Source: Gammaproteobacteria bacterium (lineage in GTDB: Bacteria; Pseudomonadota; Gammaproteobacteria; SZUA-140). From it: a DNA stretch of 64,000 nt. The notes under the pieces are model-generated. The model had not been told where the DNA came from, searched no databases, and saw only the letters and a list, made by a program, of their open reading frames with translations. The stretch spans positions 1 through 64,000 of the forward strand of contig WFVD01000015.1 in NCBI GenBank assembly GCA_015491865.1, in the 5' to 3' direction. Made by a program: the position numbers and the translations under genes. This document shows, in pieces, positions 1 through 64,000 of this stretch (the stretch's first letter is position 1; each line of letters begins with the position of its first letter).

Positions 1-313
1 ACCTGTCTTGCGGCAATTCTATACTGCAAGCTTCATACAACCATTCCGCTATTTCTGAGAACTGTCCTGTTAGAAAGTCTTCATCAAGATGGCTTTCATC
101 TTTCAGGGTAAAATCCAAATCCTCTGAGAAACGATAGGTTTCGAAGTAACATTTTTTAAGGCATGTGCCGCCTTTGAAAACCCAGCTATCGGTAAATGCC
201 GTGTTTTGGTGAATGGCGGCAAGCATCCAGCCAAGCACATAATCTTTTTCAACAACAGCCGGGGTTAAACCCGTTTCATCGGCGACGGAAAGTACTTCGT
301 CTTTACTAATCAA
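1..313 (-). CDS. AbiEii-type nucleotidyltransferase toxin (partial, C-terminus outside window)
   Basis: Toxin half of an AbiE system. The frame starts at a TTG (311-313) that overlaps the TGA of the upstream antitoxin gene, so the two are translationally coupled. It reads leftward off the window edge without a stop. About 104 codons are visible. They contain the nucleotidyltransferase hallmark FKGGTCLKKCYFETYRFSED followed by LDFT, matching the GG(T/S)xLxK...SxDxD core of the AbiEii/DNA polymerase-beta-like fold. AbiEii proteins are known to transfer NTPs and arrest growth in type IV toxin-antitoxin phage-abortive systems. The TTG start is inferred from the overlap; a start elsewhere is possible. 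Confidence 0.85.
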   Translation of the reverse strand, partial: MISKDEVLSVADETGLTPAVVEKDYVLGWMLAAIHQNTAFTDSWVFKGGTCLKKCYFETYRFSEDLDFTLKDESHLDEDFLTGQFSEIAEWLYEACSIELPQDR

Positions 314-1104
314 AACTTATATCCTTTCGGTATCCATAGCCGCCACCGGGTTACGAGGCTTTTGTCTTTCGCATTTTTATCAAGCTGCGTATATCCCGTT
401 GTAAGGTTCTTGGCGCATTCGTCAATGAAGGATTGTTCGAAACCAAGCGCCTCTGCCAGGAACCCCAGTTTTTTGAAGAGAGCGCCATTGCCGATTTGTT
501 TGGCGTAGACCATTAGCTTTTCGAGGTCGCTTTGCTTGTTATAGAGCTGCTTGAATTCCTTCAAACAATCGATGGTATGCTGCAAGCCAGCACCAAGATA
601 GGGATCGTCAATAATGTCGAGTATCGTTTTATAAGGGTCGGAGATACTGATCTTAATCTGGTCGCGCCAAATGGTTTTTGTTCCAAAAACCAGGTTTTCA
701 GGGACATGCTTAACGAAAAAACTAACACCTTGATGCTCAGTATTCCCGTAAGCAGTGCGCTTACTGGTGAGCACGCAAACGGAGCGGAATAACTGTTCTG
801 TGAGTTCCCAGTGCTCCAATGCGCTCCAGCCGCCTACGTAGCCGGGGCTGTATAGCTCAGGGACAAGTATCCATGGGTCTTCTAATACTTGGGTTTTCCC
901 TAGAGCCGTGGGTTGGACAGGTACATAAAGCCCTCTGGCCACGCGCCTGAGAACGCCCTGGTTATGCCAGCCAGCCAGTAGCTTTGCCGCATGAGACCTG
1001 TCTAAATTCAAGGCTTCCATGGCATCACTCACTCGGATAGTACCTGACGTGTGCCGCAGGACGGTGGCTAGCCTTTTCTGGCGTGTCGAAACTTGATCAC
1101 TCAT
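310..1104 (-). CDS. AbiEi-type antitoxin / transcriptional regulator
   Basis: 264-residue antitoxin partner of the AbiEii toxin, encoded just upstream of it in the same operon. Residues 1-60 form a winged helix-turn-helix (RVSDAMEALNLDRSHAAKLL, then GVLRRVARGLYVP), typical of the AbiEi N-terminal regulator domain. The rest matches the antitoxin C-terminal domain (GGWSALEHWELTEQ; IKISISDPYKTILDIIDDP). AbiEi proteins neutralise the toxin without direct binding and repress their own promoter by binding inverted repeats. A perfect 11-bp inverted repeat flanks the presumed promoter (1109-1119 and 1214-1224), with its near arm about 5 bp upstream of the start. The gene is intact and the length is normal for the family. 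Confidence 0.88.
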   Translation of the reverse strand: MSDQVSTRQKRLATVLRHTSGTIRVSDAMEALNLDRSHAAKLLAGWHNQGVLRRVARGLYVPVQPTALGKTQVLEDPWILVPELYSPGYVGGWSALEHWELTEQLFRSVCVLTSKRTAYGNTEHQGVSFFVKHVPENLVFGTKTIWRDQIKISISDPYKTILDIIDDPYLGAGLQHTIDCLKEFKQLYNKQSDLEKLMVYAKQIGNGALFKKLGFLAEALGFEQSFIDECAKNLTTGYTQLDKNAKDKSLVTRWRLWIPKGYKF

Positions 1105-1108
1105 ATCG

Positions 1109-1224
1109 CTATATCAAAATACGTTAAATTCTTACATTTCGAGAATAGCATGTAGCTTTGTATGGCGCTATAAGAAAATACAGATTATTCCTTAAATACA
1201 TGAAAATAGTGATTTTTGATATAG
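1109..1224. promoter_or_regulatory. abiE promoter region with 11-bp inverted repeat
   Basis: CTATATCAAAA at 1109-1119 has its exact reverse complement TTTTGATATAG at 1214-1224. The interval between is AT-rich and lies directly upstream of the abiEi start. AbiEi proteins of other bacteria bind inverted repeats in their promoter, so these are candidate autoregulatory operators. The operator role is an inference. Confidence 0.45.
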
Positions 1225-1240
1225 TTTTTTCCAAATTGTG

Positions 1241-1298
1241 TGTCCCTTAACCGTGCTTAGTGTCTTTTAAAACCAGGCAAACAGCCATTTAAGGGACA
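1241..1298. terminator. Inverted repeat just after the relaxase frame
   Basis: TGTCCCTTAA (1241-1250) is exactly inverted at 1289-1298 (TTAAGGGACA), immediately beyond the TAA of the relaxase frame at 1299-1301. The loop is long (38 nt) and no T-tract follows, so it is a weak terminator candidate. It could instead mark an element boundary. Confidence 0.25.
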
Positions 1299-2630
1299 TT
1301 AGATTTCCGGCTCATAACCGCGATCTTGGTTTTTATCCCGAATCCTCTTGGGCTTTCTGGATTTACTGGCTTTTTCAGATGTCTGTCGGAATTCTTCTCT
1401 CAGTTTTGAAGGCTTATCGGTTTTGAGATTGCGATAGTCCTGAATATCCTGGCGTAACAGCTCGATTTCCAGCTCGTGAGTGTGGATTTCACTGCGCTGG
1501 CGCAGGCTCAATTGTTGGCGTTGCTGGATATGCTTGAAGATCAGCTCGTCTTTTTCCTGGCGGTCGCGCTGGAAGGCGACAAGTGCATCGAGTTCATTTT
1601 GACGTTTTGTTTTCTCATATTTGCCAGTCAGCCGATGCCAGATACCCTTAAGGCCTTTGGCTAGGCGCTGAGAACGCTCTTTTGTTTCCGCATCCCAGCG
1701 TTTGCGGTGAAATTCTTCCAGAGATTGCCGCTCTTTGCGCTGATCTTCCACCAGGCGCTGGCGTTTGAATTCAAAGGCGGCAGAACGTTTTTGTTTGGAT
1801 GCTTGCGCATGGGCAAGGTGCTGCTGAAGCCGTTTGGTCATATCCGAGCCGATCTGATCCCTGGCTTGCTCGATGGATGGCAGCGTTTGCGGATCGCCCA
1901 GGCGCTTACGAACATCCTTGGCTTTTACGCCTGCATATCTGGCGATTGCGTAGACTTCGCCCTGGTAATCAACCGCAACAAATCCGCGCCGATCTCCGCG
2001 AGCCAGAACAAAGCCCTTGCTCAGTAGTGCACCCGCAAAGGCTTTGCGGCTATCTGAGATAGCCCAGCTTTCCTGAAATGTGCGTTTAATCTCCTTGGGG
2101 TTCAGGCCAGCGCGGCGCGCTTGCTGCCATTCTTCACGGCTGAAGTTGAGCGGGTTTCTGTCCTCGCGATCAATGATGCCTGGTGGAATCTTCCAGCCAT
2201 ATTCCAGATACAGCTCCCTGGATACGTCTTTCAGCTTCATTTTGTAGAACGGCAGGTTAATGGCCTTCATCTCGTCTGTGTCGATCCTCGATCAGACCAC
2301 ATGGGCATGACGGCGGCCTTCTTTCTCGTGGAACACGATGGCGCGGGGCTGATCTTCCAGGCCGAGTTTTTGCTCAATCTGCTCGATAGCTGTTTCAAAA
2401 ACCTCAATTGGCACGCGCTCGTGAGGCGGTGGACTGAGGCTCAGCGAGAAAAAAGGCTGCTTGGCGCGAGTGCCTTTGCTGACGGCATGGATTTCATTGA
2501 AGGCTGACGGCAGGTCGTCAGACATAAAGCCACGCAGCTCATGGACTTCGACATGCTCATTGTCTTCGGTTTTGAGCAGGTGCGCGGCGAGTTGCCTACC
2601 GCCTGATCGCTGGCTTCCCTTCAAAATCAT
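1299..2630 (-). pseudogene. Relaxase / mobilization nuclease, interrupted by one in-frame TGA
   Basis: Relaxases nick oriT and attach to the transferred strand through a tyrosine. The N-terminal segment (2292-2630, 112 codons) begins MILKGSQRSGGRQLAAHLL and ends ...EKEGRRHAHVV followed by TGA at 2292-2294. Reading on in the same frame gives SRIDTDEMKAINLPFYKMK and an open frame to the TAA at 1299. The stop falls one codon after HAHVV, where MobA/VirD2-like relaxases have HxHVVxSRID with Trp, so TGG to TGA is the simplest explanation. The C-terminal 324 codons are charged and partly coiled-coil (repeated Lys/Arg/Glu/Gln around residues 270-360). The full frame would be 443 codons. Its start lies 2 bp after the mobC-like stop. 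It is probably inactive unless read through. Confidence 0.85.
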
Positions 2631-2632
2631 GG

Positions 2633-3037
2633 CTACACCTCCGAGGAGTAATAGCCCAAGGCCTGCATGAGCAATATGCGCATGGCTCTTACGTCATCAC
2701 AGGCATTTTGCAGTGCCTTCTCGGTATCCGGCGTAACGGGGAGTGAGCCAGAATTAGCCGCTTTGGCGAGTTGGTTGATATTGCTGGCAAGACGGGATTT
2801 ACCCAGTTTGCCCAGCAACTCCCCCAGGGCTTTTTCGTCTTTTAGCGGTTTTTTTGTGCGTGTGCGTTTTCTGCGCGGCTTTTCTTTGCCGCCGAATAGC
2901 TTGGAGCGGATATAAGCCCCCAATGGCTGGGAACCAGGCGATTGCTCCAGGGCTGCACGCTCTTCAAAGGTCAGTCTGAGCGAAAAAGGAGTGGTTATCT
3001 TATTGTTATTGTTTGGATTTGAAGGAGATGTGCTCAT
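2633..3037 (-). CDS. MobC-like relaxosome accessory protein
   Basis: 134-residue basic protein directly upstream of the relaxase frame, with its TAG 2 bp before the relaxase ATG. The N-terminus has a ribbon-helix-helix-like stretch (ITTPFSLRLTFEERAALEQ). This is followed by a lysine/arginine-rich linker (KEKPRRKRTRTKK) and the MobC-type C-terminal helix pattern SRLASNINQLAKAANSGSLP...DDVRAMRILLMQALGYY. MobC proteins help relaxases melt and bind oriT. A strong AAGGAGG precedes the ATG. Position and motif make the assignment firm; transfer function is unlikely because the relaxase is broken. Confidence 0.8.
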   Translation of the reverse strand: MSTSPSNPNNNNKITTPFSLRLTFEERAALEQSPGSQPLGAYIRSKLFGGKEKPRRKRTRTKKPLKDEKALGELLGKLGKSRLASNINQLAKAANSGSLPVTPDTEKALQNACDDVRAMRILLMQALGYYSSEV

Positions 3038-3141
3038 TACGCCACCTCCTTGAAGAACGGCGCAAACTTCTTGAGAAACTCATTCCATTCCTCTAATGTC
3101 TGGAAAAGGCGGTTCGAAGTTTCTCCTTCGAAGTGCGCCAT
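3037..3141 (-). CDS. 34-residue leader ORF upstream of mobC-like gene
   Basis: ATG at 3139-3141 opens a frame reading MAHFEGETSNRLFQTLEEWN and on to FKEVA. Its TAA shares a base with the ATG of the MobC-like gene (TAATG), the usual sign of translational coupling. The AAGGAGG of the next gene lies inside its 3' end. The composition is protein-like (alternating aromatic and acidic residues), but its own start has no clear Shine-Dalgarno. I do not recognise a family. It may be a coupling leader rather than a functional product. Confidence 0.4.
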   Translation of the reverse strand: MAHFEGETSNRLFQTLEEWNEFLKKFAPFFKEVA

Positions 3142-3689
3142 TTTTTAAAGAAGCCTACCCACCCGGGTGGTTTTTTTTGTGCCCAGAATTTGAGCAGCCA
3201 CCGCAAGCTCTTTAGGCCTCACAAAGTGGTCATTAACCGCGTAGAAAAATAGGTTGTCACATCTCTTTAAGATATTCCTCAGAATGTTGAAAAGAGCTGG
3301 GCGCCCGTTACCGTTCCATCAAGCTCTGCTTGAGTAGCCGGGCACAATTAATCCCAGTATGGGGGCTATTGTAGGAAAAGGTTGATCACCTTCATCTCAT
3401 CGATGGCTAGTTTCACATTAACTCTGCCAGTGACTGTTTTGACGATATAGAGCCTTGTAAATATATTCTGATACTCGATTTTGAGAATTCTTTATGCTTG
3501 CTGCTGTTTACTTTAGAGATGAGTATGAATTACATGATTCTATTATTAAAGTCCTGCTTTCTTTTGCAGATATCTGGAGCATCTGAATATGCCGATGATA
3601 GTGCGCTGTGGAAGTTAAGAGGATGCGTTTCTACGGTCACTGCTATTGGCACGTTCTTCATGAATAGTTAATGATGACCGGGGTGATCT
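3142..3689. other. Intergenic region between mobilization genes and ThDP-enzyme gene
   Basis: About 550 bp without a convincing gene. At 3155-3166 there is a 12-bp perfect palindrome CCACCCGGGTGG followed by eight T residues. It could be part of an oriT-proximal site or a small rightward terminator. A sigma-70-like promoter lies at 3439-3467. The right-hand 200 bp contain only a short unconvincing ORF (30 codons from about 3493). The right boundary of the mobilizable element should lie in this stretch, but I see no attachment repeat. Confidence 0.4.
3439..3467 (+). promoter_or_regulatory. Candidate sigma-70 promoter upstream of ThDP-enzyme gene
   Basis: TTGACG at 3439-3444 and TATATT at 3462-3467 are separated by exactly 17 bp. 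The next rightward gene starts at 3690, so the predicted leader would be about 215 nt. Confidence 0.45.
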
Positions 3690-5495
3690 GTGAACAATGT
3701 GATAAGAAAGGAGGAGCTGCTTTTATCCACTCAGGGAGCGTTTAATGCAGCAGAGTTTGTGCTGGAGTACCTCTCTCAAATCAATGTGGATAAAATCTTT
3801 GGGGTGCCGGGTGGTGCAATAGAGCCGCTGTTTGATGCTGTTGCCCGTTTTAATCGTGATAAAGAGCAGAAGTCGACCATCGATCTAATTACATCTCGCC
3901 ATGAAACCGGTGCAGTATTTATGGCGGATGGTTATGCCAGAGAGAGTGGGCGTCTGGCTGTCTGCTGTGCTACCACCGGCCCGGGGTCAACTAATATGAT
4001 TACGGGTATCGCATCGGCTTATACAGATCAGATACCGATGTTGGTATTGACGCCACAAACATCGATGGCCGGGTTTGGCAGGCAAGAGCTACAGGATTCA
4101 TCGGATGATTCTGTTTCGGTCGTGACGATGCTCTCTCGTTGTACTCGCTATAACTCAATGGTAACGCATATAGATCAGCTAAAATATAAGCTGATAAAGG
4201 CTGTAAAAACAGCGCTGACATACCCCTGTGGCCCGGTGCATTTGAGTATTCCCATGGATATCTGGCACCAGACTGTTGAAGCGGAAATACCAGTGGTAGC
4301 AGGTGGGATGAAAGTGCAGTCTCATGATCGCTATGAGCAGCCGAATTATGAAAAATTATGCCAACTGTTAAGCGGTAATCATAAAAGTGTCTTTCTGCTC
4401 GGTGTCGATAGCTTGCCTCACATCAGGACGATTATTGAATGTGCAGAAATAATTGGTGCTGAAATTGTGACTACAGCCGCAGCCAAAGGTGCCATTTCAG
4501 CGAATCATCCGCTCTATCGAGGCGTAATAGGGTTTGCTGGCCACCAGCAGGCAATAGAGCTGCTGTATAGCAATGAAACGGATCATATTGTTGTTATTGG
4601 TAGTAACTTAAGTCCGTTTGAAACAGCCGGTCTCTCTAGTTGTGACGCTATTATGAGTAAAGTGCTATGTGTTAATTTCCCACTGAGCGATGATTTTGTC
4701 TATGAAACTGCCCAATTACAGCTCTATGGAAATCTGGAGAAGATATTCGATGATCTAAAGAATTATCTCTACAAACGACAGGCGATTGATCGTTACACGC
4801 ATAAGAGATCAATTCATAGCCACCGTTGCAACGTAATTCAATATGGTGGTTTTTCTAAGGTGGGTGTTGATAGCCGTATTCCTTCATCCACCTATCTTGA
4901 TCAGCCGGATAAAGAGGCGCTTGTGAAGCCTCAGTATTTAATGGGTAAACTACCCGGGCTGCTCCCTTCAAAAAGCCGTTATCATATTGATGCGGGTAAC
5001 TCATGGGCGTGGGCAACCCACTATCTTCACCTGAGTTCAGTGTTGAATTATCGAATTGCGATGGGCTTTGGTTCGATGGGGTGGGCGATTGGTGCCGCAG
5101 TTGGTGCTGCCTGTGCTCAGGATGAGGCACCAGCGGTATGCATTACCGGTGATGGGAGTTACCTGATGAGTGGGCAGGAAATTACAGTGGCAGTACAGTT
5201 ACAGCTCCCTGTCATTTTTATTGTTTTGAATGATCACGCCTTTGGAATGGTAAAGCATGGTCAGCGACTGGGTGGCGCAGAAGCGATAGGTTTTGAGCTA
5301 CCTCCTGTCGATTTCGCGATGATGGCGCATGCCGTAGGGGCAGCTGGAATAAGTATAAAAAATGCACAGCAGCTTGATGAGCTGGAGATGGGGCCGCTAC
5401 TCGAAACAAAAGGCCCCGTGTTACTGGATATTCATATCGACCCAGAAGAGGTGCCGCCGATGGCATCGCGGATGAAAGAGCTTGGAAGAGGGTAG
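3690..5495 (+). CDS. Thiamine diphosphate-dependent enzyme, acetolactate synthase-like
   Basis: 601-residue three-domain ThDP enzyme. The N-terminal PYR domain has GVPGGAIEPLFDAV (residues 38-51) and the cofactor-activating glutamate in RHETGA (Glu72). The middle domain is Rossmann-like. The C-terminal PP domain has GDGSY (487-491) and the metal-binding Asn514 in VLNDHAFGM. The start is GTG at 3690 with GGGGTGA upstream. The overall form resembles the large subunit of acetolactate synthase. No small-subunit (ilvN) or branched-chain gene is adjacent, so the substrate is uncertain; decarboxylases and carboligases of this superfamily share these motifs. It stands alone, convergent with mfd. Confidence 0.75.
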   Translation: MNNVIRKEELLLSTQGAFNAAEFVLEYLSQINVDKIFGVPGGAIEPLFDAVARFNRDKEQKSTIDLITSRHETGAVFMADGYARESGRLAVCCATTGPGSTNMITGIASAYTDQIPMLVLTPQTSMAGFGRQELQDSSDDSVSVVTMLSRCTRYNSMVTHIDQLKYKLIKAVKTALTYPCGPVHLSIPMDIWHQTVEAEIPVVAGGMKVQSHDRYEQPNYEKLCQLLSGNHKSVFLLGVDSLPHIRTIIECAEIIGAEIVTTAAAKGAISANHPLYRGVIGFAGHQQAIELLYSNETDHIVVIGSNLSPFETAGLSSCDAIMSKVLCVNFPLSDDFVYETAQLQLYGNLEKIFDDLKNYLYKRQAIDRYTHKRSIHSHRCNVIQYGGFSKVGVDSRIPSSTYLDQPDKEALVKPQYLMGKLPGLLPSKSRYHIDAGNSWAWATHYLHLSSVLNYRIAMGFGSMGWAIGAAVGAACAQDEAPAVCITGDGSYLMSGQEITVAVQLQLPVIFIVLNDHAFGMVKHGQRLGGAEAIGFELPPVDFAMMAHAVGAAGISIKNAQQLDELEMGPLLETKGPVLLDIHIDPEEVPPMASRMKELGRG

Positions 5496-5525
5496 CTCTG
5501 TACTATCCTCAACGATTGCTACCCT
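5489..5525. terminator. Stem-loop between convergent ThDP-enzyme and mfd genes
   Basis: AGGGTAGC (5489-5496) is inverted exactly at 5518-5525 (GCTACCCT) and spans both stop codons. Both strands lack a long T-tract, so it is at best a weak bidirectional terminator. Confidence 0.3.
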
Positions 5526-8500
5526 TATCAAGCGCTATCATCTCCAGCAATGCGGTGATGGCATCGATACGATCCTGTAGCGTTGGTAGTTGCATCGTAA
5601 AGCGTAGCTTCTCCTGCCCATCAAGTTTATAGGTGTTGGGCTTGCGCTGGATCAGGTTGATGATCTTCATCGGGTCAACATTGGGCAGTTCCCCAAAGAC
5701 GATACGTCCGCCGTGAGCCGCCGCCTCGATCTTGCGTATGCCAAGAGGTGCGGCAGTCAGTTTTAGTTCGGTAACAGTGATCAGGTTTTTAGCCGCTTCT
5801 GGCAGCAGCCCAAAACGATCAATCATTTCGACCTGTAACTCACGTAGCTCAGCGCTGTCGCTGGCATTGGCGATCCGCTTGTAGAGTACCAGTCGGCTGT
5901 GAACATCAGGCAGGTAATCTTCTGGTAGTCGTGCGGGGACACCAAGATCGATCTCAGATCCGCTCTGTAGCGGCTGTAGTAGTTCAGGTTGCTTACCGGC
6001 CTTGAGTGCGGCGACAGCGCGATCCAGCAAATCGGTATACATCGAAAAACCGATTTCCTGAATGTGGCCACTCTGTTCATCACCGAGGAACTCACCTGCG
6101 CCGCGAATCTCAAGGTCGTGCGTCGCAAGGGTAAAACCTGCCCCCAGCTCTTCGATCGATTCAATCGCCTCAAGCCGTTTCTCGGCATCTCGGGTCATAC
6201 TGTTTTTCGGTGGCGTGATCAGATAGGCGTAGGCCTGATGGTGGGAGCGACCGACACGGCCGCGCAGTTGATAGAGTTGCGCAATGCCGAGTTTATCGGC
6301 GCGATTGATTATGATGGTGTTGGCGTTCGGAACATCGATACCGCTTTCGATAATGGTCGTGCTGACTAGAATATTAAAACGTTGATGGTAAAAGTCGAGC
6401 ATGATCTGTTCCAGCTCACGTTCGTTCATCTGCCCATGTGCAAACTTTATCTGCGCCTCTGGCATCAGTTTCTTAAGCGCTTCAGTGGTCTTTGCAATGG
6501 TACGCACTTCATTATGCAGAAAATAGAGCTGTCCACCACGGCGGATCTCACGCAGGCACGCCTCACGAATCAGCGTCTCATTCCATTGTCGAACAAAGGT
6601 TTTGATGGCGATGCGACGCAGTGGTGGCGTGGCGATAATCGAAAGGTCACGAATGCCCGTTAGCGCCATATTCAGTGAGCGGGGAATCGGTGTTGCGGTA
6701 AGGCTTAAGGTATCAACATCGCTACGCAGTGATTTCAGCTGCTCTTTCTGCTTAACGCCAAAGCGGTGCTCTTCATCGATAATAAACAGACCGAGGTTAT
6801 TAAATTTGATGTTTCCGCTGATCAGCTTATGGGTACCAACCACGATATCGACTTTGCCATCAGCAATCTTTTTTAACGCCTCATCTCCCTCTTTTCTGGT
6901 GGTAAAGCGTGATAATACGGCTACCTCTACCGGCCAGTCGGCAAAACGGTCTTTAAAGTTCTGGTAATGCTGCTGTGCCAGCAGAGTAGTGGGTACCAGC
7001 ACCGCCACCTGTGTTCCACCCTGTACTGCAATAAACGCAGCACGCATCGCCACCTCTGTCTTACCAAAGCCGACATCGCCACAAACGAGGCGGTCCATCG
7101 GCTTGTCGCTGGTCATGTCGGCAATCAATTCAATGATCGCCTCCTGCTGATCCGGTGTCTCTTCAAATGGAAAGCCAGCGGCAAATGAGGCGTACTGCTC
7201 GTCAACGATAGGAAAGGCGTGGCCCTTGCGTGCCGCACGTCGCGCATAGATATCCAGTAATTCAGCCGCAACATCGTGTGCTCGCTCGGCGGCCTTACGC
7301 TTTGCTTTGCTCCAGGTCTCTGTACCGAGGCGATGTAATGGTGAGCGCTCTTCAGAGACCCCTGCATAACGGCTGATCAGGTGTAGTGAAGAGACCGGTA
7401 CATATAGTTTGTCGCCACCCGCATATTCGAGTAGCAGGTATTCGTTAGTCTGGCCACCGGCATCGAGTGTCTGTAATCCGAGGTAGCGTCCGACGCCGTG
7501 CTCTTCATGTACGACGGGTGAACCAACGGTGAGTTCGGTCAGGTTTTTAACTACCGCATCAACATCACGCCCACGCTTTTTACGGCGACGGCGCTGCATC
7601 ACCTGCTCACCAAAGAGCTGTGATTCGCTGATGATCGCCAGCTTTTCTGTTCCACAGGCAGCGCTATCGAGTATCATCCCTTCATCAAAGGGGGCAACGG
7701 TGATCGCCAGCGGCGTATCACTCTGGACAAAATCAGCCCAGCTATCGAGCTGTTTCGGATAGCGCTCATGGTCGCGGAACATCTCAAGCAGTGTCTCGCG
7801 TCGCCCGCTGGTCTCGGCTGCGATGAGTACCCGCCCTTCAAAGCTACCGAGAAACGTTAGCAGTGGCTCGAGGGGGTGAGGTGAGCGCGGGGGAAGGCTT
7901 AATGCAGGCGGGGCACTGGTTGCAAAGTTGTAGTGGTTGGCATTCCGAGGGTCAAGTTCTATGCGGTTTAACTGAATGGTGTTGTGTCTCTGCAGTTGTT
8001 GCGACAACTGCTGGGGTTCAATAAACAGGCTGTCTGGGGAGAGTAGTGGCCGCTCAAGGTCATGTTGTCCCGATTCAAATCGCTCACCGCACTCACGCCA
8101 GAACTGTTCGGCGGCATCATGCACGCCGTTGGTGGTGATGATCAGCGTGTTATCAGGCAGGTAATCGAACAGTGTCTGCGTCTGTTCAAAAAAGAGCGGC
8201 AGGTAATATTCGACCCCGGCGGGGGCAAGTCCCTGCGAGATGTCACGGTAGATCACACTCTCTTGCGGGTTACCCTCAAATTGCAGGCGGTACTGCTGGC
8301 GAAAACGGGTAATGCCCGCTTCGCTAAGTGGAAACTCGCGAGCGGGCATCAGGTGAATACAGTCGATACTGTTAATGGTTCGTTGTGACTCAGGGTCAAA
8401 GGTGCGGATAGTCTCTATTTCATCGTCAAACAGGTCGATCCGGAACGGGGTTTTACATCCCATCGGAAAGAGATCAAAGAGCCCCCCACGAACTGTAAAT

Positions 8501-9000
8501 TCACCATGCTCCATCACTTGTGAGACATATCGGTAGCCGCTGTTATCGAGGCGTGTGCGCATCTGTTCGATATTGAGCTTTTGTCCAACATCAAGCATCA
8601 AGGTATTTGCTTCAAGATAATTCTGAGGCGGCAGCTGATGCATTAAGGTGCTGACCGGCACGATGATGATGCCGCGCGACATGGTTGGCAGCTGGTGCAG
8701 TGTACCCAGTCGATCAGAGATTATATCCTGGTGTGGTGAGAAGTGATCATAGGGAAGGGTTTCGCGATCTGGAAAGATTGAAACTGCTATCTCAGGATGG
8801 TTGCCAAGATAAAAGCCAAGCGTCTGAGCTAGCGTCTCTTCGCCATGAATATCTGCCGTAACCACCATGACAGGGCCGCTGTGTTGCTGTGCGGCAGAGC
8901 TGATTGCGAGGCTGCTGCTGTTACCGTAGAGTTTCCCCCATTGAATGGTAGCGCTTCTGGTGGATGGTAAGGGTGGAGAAAAAGGGGTGATTAGGCTCAT
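5509..9000 (-). CDS. mfd: Transcription-repair coupling factor Mfd
   Basis: 1163-residue ATP-dependent translocase that removes RNA polymerase stalled at lesions and recruits UvrA. Visible parts are the UvrB-like N-terminal region (about 1-350), the RNA-polymerase-interaction/CarD-like domain (LTVGSPVVHEEHGVGRYLGL) and the RecG-like motor with Walker A GDVGFGKTEVAMRAA, DEEH box IIDEEHRFGVKQKEQL and the motif ESGIDVPNANTIIINRADKL with QLRGRVGRS. The C-terminal domain follows. Length agrees with E. coli Mfd (about 1150). It is transcribed in the same direction as lpxH and ppi upstream, with 45 bp separating it from lpxH, so an operon is likely. Confidence 0.98.
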   Translation of the reverse strand: MSLITPFSPPLPSTRSATIQWGKLYGNSSSLAISSAAQQHSGPVMVVTADIHGEETLAQTLGFYLGNHPEIAVSIFPDRETLPYDHFSPHQDIISDRLGTLHQLPTMSRGIIIVPVSTLMHQLPPQNYLEANTLMLDVGQKLNIEQMRTRLDNSGYRYVSQVMEHGEFTVRGGLFDLFPMGCKTPFRIDLFDDEIETIRTFDPESQRTINSIDCIHLMPAREFPLSEAGITRFRQQYRLQFEGNPQESVIYRDISQGLAPAGVEYYLPLFFEQTQTLFDYLPDNTLIITTNGVHDAAEQFWRECGERFESGQHDLERPLLSPDSLFIEPQQLSQQLQRHNTIQLNRIELDPRNANHYNFATSAPPALSLPPRSPHPLEPLLTFLGSFEGRVLIAAETSGRRETLLEMFRDHERYPKQLDSWADFVQSDTPLAITVAPFDEGMILDSAACGTEKLAIISESQLFGEQVMQRRRRKKRGRDVDAVVKNLTELTVGSPVVHEEHGVGRYLGLQTLDAGGQTNEYLLLEYAGGDKLYVPVSSLHLISRYAGVSEERSPLHRLGTETWSKAKRKAAERAHDVAAELLDIYARRAARKGHAFPIVDEQYASFAAGFPFEETPDQQEAIIELIADMTSDKPMDRLVCGDVGFGKTEVAMRAAFIAVQGGTQVAVLVPTTLLAQQHYQNFKDRFADWPVEVAVLSRFTTRKEGDEALKKIADGKVDIVVGTHKLISGNIKFNNLGLFIIDEEHRFGVKQKEQLKSLRSDVDTLSLTATPIPRSLNMALTGIRDLSIIATPPLRRIAIKTFVRQWNETLIREACLREIRRGGQLYFLHNEVRTIAKTTEALKKLMPEAQIKFAHGQMNERELEQIMLDFYHQRFNILVSTTIIESGIDVPNANTIIINRADKLGIAQLYQLRGRVGRSHHQAYAYLITPPKNSMTRDAEKRLEAIESIEELGAGFTLATHDLEIRGAGEFLGDEQSGHIQEIGFSMYTDLLDRAVAALKAGKQPELLQPLQSGSEIDLGVPARLPEDYLPDVHSRLVLYKRIANASDSAELRELQVEMIDRFGLLPEAAKNLITVTELKLTAAPLGIRKIEAAAHGGRIVFGELPNVDPMKIINLIQRKPNTYKLDGQEKLRFTMQLPTLQDRIDAITALLEMIALDKGSNR

Positions 9001-9045
9001 CTGATTCTGGATTGTTGCGTGATTTTAATGGTAACGAACGATTTT

Positions 9046-9783
9046 TTACTGTGTGTGGTCGAGCAGTAGCGGCAGTGTTTCGAGGGTAAAAGTACCGTCA
9101 TAACGCAATACACTCCCCTGTTGATACCAGTCGCCAAGCACAGTGCGTCTGGCAGTTCTGCCGTGAAGTTTAAACTGGTGTTGCGCCGGACGGTGGGTGT
9201 GGCCGTGGATGAGATGGTAGAGATGATGCTCCTCCATTACCGCTTCAACTGCCGCCTGGTTGACATCCATGATCTCCGCGCGTTTCTTCTTTGAACGGAT
9301 GCGGCTTGTTTCACGGAACTGGCCTGCGATCTCAATCCGTTTTTCAATGGGGTGGCTCAAGAACTCATTACAGAAATCTGGGCTACGCACTTGCAGGCGA
9401 AAGGCTTGATAATCGACATCATCGGTGCAGAGGGTATCACCATGCATCAATAAGATGTTGTCGTTACCGAGTTTTATCATGCAGGGATCAGGAATCAGCG
9501 TGGCGCCTGAGGCCGCTGCAAACCGATCACCCAACAAAAAGTCACGATTGCCATGCATGATGTAAACCGGAATCTGCTGTTGGTGCAGCTGCTGTAGTGC
9601 CTCGATAACTTGCAGGCCCGTTTTATCGAGCACATCATCGCCAATCCACGTCTCGAACAGGTCTCCAAGGATGTAGAGATGGTCGCCGCGTTGCAGCCGT
9701 TGTTGCAGGAACTCGACAAACAGGCGGGTGATTGCCGGACGACCTGCACAGAGGTGCAAGTCGGAGATAAAGAGAGTTGACAT
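9046..9783 (-). CDS. lpxH: UDP-2,3-diacylglucosamine diphosphatase LpxH
   Basis: 245-residue metallophosphoesterase of lipid A synthesis, which cleaves UDP-2,3-diacylglucosamine to lipid X and UMP at the inner membrane. All metal-ligand motifs are present in order: SDLHL (7-11), GDLFETWIGDD, HGNRDFLLG, LMHGDTLCTDD and HGHTHRPA. The gene lies 18 bp downstream of a cyclophilin gene, matching the ppiB-lpxH neighbourhood in E. coli, and upstream of mfd on the same strand. Confidence 0.96.
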   Translation of the reverse strand: MSTLFISDLHLCAGRPAITRLFVEFLQQRLQRGDHLYILGDLFETWIGDDVLDKTGLQVIEALQQLHQQQIPVYIMHGNRDFLLGDRFAAASGATLIPDPCMIKLGNDNILLMHGDTLCTDDVDYQAFRLQVRSPDFCNEFLSHPIEKRIEIAGQFRETSRIRSKKKRAEIMDVNQAAVEAVMEEHHLYHLIHGHTHRPAQHQFKLHGRTARRTVLGDWYQQGSVLRYDGTFTLETLPLLLDHTQ

Positions 9784-9801
9784 TCAAATAACAGAGGCTA
9801 T

Positions 9802-10395
9802 TTATTTGGTAACCAGGCGGGTGATCTTTTCAATGACAACCATTTTTCTCGGTACATCGGTTGGAAAGGGACCGCCGCGCCCCGTTTTCTGGCGCTGGAT
9901 TTTATCAACCACCTTCATCCCTTTTATGACTTTTCCGAAGACAGTGTAACCCCAGCCACGCGAGTTCTTGGCGGTGTGGTTAAGAAAGTCGTTATCCTGC
10001 ACATTAATAAAAAACTGTGCGCTGGCAGAGTGTGGTGCGTTTGTGCGTGCCATGGCGATGGTGCCTCGGCTATTTTTCAGGCCGTTGTCGGCTTCGTTCC
10101 GGATCGTTTCATGGGTTGCCTTTTTATTATAGTTTGTATCGAACCCCCCCCCCTGAATCATAAAGTCGGGGATGACGCGATGGAAAATTGTTCCGTCGTA
10201 ATACCCCTCATCGACGTAGCGGAGAAAGTTCTTTACTGTGATCGGTGCTCTGGCCGCATCGAGCACGATGGAGATATCGCCCATATTGGTTGTCATGGTT
10301 ACTTCGACCTTATCACTAGCGTTAACGATCGAAGAAAAGGTAAGAGTAGCGGCGAGTATGGGAAAAACAGAGTGCTTTAAAAGTCTTTTAATCAT
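9802..10395 (-). CDS. Secreted cyclophilin-type peptidyl-prolyl isomerase
   Basis: 197-residue proline cis-trans isomerase. Residues 1-26 form a Sec signal peptide ([20 protein letters not shown], then SSIVNASD), predicting a periplasmic product. The cyclophilin core is complete: [15 protein letters not shown], then [20 protein letters not shown] and [17 protein letters not shown]. The location beside lpxH is that of cytoplasmic PpiB in E. coli, yet this copy carries an export signal like PpiA. Codons for Gln-Gly-Gly-Gly in the core form an uninterrupted run of ten G (C on the + strand, 10144-10153). That is a potential slippage site, although the frame is intact here. Confidence 0.93.
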
Positions 10396-10461
10396 CGTTC
10401 AATCCAGTTTCTCAAATCAGAAGACGTATATAGTAAAGGGTTTGCGCGGCAGATAAAAGTG

Positions 10462-10490
10462 GCCTGTTGTGTAACGCTACCCGAACAGGC
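10462..10490 (-). terminator. Candidate terminator hairpin after response-regulator gene
   Basis: GCCTGTT (10462-10468) and AACAGGC (10484-10490) form a 7-bp stem with a 15-nt loop. On the minus strand the stem is followed by ACTTTTAT. It lies about 100 bp past the end of the leftward response-regulator gene. Confidence 0.35.
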
Positions 10491-10592
10491 GGCCTGGTCA
10501 GGTCGCGACTCAGTTCCGATTCAGGTACTGAATAGCCGCTGACCTGGAGATAGAACAGCAACGGGCAATGTTAAACAGCTGAGCCGGAGAGG

Positions 10593-11162
10593 TTAAGCAT
10601 CTACGTGCTCTGTTTTACGCTTGATCTCTGATGCTGTTAGCTCCCAGAAGCTCTCAGGGTAATCATTTACTGGCAGATTAAGCTTGCTGGCTGCCAGCAC
10701 TGCAAGAAAATAAGGTTCTTTGCATGATGAGATATCAGCAAGTTCAACAGCTTTGGTCGTGATGTCGTTGAGTGCGTGCTGATCATGATATTCAGATGCT
10801 TTTTCAGCCAGACTAATCAGGTTCTTCATTCGATTGGCTGCATCTTCAAACCAGAATGGTTTATGCAAATAATCGCCTTTTTCCATAATGAAGTTCACAT
10901 TTGCGGGATCACTGAGACCACTGACAAAAAGGAAGCGCATCTTGCCATTGAGATCGTGCATCTTTTTAGCCAGCAAGATCCCGTCCGGGGGGGGCATGAA
11001 GACATCAAGGACAGCCGCATGAAACTTTGTTGGGTCTTCAGAAAAGCGTTCAAGCGCAAGTGAAGAATCAAGAAAAGCCTCATACTGGACACCGAAACGT
11101 TTGGCAATGCCTTCTAGGTAGATGAGGATATCCTTGTCATCATCGACAATCATCAGTTTCAT
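10593..11162 (-). CDS. Response-regulator receiver protein with C-terminal extension of unknown function
   Basis: 189 residues. The receiver domain occupies about 1-120, with acidic pocket Asp7-Asp8, phosphoacceptor Asp53 in AVLDVFMPPPDG, Ser81 in LFVSG and the conserved Lys101 in LHKPF. The remaining 70 residues (EYHDQHALNDITTKAVELAD to EHVDA) show no DNA-binding or enzymatic motif that I recognise. No histidine kinase is adjacent, so its partner is unknown. Eight consecutive C residues encode Pro-Pro-Pro after the phosphorylation site. Transcription is leftward and monocistronic. Confidence 0.85.
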   Translation of the reverse strand: MKLMIVDDDKDILIYLEGIAKRFGVQYEAFLDSSLALERFSEDPTKFHAAVLDVFMPPPDGILLAKKMHDLNGKMRFLFVSGLSDPANVNFIMEKGDYLHKPFWFEDAANRMKNLISLAEKASEYHDQHALNDITTKAVELADISSCKEPYFLAVLAASKLNLPVNDYPESFWELTASEIKRKTEHVDA

Positions 11163-11577
11163 TACGACTCTCCTTGTCTATCAGTATGTCGGAACGGCTT
11201 GTTCCCTGCTTTTTTATCGTCAAAACCGGGTTAAATATGAGTTTATTCCTGCTTTTATCGGGTTATGCAACTAACTGCTTTCAATAAAAAAATGACCTGT
11301 GGTGTAGGTAATAGCCGATAGAAAATGTCATCGAATGAGTTTATTTCTTGGTTATTTGTGGTTTTCATCAAAAAAGTCAGATAGATAGCATCATGACCAC
11401 CGATAGCTGGAGGGTTAAGTGATATTGCTTTGAAAGCTTTTATTTACGATCCTGAGTGTAATGGTCTATTATTTACTTAAAGTTGAATGTTCGCGTTGAT
11501 GTGGCACACATCACTAATGTGGGCAAGCATGGCGTTCCTGCTTATGCTGAAATAGAAATTTTATTGAGGAGAAGCTG
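11163..11577. other. Divergent intergenic region before the ankyrin gene
   Basis: About 415 bp separating the leftward response regulator from the rightward ankyrin gene. It contains an inverted repeat GATGTG-GCA-CACATC at 11498-11512, a possible operator about 65 bp before the ankyrin start, and a strong Shine-Dalgarno TTGAGGAGA before ATG 11578. No gene or RNA is recognisable. Confidence 0.4.
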
Positions 11578-13380
11578 ATGTCAATGTTAGCCAAATCATC
11601 CTTCAGGATAGCGCCCATCATGCTGTGTAGTGCTATTGCTCTTACGCTATCCATCGTTCCGGTTAATGTTAGTGCGGTCGAAGAGGCGACGCCTAAACCA
11701 GCTGTATCAATAGAGGGGCATAACTTTGTGTTAGCTGCCCGTTATGGTCATGAGGGTGTGATTAGAAATCTACTCAATAGTGGTGCTGACATCGATCTCA
11801 TTGACGAGCTTGGCAATACCGCGCTGATTGTGGCCGCAGCAGAGAATCATCTGTCAATATTAAAGCTACTGGTTTCACTGGGCGCCAATATCAATGCTCA
11901 GAGCAACGATGGCACGACTGCGCTGATGAATGCCTCGCTATATGGCAATTTTGAGGCGGCGAACTACTTGCTGGAAAGCGGGGCACAAGTTGACCTGAAA
12001 AAGGTTGATGGTGGGACTGCATTGGTCAGCGCTGTCCAGTATGGTCGTCTACCAATGGTTGAGCTGCTACTCTCAAAAGGTGCTGATGCAAATGTGATGA
12101 CAACTGGCGCAGCTAATGACAGGCGAGGCACGACACCTTTGATGTACGCTGCTATGCATGGATTAAAAGGTGAACAGGGTGACTGGGACCAGATTGTCTC
12201 AAGCCTTTTGAAATATGGTGCAGTTACTAGCCTGGCACGTGCCAATGGTGATACGGCGCTGACCATCGCACAGTGGAACGGCCATAACAGCATTGTCGAT
12301 ATATTACGTGCTGCTGGTGCGCGAGATGAAACTCATTATGCCGCACTCTCGAGTGAAGACGCCCTGATTAAGGCAGCAAAAATTGGTGATCTGGAAAAAG
12401 CCAGAGCACTGCTAAAGCAGTCGACCGATGTGAACTACCGCGATAAAAATACGGGGGTTACTCCCTTGATCAGCGCTGTCTATTTCAGGAATGCTGATCT
12501 GGTACATCTACTGGTAGAGAATGGTGCGAATGTGAATCATGTTCCATGGGGGCTGAAGGAGCTACGCATTGCAAATTCAAGTGTGACATTTAAAGAGCGT
12601 GAGTTACTACGGACAATTTCCCGGAACGATACCGCATTACTGATTGCTGTACAGAATAATGATTTAGCGATAGCGGAGTATCTTATTGGTCACGGCGCAA
12701 AGGTTTCTGTTGGTAACCGCAGAAAAGAGACGCCCTCATTGATTGCAGCACGAAATGGCAGTGCAGAGCTGCTAGCCTTATTGATCGCAAATGGTGCGGA
12801 TCCCGATCGTGCAACAATTGATAAAAAAGTCGACCGATTTATAATCCGCGCCCATAAAAAAGAGTTAAGTTCCTCGCTATTGATTGCGGCCGCAAGTGGA
12901 GGTCATATTGATGCGATAAAGGTGCTGCTCAACGCCGGCGCGGTTACGGATATTCAGGATGAAAAAGGGGTCACGCCTCTGTTTAAGGCGGCCGAGCAGG
13001 GATATGTCAGGGCCGTTGAACTTTTACTGACCCATGAGGCGAACCCTAATTTATACGATAACATTGGCCGTACCCCGTTAATGATCGCCTCTCGAAATGG
13101 TTATCAGAATATTGTTGAAGCATTGATCGCACATGATGCTGATGTCAATGCCATTGAACAGTTAGAGCCAAATTCTCATCGGGATATTTCGATAGGCGGT
13201 ATGACAGCCCTTATTTATGCCTCAAGAGGTGGGCATACCGAGATTGCAAGAATTTTGTTGGAGAACGGTGCGGATAGACGACTTTCATCGAATACTGGTG
13301 AAACAGCAATGGGCGCAGCAAAACAGCATGGGTTCAAGAAAATTGAACGGCTATTAGCGGGTGGCGCAATTGATGACTGA
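11578..13380 (+). CDS. Secreted ankyrin-repeat protein
   Basis: 600 residues with a Sec signal peptide at about 1-33 (MSMLAKSSFRIAPIMLCSAI then ALTLSIVPVNVSA). The rest is an almost continuous array of about 14 ankyrin repeats, each with the G-TPL/TAL-x-x-A and LL-x-x-GA-x-V/D-x-N pattern (examples GNTALIVAAAENHLSILKLL, GVTPLFKAAEQGYVRAVELL). A few repeats carry insertions (around residues 190-200 and 315-345). Ankyrin arrays bind proteins; no catalytic domain is present. The product is predicted to be periplasmic or exported. The ligand is unknown. The start is supported by GAGGAGA eight bases upstream. Confidence 0.88.
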   Translation: MSMLAKSSFRIAPIMLCSAIALTLSIVPVNVSAVEEATPKPAVSIEGHNFVLAARYGHEGVIRNLLNSGADIDLIDELGNTALIVAAAENHLSILKLLVSLGANINAQSNDGTTALMNASLYGNFEAANYLLESGAQVDLKKVDGGTALVSAVQYGRLPMVELLLSKGADANVMTTGAANDRRGTTPLMYAAMHGLKGEQGDWDQIVSSLLKYGAVTSLARANGDTALTIAQWNGHNSIVDILRAAGARDETHYAALSSEDALIKAAKIGDLEKARALLKQSTDVNYRDKNTGVTPLISAVYFRNADLVHLLVENGANVNHVPWGLKELRIANSSVTFKERELLRTISRNDTALLIAVQNNDLAIAEYLIGHGAKVSVGNRRKETPSLIAARNGSAELLALLIANGADPDRATIDKKVDRFIIRAHKKELSSSLLIAAASGGHIDAIKVLLNAGAVTDIQDEKGVTPLFKAAEQGYVRAVELLLTHEANPNLYDNIGRTPLMIASRNGYQNIVEALIAHDADVNAIEQLEPNSHRDISIGGMTALIYASRGGHTEIARILLENGADRRLSSNTGETAMGAAKQHGFKKIERLLAGGAIDD

Positions 13381-13390
13381 AGCAATAATT

Positions 13391-13428
13391 AAAGCGCGCT
13401 TGCTTAACCGCGAGCTTTTTCTTTTTCA
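13391..13428 (+). terminator. Candidate intrinsic terminator after ankyrin gene
   Basis: AAAGCGCG ... CGCGAGCTTT forms an imperfect stem with one bulge and a loop near 13400-13410, followed by TTTTTCTTTTT. It lies 10-45 bp past the ankyrin stop. Confidence 0.4.
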
Positions 13429-13494
13429 GAGCAAAAGATTTCCCGAAATCCAAAGGTTTTATGCAATTGAAATTTATTGAGTTATTATGGCTCG

Positions 13495-14832
13495 ATGTTT
13501 AATAGTAATCGAAGAAACCACAGCCTCATTATATCTGCCTTTTTGCTAGTACCCCTGTTGTTGCAGGGTATGACTGGCTGTGAGCGACAGGAAAAGGTTG
13601 TTAGTAAAAGTGCGATTATTAGCGAACTGGATGTCTGGATGCATACCGGGAACAAAGAGGCGCTGCTGTTGATCAAAGATCAGGTGGCCCGTTTTAACAC
13701 GAATCATAGCCGTATCCAAATCAACCTGACCTCTATTCCTAAAGGGACCTATAACGCACAGATTAATGCCGCGATCAGAACAAATACTATGCCTGATATC
13801 GTTGAGCTGGATGGCCCATACCTCGCCGGCATTGTCGAAGGTGGGGGGCTGATTAAGCTGGATAAACTGTTAACTGATACCGCTCGCCAAGATATGTTGC
13901 CAGCCATCTACAGGCAGGGAATGTACCAGGGGCGAGTCTATTCGTTGGCAACATCGGCTAATAATTGGGTGATGTATGCCAGGAAGAGTGCGATAGAGGC
14001 TGCTGGGTATCCTGTTCCTGTTATGTCAAAGGATGCGTGGAGTTTGACGGTGTTTGAAGCGTTACTTGCATCGCTTATGAAGCGTAGTGATTTTTCAGCT
14101 GCAATTGATCTTGGATTACAGCAACCGGGTGAGCGGCTATCGAATGTGCTCCATCCTATTCTGCTCTCATTTGGGGGGGGGATGATTGATAAAGATAGGC
14201 CCCTTGATGGAATGGGGGTTTTAAATAGTGAGCAAAACATAGCAGCTTTAAGCCATATCCGGCGCTGGATTAGAGATGGTTATGTTGATAATAATAGCGA
14301 TGGTAAGGCATTTATTAGTGGGCGTGTTGCGCTGTCGTGGGACGGGCTGGATAAATATGATTTATATCAGCAGCAATTTGGGGATGACCTGGCTGTGGTA
14401 CCACTGCCTGATTTTGGTGCTGGGAGCTATAGAACACAGCGAGCCTGGGGGTGGGGGTTAACGCGAAGCTGTGAAGACACACAGGCTGCGATGCGGTTTT
14501 TAGAGTTTCTGCTTCAGCCGGACGAAGTGCTGTTAGCGGCAAAGGCCAATGCCACTTTTCCTGCGACATACAGCGCTCTCGCCCGTTTTGATACTTTTAA
14601 TAAAACCCCTTCGTTTTCAGCCTTGATTGAAGAGCAGAAACGTGGTGATATATTTTTTCAGCCGCAATCACCACTTTATTCTGTGATAAGCGAAGCCTTT
14701 CAAAAGGCATTTGTGCGTATCAGAAAGGGTGAAGATGTCGAATCATCACTTAATAGTGCAGCAAAAATAGTCGATGAGGCACATCATAAATTTGACGCTG
14801 AATTAAAAGAAGTGGCTGCTTTGCCCCACTAA
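13495..14832 (+). CDS. Extracellular solute-binding lipoprotein (carbohydrate ABC transporter family 1-like)
   Basis: From ATG 13495 the product is 445 residues with a lipoprotein signal ending in the lipobox MTGC (Cys29), so it should be anchored in a membrane facing the periplasm. The fold signature of family-1 sugar-binding proteins is visible: DVWMHTGNKEALLLIKDQVA, IQINLTSIPKGTYNAQINAA, MPDIVELDGPYLAGIVEGGG and the RAWGWGLTRSC loop. An upstream in-frame TTG at 13477 would add six residues ahead of the signal peptide and is less likely. No permease or ATPase gene is adjacent, so this is an orphan binding protein. A run of nine G (Phe-Gly-Gly-Gly) lies near 14170. Confidence 0.82.
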   Translation: MFNSNRRNHSLIISAFLLVPLLLQGMTGCERQEKVVSKSAIISELDVWMHTGNKEALLLIKDQVARFNTNHSRIQINLTSIPKGTYNAQINAAIRTNTMPDIVELDGPYLAGIVEGGGLIKLDKLLTDTARQDMLPAIYRQGMYQGRVYSLATSANNWVMYARKSAIEAAGYPVPVMSKDAWSLTVFEALLASLMKRSDFSAAIDLGLQQPGERLSNVLHPILLSFGGGMIDKDRPLDGMGVLNSEQNIAALSHIRRWIRDGYVDNNSDGKAFISGRVALSWDGLDKYDLYQQQFGDDLAVVPLPDFGAGSYRTQRAWGWGLTRSCEDTQAAMRFLEFLLQPDEVLLAAKANATFPATYSALARFDTFNKTPSFSALIEEQKRGDIFFQPQSPLYSVISEAFQKAFVRIRKGEDVESSLNSAAKIVDEAHHKFDAELKEVAALPH

Positions 14833-15011
14833 TGATCTAATTCTGTTGTTTATTGCGCCTTGTTCTGGTGTGCTACTATGTTTCAATGTTTTCCATAACA
14901 TCTTCTTAAAGAATGTTTGAATCATGGCGATAAGCTATTGCATAGCCATGTAATTATGCATTTAATGTCACGATAGAACATATGTAAGATCACTTGAGGG
15001 AGTAATATTTG

Positions 15012-15869
15012 ATGGAAGCGGTCGATTTAATTAAAGGCTCAGTAAAACTTGCGACGCTGCCCGAGGTGTTCACTAAGATCAATGAAATGGTAGATGATCC
15101 CTCTTCATCTGCATCTGATATTGGCAAGTTTATCAGTCAGGATCCTGCGCTGACAGCAAGACTTTTAAAGATAGCCAATAGCCCCCTTTATGGCTTTCCG
15201 TCCAAAATAGATACCGTCTCCCGGGCGATCACGATTATCGGTACGCGCGGCCTGCGTGACCTGATTTTAGCCACGTCGGTGATTAATAATTTCTCTCACC
15301 TCTCAAATGAACATATCGATATCCATACATTCTGGCGGCATAGTCTTTATTGTGGTGTTCTGGCACGATTGATTGCAGTGAAATGCAATGCGCTCCATAC
15401 CGAGCCTTTTTTTGTTGCTGGTCTTTTGCATGATATTGGTCAGTTAATCATTCTTAATAAATTGCCAGAGATGTCACGTGAAACGCAGTTGCGTGCTAAT
15501 GATGGTATGGTGCCGCTATTTGAGGTTGAGCAAGAAGTTATCGGTTTTGATCATGCAAAAGTGGGTAGTGAGCTGTTACGCGACTGGAAATTACCCGAGA
15601 CAATTATCGATGCTGCTGAATTCCATCATGAGCCAGGTAAAGCAGAAGTCTCTCCACTGGGGGCATGTATTGTTCATATCGCAAGTGCTATAGCGGTAGA
15701 TGCTGAGGCTGTTTCAGAAAAGCGTGATGAGGGCTGTTTTATCACTACAGTTGATCCCGTCGCGCTGGCAGTAACCGGTTTGACAGTGGAGACGATTGAG
15801 CCGATTAAAGAAGAGGCTGCATTGCAGTTCACCGCCGCTGTAGAGTTGTTTTTACCTCAAGCAGTTTAA
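15012..15869 (+). CDS. HDOD-domain signalling protein
   Basis: 285 residues from ATG 15012, chosen because GAGGGAG lies nine bases upstream; an in-frame TTG at 15009 is the alternative. The HDOD domain runs from about residue 10 to 210: LPEVFTKINEMVDDPSSSAS, DPALTARLLKIANSPLYGFP, ISRAITIIG-type helix (SRAITIIGTRGLRDL) and FVAGLLHDIGQLIIL. HDOD proteins are related to HD phosphohydrolases and act in bacterial regulation, often with c-di-GMP, but usually without known catalysis. There is no attached EAL or receiver domain. Confidence 0.88.
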   Translation: MEAVDLIKGSVKLATLPEVFTKINEMVDDPSSSASDIGKFISQDPALTARLLKIANSPLYGFPSKIDTVSRAITIIGTRGLRDLILATSVINNFSHLSNEHIDIHTFWRHSLYCGVLARLIAVKCNALHTEPFFVAGLLHDIGQLIILNKLPEMSRETQLRANDGMVPLFEVEQEVIGFDHAKVGSELLRDWKLPETIIDAAEFHHEPGKAEVSPLGACIVHIASAIAVDAEAVSEKRDEGCFITTVDPVALAVTGLTVETIEPIKEEAALQFTAAVELFLPQAV

Positions 15870-15893
15870 CTGTTATTAAAAGTGAAAATCACC

Positions 15894-15929
15894 CCATTGT
15901 ACAGCGAGTCTCTGCTTGCTGCACAATGG
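15894..15929. terminator. Hairpin between convergent HDOD and Sel1 genes
   Basis: CCATTGT-A-CAGC (15894-15905) pairs with GCTG-C-ACAATGG (15918-15929), giving an 11-bp stem with a single mismatch. It sits between two convergent genes. The minus-strand 3' side is T-rich (GATTTTCACTTTT), so it could terminate the leftward Sel1 transcript and possibly act in both directions. Confidence 0.45.
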
Positions 15930-15954
15930 AGTATCTAATAGATATGGTGAGTAT

Positions 15955-16329
15955 TTATAGCGAAGAGGTTTTAATTCTCTCTTGCCAGTAGTGTGATCTT
16001 TTTTTATCGACAGGGAGCCCAAACCACCCCTCCTGATAGCCGACAGCAAGATACTCCTGAGCTTCAGTAACGCCATTTTCAGCTGCGCGTTGATACCATT
16101 CAAGTGCTGCAGACTCATCAAAACCGACATGTAAACCGCCATGATACATGAGTGCGATATTAAACTGTGCACGCGGATCCCCCGCTTTGGCAAGTGGCAT
16201 CCAGTATGAGAATGCAGCGCTATAATTTTCATCAAGAGCAGAGTTAACGGCGCTATCGTATGAATCTGCCGTTGCATTGGCCGCGCCTAGCGATAGTATG
16301 GCGGCAAGGAGGGTTGTTCTGAGGCGCAT
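15955..16329 (-). CDS. Small secreted Sel1-repeat protein
   Basis: 124 residues from ATG 16329, chosen because GGGAG lies about nine bases upstream and the frame then opens with a signal peptide (MRLRTTLLAAILSLGAANAT). A longer in-frame start at 16413 would bury that signal. Two Sel1-like TPR repeats follow: ENYSAAFSYWMPLAKAGDPR with AQFNIALMYHGGLHV, and ESAALEWYQRAAENGVTEAQ with EYLAVGYQEGWFG. Such repeats mediate protein interaction in the periplasm or envelope. Partners are unknown. Confidence 0.82.
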   Translation of the reverse strand: MRLRTTLLAAILSLGAANATADSYDSAVNSALDENYSAAFSYWMPLAKAGDPRAQFNIALMYHGGLHVGFDESAALEWYQRAAENGVTEAQEYLAVGYQEGWFGLPVDKKRSHYWQERIKTSSL

Positions 16330-16460
16330 AGTGATGATTCTCCCGCTAAAGCGTATTTGAGTGATGTTGAAACTATGCTTTAATATGTGATTGAAATCTG
16401 CGATGAAGGTCACAATTCTGATAGTAAATACTGCATATAAAACAGCCGGTTATGTTGCTT

Positions 16461-17423
16461 TTAGATGTCTATCTCTGGTATGGCTGACTCAGTCTCCCAT
16501 GGGTAAATTCGCTCTATATTAATGATTAACTGGTAGCCTGGGCCTGTAGGGTTTTTAATAACTCTACCGCTTGCCTCTGCAGTTTCATAAAGGTTAACTT
16601 GCATTGTGAGGGAATTTGCGATGTTTCTAGTGCTCGTCAGGTCGCCTAAAAAATCATGTTGAGTGAGGTGGTGTAATATCTCAAAATCGCCCAATACTCT
16701 GTTCATGGTTAGTTTAATTCTGGATGGGTTTTGATAGGATTTAAGAGAGTACGATGGGCGCTGATGCAAGGAAAAGAGTACCGTTAATTTTCCGCGAATC
16801 AGCTGGTAACTGATGTTTGTAATTCGATTGGGGCGAGGTATGACCTGTGTGCCAAATAGTGATAAAAACTCATCAGTAGTAATTTTATTGCGGTCACTAT
16901 TGTTATAATCCAGCAGCTTCTTCTTTTTTGATCCATCAACCTTGAATATACCTTTTTCTGTTAGCGGTTGAATGATAGATTTATCACTCGGTTTTGGCGG
17001 TTTTTCAGCCACTTCATCTAGCAGTTCGACTTGAATAACCTTTTTTTCACGCAATAATAAGCGCTGTTTGTAATGGCTGCCTAATCGCCGCTTAAGGCTT
17101 ATTTCTATCTTTGTCTCAGCGAGTGGGGATGAGACGAGCTTAAGACTCCTGACAAGCCTTCCGCTGAAATTTTTCTGCCTGAAGGATTGAGTGATGCTTG
17201 CAGGTGAGAGTTTCAGGGTAGCGTGCTTTTCATCACCAACTAACATTAAGAGCGTGTTGAGCTCTCCCTCATAAGTGATGAGTAATAGATCTCCCCCTGG
17301 TATCGGCTGAATATCGATTTCAGAAATGGTAGCTGAAGAGGCAAAAGCGGGCTGTGAGAGCGCGGCAAAAATCAACAATAGCCATTTGCAGGTTCTGGGT
17401 AAGCACCTTGTGGTTGTAGCCAT
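16461..17423 (-). CDS. Periplasmic AMIN-like domain protein, function unknown
   Basis: 320 residues with a Sec signal peptide (residues 1-28, ending QPAFASSA). Two segments have the beta-rich pattern seen in AMIN domains of PilQ and AmiC: about 30-130 (ISEIDIQPIPGGDLLLITYE, then FSGRLVRSLKLVSSPLAETK) and about 200-315 (ITNISYQLIRGKLTVLFSLH, GYQLIINIERIYPWE). A basic linker DGSKKKKLLDYNN joins them. AMIN domains localise proteins to peptidoglycan or septa. No enzymatic domain is present. The family assignment is tentative; the periplasmic location is firm. Confidence 0.6.
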   Translation of the reverse strand: MATTTRCLPRTCKWLLLIFAALSQPAFASSATISEIDIQPIPGGDLLLITYEGELNTLLMLVGDEKHATLKLSPASITQSFRQKNFSGRLVRSLKLVSSPLAETKIEISLKRRLGSHYKQRLLLREKKVIQVELLDEVAEKPPKPSDKSIIQPLTEKGIFKVDGSKKKKLLDYNNSDRNKITTDEFLSLFGTQVIPRPNRITNISYQLIRGKLTVLFSLHQRPSYSLKSYQNPSRIKLTMNRVLGDFEILHHLTQHDFLGDLTSTRNIANSLTMQVNLYETAEASGRVIKNPTGPGYQLIINIERIYPWETESAIPEIDI

Positions 17424-17578
17424 AATATCTCAATAATTACTGCATAAAATTAGCCAATAATTTTTTACTCTCTGTCTGGTTATGCTATCGACATAAAAAG
17501 AACAAGCTTTATATTTCTTTTTAATCAAAAAGATAGCGTTAATTTATGCGTTTTTTTGTGCCAGTTGTGAATGAATTC

Positions 17579-17587
17579 TGATAGAAT
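17579..17587 (+). promoter_or_regulatory. Extended -10 element upstream of rsd-like gene
   Basis: TG-A-TAGAAT (17579-17587) fits an extended -10 box about 40 bp before the rsd-like start. No good -35 is visible, which is common for extended -10 promoters. Confidence 0.35.
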
Positions 17588-17625
17588 CACCACTATGATT
17601 TATGTGAAATTCCAAGGAGTACGCG

Positions 17626-18072
17626 ATGTCCGCATCCCCCCCATTCAAAGATCGTAGAGCCAATTCGCACGGCATGATCGATGAGCTGGTTAATGTGCGA
17701 GCTCAGATGTTGTCACTGTACGGCGAACTGGCGGCTCAACATCCGTTTGAGGATGATGAATCTGTTACTGAGTTGCTGGAGCAGTTTTGCCAATCTTTGA
17801 TCGACTACACGGCCGACTCTCATTTCCGCCTTTATCGTTTTATTGACGAGCGAAAAGAGCGCCGTCGTGCCGTGATTGAGATTGCTGACCAGGTTTACCC
17901 CAAAATTGTATCGACGACACAGACGATTCTGGACTTCAATGATAAATACGATATCTCTGAGCATAGCGAGTTAATCGAAGCGCTGGAGGGGGATCTCTCA
18001 AAACTGGGAGAGAACCTGGCGGATCGGATTGAGCTTGAGGATGAGGTGATTAAGGTGATGCGCGCAAATTAA
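17626..18072 (+). CDS. Rsd/AlgQ family anti-sigma-70 regulator
   Basis: 148-residue helical protein. LLEQFCQSLIDYTADSHFRL (about residues 50-69) closely matches the core of E. coli Rsd (FCQSLVDYLSAGHF), and the C-terminal helix ENLADRIELEDEVIKVM matches the Rsd/AlgQ end. The family binds region 4 of sigma-70 and shifts RNA polymerase toward alternative sigma factors; AlgQ regulates alginate in Pseudomonas. AAGGAG lies five bases before the ATG. The gene is monocistronic with a divergent neighbour upstream. Confidence 0.85.
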   Translation: MSASPPFKDRRANSHGMIDELVNVRAQMLSLYGELAAQHPFEDDESVTELLEQFCQSLIDYTADSHFRLYRFIDERKERRRAVIEIADQVYPKIVSTTQTILDFNDKYDISEHSELIEALEGDLSKLGENLADRIELEDEVIKVMRAN

Positions 18073-18128
18073 CCGCATTCTGCTTTTAATATGTCAAATG
18101 CCCGTTTCAGAATGTAGATGGGGTGGTG

Positions 18129-18431
18129 TTAGTTATCCTCGTAACCTTCCAGTACGCTATCCCATGACTTTCTTGTATTAGTGTCATCGCTATATGATGA
18201 GGGCGTCATATCATCGTCAACGTCATCGAAGGGGCCGGACCAGTCGTCTGGCGCATCCAGTAATTCAGGAGAGAGCCCCTCCCAGAGGTCTAGTTCGAGT
18301 TCGCCGACAGTGCCATCAAAATATTGAATTTCGATGGTTTCATCGCTCTCATCAATTGCAACAACCTTGAATAACAGGCTGCTGCCTGATTGATACCAGT
18401 TGCCAATTTCTGGTTCATATTTAATTGCCAT
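18129..18431 (-). CDS. Small acidic protein, DUF6763-like
   Basis: 100 residues, strongly acidic. The first half reads IGNWYQSGSSLLFKVVAIDE and IEIQYFDGTVGELELDLWEG, a short beta-barrel-like module. The second half, DAPDDWSGPFDDVDDD and on, is low complexity. I associate it with the gammaproteobacterial family named DUF6763; no function is known. It is convergent with the rsd-like gene. Confidence 0.65.
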   Translation of the reverse strand: MAIKYEPEIGNWYQSGSSLLFKVVAIDESDETIEIQYFDGTVGELELDLWEGLSPELLDAPDDWSGPFDDVDDDMTPSSYSDDTNTRKSWDSVLEGYEDN

Positions 18432-18664
18432 ATCTTATAAGTCCTCGAACAACGCGCTGTTGAATCGTGATGGTTTCCTTGTCGCTCAGGGTTACGTATC
18501 GGCTTTCCAGTGGTATCCTTTAGCGCTGAACAAATACGCTATTATCGGAAACATCCTTTTATAATTAATGAGATAGGGCGCTCTCTGGTGTTCTTTAGTG
18601 TGATAATATCGACTAGAGGAGTGCTGTTATACCGCTAATACCCGTCATCGAGTCGCCGAATAGT

Positions 18665-19309
18665 ATGAATCCCACAGCGTTGAAATTTGATCAGAACTGT
18701 CGCCGTTGCCCACGCCTGGTAGCTTTTGTTGAGGAGGTTCAGGCAAAGCACCCCGACTATTACGCCGCACCGGTACCCCCTTTTGGAGTTGAAATTCCCG
18801 CGCTTCTGGTGGTGGGGTTAGCGCCAGGCATGCATGGGGCAACCGCGACAGGGCGCCCATTTACTGGTGATGGTTCTGGAGCGATGCTCTATGAAACGCT
18901 CTACCAATATGGTTTTAGCAGCGCACCGGAGTCGCTGTCGAGCGATGATGGTTTGCAGCTATTCAACTGTGCAATTACCAATGCAGTGAAGTGTCTTCCG
19001 CCCGAGAATAAGCCAGTAGTGGCCGAGGTGAAAGCCTGCAGCGCTTATCTTGCTGGGGAGTTACGGGCGCTCAATAGAGGTAGTGTGGTGGTGGCACTTG
19101 GCGCTATTGCGCATTCTGCTGTGCTGCGCGCAATGGGTGTAAAATTAGCTGCATATAAGTTTTCTCATGGTGGGGAGCATGAGCTGCCAGGGAGGTTGAC
19201 GATGATAGACTCTTACCACTGTAGTCGCTACAACACGCAGACGAAACGTCTGACTGAATCGATGTTTCAGGCGGTTTTTGCTCGTGTGAAAGAGAAGATC
19301 GTTTCGTAA
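18665..19309 (+). CDS. Type 5 uracil-DNA glycosylase (UdgB family)
   Basis: 214-residue DNA repair glycosylase that removes uracil and related deaminated bases. Motif A is GLAPGMHGATATGRPFTGDG (51-70), matching UdgB rather than type 4 enzymes. Motif B is SYHCSRYNTQTKRLT near residue 193. Iron-sulfur ligands are probably Cys12, Cys15, Cys110 and Cys125 (the last two around NAVKCLPPENKP). The stop is 5 bp before uvrC, so udgB-uvrC-pgsA likely form one repair/lipid transcription unit. Confidence 0.92.
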   Translation: MNPTALKFDQNCRRCPRLVAFVEEVQAKHPDYYAAPVPPFGVEIPALLVVGLAPGMHGATATGRPFTGDGSGAMLYETLYQYGFSSAPESLSSDDGLQLFNCAITNAVKCLPPENKPVVAEVKACSAYLAGELRALNRGSVVVALGAIAHSAVLRAMGVKLAAYKFSHGGEHELPGRLTMIDSYHCSRYNTQTKRLTESMFQAVFARVKEKIVS

Positions 19310-19314
19310 GCAGC

Positions 19315-21174
19315 ATGGCTACTAACAGATCTACTGATTCTGCTCCTGCCGCATTTGATAAAAAGCGCTTTCTTCAGATGCTCCCGGAAGAGCCGGGTGT
19401 ATATCGCATGTTTAACGTGCGAGGTGAGATTATATACGTGGGTAAGGCGCGAAACCTTAAGCAGCGCGTTTCAAGCTATTTTACACGCGCAGATGGCTCT
19501 CCAAAAACGCGAGCGCTGGTATCACATATTGATCATATCACGGTGACCACAACCCACACCGAGACTGAGGCGCTGATTCTCGAGAACAATTTAATCAAGC
19601 AGCATAAGCCACGCTACAATGTATTGCTGCGCGATGACAAAAGTTATCCCTACATTTTTCTTTCCACTTCGCAAGCCTATCCACGTCTTAGCCTGCAGCG
19701 AGGTGCGCGCAAACAGAAAGGGCGCTATTTTGGCCCGTATCCCAATGCAGGTGCAGTGCGCGAGACCTTAAATTTACTGCAAAAACTATTTCAGATCCGT
19801 CAATGTGAAGATAGTTTCTTTAGCAATCGTTCGCGCCCCTGTCTGCAATATCAGATTAAGCGCTGTAGCGCTCCCTGTACCGGGGAGATTTCTATCTCTG
19901 GCTATGGCGATGATGTGCGCCTTGCAGCCATGTTCCTTGATGGCAAAAATCATCATGTGATAGATGAGTTAGTTGAGAAGATGGGTAACGCGGCTGAACA
20001 GATGGCCTATGAGATGGCGGCAAAATATCGTGATCAGATTGCTGCATTACGGGTGATACAGGCGAAGCAGTATGTCAGCAGTGATAAAGGGGACATTGAT
20101 GTGGTGAGTGCCGTGACTCAGAATGGTGTCGGTTGCGTTGAGGTTTTTTTTATTCGTGATGGACACAACCTTGGTAACAAAAGTTTCTTTCCAGAGCATA
20201 CTAGCAATGCTTCGGCTGAAGAGATACTCGCAGCATTTCTACCGCAGTTCTATCTTGGTAAAGCGGGTGAAAATGAGATTCCTTCACAGGTGATCATCAA
20301 TCACGAGCTGGAGGACGTAACGGTGCTGCGGGATGCTTTGAGTAAACTGGCGGGGCGGCAGGTGACGGTGAGTAGCCGTGTCCGCGCTGAACGTAGTCGC
20401 TGGCTCTCGATGGCGACGGCGAATGCTGAGCAGAATCTGACACGCTATATCAACACTAAAAGCAACATCATGCAGCGCCTCATCGCATTGCAGGAGGCGC
20501 TGCAGCTGGATGCGCTACCACAGCGGATGGAATGTTTTGATATCAGTCACACCTCAGGCAAACAGACCGTTGCTTCCTGCGTGGTTTTTAATAGTGAAGG
20601 TGCGCTGAAGTCAGATTATCGCCGCTTTAGTATTGAAGGTATTACCGCGGGAGATGATTACGCGGCGATGAATCAGGCATTGATGCGTCGCTATACACGC
20701 TTGAAAGAGGGGGAGGGGAAGTTGCCTGATATCCTCTTTATCGATGGTGGTAAAGGGCAGGTTCGTGAAGCGGAAAAGGTGCTGGAAACATTGCAGGTTC
20801 ACGGGGTCAATTTAATTGGCATTGCAAAAGGACGTGCGCGCAAGGCGGGGGAGGAGACACTCTATTTTGCGGATAGCGGCAGAGAGATAAATTTGCCACC
20901 CGATTCTGCAGCACTTCATCTGATACAGCAGATTCGCGATGAGGCGCACCGTTTCGCAATCACGGCTCATCGTGCCAGGCGAGCGAAGGCACAAAAAAGC
21001 TCAGCACTTGAAGGGATTCGTGGGGTTGGTGCTAAACGACGGCGCCAGCTACTACAGCAGTTTGGCGGATTGCAGGGGATTGCACGTGCCGGTGTTGAGG
21101 ATCTTGCTAGTGTTAAAGGCATTAGTGATGAACTCGCACAGCGTATTTATGATATCTTCCATGCTGGGAAGTGA
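19315..21174 (+). CDS. uvrC: Excinuclease ABC subunit C
   Basis: 619-residue nuclease of nucleotide excision repair that makes both incisions around a lesion bound by UvrB. Domains in order: GIY-YIG endonuclease (EEPGVYRMFNVRGEIIYVGK, then ARNLKQRVSSYF), UVR motif (about 203-238), RNase H-like endonuclease with ECFDISHTSGKQTVASCVVF and ILFIDGGKGQ, and a C-terminal helix-hairpin-helix pair (EGIRGVGAKRRRQLLQQFGG). Length is typical. It is followed 51 bp later by pgsA, as in E. coli. Confidence 0.98.
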   Translation: MATNRSTDSAPAAFDKKRFLQMLPEEPGVYRMFNVRGEIIYVGKARNLKQRVSSYFTRADGSPKTRALVSHIDHITVTTTHTETEALILENNLIKQHKPRYNVLLRDDKSYPYIFLSTSQAYPRLSLQRGARKQKGRYFGPYPNAGAVRETLNLLQKLFQIRQCEDSFFSNRSRPCLQYQIKRCSAPCTGEISISGYGDDVRLAAMFLDGKNHHVIDELVEKMGNAAEQMAYEMAAKYRDQIAALRVIQAKQYVSSDKGDIDVVSAVTQNGVGCVEVFFIRDGHNLGNKSFFPEHTSNASAEEILAAFLPQFYLGKAGENEIPSQVIINHELEDVTVLRDALSKLAGRQVTVSSRVRAERSRWLSMATANAEQNLTRYINTKSNIMQRLIALQEALQLDALPQRMECFDISHTSGKQTVASCVVFNSEGALKSDYRRFSIEGITAGDDYAAMNQALMRRYTRLKEGEGKLPDILFIDGGKGQVREAEKVLETLQVHGVNLIGIAKGRARKAGEETLYFADSGREINLPPDSAALHLIQQIRDEAHRFAITAHRARRAKAQKSSALEGIRGVGAKRRRQLLQQFGGLQGIARAGVEDLASVKGISDELAQRIYDIFHAGK

Positions 21175-21225
21175 TGTGATCCCTTCCCCATTAAACCAAC
21201 CAGTATGCGGAGCAGTCAGGTAGTG

Positions 21226-21780
21226 ATGACAACGGCAACCAATCTCACCCTTCTCAGGATCGCCTTGATTCCGGTGTTTGTGGTATTTTTCTATCTGCCG
21301 GTTAGCTGGTCCAATATTGCTGTTACCGCTATCTTCAGTATTGCAGCAATTACGGATTGGCTCGACGGCTACCTCGCCCGTAAGATGAACCAGACCTCCG
21401 CTTTTGGTGCCTTTCTGGACCCGGTGGCAGACAAGCTAATGGTCGCCGCAGCGCTGGTGCTGCTGGTTGAGGCCAGCGCCACAGCGTGGATGGCAATACC
21501 GGCGGTGATTATTATTGGGCGAGAGATCGCAGTCTCAGCGCTGCGGGAGTGGATGGCAGAGATAGGACAGGGCAATCTGGTTGCAGTTAACATGCTCGGC
21601 AAAATCAAAACCACGGCACAGATCACCGCGATTATTCTGTTGCTATATCGTGAGCCTCTATTTGGCATTATCCCGACGGAGGCGCTGGGGTACATCGCCC
21701 TATATATAGCAGCAGTACTGACGTTGTGGTCAATGTGGGAATATATGCGTAAGGCATGGCCTTCACTGCGTGATGCTTAA
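21226..21780 (+). CDS. pgsA: CDP-diacylglycerol-glycerol-3-phosphate 3-phosphatidyltransferase
   Basis: Membrane enzyme making phosphatidylglycerol-phosphate. The CDP-alcohol phosphotransferase motif is complete: DGYLARKMNQTSAFGAFLDP followed by VADK, giving D-G-x2-A-R-x8-G-x3-D-x3-D. Several hydrophobic segments are present. I chose ATG 21226 (MTTATNLTLLRIALIPVFVV) because it aligns with the E. coli N-terminus; an in-frame ATG at 21205 adds seven residues without a ribosome site. It sits after uvrC and before tRNA-Gly, the conserved order. Confidence 0.95.
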   Translation: MTTATNLTLLRIALIPVFVVFFYLPVSWSNIAVTAIFSIAAITDWLDGYLARKMNQTSAFGAFLDPVADKLMVAAALVLLVEASATAWMAIPAVIIIGREIAVSALREWMAEIGQGNLVAVNMLGKIKTTAQITAIILLLYREPLFGIIPTEALGYIALYIAAVLTLWSMWEYMRKAWPSLRDA

Positions 21781-21815
21781 CTGCTGGAATGGGTTGAATT
21801 TTATTGGTCAAAGGC

Positions 21816-21843
21816 TTGACACAGACGTGTAGATCCATACAAT
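21816..21843 (+). promoter_or_regulatory. Sigma-70 promoter of the tRNA-Gly/tRNA-Cys unit
   Basis: TTGACA (21816-21821) and TACAAT (21838-21843) are separated by 16 bp and end 18 bp before the tRNA-Gly 5' end, an ideal position for a stable-RNA promoter. Confidence 0.8.
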
Positions 21844-21861
21844 ACGTGTCTTGTTTGAAGG

Positions 21862-21937
21862 GCGGGAATAGCTCAGTTGGTAGAGCACAACCTTGCCAAG
21901 GTTGGGGTCGCGAGTTCGAATCTCGTTTCCCGCTCCA
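21862..21937 (+). tRNA. tRNA-Gly(GCC)
   Basis: 76-nt cloverleaf: acceptor GCGGGAA...TTCCCGC with encoded CCA, D-loop AGCTCAGTTGGTAGAGC, anticodon stem-loop CAACC-TTGCCAA-GGTTG (anticodon GCC) and T-loop GTTCGAATC. It corresponds in position to E. coli glyW downstream of pgsA. Confidence 0.97.
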
Positions 21938-22013
21938 ATTATATATTGCGGCATTTTTTTCTCTAAAATCCCCTTTTTTGTGATCTGGTTAAGGTGTGAT
22001 TTAGCCCCATCCC

Positions 22014-22087
22014 GGCTGGGTGGCAGAGTGGTTATGCAGCGGCCTGCAAAGCCGTGGACGGCGGTTCGATTCCGCCCTCAGCCTCCA
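22014..22087 (+). tRNA. tRNA-Cys(GCA)
   Basis: 74-nt cloverleaf: acceptor GGCTGGG...CTCAGCC with encoded CCA, anticodon loop CTGCAAA (anticodon GCA) and T-loop GGTTCGATTCC. It lies 76 bp after tRNA-Gly, as E. coli cysT follows glyW. The E. coli locus continues with leuZ, which here is 29 kb away at 51441. Confidence 0.97.
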
Positions 22088-22122
22088 TTAACACATTTCA
22101 CTGTTTTCCTCAGCTCGCCTGA

Positions 22123-22842
22123 CTAAATGATTCCGCCGTTAATCGAGATCACCTGGCCGGTGATATAGGCCGATTCGTCTGAGCAGAGAAAACCAACCAG
22201 ATGAGCAACCTCTTCGGGTTGTCCCGCCCGTTTCATTGGCACCATCTGTTTGATGGTGTTGTCGTCAAAGCTATCGCCGATGTCGGGTGTTGCAATGATA
22301 CCGGGTGCAACAGCGTTAGCCGTGATGCCGCGGCTGGCAACTTCCAGGGCCAGTGACTTTGTGGCTGAGTTAAGCGCCCCTTTTGCTGCAGAATAATTAA
22401 CCTGCCCGCGATTACCGGTGATTGCAGAAAGGGATGAGATGTTGACGATTCGCCCCCAGCGCGTGCGGATCATCGGCATCATCAGCGGCTGGGTTACATT
22501 AAAGAAACCATTAACTGAAACGTTGATCACATCGTGCCACTGGCGCTGGCTCATCCCGGGGAATACCGCATCATCATGAATGCCGGCATTATTGACAAGG
22601 ATCTGAACAGCGCCCGCTTCCAGAGCGTTTTCCAGTGCAGCTAATGTGGCATCTCTATCAGAGATATCAAAGGCTAAAGCGGTTGATTGACCGCCACTGG
22701 CATTGATCTCATCGCTCAGGGCCTGCGCTTTTTTCAGCCCGGTATTGGCATGAATATAAACATAGCAGCCATCGCCCGCTAACTGTCTGGCGATGGCAGA
22801 GCCGATACCACCACTTCCCCCGGTTACTAACGCTCGCTTCAT
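22123..22842 (-). CDS. 3-oxoacyl-ACP reductase, FabG-like
   Basis: 239-residue short-chain dehydrogenase. The NAD(P)-binding motif TGGSGGIG (8-15), NNAG, and catalytic Ser with Tyr-x3-Lys in GQVNYSAAKGAL are present, and the C-terminus ITGQVISINGGI is typical of FabG. It would reduce 3-ketoacyl-ACP intermediates. It is convergent with the tRNA-Cys gene and is the leftmost gene of the pigment island; aryl-polyene clusters normally include such a ketoreductase. No other fab genes are adjacent, so a role in the polyene pathway is the better reading. Confidence 0.9.
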   Translation of the reverse strand: MKRALVTGGSGGIGSAIARQLAGDGCYVYIHANTGLKKAQALSDEINASGGQSTALAFDISDRDATLAALENALEAGAVQILVNNAGIHDDAVFPGMSQRQWHDVINVSVNGFFNVTQPLMMPMIRTRWGRIVNISSLSAITGNRGQVNYSAAKGALNSATKSLALEVASRGITANAVAPGIIATPDIGDSFDDNTIKQMVPMKRAGQPEEVAHLVGFLCSDESAYITGQVISINGGII

Positions 22843-23319
22843 AATGAACCCTCTGGTGAGCTTTTGAATATTGCTTTATCAGCAGTCAATGTGTGAGCGC
22901 TATCTTAGACGTAAGTGCCGATGATGCCAAATAGTTGCATGGCTAAATGGTGGGGTGAAGAGTAGAATAAACTTACACAATTAGCGGAATTGTTATAAAC
23001 TTTAATTAAGGAAGCTATGATTAGTTGCCTTGGCTCTCATTGCGGGTAAAGCGTGACGGAGTGGCAGTCCAAATTCTTCAGGGCGGGACTCTTGACACTA
23101 GATGAACCAATAAGTTAAGTGATGACTTTGACGCTTAACTCATCGTAATGACAATTAATCAGAGGTTCCTTAGAATTAGTAGCGCTAAATTTATTGCTAT
23201 ATGCTCGTTATGTCGGCACCTTTTCCAAAGCTGATTATTGCTGTTTTAGAGTGCCAGAGTGGAATATTTTGATGATGACGGTATTGAGATAGCAAGCACC
23301 ATTTTCGGAATCTACATTT
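22843..23319. other. Divergent intergenic region with a 115-bp repeat element
   Basis: 477 bp between the leftward fabG-like gene and the rightward halogenase-like gene. It holds repeat copy A (23037-23151) and an AT-rich stretch on the right likely to carry the halogenase/chorismatase promoter. No ORF looks real. Confidence 0.5.
23037..23151. repeat. 115-bp MITE-like element, copy A
   Basis: Begins TCATTGCGGGTAAAGCGTGA and ends CATCGTAATGA; the ends are partly inverted. A second copy of identical length lies at 47202-47316. Shared blocks in the same order are AAAGCGTGACG, CTTCAGGGC, AGATGAACC and AGTTAA. There is no coding capacity. Such short inverted-repeat elements are usually non-autonomous transposon derivatives or REP-like sequences. 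Confidence 0.65.
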
Positions 23320-24663
23320 ATGCAAAATGAGGAGAATCACTCCCTTCCTGGAAAGAATATGGCAGATGTTCTTGTGATTGGGGGAGGGCCGGCAGGCTCA
23401 ACTGTCGCCGCACTGTTAGCTGAAAAGGGGCATTGTGTAACATTACTGGAAAAGGCACGACACCCTCGGTTTCATATTGGTGAATCGCTGTTGCCTGCTA
23501 ATCTACCGCTGCTGGAGAAACTGGGTGTTAAAGATGAAATTGATGAGATTGGCATCAAAAAATGGGGTGCTGAATTTGTCTCTCCATGGCATGAAAATAC
23601 CCAGGAGTTTGACTTTAGCGAGGCGTGGGACAAATCCATGCCATTTGCTTATGAAGTCAGACGTTCTGAATTTGATGAAATATTAATTCGTAATGCTGCG
23701 CGCAAAGGCGCATCTGTTATAGAAGGATGTCGTGTCTCGAATGTTGAATTCCTGCCAGATGATGGTGGTGCTATTATTCAGGCTGAACATGATGATGGTA
23801 CAACAGAAGCGTGGCAGGCGCGCTTTGTTGTGGATGCCTCCGGGCGTAATACCTTTCTGGGAAACCGCTTTAAAACAAAAGTGCGTAACCCTAAACATAA
23901 TAGCGCAGCGATTTATGCACACCTTTCTGGTGTTGAGCGAAAGCCTGGAAAGAAAGAAGGTAACATCTCTCTTTTCTGGTTTGATCACGGCTGGTTCTGG
24001 CTTATTCCACTTAAAGGGGATGTAACCAGTATAGGGGCAACAGTATGGCCCTATTATATGAAAACGAGAGGCAGTCGTAGCGTAGAGCAGTTTTTCTTCG
24101 ATACAATTTCACTATGCCCTGAACTGGAAGCACGCCTTAAATCGGCTGAGCTGGTTTCAGGCGTTGAAGCAACCGGCAATTTTTCCTATAGCTGTGGCAA
24201 GAGTTATGGCCCCAATTATATTCTATTGGGGGATGCATACGCCTTTATTGATCCTGTATTTTCGTCAGGGGTTCTTATCGCGATGAATAATGGGTTTGCT
24301 GGTGCAGAGGTCGTTGATGTTCATTTGCGCTCGCCCGAGAAGTCGGCAGCCGCATTTGCCAGATTTGATAAGCTGATGAAGCATGGCCCTCGGGAGTTTT
24401 CCTGGTTTATCTACCGGGTAACCAATCCAACCATGCGGAATATCTTCATGAAACCCAACGATGGAAAGATGAAGGATGCGCTGCTCTCGCTATTGGCGGG
24501 TGATATCTATGGTAAAACACCGATCTGGGGTAGCATATTAGCGTTAAAGGGACTCTATTATTTTCTATCGCTGATCAATATTAAGCGGACAATAACCGCC
24601 TGGCATCGCAGAAAATCGAATATATTAGTGGTTGATGACCAGGATCCCGCGACAAAAAAATGA
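23320..24663 (+). CDS. Flavin-dependent halogenase-like FAD monooxygenase
   Basis: 447 residues. FAD-binding GGGPAGS at 21-27 and a second flavin motif GDAYAFIDPVFSSG at 304-317. Two features of flavin halogenases are present: WFWLIP at 225-230 (the WxWxIP signature) and a Lys pair (80-81) in GIKKWGAEF, where CmlS/PltA-type halogenases place the catalytic lysine after an IGESLLP segment (53-59). The geranylgeranyl reductase-like family is the alternative. An internal ATG at codon 14 with GGAAAG upstream is a possible start. Its TGA overlaps the chorismatase ATG (ATGA), so the two are co-translated. Xanthomonadins are brominated aryl polyenes, so ring or chain halogenation of the product is plausible. 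Confidence 0.75.
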   Translation: MQNEENHSLPGKNMADVLVIGGGPAGSTVAALLAEKGHCVTLLEKARHPRFHIGESLLPANLPLLEKLGVKDEIDEIGIKKWGAEFVSPWHENTQEFDFSEAWDKSMPFAYEVRRSEFDEILIRNAARKGASVIEGCRVSNVEFLPDDGGAIIQAEHDDGTTEAWQARFVVDASGRNTFLGNRFKTKVRNPKHNSAAIYAHLSGVERKPGKKEGNISLFWFDHGWFWLIPLKGDVTSIGATVWPYYMKTRGSRSVEQFFFDTISLCPELEARLKSAELVSGVEATGNFSYSCGKSYGPNYILLGDAYAFIDPVFSSGVLIAMNNGFAGAEVVDVHLRSPEKSAAAFARFDKLMKHGPREFSWFIYRVTNPTMRNIFMKPNDGKMKDALLSLLAGDIYGKTPIWGSILALKGLYYFLSLINIKRTITAWHRRKSNILVVDDQDPATKK

Positions 24664-25709
24664 GCCAGTCAATCCCCTTATCCTTGATCCATCTGCCCTG
24701 TTCTAGCAGTGACCCGCTATTGCCAGAATACAGTGAGCAGACATTAGCATGTGTAACATTCATCCAGAGTGACTGCATAGCTGCCGAACCTACTAGCACT
24801 GTTGTGCAGGTCAACACGCCAATGATTGGTGTGAATGACCAGCATGTTGAGCTCTGGTCTGCCGGGGGGGCGCTCTCAGCAGGCGAGTTGAACGGGGTAA
24901 AGTATCGTTTTAACCATGAACTGCTGTTTGGTTCTATCATCTTATCCGAATCTGCTTTTACCGAAGCACCAGCAGAGAATGGAGGAGAGGCAACACCATT
25001 ACAGCGAGCTACGAAACTGGCCTTCACTTCGATATTTGGTTTGCTTGAGGCGCTGGATTATCCGCACCTCCTTCGAATATGGAACTACTTCCCCGCCATA
25101 AATTCTGAAAGCTATGAGCTGGAGCGCTATCGCCAGTTTAATATCGGCAGGCAACAGGCATTTTCTGCCTGTGGGCGCTCATTAACTAAAGACATACCGG
25201 CCGCCTGCGCCCTGGGAACGATGGGAGGGGAGCTGGTTATCTATTTCATCGCTGTGCATGAAAAGCCGATCGCGATTGAAAACCCGCGGCAGGTCAGTGC
25301 GTATCATTACCCGCCTGAATATGGCCCGAGTGAGCCAACTTTCTCGAGAGCAACGCTTGGTTTTATCGGTGAGCAGGAGGTGCTCTTTATTTCTGGCACA
25401 GCAAGTATTGTTGGTCATAAGAGCATTCATATTGGTGATGTGGTTGCGCAGACGAAGGAGACGCTGCTCAATATTGAGGCTGTTATCAAGGAGGCCAGCC
25501 AGCACTCTTCCCGACAGAGTTACACACTAGAAGAGCTCGTTTATAAGGTCTATTTACGCCGACAGGATGATTTCAAAGCGGTGCATCAGCTTCTTGTAGA
25601 GAAGGTTGGGCCTACAGTACAGGTCTCTTATTTAGAAGCGGATATCTGCCGGCAAGATCTTCTGGTTGAGATTGAGGCGGTCGCAGGTGTTCCGTTGAAA
25701 TCTCTATAA
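24660..25709 (+). CDS. Chorismatase of the XanB2/FkbO/Hyg5 family (hydroxybenzoate synthase)
   Basis: 349 residues. The family hydrolyses chorismate; XanB2 yields 3- and 4-hydroxybenzoate, the former being the starter of xanthomonadin. The C-terminal catalytic region has GEQEVLFISGTASIVGHKSI and HIGDVVAQTKETLLNIEAVI, characteristic of these enzymes. The N-terminal half carries the other subdomain, including IWNYFPAINSESYELERYRQ and FNIGRQQAF. The start codon overlaps the stop of the halogenase-like gene. The presence of this enzyme and absence of any tyrosine ammonia-lyase suggests a hydroxybenzoate-started, xanthomonadin-type polyene rather than a cinnamate-started one. Which isomer is made cannot be told from sequence. 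Confidence 0.85.
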   Translation: MSQSIPLSLIHLPCSSSDPLLPEYSEQTLACVTFIQSDCIAAEPTSTVVQVNTPMIGVNDQHVELWSAGGALSAGELNGVKYRFNHELLFGSIILSESAFTEAPAENGGEATPLQRATKLAFTSIFGLLEALDYPHLLRIWNYFPAINSESYELERYRQFNIGRQQAFSACGRSLTKDIPAACALGTMGGELVIYFIAVHEKPIAIENPRQVSAYHYPPEYGPSEPTFSRATLGFIGEQEVLFISGTASIVGHKSIHIGDVVAQTKETLLNIEAVIKEASQHSSRQSYTLEELVYKVYLRRQDDFKAVHQLLVEKVGPTVQVSYLEADICRQDLLVEIEAVAGVPLKSL

Positions 25710-25773
25710 TTATCGCAATAGAGATGGAGCAGCGCTCTTTAATCCGTATCCCATCGTTTAGTCTATTTGTTCG

Positions 25774-26532
25774 ATGAAGCGACTTTTATACACCTTTTTA
25801 GAGTATTGCGCTCTTTATCTCGGGCTGGGCTTCCTCGGATTACTCTGTCTTTTATGGATGCCCGTTGCAACAATCCTGAACCTGGCATTACCCAGGCGGC
25901 AGGCAGGCATCATAGGTCGTTTTGCCATTATGGCTGGTTTTTACATCTATATCCGCTTTCTTGCACTAATGGGGGCCTGCCGTTTTGATATTAGTGAACT
26001 CGACTCTCTACGTGGAGCGCCAGCCATGATCATCGCACCAAACCACCCCTGTCTGCTTGATGCGGTGATGGTGATATCCCGCTTACCCAATGTGACCTGC
26101 ATAATGAAGGCCTCTTTGATAGACAATATCTTTCTGGGTGCCGGGGCGCGTCTGGCACAATATATTCGAAATGGTTCAACGATCAAGATGGTCCTCGACG
26201 CTGCAAATTCCCTGAAAAGTGGCAACCATCTTCTTATTTTCCCTGAAGGCACGCGCACCACACGCCCCCCTTGTAACCCCTTTATGGGGGGGATTGGCTA
26301 TATTGCACACCGTGCAAAAGTACCTGTACAGGCGGTCTTTATCGAGACTGATTCTGCTTATCTAAGTAAGGGGTGGCCGCTGTTCCGTAAGCCATCGATG
26401 CCGATCACATACCGTATCAGACTAGGAGAACGATTTGAGCCTGAGGGTGATATAAACGCTTTTATTGTGAAATTAGAGCAACACTTTGCTGCAGAGTTAA
26501 GTAGTACGAAGCCAGTGAGTGGCTCTTATTGA
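25774..26532 (+). CDS. PlsC-family acyltransferase
   Basis: 252-residue membrane-associated acyltransferase related to 1-acylglycerol-3-phosphate acyltransferase. The catalytic HX4D is in APNHPCLLDAVMV, and the substrate motif FPEGTRTT follows in the usual place. The N-terminus has a hydrophobic segment (ALYLGLGFLGLLCLLWMPVA). It lies 64 bp after the chorismatase gene, followed by a GT2 gene. In this cluster it may acylate the pigment or attach it to a lipid rather than serve general phospholipid synthesis. Confidence 0.85.
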   Translation: MKRLLYTFLEYCALYLGLGFLGLLCLLWMPVATILNLALPRRQAGIIGRFAIMAGFYIYIRFLALMGACRFDISELDSLRGAPAMIIAPNHPCLLDAVMVISRLPNVTCIMKASLIDNIFLGAGARLAQYIRNGSTIKMVLDAANSLKSGNHLLIFPEGTRTTRPPCNPFMGGIGYIAHRAKVPVQAVFIETDSAYLSKGWPLFRKPSMPITYRIRLGERFEPEGDINAFIVKLEQHFAAELSSTKPVSGSY

Positions 26533-26608
26533 AAGAGTGCAATGTTTTAATTAATCGCCCGTTTATGAGAGGATAGTTTTATCTCTTAATTATTCTGGAA
26601 TAGCGATT

Positions 26609-27385
26609 ATGGTTTCTCCCTCCAACACTCACCTCGTTCTTATTCCTAGCTACAATCCTGGTCATTGCGTTTATAAAACAGTCTCTCAAGCGCGCCACTA
26701 CTGGAACCCTGTCTGGGTGGTTGTGGATGGTAGTGACGATGGCACGACCGAGGGGTTGCTTGAAATGGCTCAAACAGATAAGGGATTGAAGGTGGTCCCC
26801 CTATCCGAAAACCGGGGGAAAGGTGCTGCGGTGCTACACGGCAGTGAGCTGGCACTGGAAGCTGGCTTTACTCATGTATTAACAATGGACTCTGATGGGC
26901 AGCATCCAGCAGAACTCATCCCAGAATTTATGAAAGTTTCCAGCCGACAGCGTGATGCGATGATTCTCGGCACTCCTGTTTTTGATGCTGATGCGCCAGC
27001 ACTCAGAGTCAGGGGGCGACAAATCTCTAACTGGTGGGCGAATCTGGAGACGCTATGGATGGGAATTGGTGATTCATTATTTGGCTTTCGGGTTTATCCA
27101 CTTCAACCGCTGTGCCAGATTATGCGTGACAGGATCTGGATGCGCCGTTTCGATTTCGACCCTGAAATCGTAGTACGCATGTGCTGGCAAGGCATCAAAC
27201 CCGTTAATTTGGCAGCGCCGGTGAAATATTTAAAGCCAGAAGAGGGGGGCGTTTCTCATTTCAACTATCTACGCGATAATCTTCTGCTGACCGGGATGCA
27301 CAGCCGTCTTTTTCTGGGTTTTTTGCTGCGACTCCCCTCATTACTGCTCAGACACTGGCCTACAACTCACCGCGGTGAGTTGTAG
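26609..27385 (+). CDS. Family 2 glycosyltransferase
   Basis: 258 residues. GT-A fold pattern: LVLIPSYNPGHCVYKTV, VVVDGSDDGT, LSENRGKGAAVLHG and the DxD motif MDSDGQHPAEL. The C-terminus has a hydrophobic stretch. It resembles dolichyl-phosphate-mannose-synthase-type GT2 enzymes that are regular members of aryl-polyene and xanthomonadin clusters. The last codons and the TAG lie inside a 44-bp perfect palindrome (27351-27394). Confidence 0.87.
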   Translation: MVSPSNTHLVLIPSYNPGHCVYKTVSQARHYWNPVWVVVDGSDDGTTEGLLEMAQTDKGLKVVPLSENRGKGAAVLHGSELALEAGFTHVLTMDSDGQHPAELIPEFMKVSSRQRDAMILGTPVFDADAPALRVRGRQISNWWANLETLWMGIGDSLFGFRVYPLQPLCQIMRDRIWMRRFDFDPEIVVRMCWQGIKPVNLAAPVKYLKPEEGGVSHFNYLRDNLLLTGMHSRLFLGFLLRLPSLLLRHWPTTHRGEL

Positions 27386-27394
27386 GCCAGTGTC
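27351..27394. repeat. 44-bp perfect palindrome at the end of the GT2 gene
   Basis: The 22 bp at 27351-27372 (GACACTGGCCTACAACTCAC then CG) are the exact reverse complement of 27373-27394, with no spacer. Symmetry stops at the next base on each side. It covers the last 11 codons and the stop of the GT2 gene and lies 24 bp from the 3' end of the convergent next gene. Either RNA would fold into a very stable hairpin. No T-tract follows on the + strand. Confidence 0.9.
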
Positions 27395-27418
27395 GATAGA
27401 TACTGTTCCAGCCACTCC

Positions 27419-27970
27419 TCAATCTATAATCTCTTTTATCTTATCATCCTCGAAGTTAACGACGATGCGATTCCATCTGTTTACCCAGTAGGTCCACTGG
27501 TTGAGGTCCGTTGTCGGTGTAACATGGGCTGGTGGGTAACCGTAAGCGAGTATCGTTTCTGCTTTAGTCATGCCGACAATGAGCTGCCCACTCATTATCG
27601 CCTCCTGAACTTTTTTAGAGGACTTTGATATGTCAACCTTTTTAGGGCCAAACATGCGCTCCTTGATTTCCTGCATATTTTTCTGAGTATGTTTCTTCGC
27701 ATTGACAACAGTGACTTTAATATCGCCGAGCGAGGGAAGTTCTATTTTTATTTTTTTCCGGCCCATATCGTTAATCTTGACTGGTGAATTGATGGGAACC
27801 AGAATGCCGGTGTGATAATTTGTTGTTACATGTTTGTTTTTATATACATAAAAACTATGTTGCGCATAATAAACCGAATCATCACTATCGGCTATTGCAG
27901 TCGCAGTCCAGGATAAAGCAATGACCGCAATAAGGCTGCGTATGATCTGGTATCGTTTTTTTATATTCAT
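27419..27970 (-). CDS. Secreted protein with BamE/SmpA-like C-terminal domain
   Basis: 183 residues with a Sec signal peptide (residues 1-27, ending ATAIAD). The C-terminal portion AIMSGQLIVGMTKAETILAY then GYPPAHVTP...WTYWVNRWNRIVVNFEDDKI matches the SmpA/OmlA (BamE-like) fold: a GMTxxEVxxxxGxP helix followed by a WxYW strand. No lipobox Cys is present. It sits inside the pigment island but need not belong to the pathway. Transcription is leftward. Confidence 0.62.
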   Translation of the reverse strand: MNIKKRYQIIRSLIAVIALSWTATAIADSDDSVYYAQHSFYVYKNKHVTTNYHTGILVPINSPVKINDMGRKKIKIELPSLGDIKVTVVNAKKHTQKNMQEIKERMFGPKKVDISKSSKKVQEAIMSGQLIVGMTKAETILAYGYPPAHVTPTTDLNQWTYWVNRWNRIVVNFEDDKIKEIID

Positions 27971-28200
27971 GATAATGTTCCTTTTTATCTACTTACTTAA
28001 CAGCGAAAGTAGGAATTAACCAGGGATATATCGTCTCTTAAATTATGTTATCAGCAATATGACAGCCCGATTATTACAGGCTTTTTTGTTGATAAGCAAG
28101 CCACCTTGCCATAAAACACTATTTTACACAGGAGAGTTTATTTAGATGGTACCTGGGTGTTCAGGGTGCTGTACTCGATACAATTACACGTAAAAATGGC

Positions 28201-30603
28201 TCACCTTCCTTTCGCGTCTCTATTGAGCAAAGGTCTTGCTAAGTCTGTTGACCGTTCAGCTAATATGGCGGCAAAGAGTAGCGCCAGGATCACGCCGGGG
28301 GCCACAGTCATACCGATGTTCTTAAGAATAGGAACGGCCGAGAAGGCGAGCAGGGTAAAAATGGTAACGGTGGTGGCATTTGCAAACAGCAGTGATGCAA
28401 GGGTCCGGCGGTAACCAGCACCATCGCCCTGGTGAAATCGTTGATCAAAAAATAGTGCGTAGTTGGAGCCGATGGCAACGGTTAATAACAGGCCGATCAG
28501 GTGAAGTATCGTTAAGCGGTAGCCGTTCCACAGCAACCCGGCTATCACGATGATAACAGCTAGCACAAGCGGGAGCAGGAGGCGTATCACCCGGCGTGGG
28601 GACTTTAGGGCAATCAGTAGCAGCGCAACAATTGCAATAAAACCAGCAAGCGAAAGGTAAAGGACTTCACTTAAATAACCAGAGTACATCTGATCCAGCT
28701 CTTTTTTTACATCGATGAAGAGCGCGCTGCTTCGTGACGCCTTCTCCAGCGCAGCCTGGAGCGGCTGGGGATCTATACTTGACATGTGGCCGTTGAAAGT
28801 CACTGCCTGCAGAGGGATAAGCGCACTCCAGCGGTTCTCCTGCTCAACAATCAGGCTCTCGACGGCGAGCGCTATCGGTGTTCCTGCAAGATCAGATAAC
28901 TGGAGTGGTGGGGCGTGACGCGCGCGTTGCGCATCATCGATAAAACCTGTCAGGCGCTCACTGCTGAGCGGGAGATCTGCAGTTGCGTCCTGCAGGCGTC
29001 TGGTTAGTTCATCTCGATCAGGGATCGCGGCAAGCCGTGCTCTTTGAGTGGCGAGACTCGGTAGATAGTGGCTCGGGCTGTTGTAACCAGCGATAACCCC
29101 AGCTTCAACTAACGGCTCAAGTTGAGCGCTCACTTTTTCTGCGCCAGCAATGGCAGCCTCAATACTGTCGCCAGAGACAACAATGATATAGCGGGGGTTG
29201 GGAGCGCCAAGGTCACTGCGTAAAAGGGTATCGAGCGCGCGATCTGCGTCAGAAACAGGGCTAAGGGCGGCAAGGTCAGTGTTCCAGATATTGTCTCGGT
29301 GGATATAGATAATGGTACAGGCCACTAGTAGTAGCAGTGCTGTTAAATAACGCAGCGGCACCGCATAGTACGAGACTCTGATAAGGACCCCACCGAAGCG
29401 GGTGACATCGCGTACATGAAAGTGACCGGGCAGTAGAACTGGCAGGACAAAACGTGTGACGAGAGCGGCAGCAATTAAACCGGCACTAGAATATAAGCCG
29501 AGTTGAGCAAGACCAGGAAAGCCGGAGAAAAGCAGGACAGAAAAACCGACGATGGAGGTCAATACGCCGAGCCGTATAGTGGGCCAGAATGAGTTAAGCC
29601 AGCCTTGGTTGTGAGCTTCCTCTCTATTGTATTTTGATTGCAGAAAAAGGTAGATCGAATAGTCGATCGCCTCTCCGATCAGGGTGATCCCAAAACCAAG
29701 CGTTACCCCGTGCACCATCCCAAAGCCGAGACTGACTGCTGCAATACCGACGACGATACCGGTGAGCACCGGAATGGTACCAAGCAATACGGCAGTGAAT
29801 GAGCGGTAAAGTAGCAGCAATAAGGTGATGATAAGGACGCTACTCACAATCGACAGACGTTGCACCTCTTGCTTGATCGTCTCGCGTGAGGTCACTGAAA
29901 AGAGACCCTGCCCGCTCATCAGCAGGCGGGCAGAAACAGCTTCTGCTTTAGTTATCTGGTCAAATATCGTTTGGATAACCGTCATGGCATGTTGCTGTCC
30001 ATCAATATCAGATCCCTCCGCCTGGGTCTGTAGCAGCAGGATTGCGCGCTCACCCTGTGGTGAGACCCATACCCCGTCGTACATTTGAGGGCCAGTGTCA
30101 TGATTGAAACTGTTAAGCAGTCGCACTGTTTCACCGGTAGGATCGCGTGTCAGGAGCGGTTTAACGAGTAGCCCGGCAGGTGATGCAAGGAGTGCGATGC
30201 TTTCGCTGATGGCATCGTGTAGACCCGCGCGGGTGAAGCGCTCAGCATCCACTGCAGGACTTAAAAGATAGCGATGGGTGTAAATAAATTTCCGTTTCTC
30301 CTCATCATCAACAGCCTCCCCGTTATTGACCAGGGTAAAGGCCTGCTGCAGGCGAAGCTGTCGTGACATCGCTCTGGAGATCGATACGAGCGTCTCTGTG
30401 TCAGCACCTTCGATGCCGACCAGGATGAGCCGCGAGGCGGCACCGCTTTTTAGTTGATCGATAAAAACTTTCTGATTTTTAGTGGGTTCACTGGGCATGA
30501 AGGCCGTTAAGTCAGCACTAAACTGGGTACGCTCTATGATAAAGGCGCAGGTGAGCAGAAGAAGCAGCCACAGCGTAATGGATACTGCCCGGGCTGACCT
30601 CAT
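28201..30603 (-). CDS. MMPL/RND-type exporter
   Basis: 800-residue membrane transporter with two repeats, each an extracytoplasmic domain after one transmembrane helix and then a bundle of helices. Examples are GIVVGIAAVSLGFGMVHGVT and GFGITLIGEAIDYSIYLFLQ (a typical MMPL TM4 acidic pair region), then TVAIGSNYALFFDQRF in the second half. Aryl-polyene clusters regularly carry an MMPL exporter with a LolA-like partner. Its ATG overlaps the TGA of the LolA-like gene (ATGA). Confidence 0.92.
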   Translation of the reverse strand: MRSARAVSITLWLLLLLTCAFIIERTQFSADLTAFMPSEPTKNQKVFIDQLKSGAASRLILVGIEGADTETLVSISRAMSRQLRLQQAFTLVNNGEAVDDEEKRKFIYTHRYLLSPAVDAERFTRAGLHDAISESIALLASPAGLLVKPLLTRDPTGETVRLLNSFNHDTGPQMYDGVWVSPQGERAILLLQTQAEGSDIDGQQHAMTVIQTIFDQITKAEAVSARLLMSGQGLFSVTSRETIKQEVQRLSIVSSVLIITLLLLLYRSFTAVLLGTIPVLTGIVVGIAAVSLGFGMVHGVTLGFGITLIGEAIDYSIYLFLQSKYNREEAHNQGWLNSFWPTIRLGVLTSIVGFSVLLFSGFPGLAQLGLYSSAGLIAAALVTRFVLPVLLPGHFHVRDVTRFGGVLIRVSYYAVPLRYLTALLLLVACTIIYIHRDNIWNTDLAALSPVSDADRALDTLLRSDLGAPNPRYIIVVSGDSIEAAIAGAEKVSAQLEPLVEAGVIAGYNSPSHYLPSLATQRARLAAIPDRDELTRRLQDATADLPLSSERLTGFIDDAQRARHAPPLQLSDLAGTPIALAVESLIVEQENRWSALIPLQAVTFNGHMSSIDPQPLQAALEKASRSSALFIDVKKELDQMYSGYLSEVLYLSLAGFIAIVALLLIALKSPRRVIRLLLPLVLAVIIVIAGLLWNGYRLTILHLIGLLLTVAIGSNYALFFDQRFHQGDGAGYRRTLASLLFANATTVTIFTLLAFSAVPILKNIGMTVAPGVILALLFAAILAERSTDLARPLLNRDAKGR

Positions 30604-31202
30604 GGTGTGGCCACTTCCTCAATCTTCATGATGGAGTAGTCCCCGTCTGCCTGGTGAATCTCGATGGTATTGATTGTCTCCTGCTTGCCGAGGATCACAA
30701 TGTGGTTGAGAATGTCAGCCATGCGTTTGTCGGTTGGTGAGAGTGTTAATTGCCAATGTTCCGCGTTACCGGCAAGGGCCAGTTGGTATGAGCGTTCCAG
30801 TGCTGAAATATCTCCAGCAAGCGTACCGCGGATGCTCTCGATAAATATGGCAATTCTGGGGTGCCGTTTTAGTTTCAGTGTGTGCCGTTTTTTGCCTCGC
30901 TGGATTGTAATGACGCCATCATCTAGTACGAAGCTTTCAGGCGTCGGTTTGAGCGTTCTTTTCTCCAGATAACTGGGTGCGGTGTAGTGAAGTTCGCCAG
31001 ATGATTCGAGCGGTGTATCGAGCATGGCGATAAATTTTTTTTCGGTGAAAGTTGTAACCCCGCCGCTATTTTTGGCTAATGCCGCCATTAACGAGCTGAT
31101 CCCCCACGCTGGTGGTTGCGCTATCGATGGTGCAGCCATCATGGTCATTAGCAGCAAAAGGGAGCAGAATCTGGTTATCACTAATTGAAGGGAGAATGGC
31201 AT
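30600..31202 (-). CDS. LolA-like periplasmic lipid carrier
   Basis: About 200 residues from ATG 31202; the frame extends three codons further to a TTG at 31211. The Sec signal peptide ends near PSIAQPP. The body has the LolA-like pattern (FTEKKFIAMLDTPLESSGEL, YLEKRTLKPTPESFVLDDGV, ITIQRGKKRHTLKLKRHP). LolA-like proteins bind hydrophobic acyl chains in a half-barrel, so with the coupled MMPL exporter it could shuttle the pigment to the outer membrane. Confidence 0.85.
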   Translation of the reverse strand: MPFSLQLVITRFCSLLLLMTMMAAPSIAQPPAWGISSLMAALAKNSGGVTTFTEKKFIAMLDTPLESSGELHYTAPSYLEKRTLKPTPESFVLDDGVITIQRGKKRHTLKLKRHPRIAIFIESIRGTLAGDISALERSYQLALAGNAEHWQLTLSPTDKRMADILNHIVILGKQETINTIEIHQADGDYSIMKIEEVATP

Positions 31203-31229
31203 ATGGGGCAACTCATGTTGTCGAGCTTA

Positions 31230-32171
31230 CTATGATTCGGGTTGGCGGGCTGCTTGCCAGAAGTCGAAGAAATTAAACCAGTTATAGGGGGCTTTGTGGC
31301 AATATTTTTCTAATAGCGATGCGTATTGCTCGGTCGCTAATTTAATTGCCACATCACTATTATCCGCAGAAACATCGGAGAAATCGGCTAGTGGTTCAAA
31401 ATGAATACTGTAGCGGTTTTTGCCTAAATAGAGTGCAGTCATAAAGATCACTGGGCGGCGCATCAGGGCGGCCATACGAAATGGTCCGGTCGGAAAGGTT
31501 GCCAGCGCACCCATGAATGGAACAGCTAATGTGGTATCGTCACCAAAAGTTCGATCTGCGAGAATACTTAGCACTGCACCCTCATCGAGCTTTTCGTGGA
31601 CCTTTAACATGGTGTCAACATGCCCGAGTGGAATGATATCCTGCTGAATCTCAGGGTTGATTGCAGCAAGCATTGTATTTATTTTTCGCGCATTCTCTTC
31701 AAACATGACCATGATGACCTGAAGATCAGGGTGGCGCCGTCCCATCGAGTGTGCGGCTTCAAAACTACCCAGGTGGCCACCGAGAAGAAAGGCACCGCGC
31801 CCCTGAGAGAGGGTGCTCTGTATGAGCTGCTCGTTATATGTGATGATCTCAAAGAGATCATAGCGATCATTGATGAGATAAACCCGGTCATGGATGGTGG
31901 CAGCAAAGGTGAAGAGGTGCCTGTAAAGGTCGCGCAGGGTCGCTTTTCGTTTTAGGGCCCGTCCCAGGTAGTTGCGTGAAGCGTGTCGTGATGAACGGGA
32001 AAAAATCAGAAAATAGGTGGTGATTAAATGCAGCACCACGCGGCTGGCGTTTCGCCCCAGGTGGAGTGAAATCCAGCTCATGACGCGCAACATAAACGTA
32101 CTGCCGCGTTCTGGTTTCTCCGCCCAGTTTGTCTCTTGCTGCTGTTCAGATGCGCTACGATTTTTCTGCAT
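31230..32171 (-). CDS. LpxL/HtrB-family acyltransferase
   Basis: 313-residue inner-membrane acyltransferase. The catalytic HX4E is in LLGGHLGSFEAAHSM, and LSILADRTFGDDTTLAVPFM then GALATFPTGPFRMAAL matches the later conserved region. It overlaps the end of the AMP-ligase gene by 17 bp. Lipid-A-type acyltransferases are standard in aryl-polyene clusters and are one candidate for transferring the polyenoyl chain from ACP onto an acceptor. Confidence 0.88.
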   Translation of the reverse strand: MQKNRSASEQQQETNWAEKPERGSTFMLRVMSWISLHLGRNASRVVLHLITTYFLIFSRSSRHASRNYLGRALKRKATLRDLYRHLFTFAATIHDRVYLINDRYDLFEIITYNEQLIQSTLSQGRGAFLLGGHLGSFEAAHSMGRRHPDLQVIMVMFEENARKINTMLAAINPEIQQDIIPLGHVDTMLKVHEKLDEGAVLSILADRTFGDDTTLAVPFMGALATFPTGPFRMAALMRRPVIFMTALYLGKNRYSIHFEPLADFSDVSADNSDVAIKLATEQYASLLEKYCHKAPYNWFNFFDFWQAARQPES

Positions 32172-33486
32172 TCGCCTCTACCAGTGCTATTAATGCTGCC
32201 TGTGGGAGTTTTCCTGTCTTACTACGAGGAAGTGCATCGATGAAAATAATCGGTCGAGGTAGAAATACAGGGTCAATTCGGTCGCGCAGAGCGCGCATTA
32301 ATGAGCGGCTATCCAGGGTGGGTGCAACAACAAAAAGGGTGAGACGTGATATCTGCTTCTCAGTTTTATTGTTCGGCATAAAGAAAGCGGCATCCTCAAC
32401 CCCTTCGACCGCGATGGCCTGATGGTTGAGGTAGGAGAGAGAGCTGCGTTTTCCTGCGATGTTGATCATATCTTCCGATCGCCCATGGAGCAGAAAGTGG
32501 TTATGCCGGGTGATCTCTAACCTGTCTGAGATGGTGATCGGCTGGTCGATATGCCCACCTGATGCTGTGACTTTATCCCCCTCCATCGTGAGTTGAATGC
32601 CATCAAAGAGCTGCCACTCTGCGCTCTCGGCCGGGCGTCGAGTGGCGAGCTGGCCCGTTTCGGTGCAGCCATAGATCTCCAGCAGGTGAGACTGCAAACG
32701 GCCCTCCGCCTCCACTGCCAGTTCCTTTGAGAGTGGTGCTGTTGCCGATACGATCAGGTTGACCGCTGCAACCTCTATTTCTGAGGCGAGTAATGAGTGC
32801 AAGTGGTAAGGGGTTGTGACCAGCAGGCGAGGCTGGGGCGTCGCTGTGATGGTGTTATGAATATCGACCGGGTAGAAGGGACGACCCGCATCGAAGGCGT
32901 TGCCGCTCTGTAATGCGACCAGTACAGTCGATTCGAAGCCGTACATATGTTGAGGCGGTACAGTGCCAATAATAGTATGGTTGGCACCATCCTGTAACCC
33001 CAGCCGTTTCCCTTCGATACGCACATTTTTTACCAGCGATCCCCACCGTTTTGGGTGGGGCACGGGAGAGCCTGTTGAGCCTGAGGTGAACACCCACGCA
33101 GCTAGTTGTGCCGCTTTAACCTGCGGGACCTTAGTTATCTCTTGCTGATGGGGAGGGGTATCTGCCTGAAGGCGCTTGTTGATATCATCGTCATCCAGGG
33201 TGATATAATTGGGTGCAAGGCGCTGTAATGAGCGCAATGTTTCAGTGGTGAGGGAAGATGGCATCAGGCTGATGCAGTCAGCGATCAGCGTTGCTGCAAA
33301 ACCGAGTGCGAAATGGTAACGATCCTGACAGGTGTTCAGGATATACCTTTTTTCAGGCAGAGTTGAGGCGACTTTGTGCGCACCGTGAAGAAACTGCCTC
33401 GCCGTGATTACGCTGCCGTTGCGGTATGCGACTGCGGCGTCGAGGCTGCTATGGGTAATCAGAGGAAAGTGAGTGGTGGTGCTCAT
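32155..33486 (-). CDS. AMP-dependent ligase, aryl-ACP starter activation
   Basis: 443-residue adenylate-forming enzyme, shorter than typical acyl-CoA synthetases (about 550). AMP-binding motif FTSGSTGSPVPHPKRW, acid motif LEIYGCTETGQLATR and the hinge LHGRSEDMINIAGKRSS with C-terminal lysine SKTGKLP are present, so both catalytic lobes are there. In aryl-polyene pathways such ligases activate the hydroxybenzoate starter and load ACP. Its ATG overlaps a TGA in the upstream frame. It is followed immediately by the LpxL-like acyltransferase. Confidence 0.85.
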   Translation of the reverse strand: MSTTTHFPLITHSSLDAAVAYRNGSVITARQFLHGAHKVASTLPEKRYILNTCQDRYHFALGFAATLIADCISLMPSSLTTETLRSLQRLAPNYITLDDDDINKRLQADTPPHQQEITKVPQVKAAQLAAWVFTSGSTGSPVPHPKRWGSLVKNVRIEGKRLGLQDGANHTIIGTVPPQHMYGFESTVLVALQSGNAFDAGRPFYPVDIHNTITATPQPRLLVTTPYHLHSLLASEIEVAAVNLIVSATAPLSKELAVEAEGRLQSHLLEIYGCTETGQLATRRPAESAEWQLFDGIQLTMEGDKVTASGGHIDQPITISDRLEITRHNHFLLHGRSEDMINIAGKRSSLSYLNHQAIAVEGVEDAAFFMPNNKTEKQISRLTLFVVAPTLDSRSLMRALRDRIDPVFLPRPIIFIDALPRSKTGKLPQAALIALVEANAEKS

Positions 33487-33590
33487 AGCGGATGACCATT
33501 GAGGGTGCCCGTACAGGCGCTTCTCTTAAATTTACGCACGGTTGTCATCAACTCAGTCAAGCGACCCAAAGCCTCTATTGCCAGTTTCAC
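33483..33590 (-). CDS. Possible 35-codon ORF between ACP and AMP-ligase genes
   Basis: A GTG (33588-33590) opens VKLAIEALGRLTELMTTVRK then FKRSACTGTLNGHPL. The TGA overlaps the AMP-ligase ATG as ATGA. No Shine-Dalgarno precedes the GTG. It may be a coupling leader or the degraded end of a larger gene. Confidence 0.25.
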   Translation of the reverse strand: MKLAIEALGRLTELMTTVRKFKRSACTGTLNGHPL

Positions 33591-33620
33591 GCAGCCAGTA
33601 GCAGCATTAGAGGCGCTACT

Positions 33621-33908
33621 CTATTTTGTTCGATGCTCGGCAACATGTGCAGTGAGGCTGCGTAGCGAACCAAAGATGCTAATGTTGTCATTGCTGTCAG
33701 AGCGCAGCTGAATCCCGTACTGTTTTGATAGCACCAGTGATATTTCGAGGATATCGATGGAGTCCAGCCCCAGTCCTTCACCAAACAGGGGGGCGTCAGG
33801 CTCAATGTCAGTTGGGGGGATCTCCAGGTTGACTGCTGTTACGATCAGTTCTGCGATTTCTATCAGAAGGGTGTCATCAGTTGCGGGTGTCTGGTTTTGA
33901 TTTGGCAT
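33621..33908 (-). CDS. Acyl carrier protein (first of three)
   Basis: 95 residues. The phosphopantetheine site is in GEGLGLDSIDILEISLVLSK (the DSx motif), with acidic N-terminal helix and the VSKQYGI-type third helix. Located upstream of the AMP-ligase and acyltransferases, it is the likely acceptor of the hydroxybenzoate starter. Confidence 0.93.
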   Translation of the reverse strand: MPNQNQTPATDDTLLIEIAELIVTAVNLEIPPTDIEPDAPLFGEGLGLDSIDILEISLVLSKQYGIQLRSDSNDNISIFGSLRSLTAHVAEHRTK

Positions 33909-34198
33909 TAGGTTGTCAGGTTTTAGTTGGTATGGTCAGGCACTCTATATGCCTTAATAATATTGGGCTAATAATCGAAAATAATTGCTGTATATTCTAT
34001 GGTAGAAAGGCGCTTCATTCAACTTATATCCAGTTTGCTACATCTGGGCAGGCGCAGCAGTTGAGTGGTCATAACGCTTAACCGGGGGCCGCCATCTGTC
34101 ACAAATGCCACAATGTTGCTGCTGCTGCTGTTGCGGCGAGCGGGATAGCGCAGATACTGTGGTAAGGGGTGGTGCTCCTGATTTCTGATGAGTCAGCA

Positions 34199-35704
34199 TC
34201 ATGGCACCGGTTTTTTTTCATCGTTCAGGTGGGCGTTACCCGGTTTGACTAGCAGGCCACCGCGGCCGCTGGCGATACTACTGATTTTTGCTTTTAAAAA
34301 GCCGAGCCCAAAGCGTAGTAGCCGCAGCAGGTGGTTGGGGTAGTGAATGGTCAATTTGGTGTAGTACCAGCCGACGCGAGGGCGTTTGTAGAAGGCGGTA
34401 AGAATGCTCTGATATTGTCTGTCTAGCTCTTCAACTGATATACCGTCGGGTGACCAGACAAAATTCATCCCATTCATCTTTTCCCAGTGATCCTCTCGGA
34501 TATTGGTGCCGTAGATATCACGATAGATTGGGGAGCCGGGGTAGGGGGTGAATTTAGTCAGGTTCATAATGGTCATCGGGATGCGGCGAATAAACGCCTT
34601 TGTTTGTGCGATCGTTTCGCTATCCTCACCAGGAAAACCGAGCATAAAAAGCCCCTTGGTACGGATACCGGCAGCAGCAGTCCACTTGATGGCCTGTTCA
34701 GATTTTTCCACTTCAGCGGCCTTATCCATCTTTTTCAGAAGCGCATTGGAGCCTGTTTCAAGTCCAAAACTGATCTCCCAGCAGCCGGCCTTTTTCATCA
34801 ATGCCAATACATCAGGTTTGACAGTATCGACGCGCGCTGTGCAGGTCCAGGTCATCTTTAAATTGCTGGCTAGTAACATGTTGCAAAGCTCGGTAGTGCG
34901 GACTTTACTCGCTAGAAAGAGATCGTCAACAAACATGATGTGGCGTATACCATAGTTGTCATGCAGGTGCTTCATCATTTCAAAAACTTTCTGTGGCGAG
35001 TAGTGGCGTACTTTGGAACCAAAAGTTGAAGTGTCGCAAAATTTGCAAAAAAATGGGCAGCCACGTGATGCCGCGATCGTCGCCACCGGCCCGCGTGGAA
35101 AGTCATAAATAGCGGGTTTATAAGCATGAGGAAAGCCTGGTAGCAGATCCCAGGCGGGGAAGGGGAGTTCATCTAACACCTTATTCGCAGGCCATCCCGA
35201 TGTCTTGCGGGTAAAGATACCGTCGCGGAAAATAATGCCCGCTACCTCTGAGAGTGGGTTCTGGTTATCGAGTGCATCGAGTAGTTCGATGAGAATTTTT
35301 TCGCCCTCCCCGACAACGGCAACATCGAACTCCTTGAAGCGTGTGATCGTCTCTTCTCCCATGGAGGAGATGTGGGGGCCACCGACGATAATGGTGGTGT
35401 GGGGGAGTGCTGCTTTAATCTTTCGTGCAATGGCAGCGGCAGACCAGATACCGACAGTAAATAGTGTGATACCAACATAAGCTGGCCTGGCTGCGATCAC
35501 CTGATCAGCTACCTGCTCGACAGATAAATTGGCGATGTCGCTCTCTATAATGGAGGGTGTGTAGCCACGCAGGCGCACCTCTGCTGCCAGATGAAGCAGT
35601 CCTAAAGAGGGGGAGTTGTTAGTGATATGTTTGACAAACTCATAGCCACGCGCAATCCGCTCGTAAGGCGGATTAATAAAGATGATGCTTTTCTGTGCCA
35701 TCAT
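34199..35704 (-). CDS. B12-binding-type radical SAM protein
   Basis: 501 residues. The N-terminal 180 residues have a cobalamin-binding-like fold (FINPPYERIARGYEFV..., IIVGGPHISSMGEETI) but lack the lower-ligand DxHxxG motif. The radical SAM cluster is CPFFCKFC (Cys216, Cys220, Cys223), followed by HIMFVDDLFLASKVRTTELC and GCWEISFGLETGSNALLKKM. This architecture is shared by BchE-like oxidative cyclases and class B radical SAM methylases. It is transcribed between the ACP and KS genes. I do not recall it as a standard aryl-polyene enzyme, so it is a candidate tailoring enzyme. The reaction cannot be predicted. Confidence 0.85.
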   Translation of the reverse strand: MMAQKSIIFINPPYERIARGYEFVKHITNNSPSLGLLHLAAEVRLRGYTPSIIESDIANLSVEQVADQVIAARPAYVGITLFTVGIWSAAAIARKIKAALPHTTIIVGGPHISSMGEETITRFKEFDVAVVGEGEKILIELLDALDNQNPLSEVAGIIFRDGIFTRKTSGWPANKVLDELPFPAWDLLPGFPHAYKPAIYDFPRGPVATIAASRGCPFFCKFCDTSTFGSKVRHYSPQKVFEMMKHLHDNYGIRHIMFVDDLFLASKVRTTELCNMLLASNLKMTWTCTARVDTVKPDVLALMKKAGCWEISFGLETGSNALLKKMDKAAEVEKSEQAIKWTAAAGIRTKGLFMLGFPGEDSETIAQTKAFIRRIPMTIMNLTKFTPYPGSPIYRDIYGTNIREDHWEKMNGMNFVWSPDGISVEELDRQYQSILTAFYKRPRVGWYYTKLTIHYPNHLLRLLRFGLGFLKAKISSIASGRGGLLVKPGNAHLNDEKKPVP

Positions 35705-35791
35705 GGTATGGGCTTGCGTCTGTTTCTTGGTTACGCTAAAGGTCGCATGGCTCAGCTGCTAAAGTCAAATTGGTTGAGAGTGAGCTAGGCG

Positions 35792-37036
35792 CTAGCTTGA
35801 GCGGAAGGCGAGAACGGCATTAACCCCACCAAAGGCGAAAGAGTTAGAGATGGCTGCGCGCAACGGCCTCTCTGTCAGCGGCTGCCCCATGATATGGTGA
35901 ACACCTTCACAGGCGGGGTCGATCTCATTTAGGTGAGCCGTAGGGGGGGCCGCATTTTTCTCCAGTGCCATCACCGTCGCGATCGCTTCTATCGCCCCGG
36001 CTGCGCCCAGCAGATGTCCATGCATCGATTTGGTTGAGCTAACCGGCAGGCTGGCCGCACTTTTCCCGAATACGGTTTTGAGCGCTGAAATTTCTGTGCG
36101 ATCCCCCTCCGGGGTTGCCGTGGCGTGTGCATTGACATAATCAATATCATTAACATCGAGACCACCGACTGTGAGCGCTTGTTGAATAGCAGCGACTTCA
36201 CCGGCCACGTCTGGGCGTACAAGATGGCTGTGATCACAGCTTGTACCATAGCCAACCATTTCAGCATAGATCTTTGCGCCACGGGCCTGGGCATGGTCCC
36301 ACGCCTCCAGCACCAGTGCGCCAGCCCCTTCACCCAGCACAAGGCCGGCTCTATCTTTGCTAAAGGGACGACTCGCTTCATGGGCTGTAGCGGCATCTGC
36401 TGGTGCCAAAATTCGCAACGCAGCCCAAGCGCGCAGTACCCCATAAGCGAGTGGAGCCTCTGATCCTCCGGCAACCATCAATGAAGAGCGGCCGCTGCGA
36501 ATAGCATGGAAGGCCTCGCCAATCGCAACTGTAGAAGAGGCGCAGGCGACAGAGTATGTGAGGCAACTGCCCGCAAGGCCCAGTTTTATGGCGATATGTG
36601 CAGCGGCAGCATTATTCATCCCCATTACCACGGCAATGGGTGAAAATAATTTTTTATTGCCTCGGTATAAGTCCTGATAACCGCGTTCATAAGTGGTGAC
36701 TCCACCAACGGCAGTCCCCCACGTTAATCCATAGTCCGCCTCTCCGTTATTAGCTTCGAGCGCTAAGCCGGCATCCTGCCAGGCGGAAAAGGCTGCTGTG
36801 GCCCCTAGCTGGCTGAATCGATCCATGGTGTGGGAGAGCGGTTTTCCCAGTGATATCACTGGATCAAAGTGGTGGCACTGGAGTGCCGGCATGCTGAGTG
36901 GACCTGCCGGGTCATCATTGGTTAACAGGGAGATTGCCGACTGCCCCTGTAAGAGGTGAGCGAAAAAATTCTCCGCCCCTCCCCCATAAGGGTTGACCAA
37001 TCCCAGGCCAGTTACAGCGACACGGCGATGATTCAT
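35792..37036 (-). CDS. Beta-ketoacyl-ACP synthase, FabF-like
   Basis: 414 residues of the KAS II family with a complete Cys-His-His triad: SVACASSTVAIGEAFHAI, NAHATATPEGDRTE and SMHGHLLGAAGAIEAIA. The length and C-terminal FAFGGVNAVLAF are normal. It carries out decarboxylative elongation of ACP-bound chains and is one of three active-site-complete KAS I/II-type synthases in the island. It is divergently arranged to darA across 340 bp. Confidence 0.93.
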   Translation of the reverse strand: MNHRRVAVTGLGLVNPYGGGAENFFAHLLQGQSAISLLTNDDPAGPLSMPALQCHHFDPVISLGKPLSHTMDRFSQLGATAAFSAWQDAGLALEANNGEADYGLTWGTAVGGVTTYERGYQDLYRGNKKLFSPIAVVMGMNNAAAAHIAIKLGLAGSCLTYSVACASSTVAIGEAFHAIRSGRSSLMVAGGSEAPLAYGVLRAWAALRILAPADAATAHEASRPFSKDRAGLVLGEGAGALVLEAWDHAQARGAKIYAEMVGYGTSCDHSHLVRPDVAGEVAAIQQALTVGGLDVNDIDYVNAHATATPEGDRTEISALKTVFGKSAASLPVSSTKSMHGHLLGAAGAIEAIATVMALEKNAAPPTAHLNEIDPACEGVHHIMGQPLTERPLRAAISNSFAFGGVNAVLAFRSS

Positions 37037-37267
37037 AGGGCTACTCTTTGCGAATGTTGCGGTTGCACTGGCTCATTTGAAGGTGATTCGGATATTGTCT
37101 GTGCCCTGGAGAAGTGTCTGGTAGTTTTCTCAAAACAGAGCCCCTCACATCCATTGGTGCTTTTAAACAATTTAACCGATTTGAATGATGGCTCATTAAA
37201 CCTGACCGCAGTAACCCACCCTGACGATTTTACTGAACTAATCCCTTTTTTGCCAGGTAAAAGCTAA
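37028..37267 (+). CDS. Possible small Cys-rich protein in the KS/darA divergent region
   Basis: Frame MIHRATLCECCGCTGSFEGD and on through to FLPGKS (79 residues, TAA at 37265-37267). It has a compact CxCCxC motif and protein-like composition outside the KS gene, but its start overlaps the KS start antisense and no good Shine-Dalgarno is visible. It may be a chance frame. Confidence 0.25.
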   Translation: MIHRATLCECCGCTGSFEGDSDIVCALEKCLVVFSKQSPSHPLVLLNNLTDLNDGSLNLTAVTHPDDFTELIPFLPGKS

Positions 37268-37375
37268 TAGTAGCGCTTATATAGAGAAAGATGTTTTAAT
37301 TACCTTATATTAATGAGGGTGGGGCAGTAGTGTGCACTAAACTGCGTTGGTTTAATGAACTAGATTGTGTTGTGT
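37037..37375. promoter_or_regulatory. Divergent promoter region between KS and darA genes
   Basis: About 340 bp between a leftward KS gene and rightward darA. The right half is AT-rich (TTATATAGAG at about 37277-37286; TTATATTAATGAGG nearer darA) and should hold the dar promoter. No single box set is convincing. A doubtful small ORF overlaps it. Confidence 0.4.
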
Positions 37376-38326
37376 ATGAAAAAAGTACTTGTGGTCTACT
37401 ATTCTCAAACAGGCCAGATAACTTCAGTCGTGGATTCTATATGCGAGGCGATACAGTCCGAAGGGATAAGCGTAAGTCGAGAGTGTTTGCGTACTGAGCA
37501 GGCGTACCCCTTTCCCTGGCCCTTTTTTCGTTTTCTGGATGTTTTTCCCGAATCGGTCTATCTGGATCCCCCTGCGCTGATGCCGCTTTCAGTCTCCCCC
37601 GATGATGACTATGACCTGGTTGTTCTTGCCTACCAGGTCTGGTATTTATCACCATCACTACCGATGACCGCCTTTATTAAATCCGCAGCGGGACAAAAAA
37701 TTCTGGAAGGTCGCCCTGTCGTTACCGTTATCGCATGTCGCAATATGTGGCTCATGGCCCAGGAAAAAATGAAAAAGATGCTCAACGATGCAGGGGCCAG
37801 GTTACTGGATAACGTGGCGCTGGTTGATAGCCAGTCTGCACTTGTTACATTTTTGACCACCCCTCGCTGGCTGCTAACAGGTAATAAAGGAACCCAGGGG
37901 GGAGTATTACCACCGGCAGGTGTGGCCGAGAGTGATGTTGCCAGCGCTGCTCGTTTTGGTAGCGCGCTGGCTTCAGCCCTGGAGAATGATTTAGAGAAAA
38001 TAGGAGAACCTTTACTGACAGGGCTGGAGGCAGTAAAGGTAGACACCCGTTTGATTGCCAGTGAAAAAATAGGCCATCGAAGTTTTCTGATCTGGGGGAA
38101 ATTATTACGCGCAATAGGTCCTCAGGGTGCGCCCCTTCGGCAGTTTGTGCTGGCCATTTATGCTGTATTCCTCGTGTGTATGATTATCACGGTGGTCCCT
38201 ATTACAATGGCGCTTAAATTTTTACTTAAACCACTGCTTAAAAAAGGGCTAGAGCGAGAGCGCGAATATTTTGAAGCCCCATCAGGCTCATCAAATAATC
38301 GCATGAAGGATTTTTTGCATGAGTAA
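37376..38326 (+). CDS. darA: Dialkylresorcinol condensing enzyme DarA
   Basis: 316 residues from ATG 37376; a GTG nine bases upstream is less likely. The N-terminus MKKVLVVYYSQTGQITSVVD is a flavodoxin-type FMN site. The middle VTVIACRNMWLMAQEKMKKM continues the fold, and the C-terminus has a membrane anchor (VLAIYAVFLVCMIITVVPIT). DarA, encoded with DarB, converts the condensed cyclohexanedione into the aromatic resorcinol. Its last 8 bp overlap darB. This pair is the key evidence for a dialkylresorcinol half. Confidence 0.88.
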   Translation: MKKVLVVYYSQTGQITSVVDSICEAIQSEGISVSRECLRTEQAYPFPWPFFRFLDVFPESVYLDPPALMPLSVSPDDDYDLVVLAYQVWYLSPSLPMTAFIKSAAGQKILEGRPVVTVIACRNMWLMAQEKMKKMLNDAGARLLDNVALVDSQSALVTFLTTPRWLLTGNKGTQGGVLPPAGVAESDVASAARFGSALASALENDLEKIGEPLLTGLEAVKVDTRLIASEKIGHRSFLIWGKLLRAIGPQGAPLRQFVLAIYAVFLVCMIITVVPITMALKFLLKPLLKKGLEREREYFEAPSGSSNNRMKDFLHE

Positions 38327-39470
38327 TAAAGTGTTTATTACCAGAATTGCTGCATATTTACCTAATGAAGCGGTTAGCAATGAGGAAATAGAAGATGTGC
38401 TGGGGGTAGTCAATAACAAAAAATCTCGAGCGCTTAAGGTTGTATTAAGAAATAATGGGATCAAGTCGCGCCATTACGTGCTTGATAAACAGACAGGTCA
38501 ACCGAAATTTAATAACGCGCAGTTAACCGCCATGGCCGTTAAGGGGCTAAACGACAATGACTTCTCTATTAATGATATTGATTGTTTAAGCTGCGGAACG
38601 ACGATTGCAGATCAGCTGGTGCCGGGGCATGCGGTGATGGTTCATGGTGAGCTTGGTATCCCGCCCTGTGAAACTGTGACAACGATCGGTGTCTGCTCGT
38701 CCAGCATGTCATCACTGAAATATGCCTATATGAATGTCATGAGCGGTTGTAGTTCGAATGCTGTTGCGACGGGGTCTGAGGTGGCGTCTCTCACACTACG
38801 TGCCAATGCTTATGCCAGTTTAAAAGATGAGCGACCTGCGGAGGATATCAGACGCAGACCTGAGCTGGCATTTGAGAAGGACTTTTTACGCTGGATGTTG
38901 TCAGATGGAGCGGGTGCCATATTGTTAGAGTCACACCCCCGCGATGGCCAGCTGTCGCTACAAATCGACTGGCTTGAAGTGATCTCTTTTGCAAATGAAC
39001 TGGAGCCCTGCATGTATGCGGGTGCGATGAAAGATGCCTCCGGTCAACTGGTTGGGTGGCGTGAATTTCCACTGCAGGAGATGGTAGATAAAGATATCCT
39101 GGCGCTCAAGCAGGATGTTAAATTACTTAATCAACATATTGTACCGCTGACACTTGAGCGCGGTTTAACGATGGTCAGAGAAAAGCATGCCCTCGCTGTT
39201 GATGACATTGATTACTTTCTGCCCCATATATCCTCTGAGTATTTTCGAGAAAAGCTGGCTCAGGGGCTAGAGAATATCGGTTTTCCACTTCCCCAGGAGA
39301 AATGGTTCACAAACCTCGCCACCAAAGGCAACACCGGCGCGGCATCCATCTATATTATGCTGGAAGAGCTATTTCATAGTGGTCGGTTAAAAAGAGGGGA
39401 GCGGATTTTGTGTTTTGTTCCAGAGAGCGGGCGGTTCATCAGCTCATTTATGCTGCTAACGGTTGTATAG
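38319..39470 (+). CDS. darB: Dialkylresorcinol ketosynthase DarB (KAS III-like)
   Basis: 383-residue thiolase-fold enzyme. The active Cys126 is in TTIGVCSSSMSSL, with His in YFLPHISSEYFREK and Asn in NLATKGNTGAAS, as in KAS III/StlD. DarB condenses two beta-ketoacyl or acyl chains into the ring precursor for DarA. It overlaps darA and is 2 bp before the next gene, giving a dar operon. The substrates cannot be predicted. Confidence 0.9.
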   Translation: MSNKVFITRIAAYLPNEAVSNEEIEDVLGVVNNKKSRALKVVLRNNGIKSRHYVLDKQTGQPKFNNAQLTAMAVKGLNDNDFSINDIDCLSCGTTIADQLVPGHAVMVHGELGIPPCETVTTIGVCSSSMSSLKYAYMNVMSGCSSNAVATGSEVASLTLRANAYASLKDERPAEDIRRRPELAFEKDFLRWMLSDGAGAILLESHPRDGQLSLQIDWLEVISFANELEPCMYAGAMKDASGQLVGWREFPLQEMVDKDILALKQDVKLLNQHIVPLTLERGLTMVREKHALAVDDIDYFLPHISSEYFREKLAQGLENIGFPLPQEKWFTNLATKGNTGAASIYIMLEELFHSGRLKRGERILCFVPESGRFISSFMLLTVV

Positions 39471-39472
39471 CC

Positions 39473-39865
39473 ATGGAAAAAAAGGATGTCCCACAGGATA
39501 GTAATGCCGCCTTAGACGGTGCGCGCAAGGTGGTTTATGCCGTAGATGAAGATGGTAAATATAGTACAGTCGCAACGACAGGGTGGGCGGTGGAAGAGGT
39601 GGTAACCTCCATGGCTGTTGACCATTACACCCAGCTGGCGCAGGAGGCGTTACTCCGCGCCAGACGTGGCGAGAGTTCTCCGCTTGAATATCACATGTTT
39701 ACACGCCGTTTAAATGTCGTTACGTTAGCGCAGGCGACCGGGAAGTTTCAATGGCTAGTCAAACGCCATTTGAAACAGCCTATAGATCAGCTATCACCAA
39801 AAACAGTGCGCCGTTATGCCGAAGCGCTAGGGATGGCGCTCTCTGATCTATCACGGCTCCCTTAG
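39473..39865 (+). CDS. Small HTH-like protein of the dar operon
   Basis: 130 residues from ATG 39473, two bases after the darB stop; a longer in-frame start inside darB is unlikely. The C-terminal 60 residues (FTRRLNVVTLAQATGKFQWL and SPKTVRRYAEALGMALSDL) look like an XRE-type helix-turn-helix. The N-terminus is polar with no motif. It could regulate the operon or be an unrecognised accessory factor. Confidence 0.6.
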   Translation: MEKKDVPQDSNAALDGARKVVYAVDEDGKYSTVATTGWAVEEVVTSMAVDHYTQLAQEALLRARRGESSPLEYHMFTRRLNVVTLAQATGKFQWLVKRHLKQPIDQLSPKTVRRYAEALGMALSDLSRLP

Positions 39866-39924
39866 CAGGTTAGCATTCCCCCTCCTGGCTCAGTTACCAT
39901 AACTGCTCATACCTGGTTTAATTT

Positions 39925-40950
39925 ATGATTACCGCTGAATCTTCTATTATCGTGAACAGTGACTATGTACACCGCCATGCAGCGCACTGTGAAAGTGGTG
40001 CCGTATCCTCTCTGTTACGACATTACGGGTTGGAGATGAGTGAAGCGATGACCTTTGGTTTATCCTCTGCCCTGATCTTTGCACATTTTCCTTTTGTAAA
40101 GGTTGAAGGCTTTCCACTGACCGCATACCGGGCAATGCCTGGTGCAATCGTAAAATCTACTGCCAGATCGATGGGGGTTCGTATGCGCCGGGAGCGTTTT
40201 CGTGATCCGCAGGCTGGTACAGCGCGGCTGAATGAATTACTGGCGCAGGGACGGGTGGTGGGTATGCAGGCCTCGGTATACTGGCTTCCCTATTTTCCAC
40301 CCAATATGCGTTTTCATTTTAATGCTCATAATATGGTGGCTTACGGAAGAGAGGGCGATGACTACCTGATTAGCGATCCTATTGCAGAACATCCTGTCAC
40401 CTGCCCTGCCGCAGACTTGCAGAAAGCGCGTTTTGTAAAGGGGATGTTTGCACCCAGGGGATTGCTTTACTACCCGCTTGATACACCGAGTGAGGTGGAT
40501 CTCAGCAAGGCAGTTGCGCGCGCGATTAAAAAGACAACATTTGTCATGCTCAATACTCCGCTGCCATTTGTTGGCGTGAGGGGGATACGCTATCTTGCGA
40601 AACGGATTAGAGAGCTAGGTCTCAAATCTAGTGATGCCCGCTATGCGCTACTTTTTATTGCGACGATTGTGAGGATGCAGGAGGAGATTGGCACTGGTGG
40701 CGGAGGGTTCAGGTTTATTTACGCCTCATTTCTTCAGGAGGCGGCAGAAAAGATTGGTGAACCGCGTCTGCAAGAGGCGTCAGAGTTGATGACCTCTTCT
40801 GGTGATGCGTGGAGAGAATTTGCACTGCTGGGGGCCCGTTTCTGTAAAAAGAAGCCTGATGTCACGCTGGATCAGCTAGCTGAAGCGCTGTTAGTTTGCG
40901 CCGATTTCGAAGCAAATGCATTCCGCCTGCTAAGAGCGATCCGCCTGTAA
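39925..40950 (+). CDS. BtrH-like acyltransferase (BtrH_N plus DUF4872)
   Basis: 341 residues. The N-terminal half resembles the BtrH_N papain-like fold, with Cys22 in HAAHCESGAVSSLLRHYG, His135 in FNAHNMVAYG and Asp151 in YLISDPIAEHP as a plausible catalytic triad. The C-terminal half matches DUF4872-type helical extension. BtrH transfers an acyl group from an ACP to an aminoglycoside in butirosin synthesis. As the last gene of the dar operon it is a good candidate for joining the polyenoyl-ACP to the resorcinol hydroxyl. Confidence 0.8.
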   Translation: MITAESSIIVNSDYVHRHAAHCESGAVSSLLRHYGLEMSEAMTFGLSSALIFAHFPFVKVEGFPLTAYRAMPGAIVKSTARSMGVRMRRERFRDPQAGTARLNELLAQGRVVGMQASVYWLPYFPPNMRFHFNAHNMVAYGREGDDYLISDPIAEHPVTCPAADLQKARFVKGMFAPRGLLYYPLDTPSEVDLSKAVARAIKKTTFVMLNTPLPFVGVRGIRYLAKRIRELGLKSSDARYALLFIATIVRMQEEIGTGGGGFRFIYASFLQEAAEKIGEPRLQEASELMTSSGDAWREFALLGARFCKKKPDVTLDQLAEALLVCADFEANAFRLLRAIRL

Positions 40951-40966
40951 CCCATACGATCCCTTC

Positions 40967-41869
40967 TTATATCACTGAGAGAGAGACCGCCGCATAACGG
41001 CGGCCGCGTTTATCTCGATTGATATGTATTAAAGAGCGGCCCCGTTTCTCGCCAATAAATGATGCCAAGGTATAGGCACAGTGCGTTGTGTGAAACGGCA
41101 CATGATTTGCGCACTTATAAATCCCGCAAACATTCAGATCAGCTGCGAAGTTTACAGCGGTCTCATCGCTAATGTTATCTCCGCCAGCCAGGTAGGTGGG
41201 GGAGGGGAGTGCTGCCTGTTGCAGAAAAGATAAGAGTCCCGATTCATCAGCAAAGAATTTAACCCACTCGCAGCGGGCTAATGCATGCTGTTGATCTCCT
41301 GCGCCAATATGCAGCCAGCTACTACCCTCTGCTAACGGTGCATCAGCAGCCAGATTCATCCGTTGACGATGTTGTGACAGGGGGTAGGCGCACTCTTCCA
41401 CACCCCCTACCAGCGCGCAAGGGACGGCCCGGCCGCTGTTGGCTATATTGAACATGGCTAGATCTAATGCAGTTTCAAAAGGGAAAGAGTGGTGAGCGAT
41501 GGTCAGGTTTGAACTGTGTAACTTCAGGCTTTGAGCAAGATAAAATCCCGCCATGTTGTTAGAGATGTTGAGAAACGCCAGCGGCATTGGCGCTTCCTGC
41601 TCTTTTAATAGCAGGCGGGTGATATCGGCAACGCCGGCAACATTTCCCTGCTCTGTCGCCAGGTAGAGATCACAGTCAGCTTCTATTTCGAGTTGTGACT
41701 GGTCAAGGCACGATTTTGCCCCAATCAGGGCGAGCTCAATAAAGTGGTTGATGCGCCGGAAGCGTTTTCCCCAGGCGGCCTGAAGCTGGGGCTTCAGGTC
41801 GAGCGCAGGTTCATTTGCCTGCCATGCATGTGCGGCAGCACCATAGATGTAAGTGAGTCTATCGTTCAT
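40967..41869 (-). CDS. Ketosynthase-like protein lacking catalytic Cys
   Basis: 300 residues, about 100 shorter than KS enzymes. KS-like segments are visible (LYLATEQGNVAGVADITRLL, LALIGAKSCLDQ, CGIYKCANHVPFHTTHCAYT), but where the catalytic Cys should be the sequence reads LTIAHHSFPFETALDLAMFN, with no Cys. It overlaps the end of the preceding KS gene as ATGA. It could be a chain-length-factor-like partner, like the ApeC-type protein at 49132. Confidence 0.75.
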   Translation of the reverse strand: MNDRLTYIYGAAAHAWQANEPALDLKPQLQAAWGKRFRRINHFIELALIGAKSCLDQSQLEIEADCDLYLATEQGNVAGVADITRLLLKEQEAPMPLAFLNISNNMAGFYLAQSLKLHSSNLTIAHHSFPFETALDLAMFNIANSGRAVPCALVGGVEECAYPLSQHRQRMNLAADAPLAEGSSWLHIGAGDQQHALARCEWVKFFADESGLLSFLQQAALPSPTYLAGGDNISDETAVNFAADLNVCGIYKCANHVPFHTTHCAYTLASFIGEKRGRSLIHINRDKRGRRYAAVSLSVI

Positions 41870-43035
41870 GGCTCGTTAGCGATCACCAGTGAAGTGTTGT
41901 TGCCCCCAAAACCAAAGTGATTCAACATGATATTACCCCCGTCAAAGGGGAGCCGCTGCGTCAGTGGTGTGCAGCCACAGGTTTCATCAAACGTTGTAAA
42001 ACCGGGGGTGGCGGGAACAAAATGCTCTTTGAGGCATGCCAGCATGATGATGCTTTCAACGACACCGCACGCCCCCAGCGTATGGCCAACATAAGGTTTT
42101 AATGATGTGAATGGTGGTAGCTCATCACCAAATAGTTGGCGCATACCCTGCGCTTCAGCGCTATCGTTTGCCGGCGTACTGGTACCATGCGCCTTGATAA
42201 CCTTTATATCTGCCGGATGAAGGTTCGTTTCAGTGAGCGCCTGCGCGATGACCGCTGCGATCTTACTCGAGTCAGAAGAGGTGATGTTAACGGAGTCTGT
42301 AAGGTTTGCCCCCCCCAGACAATAATAGGGGCGTGCTGCTGAAAAATCTGATGAGAGCGGTTTTTGGCGGCTAATGACAATTGCGCCGATACCTTCACCC
42401 AGCACTGTGCCGCTACGATCCTTGTCGAAAGGCTGGCAATGTTGCGCTGCCAGCAGCAGCATCGTATTAAAACCTTGCAGTGACATCTGGTTGCGTGTTT
42501 CAACGCCGACAACAAGGGCGTTAGCAATGCGCCCAGCAGCTACCATTCTAGTGGCCATCAAGAGCGCATTGGCACCAGAGCTACAGGCGGTATTGAATGT
42601 AAACTGTTGCCCGTCGCTCTGGAGTCTATCAATAATATACTCCGCCAGCACACCAAAGCCGCAGCGGTACAGCGGTGGAGCATCGACGTTAGCGTGATGT
42701 AACTCATGCTGGTAATGTGATTCAAGATCAGAAATATCACCGGCAGTTGAGCCGACAAACACAGGGAGATGTGATATCTCATCGACTGTGAGCCCTGCAT
42801 CATGGATTGCACTATCAACAGCAATGTTGATCTGTTTGTAGAGATCTGGGCTGGAGATCTTATCTGTTTTACCGGGCAGGGCGTAGTAGGGTAGAGGCTG
42901 TTCACAGGAGTGAGGAAGCGTCGTGGAGCCAGGTATCGCGATGCCGTTATGACATGTCAGTGCGATCGCCTGCTGAGTGGTTCCAATGGCGCTGACGACG
43001 CCGCAGCCGCGGATAAAAACACGGTTTTTGACCAT
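41866..43035 (-). CDS. Beta-ketoacyl-ACP synthase
   Basis: 389 residues with complete KS triad: FNTACSSGANALLMATRMV, IKAHGTSTPANDSAEAQG and KPYVGHTLGACGVVESI. It is preceded 3 bp upstream by an ACP gene, and its stop overlaps the Cys-less KS-like gene, so ACP-KS-KS-like form one unit. Confidence 0.92.
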   Translation of the reverse strand: MVKNRVFIRGCGVVSAIGTTQQAIALTCHNGIAIPGSTTLPHSCEQPLPYYALPGKTDKISSPDLYKQINIAVDSAIHDAGLTVDEISHLPVFVGSTAGDISDLESHYQHELHHANVDAPPLYRCGFGVLAEYIIDRLQSDGQQFTFNTACSSGANALLMATRMVAAGRIANALVVGVETRNQMSLQGFNTMLLLAAQHCQPFDKDRSGTVLGEGIGAIVISRQKPLSSDFSAARPYYCLGGANLTDSVNITSSDSSKIAAVIAQALTETNLHPADIKVIKAHGTSTPANDSAEAQGMRQLFGDELPPFTSLKPYVGHTLGACGVVESIIMLACLKEHFVPATPGFTTFDETCGCTPLTQRLPFDGGNIMLNHFGFGGNNTSLVIANEP

Positions 43036-43037
43036 TA

Positions 43038-43304
43038 CTAGCGTGACTTTATCTCATTTGCCAGGCTATTGACCGATGTAAATGCGCGTCTTGCATCGTT
43101 ACTGCCTGTGATCTTCAGGTTATATTCTTTATAGATTGCCATCGATAGCTGCAGAATATCTAATGAATCGAGTTCGATGACTGACGCTTCGCCAAATAGC
43201 GGCTCATCATCGCTGATACTTCCGGGGTCTATCCCTTTGTCAGACTCGATGGCGATTATCTCTTTTAGCCGCTGTTTAAGCTTTTCATCTTCTGCCCCCA
43301 TCAT
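43038..43304 (-). CDS. Acyl carrier protein (second)
   Basis: 88 residues. Phosphopantetheine site SVIELDSLDILQLSMAIYKE. GAGAGG precedes the start. Its TAG lies 2 bp before the KS start, so it is expected to deliver chains to that KS pair. Confidence 0.92.
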   Translation of the reverse strand: MMGAEDEKLKQRLKEIIAIESDKGIDPGSISDDEPLFGEASVIELDSLDILQLSMAIYKEYNLKITGSNDARRAFTSVNSLANEIKSR

Positions 43305-43328
43305 TTTGAAACCCTCTCCTTTCAGGGA

Positions 43329-44555
43329 TTAATACGCTTTGTTAAACCTGTAGGCTGCTATGGTGGTGCAAAACAGGCCAAAGGTCGATAAATAAAGTAC
43401 TTCAGGCAGTACTGCCTCCCATCCGGACTGACGCAGAAAAAGATCCAGGAATCCTTCAAGCCCCCATGACATGGGTGAAATATAGGTCAGCGTCTGCATT
43501 GTCTCAGGCATAATAAACTTTGGCACCATAATCCCGCCGAGTGCGCCAAAGATAATGTTAACAACCCCCCCAATGGTCGTTGCCTGCATGGTCGTTCTGA
43601 CCATCGTCGCGACCATTAGCGCGAAACCGATGGCGGCGATACTGCAGGCTGAAGAGATAAGTATTAACCCCAGCATTGAGTGTGGCAAACTGAGATTCTG
43701 CCCCCCTAAGAGCGGCACGATCAGAATACCAATAGCGATCATCACGACCATCTGGATCTGGTTGACACAGAAATAGGGGACTAGTTTACCTAGTAGAATG
43801 GTTGGTGCCTCTATATTCATGACACGCAGGCGCAATAAGGTACCCTGTTGCTTTTCGATTAAGAAGACAGTTGAGAGTGGGATTGCAACGAAAAACATCG
43901 CAAAGACCAGCCACGCCGGCACATTCTGCTGCACCGCATTGGGGGTCGATGGCGCAACATCCGCTTCTGAGTAGATATACGTTGCACCCAGATTGAGCTG
44001 GCCAAGCTGGTCCAGGGTGGACTGCGGCACAATCGGTGCGGCATTGGGAGCTGTACGCTCGTTTAGCATCCAGTCTATCTTCTGGCGTATCAGGATTGCG
44101 CTCAACGAAGCTGTAAATATCTGCTGGATATAGGGTTTAACAGTAGGAGCAAGGAGTAGCTCCGCCGCCGGGGGTAGCGCTGTTTCTGCGCCCTGCGTAG
44201 TGCTTATCAGCCGTTGACGAAAATCATTGGGGATAATGATGGCGAGCTGGTAGTCACCTTCGATAATGCCCCTGCTGACACGCTCTCTTGTGCTGTCATT
44301 GGGCAGCGGCACCCGATCAAACCCTGGGATGGTGTTTAGCTTTTCGAGTAGTGCTGCCGGTAACGGGGTGTTGCTCTGGTTGAGGAGCGTATATGAGATA
44401 GAGAGGCGCTTATGTTCCCCAAAGGCATTTTCCATCGCCATTGACATAATTAAAATAAATGCCGCGGGCATCAGGAATAGCACCATCAGGCCATGCCAGT
44501 CTTTTGCCAGGACGATAAACTCTTTTTTTACCAGTGCGATGAATTTACCTGGCAT
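43329..44555 (-). CDS. ABC-2-type transporter permease
   Basis: About 408 residues from ATG 44555 (MPGKFIALVKKEF); an in-frame GTG at 44573 is less likely because a GAGAG element lies about 6 bases before the ATG. It has one N-terminal TM helix, a large extracytoplasmic domain and five C-terminal helices (VFAMFFVAIPLSTVFLIEKQ; QGTLLRLRVMNIEAPTILLG). It is the partner of the ATPase gene upstream. Confidence 0.9.
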   Translation of the reverse strand: MPGKFIALVKKEFIVLAKDWHGLMVLFLMPAAFILIMSMAMENAFGEHKRLSISYTLLNQSNTPLPAALLEKLNTIPGFDRVPLPNDSTRERVSRGIIEGDYQLAIIIPNDFRQRLISTTQGAETALPPAAELLLAPTVKPYIQQIFTASLSAILIRQKIDWMLNERTAPNAAPIVPQSTLDQLGQLNLGATYIYSEADVAPSTPNAVQQNVPAWLVFAMFFVAIPLSTVFLIEKQQGTLLRLRVMNIEAPTILLGKLVPYFCVNQIQMVVMIAIGILIVPLLGGQNLSLPHSMLGLILISSACSIAAIGFALMVATMVRTTMQATTIGGVVNIIFGALGGIMVPKFIMPETMQTLTYISPMSWGLEGFLDLFLRQSGWEAVLPEVLYLSTFGLFCTTIAAYRFNKAY

Positions 44556-45489
44556 CGTTGTCTCTCGTGTCACTGCCTGTTAATGATAAAAAAAGTGCTT
44601 CCAGACTCTGCTGGCCGTAAGCGATATATTCGACCTCATTTTCAGGGGCTGATAGCTTCTCTGAAATAGCCTGTATCACTGTGAATGGGTTGCTGGTCTC
44701 AACGGTAAGCGTGTGTGAGTCTGCTACCGTTAAGTGGGGAAAAGCCGGGAGCTGTCGTACTAGTTTTTCAGCATTTTGTGCGCTGAAATGGATGCGCAGT
44801 TCATTTTTCCCCTGATGGCGAAGTAGCTGGTTGATCTCATCCTGTATCAGGATCGTGCCCCGATCAATAATCGCTACACGGTTGCAGAGGTTCTGAACCT
44901 CATCCATGTAGTGCGATGTATAGATAATTGTGACCCCTTCACGATTTAGCGACTTGATGCTTTCCAGTATAAAACGACGTGTCTGTGGGTCGATGCCAAC
45001 GGTGGGTTCATCGAGAAATAACACAGCAGGCTGGTTTAATAATCCAATGGCGATATTGAGTCGCCGCTTCAGACCGCCCGAAAAATCCTGTGCTTTTTTA
45101 TTTAAATGGTGGTTAAGGGCTGTTGTGGTGACCGCATAATCAATATTCTGTGTTCGCTTCGCACCCTTCAGACCAAGTACGTCGGCAAAAAAATTAAGGT
45201 TGTCCTGCGCTGTTAGCATAGGGTATAGCGCTAAATCCTGAGGGACGACACCCGTGGTGGCACGCACCTCCTCGATGCACGCTTCCAGCTCGACTCCGTT
45301 GACTAACACCTGACCGCTCGTTTTTGGTGTGATACCAGTCAGGATTGAAAGCAGCGTGGTTTTGCCGGCTCCATTTGGGCCAAGCAGTCCAAACAAGCTA
45401 CCTTTGGGAATATTGAGGTTTACCTGGTTAAGGACGGCAAGAGGCGGTTTCCCATACTCTTTGCACAAGTCGATTGTTTGATACAGCAC
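44545..45489 (-). CDS. ABC transporter ATP-binding protein, DrrA-like
   Basis: About 314 residues from GTG 45489, chosen because GGAG lies six bases upstream; the longer frame to TTG 45516 lacks one. Walker A LLGPNGAGKTTLLSIL, signature DFSGGLKRRLNIAIG and Walker B AVLFLDEPTVGIDP are complete, with a C-terminal drug-exporter extension. Together with the permease it forms an export system, a second exit route beside the MMPL pump. Confidence 0.92.
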   Translation of the reverse strand: MLYQTIDLCKEYGKPPLAVLNQVNLNIPKGSLFGLLGPNGAGKTTLLSILTGITPKTSGQVLVNGVELEACIEEVRATTGVVPQDLALYPMLTAQDNLNFFADVLGLKGAKRTQNIDYAVTTTALNHHLNKKAQDFSGGLKRRLNIAIGLLNQPAVLFLDEPTVGIDPQTRRFILESIKSLNREGVTIIYTSHYMDEVQNLCNRVAIIDRGTILIQDEINQLLRHQGKNELRIHFSAQNAEKLVRQLPAFPHLTVADSHTLTVETSNPFTVIQAISEKLSAPENEVEYIAYGQQSLEALFLSLTGSDTRDNDAR

Positions 45490-45709
45490 TAGAACTCCGA
45501 TGAGGCTATGTGGCAACGTATTTCAGGGCACCTCCTGTCGGTAGTAGTATATTGCATTACTGCCCTCTAATGCGATGGATCTGCGATTATTGCACGCTAA
45601 TATTATGGCCAATGGGGTGTGATTCCAATGAGGCAATCGTTATCATGTCTCATTTGCTAATGAACCTCCGTTGAGGGGGGGCAATAGATAACGAGAAGAT
45701 AACCTTTGC

Positions 45710-46489
45710 ATGGATATTACGACGACAATCAATGTGCCCTCCGACGCCGCCTATTTTGAAGGGCACTTTCCAGGGAATCCTATTCTGGCTGGCGTTGCAG
45801 AGGTCGCGCTTGTACTGGAGGCGCTCGCAGAGGAGGGCGTGGCTGAGTTAACGCTACAGGGGATCACCTATATGCGTTTGCGGCAGATTGTCCTCCCTGG
45901 TGATCACCTTGAACTGGTGGCTAAAAAGGGGAATAGCGGACGGCTTCGTGTCGATTTGAAACGCAAAGGACGGCTGGTTGCCAATGGGGAATGGACGCTG
46001 GCTGCGTCGGCGGCTGGCAGTGACGAGGTGGCTACCGCTGTCGAGGAGGTTTCGTTGCTATCTGAGATCCCGCCTTTAGATGAGCTGCTGCCTCACCGTC
46101 CTCCAATGCGTTTCCTTCAATCAATAATCTCCGAGGAGCAGGGCGCTCTGGTTGCGCTTGCGGCTATTCCTGCTGATTGCCCTTTAGTTGAAGATGGCAC
46201 TGTCGCGGCGGTCGTTGGGCTGGAGGCCGCCGCCCAGGCTGCCGCGGCGTGGGAAGCATTACAGCGCTCGCGTGATGGCGGTGAAGCGGCGCCGCGTGTA
46301 GGCTACCTGGTCGCACTGCGCGAGGTCTCTTTTTTTACAGACCGAATCCCGGCTGAGCAAACATTGCGCGTTGTTGTCAGGCTGGACGCCTCGGCACCGC
46401 CACTAAGCCATTACCGGATGGCGCTGTATGCGGATCGTAAATTACTGGCGCAGGGAATGATCGCTACTTTTCTAAACGAGGGTGAGTGA
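45710..46489 (+). CDS. Fused double-hotdog 3-hydroxyacyl-ACP dehydratase
   Basis: 259 residues with two hotdog halves. Residues 1-105 resemble an ApeI-type dehydratase (FEGHFPGNPILAGVAEVALV, catalytic His19). Residues 120-255 resemble an ApeP-type one (LLPHRPPMRFLQSI with His129; VVGLEAAAQAAAAWEALQR with Glu172). In typical clusters the two are separate genes working together. Here one chain supplies both. It would form the polyene double bonds after ketoreduction. It is transcribed away from the ABC genes. Confidence 0.82.
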   Translation: MDITTTINVPSDAAYFEGHFPGNPILAGVAEVALVLEALAEEGVAELTLQGITYMRLRQIVLPGDHLELVAKKGNSGRLRVDLKRKGRLVANGEWTLAASAAGSDEVATAVEEVSLLSEIPPLDELLPHRPPMRFLQSIISEEQGALVALAAIPADCPLVEDGTVAAVVGLEAAAQAAAAWEALQRSRDGGEAAPRVGYLVALREVSFFTDRIPAEQTLRVVVRLDASAPPLSHYRMALYADRKLLAQGMIATFLNEGE

Positions 46490-46526
46490 TGATCATTCGT
46501 GCTCAACAACAACGACAGAGATAAGT

Positions 46527-47189
46527 ATGCAGCATCTTGCGTGGCTCTCCAGGGGGAGTATTGCGATCATCATCATCCTGTCGATCATGAGCGCTTTTCA
46601 TCTGATTGAGCATGAAACGCTCGGCATCATTGAGGCCCTTCTGCTATGTACGATATGGCTGGCGATGAGTGCTGAGAAACGCTCAAAGTCTACAATTTAC
46701 AAGTTCATCGCCCCACTTCTTGTGCTACTGGTGATTATTGCCGTCTGGCTCACATACCCACTACTGTTTATCTATGTGCCAGCCATCTGCATTAATCTTT
46801 TACTAGCCGGTTTTTTCTTTAGCTCCTTGCGAAAAGGGAGCGAGCCGGTGGTGACGCGTATAGCCCGCATTGAGCGCGATACGTTTGATGACAGGCTTTA
46901 TGCCTATACCCGGGGGGTTACCTGGGCATGGGGGCTATTCTTTTCCGCATTGGTAGTTGAAACCATTTTACTGATCACATTTGCCTCTGTTTCAACCTCG
47001 CTGCTATTTTTAAATTTTGGGAACTATGTTTTTATTGCGCTCTTCTTTCTGGCGGAGAATGGTTATCGGCGTATTCATCTGCGCGGATATAAGCACATGT
47101 CGGTAAGAGCCCTGGCGGCCCGCCTGTCAAGCCGCGGGATCATGAGCTTGATTCGCTATGGTGATAAGAACCAGGGGGCCGCTGATTGA
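46527..47189 (+). CDS. COG4648-like membrane protein of aryl-polyene clusters
   Basis: 220 residues from ATG 46527; the frame also opens at a GTG (46482) inside the dehydratase stop region. About six hydrophobic helices (GSIAIIIILSIMSAF, LLVLLVIIAVWLTYPLLFIY), then conserved EPVVTRIARIERDTFDDRLY and AYTRGVTWAWGLFFS, matching the COG4648 family found beside polyene KS genes. The function is unknown. Confidence 0.75.
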   Translation: MQHLAWLSRGSIAIIIILSIMSAFHLIEHETLGIIEALLLCTIWLAMSAEKRSKSTIYKFIAPLLVLLVIIAVWLTYPLLFIYVPAICINLLLAGFFFSSLRKGSEPVVTRIARIERDTFDDRLYAYTRGVTWAWGLFFSALVVETILLITFASVSTSLLFLNFGNYVFIALFFLAENGYRRIHLRGYKHMSVRALAARLSSRGIMSLIRYGDKNQGAAD

Positions 47190-47201
47190 TTGCTCTGTCT
47201 T

Positions 47202-47316
47202 TCATGGCGAGCAAAGCGTGACGACGCGGAACTCCTGCCCCTTCAGGGCTGCAATCTCGACGCAAGATGAACCGTTGAGTTAAATGATTACTTCGTCGCT
47301 TTACGCCTTGCAATGA
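47202..47316. repeat. 115-bp MITE-like element, copy B
   Basis: Same length as copy A and sharing its ordered blocks (AAAGCGTGACG, CTTCAGGGC, AGATGAACC, AGTTAA). Begins TCATGGCGAGCAAAGCGTGA and ends TTTACGCCTTGCAATGA, so the termini are inverted (TCATTGCAAGGCGTAAAGCG on the opposite strand). Noncoding, between a rightward and a leftward gene. Confidence 0.65.
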
Positions 47317-47355
47317 CGCTAAAACAGCGCTTCTCTGGCGATTTGGCCGACAATG

Positions 47356-47595
47356 TTATCTCTTTTCATTGGCAAGTTTTTCAACGAGCACAATCAGTTC
47401 GCCAATCGTCTCGATATTGATGATTGCATCATCAGGGGCGTCGAAGCCCAGTTTGGACTCAAACTCGAAAACGAGCCCAAGAAAGGAGAGTGAATCGATA
47501 TTGATCTCCTCTAATCTGGTGTCCGGTGTGATGCTTTCTGGTGGAATAGCATGGTGCTCGAGCAGATAGTCCTGAATAATCCTGAGAGAGTCCAT
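47356..47595 (-). CDS. Acyl carrier protein (third)
   Basis: 79 residues. Phosphopantetheine Ser in EINIDSLSFLGLVFEFESKL. It is a classic short ACP, divergent from the KS gene at 47937. Confidence 0.92.
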   Translation of the reverse strand: MDSLRIIQDYLLEHHAIPPESITPDTRLEEINIDSLSFLGLVFEFESKLGFDAPDDAIINIETIGELIVLVEKLANEKR

Positions 47596-47936
47596 TGTTG
47601 AGTTGTGCCTTCTGTTTTTAGAGTTAGTGGCTGGAAAGCTGCCGATATTCTAACGCTATTCAATCCGTTTTCCGAGGATTAACGCAGCTGAATAGATCGT
47701 GATAGTTTAGGGAGGTCCTAAATCCACAGAGCCTTGTACAGAACCCTGTACAGCAGGTTATTACAGCTACATTAGCAACTTTGACTGGCCGCAATCGTGC
47801 CTGATGTATTACACTTGACAGGTGAATGACGATTATTCTCCAGTGGTCGCCTCGATAGCGATATTGAATAGCCTGTTTAATGAAATGCTAAAATGGACTA
47901 GCCTGTGATGCTCTATTTTATCGGAAAGATATCGAC
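47596..47936. promoter_or_regulatory. Divergent ACP/KS promoter region with paired TGTACA
   Basis: 341 bp between the leftward ACP gene and the rightward KS gene. Two palindromic TGTACA words lie at 47735-47740 and 47747-47752, 12 bp apart start to start, a possible operator. GGAAAG precedes the KS GTG. No other feature is visible. Confidence 0.35.
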
Positions 47937-49124
47937 GTGACGCCACTCCTGCTCTCTCATTACACTGCGACTAGCGCTGTCGGCTGTGGTCTTGAAAAGA
48001 CGTTAGCGGCCCTGCACAACGGCACATCGGGGCTGGCGTTATGTGATTTTGATACGGTTGATATAGAAACCTTTGTCGGGGCAGTGGCGGGAGTGGAGGA
48101 GGAAGCGATACGCCATGACCTCCGTGATTACCACTGCCGCAATAACCAGCTTGCCCAGTTGGGGCTGCGCCAGGATAACTTTTCGGCGGCGGTCGAAGCT
48201 GCCATTGCAAGGCTCGGGCGTGACCGTATCGGTGTCTTTCTGGGAACAAGCACCTCCGGAATACTGCAGGCAGAGCTGGCGTATCGGCATCGAGACTCGA
48301 CGGGTCAACTGCCTGCTGACTTTATCTATGCAACGACTCAGAACTGTAGCTCCGTATCTGATTTTGTTCGCCACTATTTCTCGATCACCGGGCCGGCGAT
48401 GGTCATCTCGACCGCCTGCTCATCCAGTGCCAAGGTGTTCGGTTCAGCATACCGCATGATTGAAAGCGGCATGATCGACGCAGCGATAGTCGGTGGGGTC
48501 GACTCCCTGTGCCTGACAACACTCTACGGCTTTAACTCTTTAGGGCTGGTGTCGGCGGAACCCTGCAGACCTTTTGATGTTGATCGCAGCGGTATATCGA
48601 TTGGTGAGGCCGCAGCCTTTCTTCTCCTGGAGCGCGCGCCGGCTGAGCCTGCCTCTGATGACATTATGCTGCTCGGTTTTGGCGAATCAAGCGACGCTTA
48701 TCACATGTCCTCACCGCACCCTGAAGGACTTGGTGCTTCAAAGGCGATGGAGATGGCGCTGGCCTCGGCTTGCCTCGCAGCAGCTGATATCGACTATATC
48801 AATCTTCACGGCACCGCCACCCCCAGTAATGATGCCGCCGAAGGGGCGGCGACCCGGCGAGTGTTTGGCAGTTCAGTCCCTGCCAGCTCTACAAAAGGGA
48901 TAACCGGCCATACGCTTGGTGCTGCCGGTGGGCTTGAGGCGGTGATCGCAGCACTTGCAATAGCACATAATTTTATGCCGGGAGGCGTTTCCGAAATGCA
49001 GTTAGACCCCGCTATCGAGATCGATTATCTTACTCGCAACCGAGAGCAGCCTCTCACCAGAGTCGCGAGTAACTCTTTTGGGTTTGGTGGCACCAACTGC
49101 AGTCTTGTTCTTGGGCGAGCTTAG
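47937..49124 (+). CDS. Beta-ketoacyl-ACP synthase
   Basis: 395 residues, GTG start nine bases after GGAAAG. Complete triad: ISTACSSSAKVFGSAYRMIE, INLHGTATPSNDAAEG and KGITGHTLGAAGGLEAV. The end SFGFGGTNCSLVLGR is typical. It is followed 7 bp later by a chain-length-factor-like gene, and the pair is probably the polyene-elongating KS heterodimer. Confidence 0.92.
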   Translation: MTPLLLSHYTATSAVGCGLEKTLAALHNGTSGLALCDFDTVDIETFVGAVAGVEEEAIRHDLRDYHCRNNQLAQLGLRQDNFSAAVEAAIARLGRDRIGVFLGTSTSGILQAELAYRHRDSTGQLPADFIYATTQNCSSVSDFVRHYFSITGPAMVISTACSSSAKVFGSAYRMIESGMIDAAIVGGVDSLCLTTLYGFNSLGLVSAEPCRPFDVDRSGISIGEAAAFLLLERAPAEPASDDIMLLGFGESSDAYHMSSPHPEGLGASKAMEMALASACLAAADIDYINLHGTATPSNDAAEGAATRRVFGSSVPASSTKGITGHTLGAAGGLEAVIAALAIAHNFMPGGVSEMQLDPAIEIDYLTRNREQPLTRVASNSFGFGGTNCSLVLGRA

Positions 49125-49131
49125 GTACGGT

Positions 49132-49932
49132 ATGCAAAAATTACTGGCCTACATTGAGGGGATTGGTGCGATCGGCCCTGGTATTAATAACTGGAAAGAG
49201 GGGCAAGCGGTTCTTTGTGGTGATGTGGAATATCATCCACAGAAAACCGTTTATCCAGCGGTTAGTGCCCTGCCGCCAACTGAGCGGCGGCGTACCGGGA
49301 AGGTGGTTAAACTTGCCCTCTCTGTCGGGCTGGAGGCGGTGGCAGATGCCGGGCAGACGGCCAATGATCTACCTGCGATCTTCGCATCTTCCGGCGGCGA
49401 CACCTATAACTGCCACGCTATATTTGAGACGCTGGCATCTGATGACCGCAGCATCTCACCGACACGTTTCCATAACTCTGTTGCCAATGCGCCGGCGGGT
49501 TACTGGGGTATTGCGACGGGTTCTATGGCACCATCAACAGTCGTTTGTGACTTTGATGCCAGTTTTGGTGCCGGCCTACTGGAATCACTGGCTCAGGTGG
49601 CTGTGGATAACCGGCGCTGCGTCTACATCTCATATGATATCGACTACCCGGAGCCGCTGAATAGCGCGCGTACAATCAGTGACGGTTTTGGCGTCGGTTT
49701 TGTGCTGGCACCACAACAGAGTGCATCCAGTTTGTATGCGCTGGAACTGACGTTGACACAGGAGAAGGCCAGCAGTTGCACCAGTCAGATACTGGAAGCC
49801 CTTCGTCTGGGAAGCCCTGCGGCACGTGTTTTGCCGATGCTTCAGGTGGTGGCAGGCAATGAAACCGCACGAGTGGTGCTCGACTATCTGGATACCTCAC
49901 GAATATCACTCACCTTGACGCCGTGCCGTTAG
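49132..49932 (+). CDS. Beta-ketoacyl synthase chain-length-factor-like protein
   Basis: 266 residues from ATG 49132, 7 bp after the KS stop; an earlier in-frame ATG inside the KS gene is unlikely. It matches the N-terminal ketosynthase-like domain of CLF proteins: YIEGIGAIGPGINNWKEGQA, FASSGGDTYNCHAIFETLAS, ISPTRFHNSVANAPAGYWGI. The catalytic Cys position reads VVCDFDASFGAGLLES, not a KS nucleophile motif. It is the ApeC-like partner of the preceding KS. Confidence 0.85.
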   Translation: MQKLLAYIEGIGAIGPGINNWKEGQAVLCGDVEYHPQKTVYPAVSALPPTERRRTGKVVKLALSVGLEAVADAGQTANDLPAIFASSGGDTYNCHAIFETLASDDRSISPTRFHNSVANAPAGYWGIATGSMAPSTVVCDFDASFGAGLLESLAQVAVDNRRCVYISYDIDYPEPLNSARTISDGFGVGFVLAPQQSASSLYALELTLTQEKASSCTSQILEALRLGSPAARVLPMLQVVAGNETARVVLDYLDTSRISLTLTPCR

Positions 49933-49945
49933 CAACAGGTTGTTC

Positions 49946-51238
49946 ATGAATTCCCCAGCGGCCATCAGCGCTGTTCATAATCTGGAAAACGTGCTGTTTT
50001 TCACACTACTACAGATAGCGATCATCATTGTCATCGCCCGTCTCGCGGGTAATCTTGCGCGACGTATTGGGCAGCCGCGAGCGGTGGGAGAAATCATTGC
50101 AGGCCTGCTGCTGGGACCATCACTACTGGGTTCGCTTGCGCCAGAGACCTTTCAGTTGATCTTTCACTCGGTCGATGCGATGCCACTGACCGTGATGAGT
50201 CAAATTGGCCTCATCCTGTTAATGTTTCAGGTCGGCATGGACTTCGACTTTTCACATCTGACTGAGCAGCGTAACCGAGTGGCCGTGCTGGCGGTTTCAG
50301 TGGCAGGCATCACCGTACCTTTTGTGCTTGGCTTCATATTTGGCCAGTTAAGTGCGCAGAGTCTAGCGCCAGAAATTAACCCGCTGACCTATTCGCTGTT
50401 TATTGCGACCGCATTTTCGATCACAGCAGTGCCCATATTAGGGCGCATCATGAATGAGTTTGGGCTGAATCGCACCCAGCTAGGGGCGATCACCATCTCA
50501 TCAGCAGCAATTAATGATGTGGTTGGCTGGACGTTGCTCGCGGCTATTTCAACGGTAGTGATGGCCAATTTCTCACTGCTTGGGATTGCCCAGCAGGTAG
50601 GCGCCATTCTGCTTTATCTCTTCTGTTGCTGGCTGATTGTCAAAATGCTTAAACGACACCTGATTAGCCGTTATGATCTTAGCCGTGGATTACCACGCGA
50701 CCTGATGGCGATCCTCCTTATCATGGTATTTGTTTCCGCGATGGTCACCAATCAGATTGGCATTTTTGCCATCTTTGGTGGTTTTGTGATGGGGGTGTTA
50801 TTTCATTCAAATACAGATCTGGTAGCGGCCTGGAAGGAAAAAGTTTCCGATTTAGTCATGGTCTTTTTTTTGCCGATTTTCTTCACTTACTCAGGTTTAC
50901 GGACCGATATTTTAGGATTAGATAGCTGGGAGCTGTGGATCTGGTGCGGTGCGGCGCTTATCCTTGCAACCGTTGGGAAGTTTGGCGGCTGCTATTGGGG
51001 CGGACGTTTCGCCGGATTAAACCGGTATGAGGCGCGCAGCATCGCGATCATGATGAACACACGCGCCCTGATGGGGCTGATCGTCCTTAATGTTGGGCAT
51101 GACCTTGGGGTAATCTCCCAGAATGTCTTTACCATGATGGTGTTGATGGCGATCTTTACCACTATCATTACTGCCCCATGTCTACGCCTGTGGCTGCCGC
51201 GAACAGGGCATGTTATTCCACAGGGCCGCGACGGCTAG
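49946..51238 (+). CDS. Cation:proton antiporter, CPA2 family
   Basis: About 430 residues from ATG 49946, 13 bp after the CLF-like stop. Roughly 12 hydrophobic helices with RIGQPRAVGEIIAGLLLGPS near the N-terminus, ATAFSITAVPILGRIMNEFG and the paired ISSAAINDVVGWTLLA in the transport core. It exchanges cations (probably Na+ or K+) for protons. No regulatory TrkA-N domain follows. It closes the island. Confidence 0.9.
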   Translation: MNSPAAISAVHNLENVLFFTLLQIAIIIVIARLAGNLARRIGQPRAVGEIIAGLLLGPSLLGSLAPETFQLIFHSVDAMPLTVMSQIGLILLMFQVGMDFDFSHLTEQRNRVAVLAVSVAGITVPFVLGFIFGQLSAQSLAPEINPLTYSLFIATAFSITAVPILGRIMNEFGLNRTQLGAITISSAAINDVVGWTLLAAISTVVMANFSLLGIAQQVGAILLYLFCCWLIVKMLKRHLISRYDLSRGLPRDLMAILLIMVFVSAMVTNQIGIFAIFGGFVMGVLFHSNTDLVAAWKEKVSDLVMVFFLPIFFTYSGLRTDILGLDSWELWIWCGAALILATVGKFGGCYWGGRFAGLNRYEARSIAIMMNTRALMGLIVLNVGHDLGVISQNVFTMMVLMAIFTTIITAPCLRLWLPRTGHVIPQGRDG

Positions 51239-51680
51239 GGGGTATGAATAGCACGGGTTTGCCGCTTTCTTTCTAGTCAGAGTGATTGTTGCCATGTATA
51301 CTGCGCCTGACTTTATTGATCGAAACAGGATGACTCTGCTCATTGCTGTTTAACTTCAGGATTTATAAAGAGATTCAGAAGCGACAGTGGTAATATCTGA
51401 TGCGCCTGATTTAGCGCCGATGCTGTTTCTGGCTCCACTTGCCCAGGTGGTGAAATTGGTAGACACAAGGGACTTAAAATCCCTCGGCTTCACGGCCGTG
51501 CCGGTTCGATTCCGGCCCTGGGCACCATCTTATTTTCCGTTTTATCCGATGATAAAAAACGATCCTCCCGCTCTAGAATTACGACATGACATCCGTTTCT
51601 GTTGTGCCATAATCGTCACCGCACGCAGGGCATACAGGCGTTCAAGAGCCGCCCTGTGATCTAGTAACGATGGATTTAAC
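51239..51680. other. Intergenic region carrying tRNA-Leu(UAA)
   Basis: 440 bp between the antiporter and the next gene, containing only the tRNA at 51441-51527. Upstream of the tRNA is AT-rich sequence with TTTATAAAG near 51362, but no convincing promoter pair. No other gene is visible. Confidence 0.4.
51441..51527 (+). tRNA. tRNA-Leu(UAA)
   Basis: 87-nt class II tRNA: acceptor GCCCAGG...CCTGGGC with encoded CCA, anticodon stem-loop AGGGA-CTTAAAA-TCCCT (anticodon TAA), long variable arm CGGCTTCACGGCCG and T-loop GGTTCGATTCC. It corresponds to E. coli leuZ, which there directly follows cysT. Confidence 0.97.
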
Positions 51681-52166
51681 ATGACGATAATAAGAGTACT
51701 CGGTGGCATTAGCTGCCTATCATCACTGCTTTTCTCAATGTCGCTACAGGCGGCGGATATCAATTTCTTTTTTTGCAAAAAAGGGCTAAAGAGCGCATCG
51801 GAAGAGGCCTATGTGGTCGATTATGATAATAAATATATCTATCAGGTGGAGTATCGACCGCCACTGGATGCGGTGAAGGTGACGCGCTTTAGATTGCTAG
51901 AGATCCTCGAGCACAATATTCGCGGTGTGATCGATGAGGAGTATAGTGGCGACTACCTGACAGGAGGTGGGGGGTTTAAACCACTACCTAAAAACCGTCT
52001 TCGCAAGATGGTCTCCCTGGACATGACCAAAGGCGTTTTAATGAAACTCTATTCTGGGGGCGGCGACAAATTTGGTGCCTGCCAGGTCTCGACGGTTGAG
52101 CCACTGGATGTTGAATCCCTTCTGAAAGAGCAAGGGTTAACCATTAAAAACAATGTGATCAACTAG
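51681..52166 (+). CDS. Secreted hypothetical protein
   Basis: 161 residues with a Sec signal peptide (residues 1-25, ending SLQAADI). After it come two cysteines (FFFCKKGL, GACQVSTV) that could pair in the periplasm, and a glycine-rich loop YLTGGGGFKPLPKNR. No domain is recognised. The ATG lies 3 bp after an in-frame-looking TTTAAC; no strong Shine-Dalgarno. Confidence 0.6.
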   Translation: MTIIRVLGGISCLSSLLFSMSLQAADINFFFCKKGLKSASEEAYVVDYDNKYIYQVEYRPPLDAVKVTRFRLLEILEHNIRGVIDEEYSGDYLTGGGGFKPLPKNRLRKMVSLDMTKGVLMKLYSGGGDKFGACQVSTVEPLDVESLLKEQGLTIKNNVIN

Positions 52167-52200
52167 TCCGGATGATTCATGAGTCATCCAGGCTAAGAGA

Positions 52201-52575
52201 CTACCGCCGACTCGGGCGGCTGTCAGCGGTGCGCGCTTTACCGGGCAGGCGTCTGGCTGGCCCCTTTTTGTGAGATTTACTCTTTTTTGCCACCGCTTTT
52301 GCTTTGCGATAGATGACAATGACCGCCCCGATTTCCTGAATAAGATGCCCCCCTGTTTCCGTACAGATTTTCTCTCTGACTTGAATACGAGCCGCTTTGT
52401 CACCACAACTAAGTTTGATTTTGAGTAACTCATGGTGCTCAAGTGATAGCTCGATTTCGCTGAGCACGGCGGCCGTTAAACCCGCACCGCCCACCGTTAC
52501 TACCGGTTTGAGTGCATGAGCAAGTGAGCGCAGCTTACGTTTCTGTTGTTGATGAATTATCGCTTCAGCAGCCAT
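52201..52575 (-). CDS. yhbY: YhbY/CRM-domain RNA-binding protein
   Basis: 124 residues. The CRM domain is complete: RSLAHALKPVVTVGGAGLTA, EIELSLEHHELLKIKLSCGD and GGHLIQEIGAVIVIYRK with the conserved GxxG loop (GGAG). It binds pre-50S subunits. A basic tail (KSHKKGPARRLPGKAR) follows. Divergent from rlmE, the conserved gammaproteobacterial arrangement. Confidence 0.95.
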   Translation of the reverse strand: MAAEAIIHQQQKRKLRSLAHALKPVVTVGGAGLTAAVLSEIELSLEHHELLKIKLSCGDKAARIQVREKICTETGGHLIQEIGAVIVIYRKAKAVAKKSKSHKKGPARRLPGKARTADSRPSRR

Positions 52576-52678
52576 CTCTGTTTCCTGGTTCAGTCGTCAA
52601 AAATAGCCGCATAGTATACTGGTATACTCTGCCGGGTAGCCAGGAATTAACAGATGATGGTCGAAACAGAAGCGTGGC

Positions 52679-53302
52679 ATGATGAAAAAGCATCAAAGTA
52701 AACAGCAGTGGTTAGATGAGCATGTTAATGACGAATATGTCAAAAGGGCTCAGAAAGATGGCTTTCGTTCAAGGGCGGCCTATAAATTGCTAGAGATAAA
52801 TGAGCGTGACCATATTTTGTCACCAGGCATGAAGGTAATCGACCTGGGTGCCGCGCCAGGTGGATGGTCGCAAGTAGCCGCAAAAATTGTAAGTGAAAAG
52901 GGGCGTGTGATCGGGCTGGATCTATTGGCTATCGAACCGGTTCACGGTGTTCATTTTTTGCAGGGTGATTTTAGAGAAGATGATGTTTACGAGGCGCTTA
53001 TGAATCAGCTCAATGATCAAAAAGTAGAAGTTGTCATCTCCGATATGGCACCCAATATCAGTGGTATGGGGACGGTTGATCAACCCCGTGCAATCTATCT
53101 CGCAGAATTAGTGCAGGAATTTTCTCACCGGGTGCTGGTTAAAGGGGGTACTGTACTGGTCAAATTATTTCAGGGCAGCGGTTTTGATGAATATGTTCGC
53201 AGCATGCGGCGTGATTTTGAAAAGGTCTATATTCGAAAGCCCAAGGCTTCACGGGCGCGTTCTCGTGAAGTCTATGTGCTGGCCAAAGGATATTTAAACT
53301 AA
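52679..53302 (+). CDS. rlmE: 23S rRNA 2'-O-ribose methyltransferase RlmE (FtsJ)
   Basis: 207 residues. SAM-dependent methylation of U2552. N-terminal SRAAYKLLEINERDHILSPG, SAM-binding VIDLGAAPGGWSQVAA, catalytic residues Lys-Asp-Lys-Glu in SDMAPNISG and VKLFQGSGFDE. Length matches E. coli (209). A second ATG follows the first. It precedes ftsH as in E. coli. Confidence 0.97.
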   Translation: MMKKHQSKQQWLDEHVNDEYVKRAQKDGFRSRAAYKLLEINERDHILSPGMKVIDLGAAPGGWSQVAAKIVSEKGRVIGLDLLAIEPVHGVHFLQGDFREDDVYEALMNQLNDQKVEVVISDMAPNISGMGTVDQPRAIYLAELVQEFSHRVLVKGGTVLVKLFQGSGFDEYVRSMRRDFEKVYIRKPKASRARSREVYVLAKGYLN

Positions 53303-53394
53303 TTGCACGGATTGTATTGTTAAAATGTAGTCATACCTATTATATTAGGCGCAACTGAATGGAAAGCCTATTTCTGTGAACAGAGGACATTATT

Positions 53395-55365
53395 TTGAAC
53401 GACATGGCTAAAAATATCGTTTTGTGGGTGGTTATCGCCGTAGTGCTGATATCCGTGTTCAATAACTTTGGACCACCACAGGCTCCTGCCCGCACGATCT
53501 CATACTCCGACTTTATTGAAGAGGTCAGAAGTGGCGTGATTCGCGAGGTAGAGATCAAAGGACGCCACATCCGCGTGACGACCCAGGCCGGGGAAAAATT
53601 TATGACCTATAGTCCTGGTGATCAAGGGCTTATTGGTGAGCTGCTAAATAACCGTGTCACGATTCAAGCGCGCCCGGCAGAAGAGCAGGGTGTATTCATG
53701 CAGATCTTTATCTCATGGTTCCCAATGTTGTTACTGATTGGTGTCTGGATTTTCTTTATGCGTCAGATGCAGGGCGGTGGTGGCGGTGGTCGCGGTGCGA
53801 TGTCATTTGGCCGCAGCAAGGCGCGCATGCTGAGTGAAGACCAGGTCAAGACCACCTTTGCCGATGTGGCCGGTGTCGAAGAGGCAAAAGAAGAGGTGGG
53901 CGAGCTGGTCGACTTTCTACGTGATCCGAGCAAGTTCCAGAAGCTGGGTGGAAAGATTCCTCGCGGTGTACTGATGTGCGGCTCTCCCGGTACCGGTAAA
54001 ACCTTGCTCGCACGAGCGATCGCGGGTGAAGCCAAGGTGCCATTTTTTACCATTTCTGGTTCAGACTTTGTTGAGATGTTTGTTGGCGTGGGCGCCTCGC
54101 GAGTGCGCGATATGTTTGAACAGGCCAAGAAGCATGCACCCTGCATTATCTTTATTGATGAGATCGACGCTGTCGGTCGTCATCGTGGCGCTGGTCTCGG
54201 TGGTGGGCATGATGAGCGCGAGCAGACCCTTAACCAGTTACTGGTCGAAATGGACGGTTTTGAAGGTAATGAGGGGGTGATTGTCATTGCGGCTACAAAC
54301 CGCCCTGATGTGCTAGATCCAGCCCTGTTGCGCCCCGGCCGTTTTGACCGTCAGGTTGTTGTACCGCTACCTGATGTGAGAGGCCGCGCCCAGATCTTGC
54401 GTGTCCACATGCGTAAAGTGCCTGCGGGTGATGATGTTGATGCGAACATTATCGCCCGAGGAACGCCGGGGTTTTCCGGTGCTGACCTTGCCAACCTGGT
54501 AAATGAGGCAGCCCTGTTTGCGGCACGCGCTAGCAAACGAGTGGTCGATATGCTGGATTTTGAGAAGGCCAAAGATAAGATCATGATGGGGGCAGAACGC
54601 CGTTCCATGGTGATGAACGAAGATGAAAAGAAACTGACCGCTTATCATGAAGCAGGTCACGCGATCGTAGGGCGCCTGGTGCCCGCGCATGACCCAGTGC
54701 ATAAGGTAAGCATCATTCCACGTGGTCGCGCGCTGGGTGTGACGATGTTTCTGCCAGAAGAGGATCGCCTCAGTTATAGCAAGCAGCGCCTTGAGAGCAA
54801 TATCTCCAGCATGTTTGGTGGTCGTATTGCGGAAGAGCTGATCTTCGGTAAAGAGGCGGTCACCACTGGTGCATCAAACGATATTCAGCGCGCCACCGAG
54901 ATTGCGCGCAATATGGTGACAAAGTGGGGTTTTTCAGAAAAACTTGGCCCTCTGATGTACAGCGAAGATGAGGGTGGTGATGTCTTTCTAGGTCACTCGA
55001 TGGGGCAGAACAAAAGTGGGATTTCTGATGAGACCACACACATCATTGATAAAGAGATACGGGCATTTGCTGATCGCAACTATCAGCGATCTGAAAAGAT
55101 CTTAAAGGAGCATATGAAAGAGCTCCATATGATGGCGGAAGCGCTACTTAAATATGAGACGATCGACAGCAGTCAAATCGATGACATTATGAATGGGCGC
55201 GAACCGGGTCCGCCTAAAGGGTGGGGCCAGGACTCTGATTCAGGTGAAGGTACTGGAAGTGCTCCTGATACCGAAGCGTCCAGCGATAGTGATGATACGG
55301 CCTCTAAAGAGAAAAAAGAGGGTGCTGATGAGGGCAAGTTAGGTGGTACGGCTGAACAGCATTAA
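53395..55365 (+). CDS. ftsH: ATP-dependent zinc metalloprotease FtsH
   Basis: 656-residue membrane AAA+ protease that degrades LpxC, heat-shock sigma factor and damaged membrane proteins. The start is TTG with AGAGGA upstream; the N-terminus [20 protein letters not shown] matches E. coli FtsH. Two TM helices flank the periplasmic domain. Walker A GSPGTGKT (196-203, with Ser where Pro is usual), Walker [24 protein letters not shown], and the zinc motif HEAGH (418-422). The C-terminal tail is Ser/Asp-rich low complexity. Confidence 0.98.
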
Positions 55366-55390
55366 TTTAACTTGTTGAGATCATTAAATT

Positions 55391-55429
55391 CCCTGTTACT
55401 CATTAAGTCTATCCAGATGAGTAACAGGG
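55391..55429 (+). promoter_or_regulatory. 13-bp inverted repeat overlapping the folP ribosome site
   Basis: CCCTGTTACTCAT (55391-55403) is exactly inverted at 55417-55429 with a 13-nt loop. The 3' arm contains AGGG of the AGGGG Shine-Dalgarno for folP (start 55436/55439). The hairpin could block folP translation or serve as the ftsH terminator; no T-tract follows. Confidence 0.6.
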
Positions 55430-55438
55430 GTAAGTGTG

Positions 55439-56257
55439 ATGTTGAAACTTAACGAACTTACCTACCCGGCTGTGATGGGTATCCTCAATGTCACCCCCGA
55501 TTCATTTTCTGATGGGGGTGATTTTTTTTCGCCAGAAAAAGCCTTGCAACACGCCCTGGAGATGGCCGGGGAGGGTGCTGCGATTATTGATATTGGTGGT
55601 GAGTCGACACGTCCAGGCGCTGAAACGGTCTCGGTTGATGAAGAGCTTTCGCGCGTTATCCCGGTGATCGAAGCGCTGTCTGCTGAAATCGATATTCCCA
55701 TTTCAATTGATACCAGTAAGCCGGCGGTGATGCGTGCGGCGGTTGCGGCTGGCGCCTCAATGATCAACGATGTGCGCGCACTACAGGAGGCGGGGGCGCT
55801 TGAGGCGGCGGTTGATCTGCGGGTCCCAGTCTGTTTAATGCACATGCAGGGGGCACCTCAGACCATGCAGTCTGCGCCCATCTATGATGATGTGGTGCTG
55901 CAGGTGGGGGCATTTTTACAGCAGCGGGTTCAGGTCTGTGTCGATGCCGGCTTATCGCGTGAGTTAATCGTCATTGATCCCGGCTTCGGTTTTGGAAAAA
56001 CACTGCTCCATAATCAAGCGCTACTCAAGGGGTTAGATCGGCTGCTTGAGCTTGAGTTACCGATACTGGTGGGGCTCTCTCGAAAATCTATGATTGCACA
56101 TATGCTTGACCTGTCGGTTGATGAAAGACTTTATGGTAGTATATCCCTTGCATCTGTAGCGGTATGGCAGGGTGCATCAATTATCAGGGCTCATGATGTC
56201 GCAGCAACATTACAGGCGGTCAGGGTTAGCTATATGTGTCGCACAACAGGGAAATAG
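55439..56257 (+). CDS. folP: Dihydropteroate synthase
   Basis: 272 residues from ATG 55439 (a GTG three bases earlier adds one). Condenses pterin pyrophosphate with p-aminobenzoate. Motifs MGILNVTPDSFSDGGDFF, IIDIGGESTRPGA, SIDTSKPAVMRAA, MINDVRALQ and LVGLSRKSMIAHML are complete. Translation may be limited by the upstream hairpin. It is 3 bp before glmM. Confidence 0.97.
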   Translation: MLKLNELTYPAVMGILNVTPDSFSDGGDFFSPEKALQHALEMAGEGAAIIDIGGESTRPGAETVSVDEELSRVIPVIEALSAEIDIPISIDTSKPAVMRAAVAAGASMINDVRALQEAGALEAAVDLRVPVCLMHMQGAPQTMQSAPIYDDVVLQVGAFLQQRVQVCVDAGLSRELIVIDPGFGFGKTLLHNQALLKGLDRLLELELPILVGLSRKSMIAHMLDLSVDERLYGSISLASVAVWQGASIIRAHDVAATLQAVRVSYMCRTTGK

Positions 56258-56260
56258 TGG

Positions 56261-57616
56261 ATGTCTGAATCGAGGAAAAAGCGTTATTTTGGCACTGATG
56301 GGATTCGCGGCAAGGTTGGTGAGACACCAATAACACCAGAATTCATCCTGAAGCTGGGCTGGGCCATCGGTCGCGTGATGAAGCGTGATGGCAAAGATGG
56401 CATTCTGATCGGAAAAGATACCAGGATTTCAGGCTATATGTTTGAGTCCGCACTGCAGGCGGGTCTATCTGCCGCCGGTGTGAATATTCGCCTTTTAGGG
56501 CCAATGCCAACACCCGGCATCGCCTATCTGACTCGAACACTGCATGCGCAGGCAGGTATTGTCATCAGTGCTTCGCATAACCCCTTTTATGATAACGGTA
56601 TCAAGTTTTTCTCATCTGAAGGGACAAAGCTTCCAGATGAAATTGAGTTTGCGATTGAAGACGAGCTTGATAAACCGATGGAAACGGTAGAATCAAAATA
56701 CCTGGGTAAAGCAAAGCGCATTGTAGATGCGGCGGGACGCTATATCGAATTTTGTAAAAGCACGATTCCTGCTAAAATTGATCTTAGCGGAACGACGGTA
56801 GTTGTGGATTGTGCTCATGGGGCTACATACCATATTGCACCTAATGTTTTCAAGGAGTTAGGCGCTACAGTTATTCCAATTGGTAATCAGCCGAACGGCT
56901 TGAATATCAACCTTGACTGCGGTTCTACAAAGCCAAAGGCGCTTCAGGCGGCGGTGGTAGCACATCAGGCCGATATTGGGATTGCACTGGATGGTGACGG
57001 AGATCGCCTGATCATGGTTGATCATAAAGGCGAAGAGGTCGATGGTGATGAGATCCTGTTTATTATTGCAGAGTCGCGGCGTAATACAGCTTCACTACAT
57101 GGCTCGGTCGTCGGCACTGTAATGAGTAATCTCGGGCTGGAACACGCGCTGAAGGAGCGAGGCATCGGTTTTGAGCGTGCGCTAGTGGGTGATCGCTATG
57201 TGATGGAGCTGCTGAAACAGCAAGGGTGGATGATAGGCGGTGAATCCTCTGGTCATATCCTCTGCCTTGATCGAACCTCAACAGGTGATGGTATTGTCTC
57301 TGCGCTTCAGGTGATCTCTGCGATGTTTGAGACGGGCAATACACTCCATGAGCTTAAATCCGGGATGAAAAAATATCCGCAACATCTTATTAATGTGCCG
57401 GCCGACAAGTTCTTTGACCTGAAAGAGAATAAGGTGGTTAGCCAGGCGGTCTCTGATGTTGAAACAGAACTGATGGATAGCGGTCGAGTCCTGTTACGCC
57501 CGTCGGGCACTGAGCCGGTTGTTCGGGTGATGGTAGAAGGCGTCGAGGCTGTGCAGGTCACAAGGCTTGCAAAACAGTTGGCCGAGGTGATTGTAGATGC
57601 CCAAAAGAGTCATTAA
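56261..57616 (+). CDS. glmM: Phosphoglucosamine mutase
   Basis: 451 residues. Converts glucosamine-6-phosphate to the 1-phosphate for cell-wall and lipopolysaccharide precursors. Active-site Ser105 in [18 protein letters not shown], metal loop [13 protein letters not shown], sugar loop [10 protein letters not shown] and phosphate loop [14 protein letters not shown] are all present. Follows folP closely, the conserved order. Confidence 0.98.
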
Positions 57617-57806
57617 AACAAATAGATGCAGGTTACTGTAAATGTTGATAGTTGCTTATTATCGCCTGTAGATTTAATTTTATGAGAACGCTCCTAACGC
57701 TACTTTCTGGTTGTTTTTCCAAAGTTTACGTTGATTTATCCCGCGTCTACCGGTAATCTTTTGCGCTTCGTTTTGATGTGGCAAATTTATGAAAGGGAAC
57801 AATAAT

Positions 57807-58565
57807 ATGCGTCGTCCGCTCGTTGCAGGAAACTGGAAAATGAACGGTACTCGAAAAAGCGTCATCGAGCTGGTTAACGGAATAAAAGATGGGCTTGGTC
57901 ACCACGCCGCTGTCGAGGTGCTGGTTTGCCCACCAGCGCTGTTTATTGACTCGGTGGCTGCTCAGCTCGAAGGGTGTGAGGTCAAGCTCGGTGCACAGAA
58001 CGTCTGCCAGTCAACCGCACCAGGCGCCTTTACCGGTGAGCTTTCAGCTTCGATGTTGCAGGAATTTGGCTGCTGTTATGTCATTGTGGGCCACTCAGAG
58101 CGTCGCCACATCTATGGTGAGAGCGATAAACTGATAGCAGAAAGGCTGGCTGCAGCAGTTGCTGGTGAGATAACCCCCATACTCTGCATCGGTGAATTAC
58201 TGGAAGCGCGTGAAAACGGCACCACTGAGCAGGCCATTGCACAACAGCTGGATGCCGTTTTGAGGCTTGAAAACGGTGTTGAATTGCTACGTCAGAGTGT
58301 ACTCGCATATGAGCCAGTCTGGGCGATCGGAACCGGTAAAACAGCCTCTCCAGCGGAGGTGCAGAAGGTGCATACATTTATTCGAGCGCATCTGGCAAAA
58401 CATGATGAAGTGCTCGCGAATGGCGTTCGTATCCTTTATGGTGGCAGTGTCAATGCAACGAATGCGGCGGACCTGTTCAGCATGCCGGACATTGATGGGG
58501 GGCTAATTGGTGGCGCAGCTCTGAAAATCAATGATTTCGTGGCTATCTGTAAAGCCGCAGGATAA
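57807..58565 (+). CDS. tpiA: Triosephosphate isomerase
   Basis: 252 residues from ATG 57807 (MRRPLVAGNWKMNGT), chosen because it aligns with other TpiA starts and AAGGGA lies upstream; ATG 57789 adds six residues. Catalytic Lys in GNWKMNG, His in GHSERR, and Glu in AYEPVWAIGTGKTAS are present, with loop GGSVNATN. A terminator hairpin follows. Confidence 0.97.
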   Translation: MRRPLVAGNWKMNGTRKSVIELVNGIKDGLGHHAAVEVLVCPPALFIDSVAAQLEGCEVKLGAQNVCQSTAPGAFTGELSASMLQEFGCCYVIVGHSERRHIYGESDKLIAERLAAAVAGEITPILCIGELLEARENGTTEQAIAQQLDAVLRLENGVELLRQSVLAYEPVWAIGTGKTASPAEVQKVHTFIRAHLAKHDEVLANGVRILYGGSVNATNAADLFSMPDIDGGLIGGAALKINDFVAICKAAG

Positions 58566-58580
58566 ATTTTTTATTTTTAA

Positions 58581-58612
58581 GACTAGGCCAACGGCTTAGT
58601 CAGAATTTTTTG
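58581..58612 (+). terminator. Intrinsic terminator after tpiA
   Basis: GACTAGGCC-AAC-GGCTTAGTC (58581-58601) forms a 9-bp stem with one G-T pair, followed by AGAATTTTTTG. It lies between tpiA and secG and probably sets the secG level by partial termination. Confidence 0.7.
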
Positions 58613-58626
58613 TTAAGGCAGATGTA

Positions 58627-59022
58627 ATGCAAACAGCTTTATTAGCAGCTCACGTCATCATCACAATCGCGTTGATCGGTTTGATTTTGATCCAGCGAGG
58701 GAAAGGGGCCGACGTTGGTGCCGCGTTTGGTAGTGGCGCTTCACAAACGGTTTTTGGTAGCCAGGGCTCGGCTTCATTTCTGACCAGGACAACGGCCGTA
58801 CTGGCCACACTCTTTTTTCTGACGAGTCTGACGTTGGCCTATTTCTCAACACAGAGTACAGATGAGAGCAGTGTCACTGACCTGATAGCGCCATCCTCTG
58901 TGATAGAGATGCCGCTACCCGAGACAGATTTACCAACTGATGTTCCGCTGATACCATCGCATGAGTCAGCGCCGGCAAGTGATGAGCCGCCTGCAGTCGA
59001 TGTTGCTCCAGCAACGCAGTAG
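58627..59022 (+). CDS. secG: Preprotein translocase subunit SecG
   Basis: 131 residues. Two TM helices around the family motif IQRGKGADVGAAFGSGASQT then VFGSQGSASFLTRTTA, followed by an acidic, Pro-rich C-terminal tail longer than the E. coli one. Peripheral subunit of the SecYEG channel. It is followed by tRNA-Leu, as in E. coli. Confidence 0.96.
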   Translation: MQTALLAAHVIITIALIGLILIQRGKGADVGAAFGSGASQTVFGSQGSASFLTRTTAVLATLFFLTSLTLAYFSTQSTDESSVTDLIAPSSVIEMPLPETDLPTDVPLIPSHESAPASDEPPAVDVAPATQ

Positions 59023-59060
59023 CAAACAGCCGTCGCGTATCAGGGGGAAAGATTTAAATA

Positions 59061-59145
59061 GCCGATGTGGTGGAATTGGTAGACACGCCGTCTTGAGGGG
59101 GCGGTGGCGCAAGCTGTGCCGGTTCGACTCCGGCCATCGGCACCA
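59061..59145 (+). tRNA. tRNA-Leu(GAG)
   Basis: 85-nt class II tRNA: acceptor GCCGATG...CATCGGC with encoded CCA, anticodon stem-loop CCGTC-TTGAGGG-GGCGG (anticodon GAG), variable arm GGCGCAAGCTGTGCC region and T-loop GGTTCGACTCC. Corresponds to E. coli leuU beside secG. Confidence 0.97.
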
Positions 59146-59237
59146 AATTAATATCAAGTATCTATAAAAACAAAATCCTTATAAAAATCATGATTATAAA
59201 AACTAAAGGGATGAGTAAGAACATAGCGTAAGACTGC

Positions 59238-59267
59238 TTGACAGACTCTTGTTCACTAGCCTAGACT
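59238..59267 (+). promoter_or_regulatory. Sigma-70 promoter of the nuo operon
   Basis: TTGACA (59238-59243) and TAGACT (59262-59267) with 18 bp between, about 140 bp before nuoA. The remaining leader to 59407 has no ORF. Confidence 0.6.
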
Positions 59268-59407
59268 CGATTCTCTAGGTTCGCGTTATGGGGACGCGAT
59301 GGCCAGCAGGCCAGCCAGTAGAACAACTAAGCGATTACATAAAACGATAACAATTAACTGACCACCATAGAGTGATCGGTTTCATACGACGCGGGTGACG
59401 ACTACAC

Positions 59408-59764
59408 ATGTTAGAGAATTACCTTCCTATACTTGTGTTCCTGATTATGGGAGCGCTCTTTGGGCTAGCACCGATGATGGCCGGCTTTTTGATGGCCCCC
59501 AATCGCCCTGATAGCGAAAAGCTGTCGCCGTACGAATGCGGCTTTGAGGCGTTCGAAGACTCCCGTATGAAATTCGATGTTCGTTACTATCTCGTTGCGA
59601 TCCTCTTTATTATCTTTGATCTGGAAATCGCCTTCCTTTTTCCGTGGGCCATAGTGCTTGACGAAGTGGGGATGTACGGCTTTCTAGCAATGGTTATCTT
59701 TTTAACAGTACTCGTTGTTGGCTTCATCTATGAGTGGAAAAAAGGGGCGTTGGAGTGGGAATAG
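59408..59764 (+). CDS. nuoA: NADH-quinone oxidoreductase subunit A
   Basis: 118-residue membrane subunit of respiratory complex I. Three TM helices; the conserved [20 protein letters not shown] (with YECG loop Cys) and [10 protein letters not shown] are present. First gene of the nuo operon; its end overlaps nuoB by 10 bp. Confidence 0.97.
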
Positions 59765-60231
59765 AAGGCATCCTGGAAGAAGGTGTAGTCACCACTTCTG
59801 CTGATACATTGATTAACTGGGCGCGCACCGGCGCCCTGTGGCCAATGACATTTGGGCTGGCCTGTTGTGCGGTCGAGATGATGCATGCAGGCGCTTCGCG
59901 CTATGATCTCGATCGTTTCGGGGTCGTCTTTCGTCCCAGCCCGCGCCAGTCTGACGTGATGGTTGTAGCCGGCACCCTGGTTAACAAGATGGCACCGGCA
60001 CTGCGCAAGGTCTACGACCAGATGGCAGAGCCACGCTGGGTGATCTCAATGGGATCATGTGCCAATGGTGGTGGTTACTACCATTACTCCTATTCGGTTG
60101 TTCGCGGATGTGACCGTATCGTCCCCGTTGATATCTATGTGCCAGGCTGTCCACCGACCGCTGAGGCGTTACTATATGGCGTGATCCAGCTACAGAATAA
60201 GATCAAACGCACCAACACAATCGCACGTTAA
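59755..60231 (+). CDS. nuoB: NADH-quinone oxidoreductase subunit B
   Basis: 158 residues from GTG 59755 ([20 protein letters not shown]), chosen by homology to NuoB starts; an ATG 21 bp earlier lies inside nuoA. It binds cluster N2 through Cys-Cys in [10 protein letters not shown] (37-38), SMGSCANGG and [11 protein letters not shown]. Complex I hydrophilic arm. Confidence 0.97.
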
Positions 60232-60243
60232 GAGACTAGATTT

Positions 60244-60855
60244 ATGCCTGACAAGATTCAGACATTAGCGACGCACGTCCAGACAAGATTTGAAGGGGTC
60301 CTGACCAGCACGGTTATTAACCTCAACGAACTGACTATTGAGGTTGCCAGCACCGGCCTGCATCAGGTTTGCCAGACATTACGTGATGATGCTGAATTTT
60401 CATTTGATATGTTGATCGACATCTGTGGTGTCGATTACCTGGAATATGGTGAAGGGAGCTGGGAGGGGGCTCGTTTCGCTGTGGTCTATCATCTCTTGTC
60501 CATCAAGCATAATCACCGGATTCGTCTGCGCACCTTTCTGGATGACGACGCACCGCGTGTCAGCTCAGTAAGGGATATCTGGATTGCGGCTGACTGGTTT
60601 GAGCGCGAGGCGTTTGATCTCTACGGCATCCTGTTCGAAGGGCATCCAGATTTACGCCGCATTCTGACCGATTACGGTTTTATTGGTCACCCATTTAGAA
60701 AAGACTTTCCGTTGAGTGGCAACGTTGAGATGCGTTACGACCCTGAGAAAAAACGTGTCATTTACGAACCCGTCGAACTTGAAGCGCGCACGCTGGTACC
60801 TCGAGTGATTCGTGATGATAATCGTTATATCGTCGAACAGGGTGGTAAGGATTAA
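60244..60855 (+). CDS. nuoC: NADH-quinone oxidoreductase subunit C
   Basis: 203 residues; hallmark [20 protein letters not shown] then [20 protein letters not shown]. It is a separate gene here, not fused to nuoD as in E. coli. 2 bp spacing to nuoD. Confidence 0.97.
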
Positions 60856-60857
60856 TC

Positions 60858-62111
60858 ATGGCTGAAATTCGTAACTACACACTTAATTTTGGTCCTCAGC
60901 ACCCCTCTGCACACGGTGTACTGCGCCTTGTTTTAGATATGGATGGAGAGGTGATTGATCGCGCCGATCCCCATATCGGACTACTGCATCGCGGTACTGA
61001 GAAGCTGATGGAGACCAAACCTTATATTCAGAGCCTGGGTTATATGGATCGTCTCGACTATGTTTCGATTCTCTGTAATGAACACGCCTATGTGCTGACT
61101 ATCGAAAAGATGCTGGGGCTTGAAGTGCCGTTACGTGCGCAGTATATACGGGTCATGTTTGCCGAGATGACGCGTGTGCTAAACCACCTGCTATGGGTTG
61201 GAGCGCATGCGCTGGATATTGGTGCGATGACCATCTTTCTTTACGCCTTCCGCGAACGTGAAGACCTGCTCGACTGCTACGAAGCAGTGGCCGGTGCACG
61301 TATGCATGCGGCCTACTTTAGGCCAGGCGGGGTCTACCGGGACCTGCCAGAGGTGATGCCTCAGTACGAAACCTCTAAATGGCACAATGAAAAAGAAGTG
61401 GCGAAAATGAACGAGAATCGCCAGGGTTCATTACTGGACTTCATCGAAGACTTTACCAACCGCTTCCCAGTTCACCTGGATGAATATGAGACCCTGCTGA
61501 CCGAAAACCGTATCTGGAAGCAGCGCACGGTGGGCATTGGTGTGGTTGATCCAGATCGCGCAAAAGCACTCGGTTTCACGGGTGCAATGCTGCGTGGTTC
61601 TGGCGTTGAATGGGATCTGCGTAAAAAGCAGCCATACGATGTTTACGACCAGCTCGATTTTGATATTCCTGTTGGGGTGACGGGCGATAGCTATGATCGC
61701 TACCTGGTGCGAATGGAGGAGATGCGTCAGTCAAACCGTATTATCAAACAGTGTATCGAATGGTTGCGCAGCAACCCAGGCCCGGTGATGGTCGATAACC
61801 ATAAGGTAACACCGCCGAAGCGTACAGAGATGAAGGGTGACATGGAATCATTAATCCATCACTTTAAACTGTTTACTGAAGGTTTTTGTATTCCAGAAAG
61901 TGAGGCCTATGTTGCCGTTGAGCATCCGAAAGGGGAGCTGGGGGTCTATATGGTCTCTGATGGCGCAAACAAGCCTTACCGCGTGAAGATTCGCGCACCT
62001 GGTTTTGTACATATGGCAGGGCTGGATGAGATGGTACGAGGCCACATGCTGGCCGATGTCGTTACGATACTGGGCACCCTGGATATCGTGTTTGGAGAGG
62101 TTGACCGCTAA
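60858..62111 (+). CDS. nuoD: NADH-quinone oxidoreductase subunit D
   Basis: 417 residues lining the quinone site. [34 protein letters not shown] and the C-terminal [20 protein letters not shown] then IVFGEVDR are complete. Its TAA shares a base with the nuoE ATG. Confidence 0.98.
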
Positions 62112-62617
62112 TGTCACAGACTGAGAACAAGGGTTTACTCATTTCGTCTGAAGCGTATGAGAAGATCGATAGATGGATCGCAAGATATCCGGCGGATAAG
62201 CGTCAGTCTGCGCTGATCCCTGCGCTGAGTATTGTTCAGGAGATGTGTGGCAACGGCAGCCTGTCAACAGCGCTAATGGATGAGATGGCGGCCTATATTG
62301 GTATTCCAGAGATTGCTGTCTATGAAGTAGCAAGCTTTTACAGCATGTATGAGCTTGAGCCGGTGGGACGAAACATGGTGGCGGTCTGTACCAATATCTC
62401 CTGCATGTTGTGTGGCGGTGAAGAGATCGTGCAGCATATAGAAGATAAATATGGCGTTAAAATTGGTGGCACCACCGCAGATGGGAAATTCACCCTGAAG
62501 CAGGAAGAGGAGTGCCTCGCCGCCTGTGCTGGCGCACCGATGATGACGGTGAATGGTCACTATCACGAGAAACTGACACTTGAAAAAGTGGATAGCATTA
62601 TTGAGGGGCTGAAATGA
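62111..62617 (+). CDS. nuoE: NADH-quinone oxidoreductase subunit E
   Basis: 168 residues; thioredoxin-like [2Fe-2S] subunit of the NADH module. Cluster ligands lie in [14 protein letters not shown] and [20 protein letters not shown]. Start and stop overlap the neighbours (TAATG and ATGA). Confidence 0.97.
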
Positions 62618-63957
62618 GCCTTCTAAGTAAATTAACAGAAACACAGGTCTGCTTTGATACGCTTCAGTTTGATGAGCCGTGGACACTTGAAAACTATCTG
62701 AAAGTGGGTGGTTATCAGGCGTGGAAAAAGATTTTAAAAGAGAAGACCTCACCAGAAGAGATCATCGACAATCTGAAAAAATCTGCACTGCGCGGCCGTG
62801 GCGGAGCCGGATTCCCAACCGGACTCAAGTGGAGCTTTATGCCACGTACCGCACCGGGTCAGAAATATATCGTCTGCAACTCCGATGAGAGTGAGCCGGG
62901 CACCTGTAAAGATCGTGATATTCTCCGCTTTAACCCGCACGCATTGATCGAAGGGATGATGATCGCCGGTTATGCGATCGGTGCAACCAAAGGCTATAAC
63001 TACATGCGCGGTGAATTTCATCATGAGCCGTTTGAGCGCTTTGAGCATGCGCTGGAAGAGGCGCGTCAGGCCGGTTTTCTGGGCAAAAATATTCTTGAAT
63101 CAGGCGTCGATTTTGAGCTACATGGCCACCTGGGTGCCGGTGCCTATATCTGTGGTGAAGAGACCGCGCTGCTTGAGTCGCTGGAAGGCAAAAAAGGTCA
63201 GCCACGATTTAAGCCGCCATTCCCAGCAAACTTTGGACTATATGGCCGCCCAACCACCATTAACAATACTGAAACACTGGCATCAGTTCCGGCCATTATG
63301 CGAAATGGTGGCGACTGGTTTCTGAATCTGGGTAAACCTAATAACGGCGGTGTAAAGCTCTTTTCTGTTTCTGGCCACGTTAACAACCCGGGTAATTTTG
63401 AAATTCCAATGGGCACTCCGTTTAAGGATCTACTAGCGTTAGCAGGTGGTGTGCGTGATGGCCATAAACTTAAGGCGGTAATTCCCGGCGGTTCATCCAT
63501 GCCGGTGATGCCAGCAGATGTGATCATGGACTGCACGATGGATTACGATTCGCTTTCAAAGGCGGGCAGTGGGCTGGGTTCTGGAGCAGTGATCGTGATG
63601 GACGACTCCACCTGCATGGTAAAAGCGCTGTTGCGAATTTCACGTTTCTATTATGCGGAATCGTGCGGGCAATGTACTCCATGCCGTGAAGGAACGGGGT
63701 GGCTCTGGCGTATCATTCAACGCATTGAAAATGGAGAAGGGCATCCGGAAGATCTCGACCGCCTGGTGCAGACAGCAAACCGCATTGAAGGTCGTACCAT
63801 CTGTGCTTTTGGTGATGCCGCTGCATGGCCGGTGACGAGCTTTATTGAACGTTACCGCGAAGAATTTGAATACCATATTGAACATAAACGCTGCATGGTA
63901 GGTGCAGGATCAAAGCCAGCTTCCAGGCCTGGTGGTAAGTCGGAGGTGGCTGCATGA
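62614..63957 (+). CDS. nuoF: NADH-quinone oxidoreductase subunit F
   Basis: 447 residues; NADH/FMN-binding subunit. FMN/NADH motif [36 protein letters not shown] and the [4Fe-4S] site [14 protein letters not shown] with a later Cys in [14 protein letters not shown] are present. TGA overlaps nuoG ATG. Confidence 0.98.
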
Positions 63958-64000
63958 GTGCCGCACCAGAAACATTAGAAGATATCTCAGTCACCATTGA
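63954..64000 (+). CDS. nuoG: NADH-quinone oxidoreductase subunit G (5' end only)
   Basis: ATG overlaps the nuoF stop (ATGA). Only [15 protein letters not shown] is visible before the window ends. The identity follows from position in the nuo operon and the DxVxVTI-like start of the ferredoxin domain. Confidence 0.75.

Follow-up and report, generated by a model that had tools for sequence, protein, structure and literature searches.

Gene organization of the pigment cluster

A stretch of 64,000 nt from a gammaproteobacterial genome (2.54 Mb, 31 contigs) was analyzed and is referred to as the window. The pigment gene cluster spans approximately 22–51 kb of it. An intact open reading frame at 23320–24663 (forward strand, ATG start) encodes a FAD enzyme of 447 amino acid residues, P0001, which family, PDB, tree and fold matches place among the ArcA/XanB1-type enzymes with a flavin-dependent halogenase fold. 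The next gene, at 24660–25709 (forward strand, ATG start), encodes P0002, a chorismatase of 349 residues of the FkbO/Hyg5/XanB2 family (ArcB/XanB2-like; PF21168, with Cys330 and Glu337). The two genes lie in different frames and overlap by four bases, ATGA (24660–24663, forward strand), which hold the TGA stop codon of the first and the ATG start codon of the second; a preliminary description of this DNA had already noted the overlap.

Upstream of this pair lies a gene for a FabG/ArcH-like ketoreductase of the polyene pathway (22123–22842, reverse strand), whose product also scored against FlxB of flexirubin. Downstream on the forward strand are genes for an ArcD-like acyltransferase of the PlsC type (25774–26532) and an ArcE-like family 2 glycosyltransferase (26609–27385). 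The reverse strand then carries an ArcP-like MMPL/RND exporter (28201–30603), an ArcQ-like carrier resembling LolA (30600–31211), an ArcR-like acyltransferase of the LpxL type (31230–32171), an ArcT/Xcc4015-like AMP-ligase that probably serves the aryl starter (32155–33486) and an ArcV-like acyl carrier protein (ACP; 33621–33908). An ArcK-like polyene ketosynthase (47937–49124) and an ArcJ-like, chain-length-factor-like ketosynthase N-domain protein (49078–49932) follow on the forward strand.

A dialkylresorcinol (DAR) module occupies 37367–39470 (forward strand), with a flavodoxin-like open reading frame in the DarA position and a StlD/DarB-family ketosynthase at 38319–39470. Genes for a BtrH-like protein, a further pair of ketosynthases and an ABC transporter were found at 39925–45516 and resemble the dar genes of Azoarcus. 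They lie within the polyene cluster, so that a single locus of about 29 kb holds both polyene and resorcinol genes, whereas in Azoarcus they are found in separate loci of the same genome.

The cluster also contains a gene for a B12-binding radical SAM protein (34199–35704, reverse strand). Close relatives (E<1e-100) were present in seven genomes of the class, six of which also had the polyene chain-length factor, and a 78% identical copy is situated directly after the ArcA gene in genome G179 (L033). No ArcM methyltransferase was seen in the window cluster, and the radical SAM protein may be a cluster-specific methylase that replaces it.

The chorismatase and the overlapping junction

P0002 scored 120.2 bits against the FkbO/Hyg5 chorismatase family PF21168 (cut-off 27); with 229.7 bits against TIGR04444 it stayed below the cut-off of 325, and its class is assigned from the Pfam match and the residues only. 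Alignment with 5ag3 located the active-site glutamate at E337 and a Hyg5-type cysteine, C330, seven residues earlier. Because this matches the Cys-318/Glu-325 spacing of the Hyg5-type chorismatase (PMC7170507), P0002 is likely to be of the 3-hydroxybenzoate-forming type, and 3-hydroxybenzoate is also what arcB of Azoarcus forms (PMC3949708).

When the start codon nearest to the FAD stop was chosen, which favors overlap, a 1- or 4-base overlap was possible in 24 of the 33 loci with the FAD enzyme–chorismatase order, several of them near relatives, and a gap was present in the other 9. No strong Shine-Dalgarno sequence is visible directly before 24660, which is compatible with translational coupling and is no proof of it. 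The ATGA overlap is a feature of a shared transcript and not evidence for the starter as substrate.

Family assignment of the FAD enzyme

Against Trp_halogenase (PF04820), P0001 scored 109.7 bits (Pfam cut-off 21). Its best NCBIfam match was the CmlS equivalog NF033113, but at 188.3 bits against a curated cut-off of 900, orthology with CmlS was dropped. The best sequence relatives in the PDB were ChlB4 (195 bits), FasV (8zop), Mpy16 (5buk), PltA and CndH. Relatives with 60–65% identity came mostly from Rhodocyclales, and a 95% identical enzyme is encoded on a contig of Chromatiales bacterium HyVt-459. The strong family matches of both genes, the 60–65% identical relatives and the recurring tight junction argue that the observed gene pair is not due to chance. 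From the Rhodocyclales relatives and the gene order, the ArcA/XanB1 identity of P0001 is well supported at the sequence level, and so is its membership in the halogenase fold.

Conserved motifs and the candidate catalytic lysine

The motifs of P0001 were located at residues 21–26 (GGGPAG), 53–59 (IGESLLP), 80–81 (K80-K81), 225–230 (WFWLIP) and 309–317 (FIDPVFSSG). Both halogenase motifs, WxWxIP and F..P..S.G, are thus kept, and the flavin-binding motif GxGxxG is present and nearly invariant in an alignment of 31 clade members with identities down to 44%. Ten residues were invariant in this alignment, namely K81, W225, W227, I229, P230, F309, D311, P312, S315 and G317, whereas position 80 was occupied by E, R, H, L, V or K. 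The preliminary description had pointed to WFWLIP and to a lysine pair behind IGESLLP. The motifs and K81 are indeed there, but a functional pair was rejected, since K80 varies and only K81 (codon 23560–23562, forward strand) is invariant across the clade.

K81 aligns with the conserved lysine of PltA, ChlB4 and CndH, that is, with the second lysine of PKKFGA/PKKYGA in PltA/ChlB4 and with the lysine of PIKRGG in CndH. The residues at these aligned positions, K73 in PltA and K76 in CndH, are what we take to be the catalytic lysines, and by its alignment position K81 would be the catalytic lysine of P0001. Roles for the conserved lysine and for both halogenase motifs have been described (PMC7336383, PMC8407142, PMC10377541), and the brominating enzyme CHEESY1 has similarly spaced motifs (PMC12645471). 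The same halogenase motifs were, however, found in the Cytophaga hutchinsonii flavoprotein 3nix and in the FAD enzymes of other aryl-polyene clusters, and the motif test therefore cannot decide on halogenation.

Phylogeny and predicted fold

An earlier tree that included GGR, OTH_L080 and Bmp2 (5bul) had very long branches and an unclear deep order, and these rows were removed from the maximum-likelihood tree. There, a branch supported at 99/95 had on one side 32 sequences, all from aryl-polyene loci and with P0001 among them. This ArcA side was separate from PltA/ChlB4/Mpy16, from CndH/FasV and from 3nix with the other aryl-polyene FAD enzymes, which formed a clade of their own (100/100).

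An AlphaFold2 model of the FAD enzyme, built from 31 window and locus sequences, was confident, with a pLDDT of 90.1. The ten nearest solved structures by VIA-align had Z scores of 37–47; nine of them were halogenases, and the other, which ranked first, was the flavoprotein 3nix. Hydroxylases of the p-hydroxybenzoate type scored 37 or below, and the geranylgeranyl reductase (GGR) 3oz2 came at Foldseek rank 49. The fold of the model is nearer to halogenases than to hydroxylases or reductases.

PltA, Mpy16, ChlB4, CndH and FasV (5dbj, 5buk, 7fco, 3e1t and 8zop) share with P0001 the fold (VIA Z 41–47), GxGxxG, the lysine position, WxWxIP and F..P..S.G. They differ from it by lying in separate clades with about 28–32% identity, and they are filed as halogenases, whereas P0001 is a putative one. 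The 3nix-type enzymes likewise share fold and motifs, and their bacterial relatives occur in the same kind of cluster, but they are only about 30% identical to P0001 and are placed beside an exporter, not a chorismatase. A DNA search of E. coli genomes for an aryl-polyene FAD gene gave no match, and neither an oxidoreductase nor a flavoprotein is mentioned in the publication on the pigment cluster of E. coli.

These comparisons also bear on whether P0001 could be a reductase akin to geranylgeranyl reductases, in which the resemblance to halogenase motifs is accidental. P0001 does match TIGR02032 (GG-red-SF, geranylgeranyl reductase family), but its 106.2 bits are below the cut-off of 158.8, GGR 3oz2 gave 43 bits in the PDB comparison in which ChlB4 stood first, and the GGR-type row L090 has neither WxWxIP nor the lysine nor F..P..S.G. 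Together with the low fold rank, this led us to reject the reductase reading, which we regard as extremely improbable. The preliminary description, which had seen features of CmlS/PltA-type halogenases in the enzyme, agrees with its place in the PltA/CndH-type fold family and with the published signatures it carries; non-halogenating reductases, which it had named as the relatives that would speak against this, were not the closest relatives by family, tree or fold.

Relation to the arc and xan gene pairs

The pair of FAD enzyme and chorismatase genes is already known as arcA-arcB in Azoarcus and xanB1-xanB2 in Xanthomonas, and has been annotated since at least 2013–2014. The published order in Azoarcus sp. 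BH72 is arcA, annotated as ‘halogenase’, the chorismatase gene arcB, arcC, arcD, arcE, arcG, arcH, arcJ and arcK (PMC3949708). The Rhodocyclales loci match it: the FAD enzyme and the chorismatase come first and, after some 0.8 kb, are followed by acyltransferase, glycosyltransferase, antiporter, ketoreductase, chain-length factor and ketosynthase. As in the window, the halogenase-annotated gene of BH72 adjoins a XanB2-type chorismatase gene (azo3921-azo3920). The acyltransferase, glycosyltransferase, antiporter, ketoreductase, chain-length factor and ketosynthase are features common to both clusters.

In Xanthomonas, XanB1 is annotated as ‘putative reductase/halogenase’ beside XanB2 (pigB), between an ACP and an AMP-ligase (PMC3838355), and there, too, a FAD enzyme stands beside a chorismatase. 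Two complete genomes (5.0 and 4.8 Mb) have this Xanthomonas-like order, with AMP-ligase, chorismatase, an ArcA-clade enzyme (44–45% identity) and ACP. Because the Rhodocyclales loci match the arc order and the Xanthomonas-like loci the XanB2-XanB1 order, the pair in the window is an instance of this known gene pair.

Co-occurrence with polyene and starter genes

The distribution of the FAD enzyme was surveyed in 369 genomes of the class, where it was called at E<1e-100, the next matches lying only near 1e-58. It was present in 34 genomes (∼9%), and the polyene chain-length factor accompanied it in all 34 (Fisher p 5e-30, with related genomes not being independent). A chorismatase (E 1e-15) was detected in 26 of the 34; some of the eight genomes without a detectable one are drafts, and a few of these absences may be assembly gaps. 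In Azospirillum ramasamyi, the FAD enzyme gene comes directly before the acyltransferase gene, and a stretch of 37 kb there carries no annotated chorismatase. Conversely, chorismatase and chain-length factor occurred without the FAD enzyme in 20 genomes, one of them of the same genus as the window.

It follows from these counts that the FAD enzyme tracks polyene assembly and is an optional tailoring enzyme, not a part of starter synthesis. The preliminary description had taken coupling to starter synthesis to suggest halogenation of the aryl ring or of an early ACP-bound intermediate. That the coupling marks the starter as the substrate is not supported, since the enzyme is kept without the chorismatase in some genomes and missing from others with chorismatase and polyene genes. 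Coupling as proof of substrate was rejected on the same counts.

In the genome of the same genus (G071, L081:3218-19769), an aryl-polyene cluster with a chorismatase but no ArcA has another gene order and much lower identity, which suggests that within this genus the cluster was replaced or acquired separately.

Proposed reaction of the FAD enzyme

The reading that we favor, with a probability of about 0.58, is that P0001 belongs, as the ArcA/XanB1 enzyme, to an aryl-polyene cluster of the arcuflavin/xanthomonadin type and works as a two-component flavin-dependent halogenase. Family and structure matches led by halogenases, the clade at 99/95, the invariant motifs, the alignment of K81 with the lysines of PltA, ChlB4 and CndH, the arc-like gene order of the Rhodocyclales loci and the co-occurrence with the chain-length factor all point to it. 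A further argument comes from the pigments. Xanthomonadins are brominated, whereas the pigment of Lysobacter, which lacks a halogenase gene in its cluster, is not (PMC3691225). Likewise, in G165, which belongs to one family with the Xanthomonas-like genomes, a locus had the chorismatase and the ACP without the FAD enzyme.

In such a reaction, HOX would form at the flavin from O2, halide and the FADH2 that a separate reductase provides, and a wall made by WxWxIP would hold the substrate off the flavin. K81 would receive the HOX and transfer Br (or Cl) as an electrophile to an electron-rich ring, the 3-hydroxyphenyl group of a starter or growing polyene bound to the ACP. The neighboring chorismatase would supply the ring by converting chorismate to 3-hydroxybenzoate, and the shared transcript would keep both early genes co-expressed, with the FAD enzyme as optional tailoring that the starter does not require. 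The host is probably marine, its near-identical relative HyVt-459 being taken as a hydrothermal vent organism, and bromide would be plentiful there.

Three observations argue against halogenation, namely the motifs shared with the 3nix-type enzymes, the pigment of the arcA strain and a second halogenase-like gene. LB medium contains chloride and little bromide. Arcuflavin of Azoarcus BH72, whose arcA adjoins arcB and which was grown in LB, has the formula C41H52O4, read by its authors as that of a pigment without bromine (PMC3949708). Given the chloride in LB, chlorination at least was unseen in this pigment, and a bromide-specific enzyme would still be possible.

The second gene was found in genome G384, which has the Xanthomonas-like order with a FAD enzyme adjacent to the chorismatase. 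At L112:10283-11905 (reverse strand), near a glycosyltransferase and ketosynthases, it encodes another FAD enzyme of 541 residues with WFWLIP and FLDPFYSPG and 26% similarity. Its clade had seven members in the 369 class genomes, six of them with the chain-length factor but only one together with ArcA. The Xanthomonas map also shows a second such gene, listed separately as ‘H = halogenase’ (PMC3838355), whereas in the window genome the second clade matched nothing except the ArcA-type enzyme itself. The second-clade enzyme could be the real brominase, and the ArcA-type enzyme, the second-clade enzyme or both could brominate.

These data raise the alternative that P0001 has the halogenase fold but catalyzes another conserved flavin reaction, such as the hydroxylation or oxidation of an aryl intermediate held on the ACP, and that in Xanthomonas the second halogenase-like enzyme carries out the bromination. 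The ambiguous annotation of XanB1 as reductase or halogenase (PMC3838355) would fit it. It is hard to reconcile, however, with the strict conservation of K81, WxWxIP and F..P..S.G, as WxWxIP is thought to prevent monooxygenation (PMC8407142), or with the arcuflavin formula, which leaves no oxygen for a hydroxylase beyond the starter's own (PMC3949708). We consider this alternative doubtful, and slightly more so the view that the ArcA/XanB1 clade is not a halogenase here but performs some other flavin step on the aryl polyene, xanthomonadin being brominated by the second, mostly non-overlapping clade.

A different substrate would be the dialkylresorcinol part of a hybrid pigment, in place of the aryl polyene. 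Electrophilic halogenation proceeds readily on resorcinol rings, and the window cluster contains the DAR module with DarB. Xanthomonadins, by contrast, lack a DAR (PMC3949708), yet the Xanthomonas-like loci keep the FAD enzyme, and in Azospirillum (L050) its gene is part of a polyene cluster for which the 37 kb shown carry no annotated DAR gene. We judge halogenation of the resorcinol part to be very unlikely.

Literature searches found no biochemical assay of any ArcA/XanB1 enzyme, and annotation only for the function of xanB1. For ArcA-type enzymes, halogenation in vivo seems somewhat likelier than its absence. The comparison exposes a contradiction, as a widespread clade carries all halogenase signatures while one host in the literature has a non-brominated pigment. 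Its resolution would tell whether the three-motif rule of halogenase mining predicts activity, as well as which enzyme brominates xanthomonadin. The window contributes a host that is probably marine, where one would expect a reaction dependent on bromide to be visible.

In genome G477 (L114:9277-11980, reverse strand), two tandem ArcA-clade enzymes, 43% and 48% identical to P0001, are encoded beside the chorismatase, possibly corresponding to two halogenation positions.
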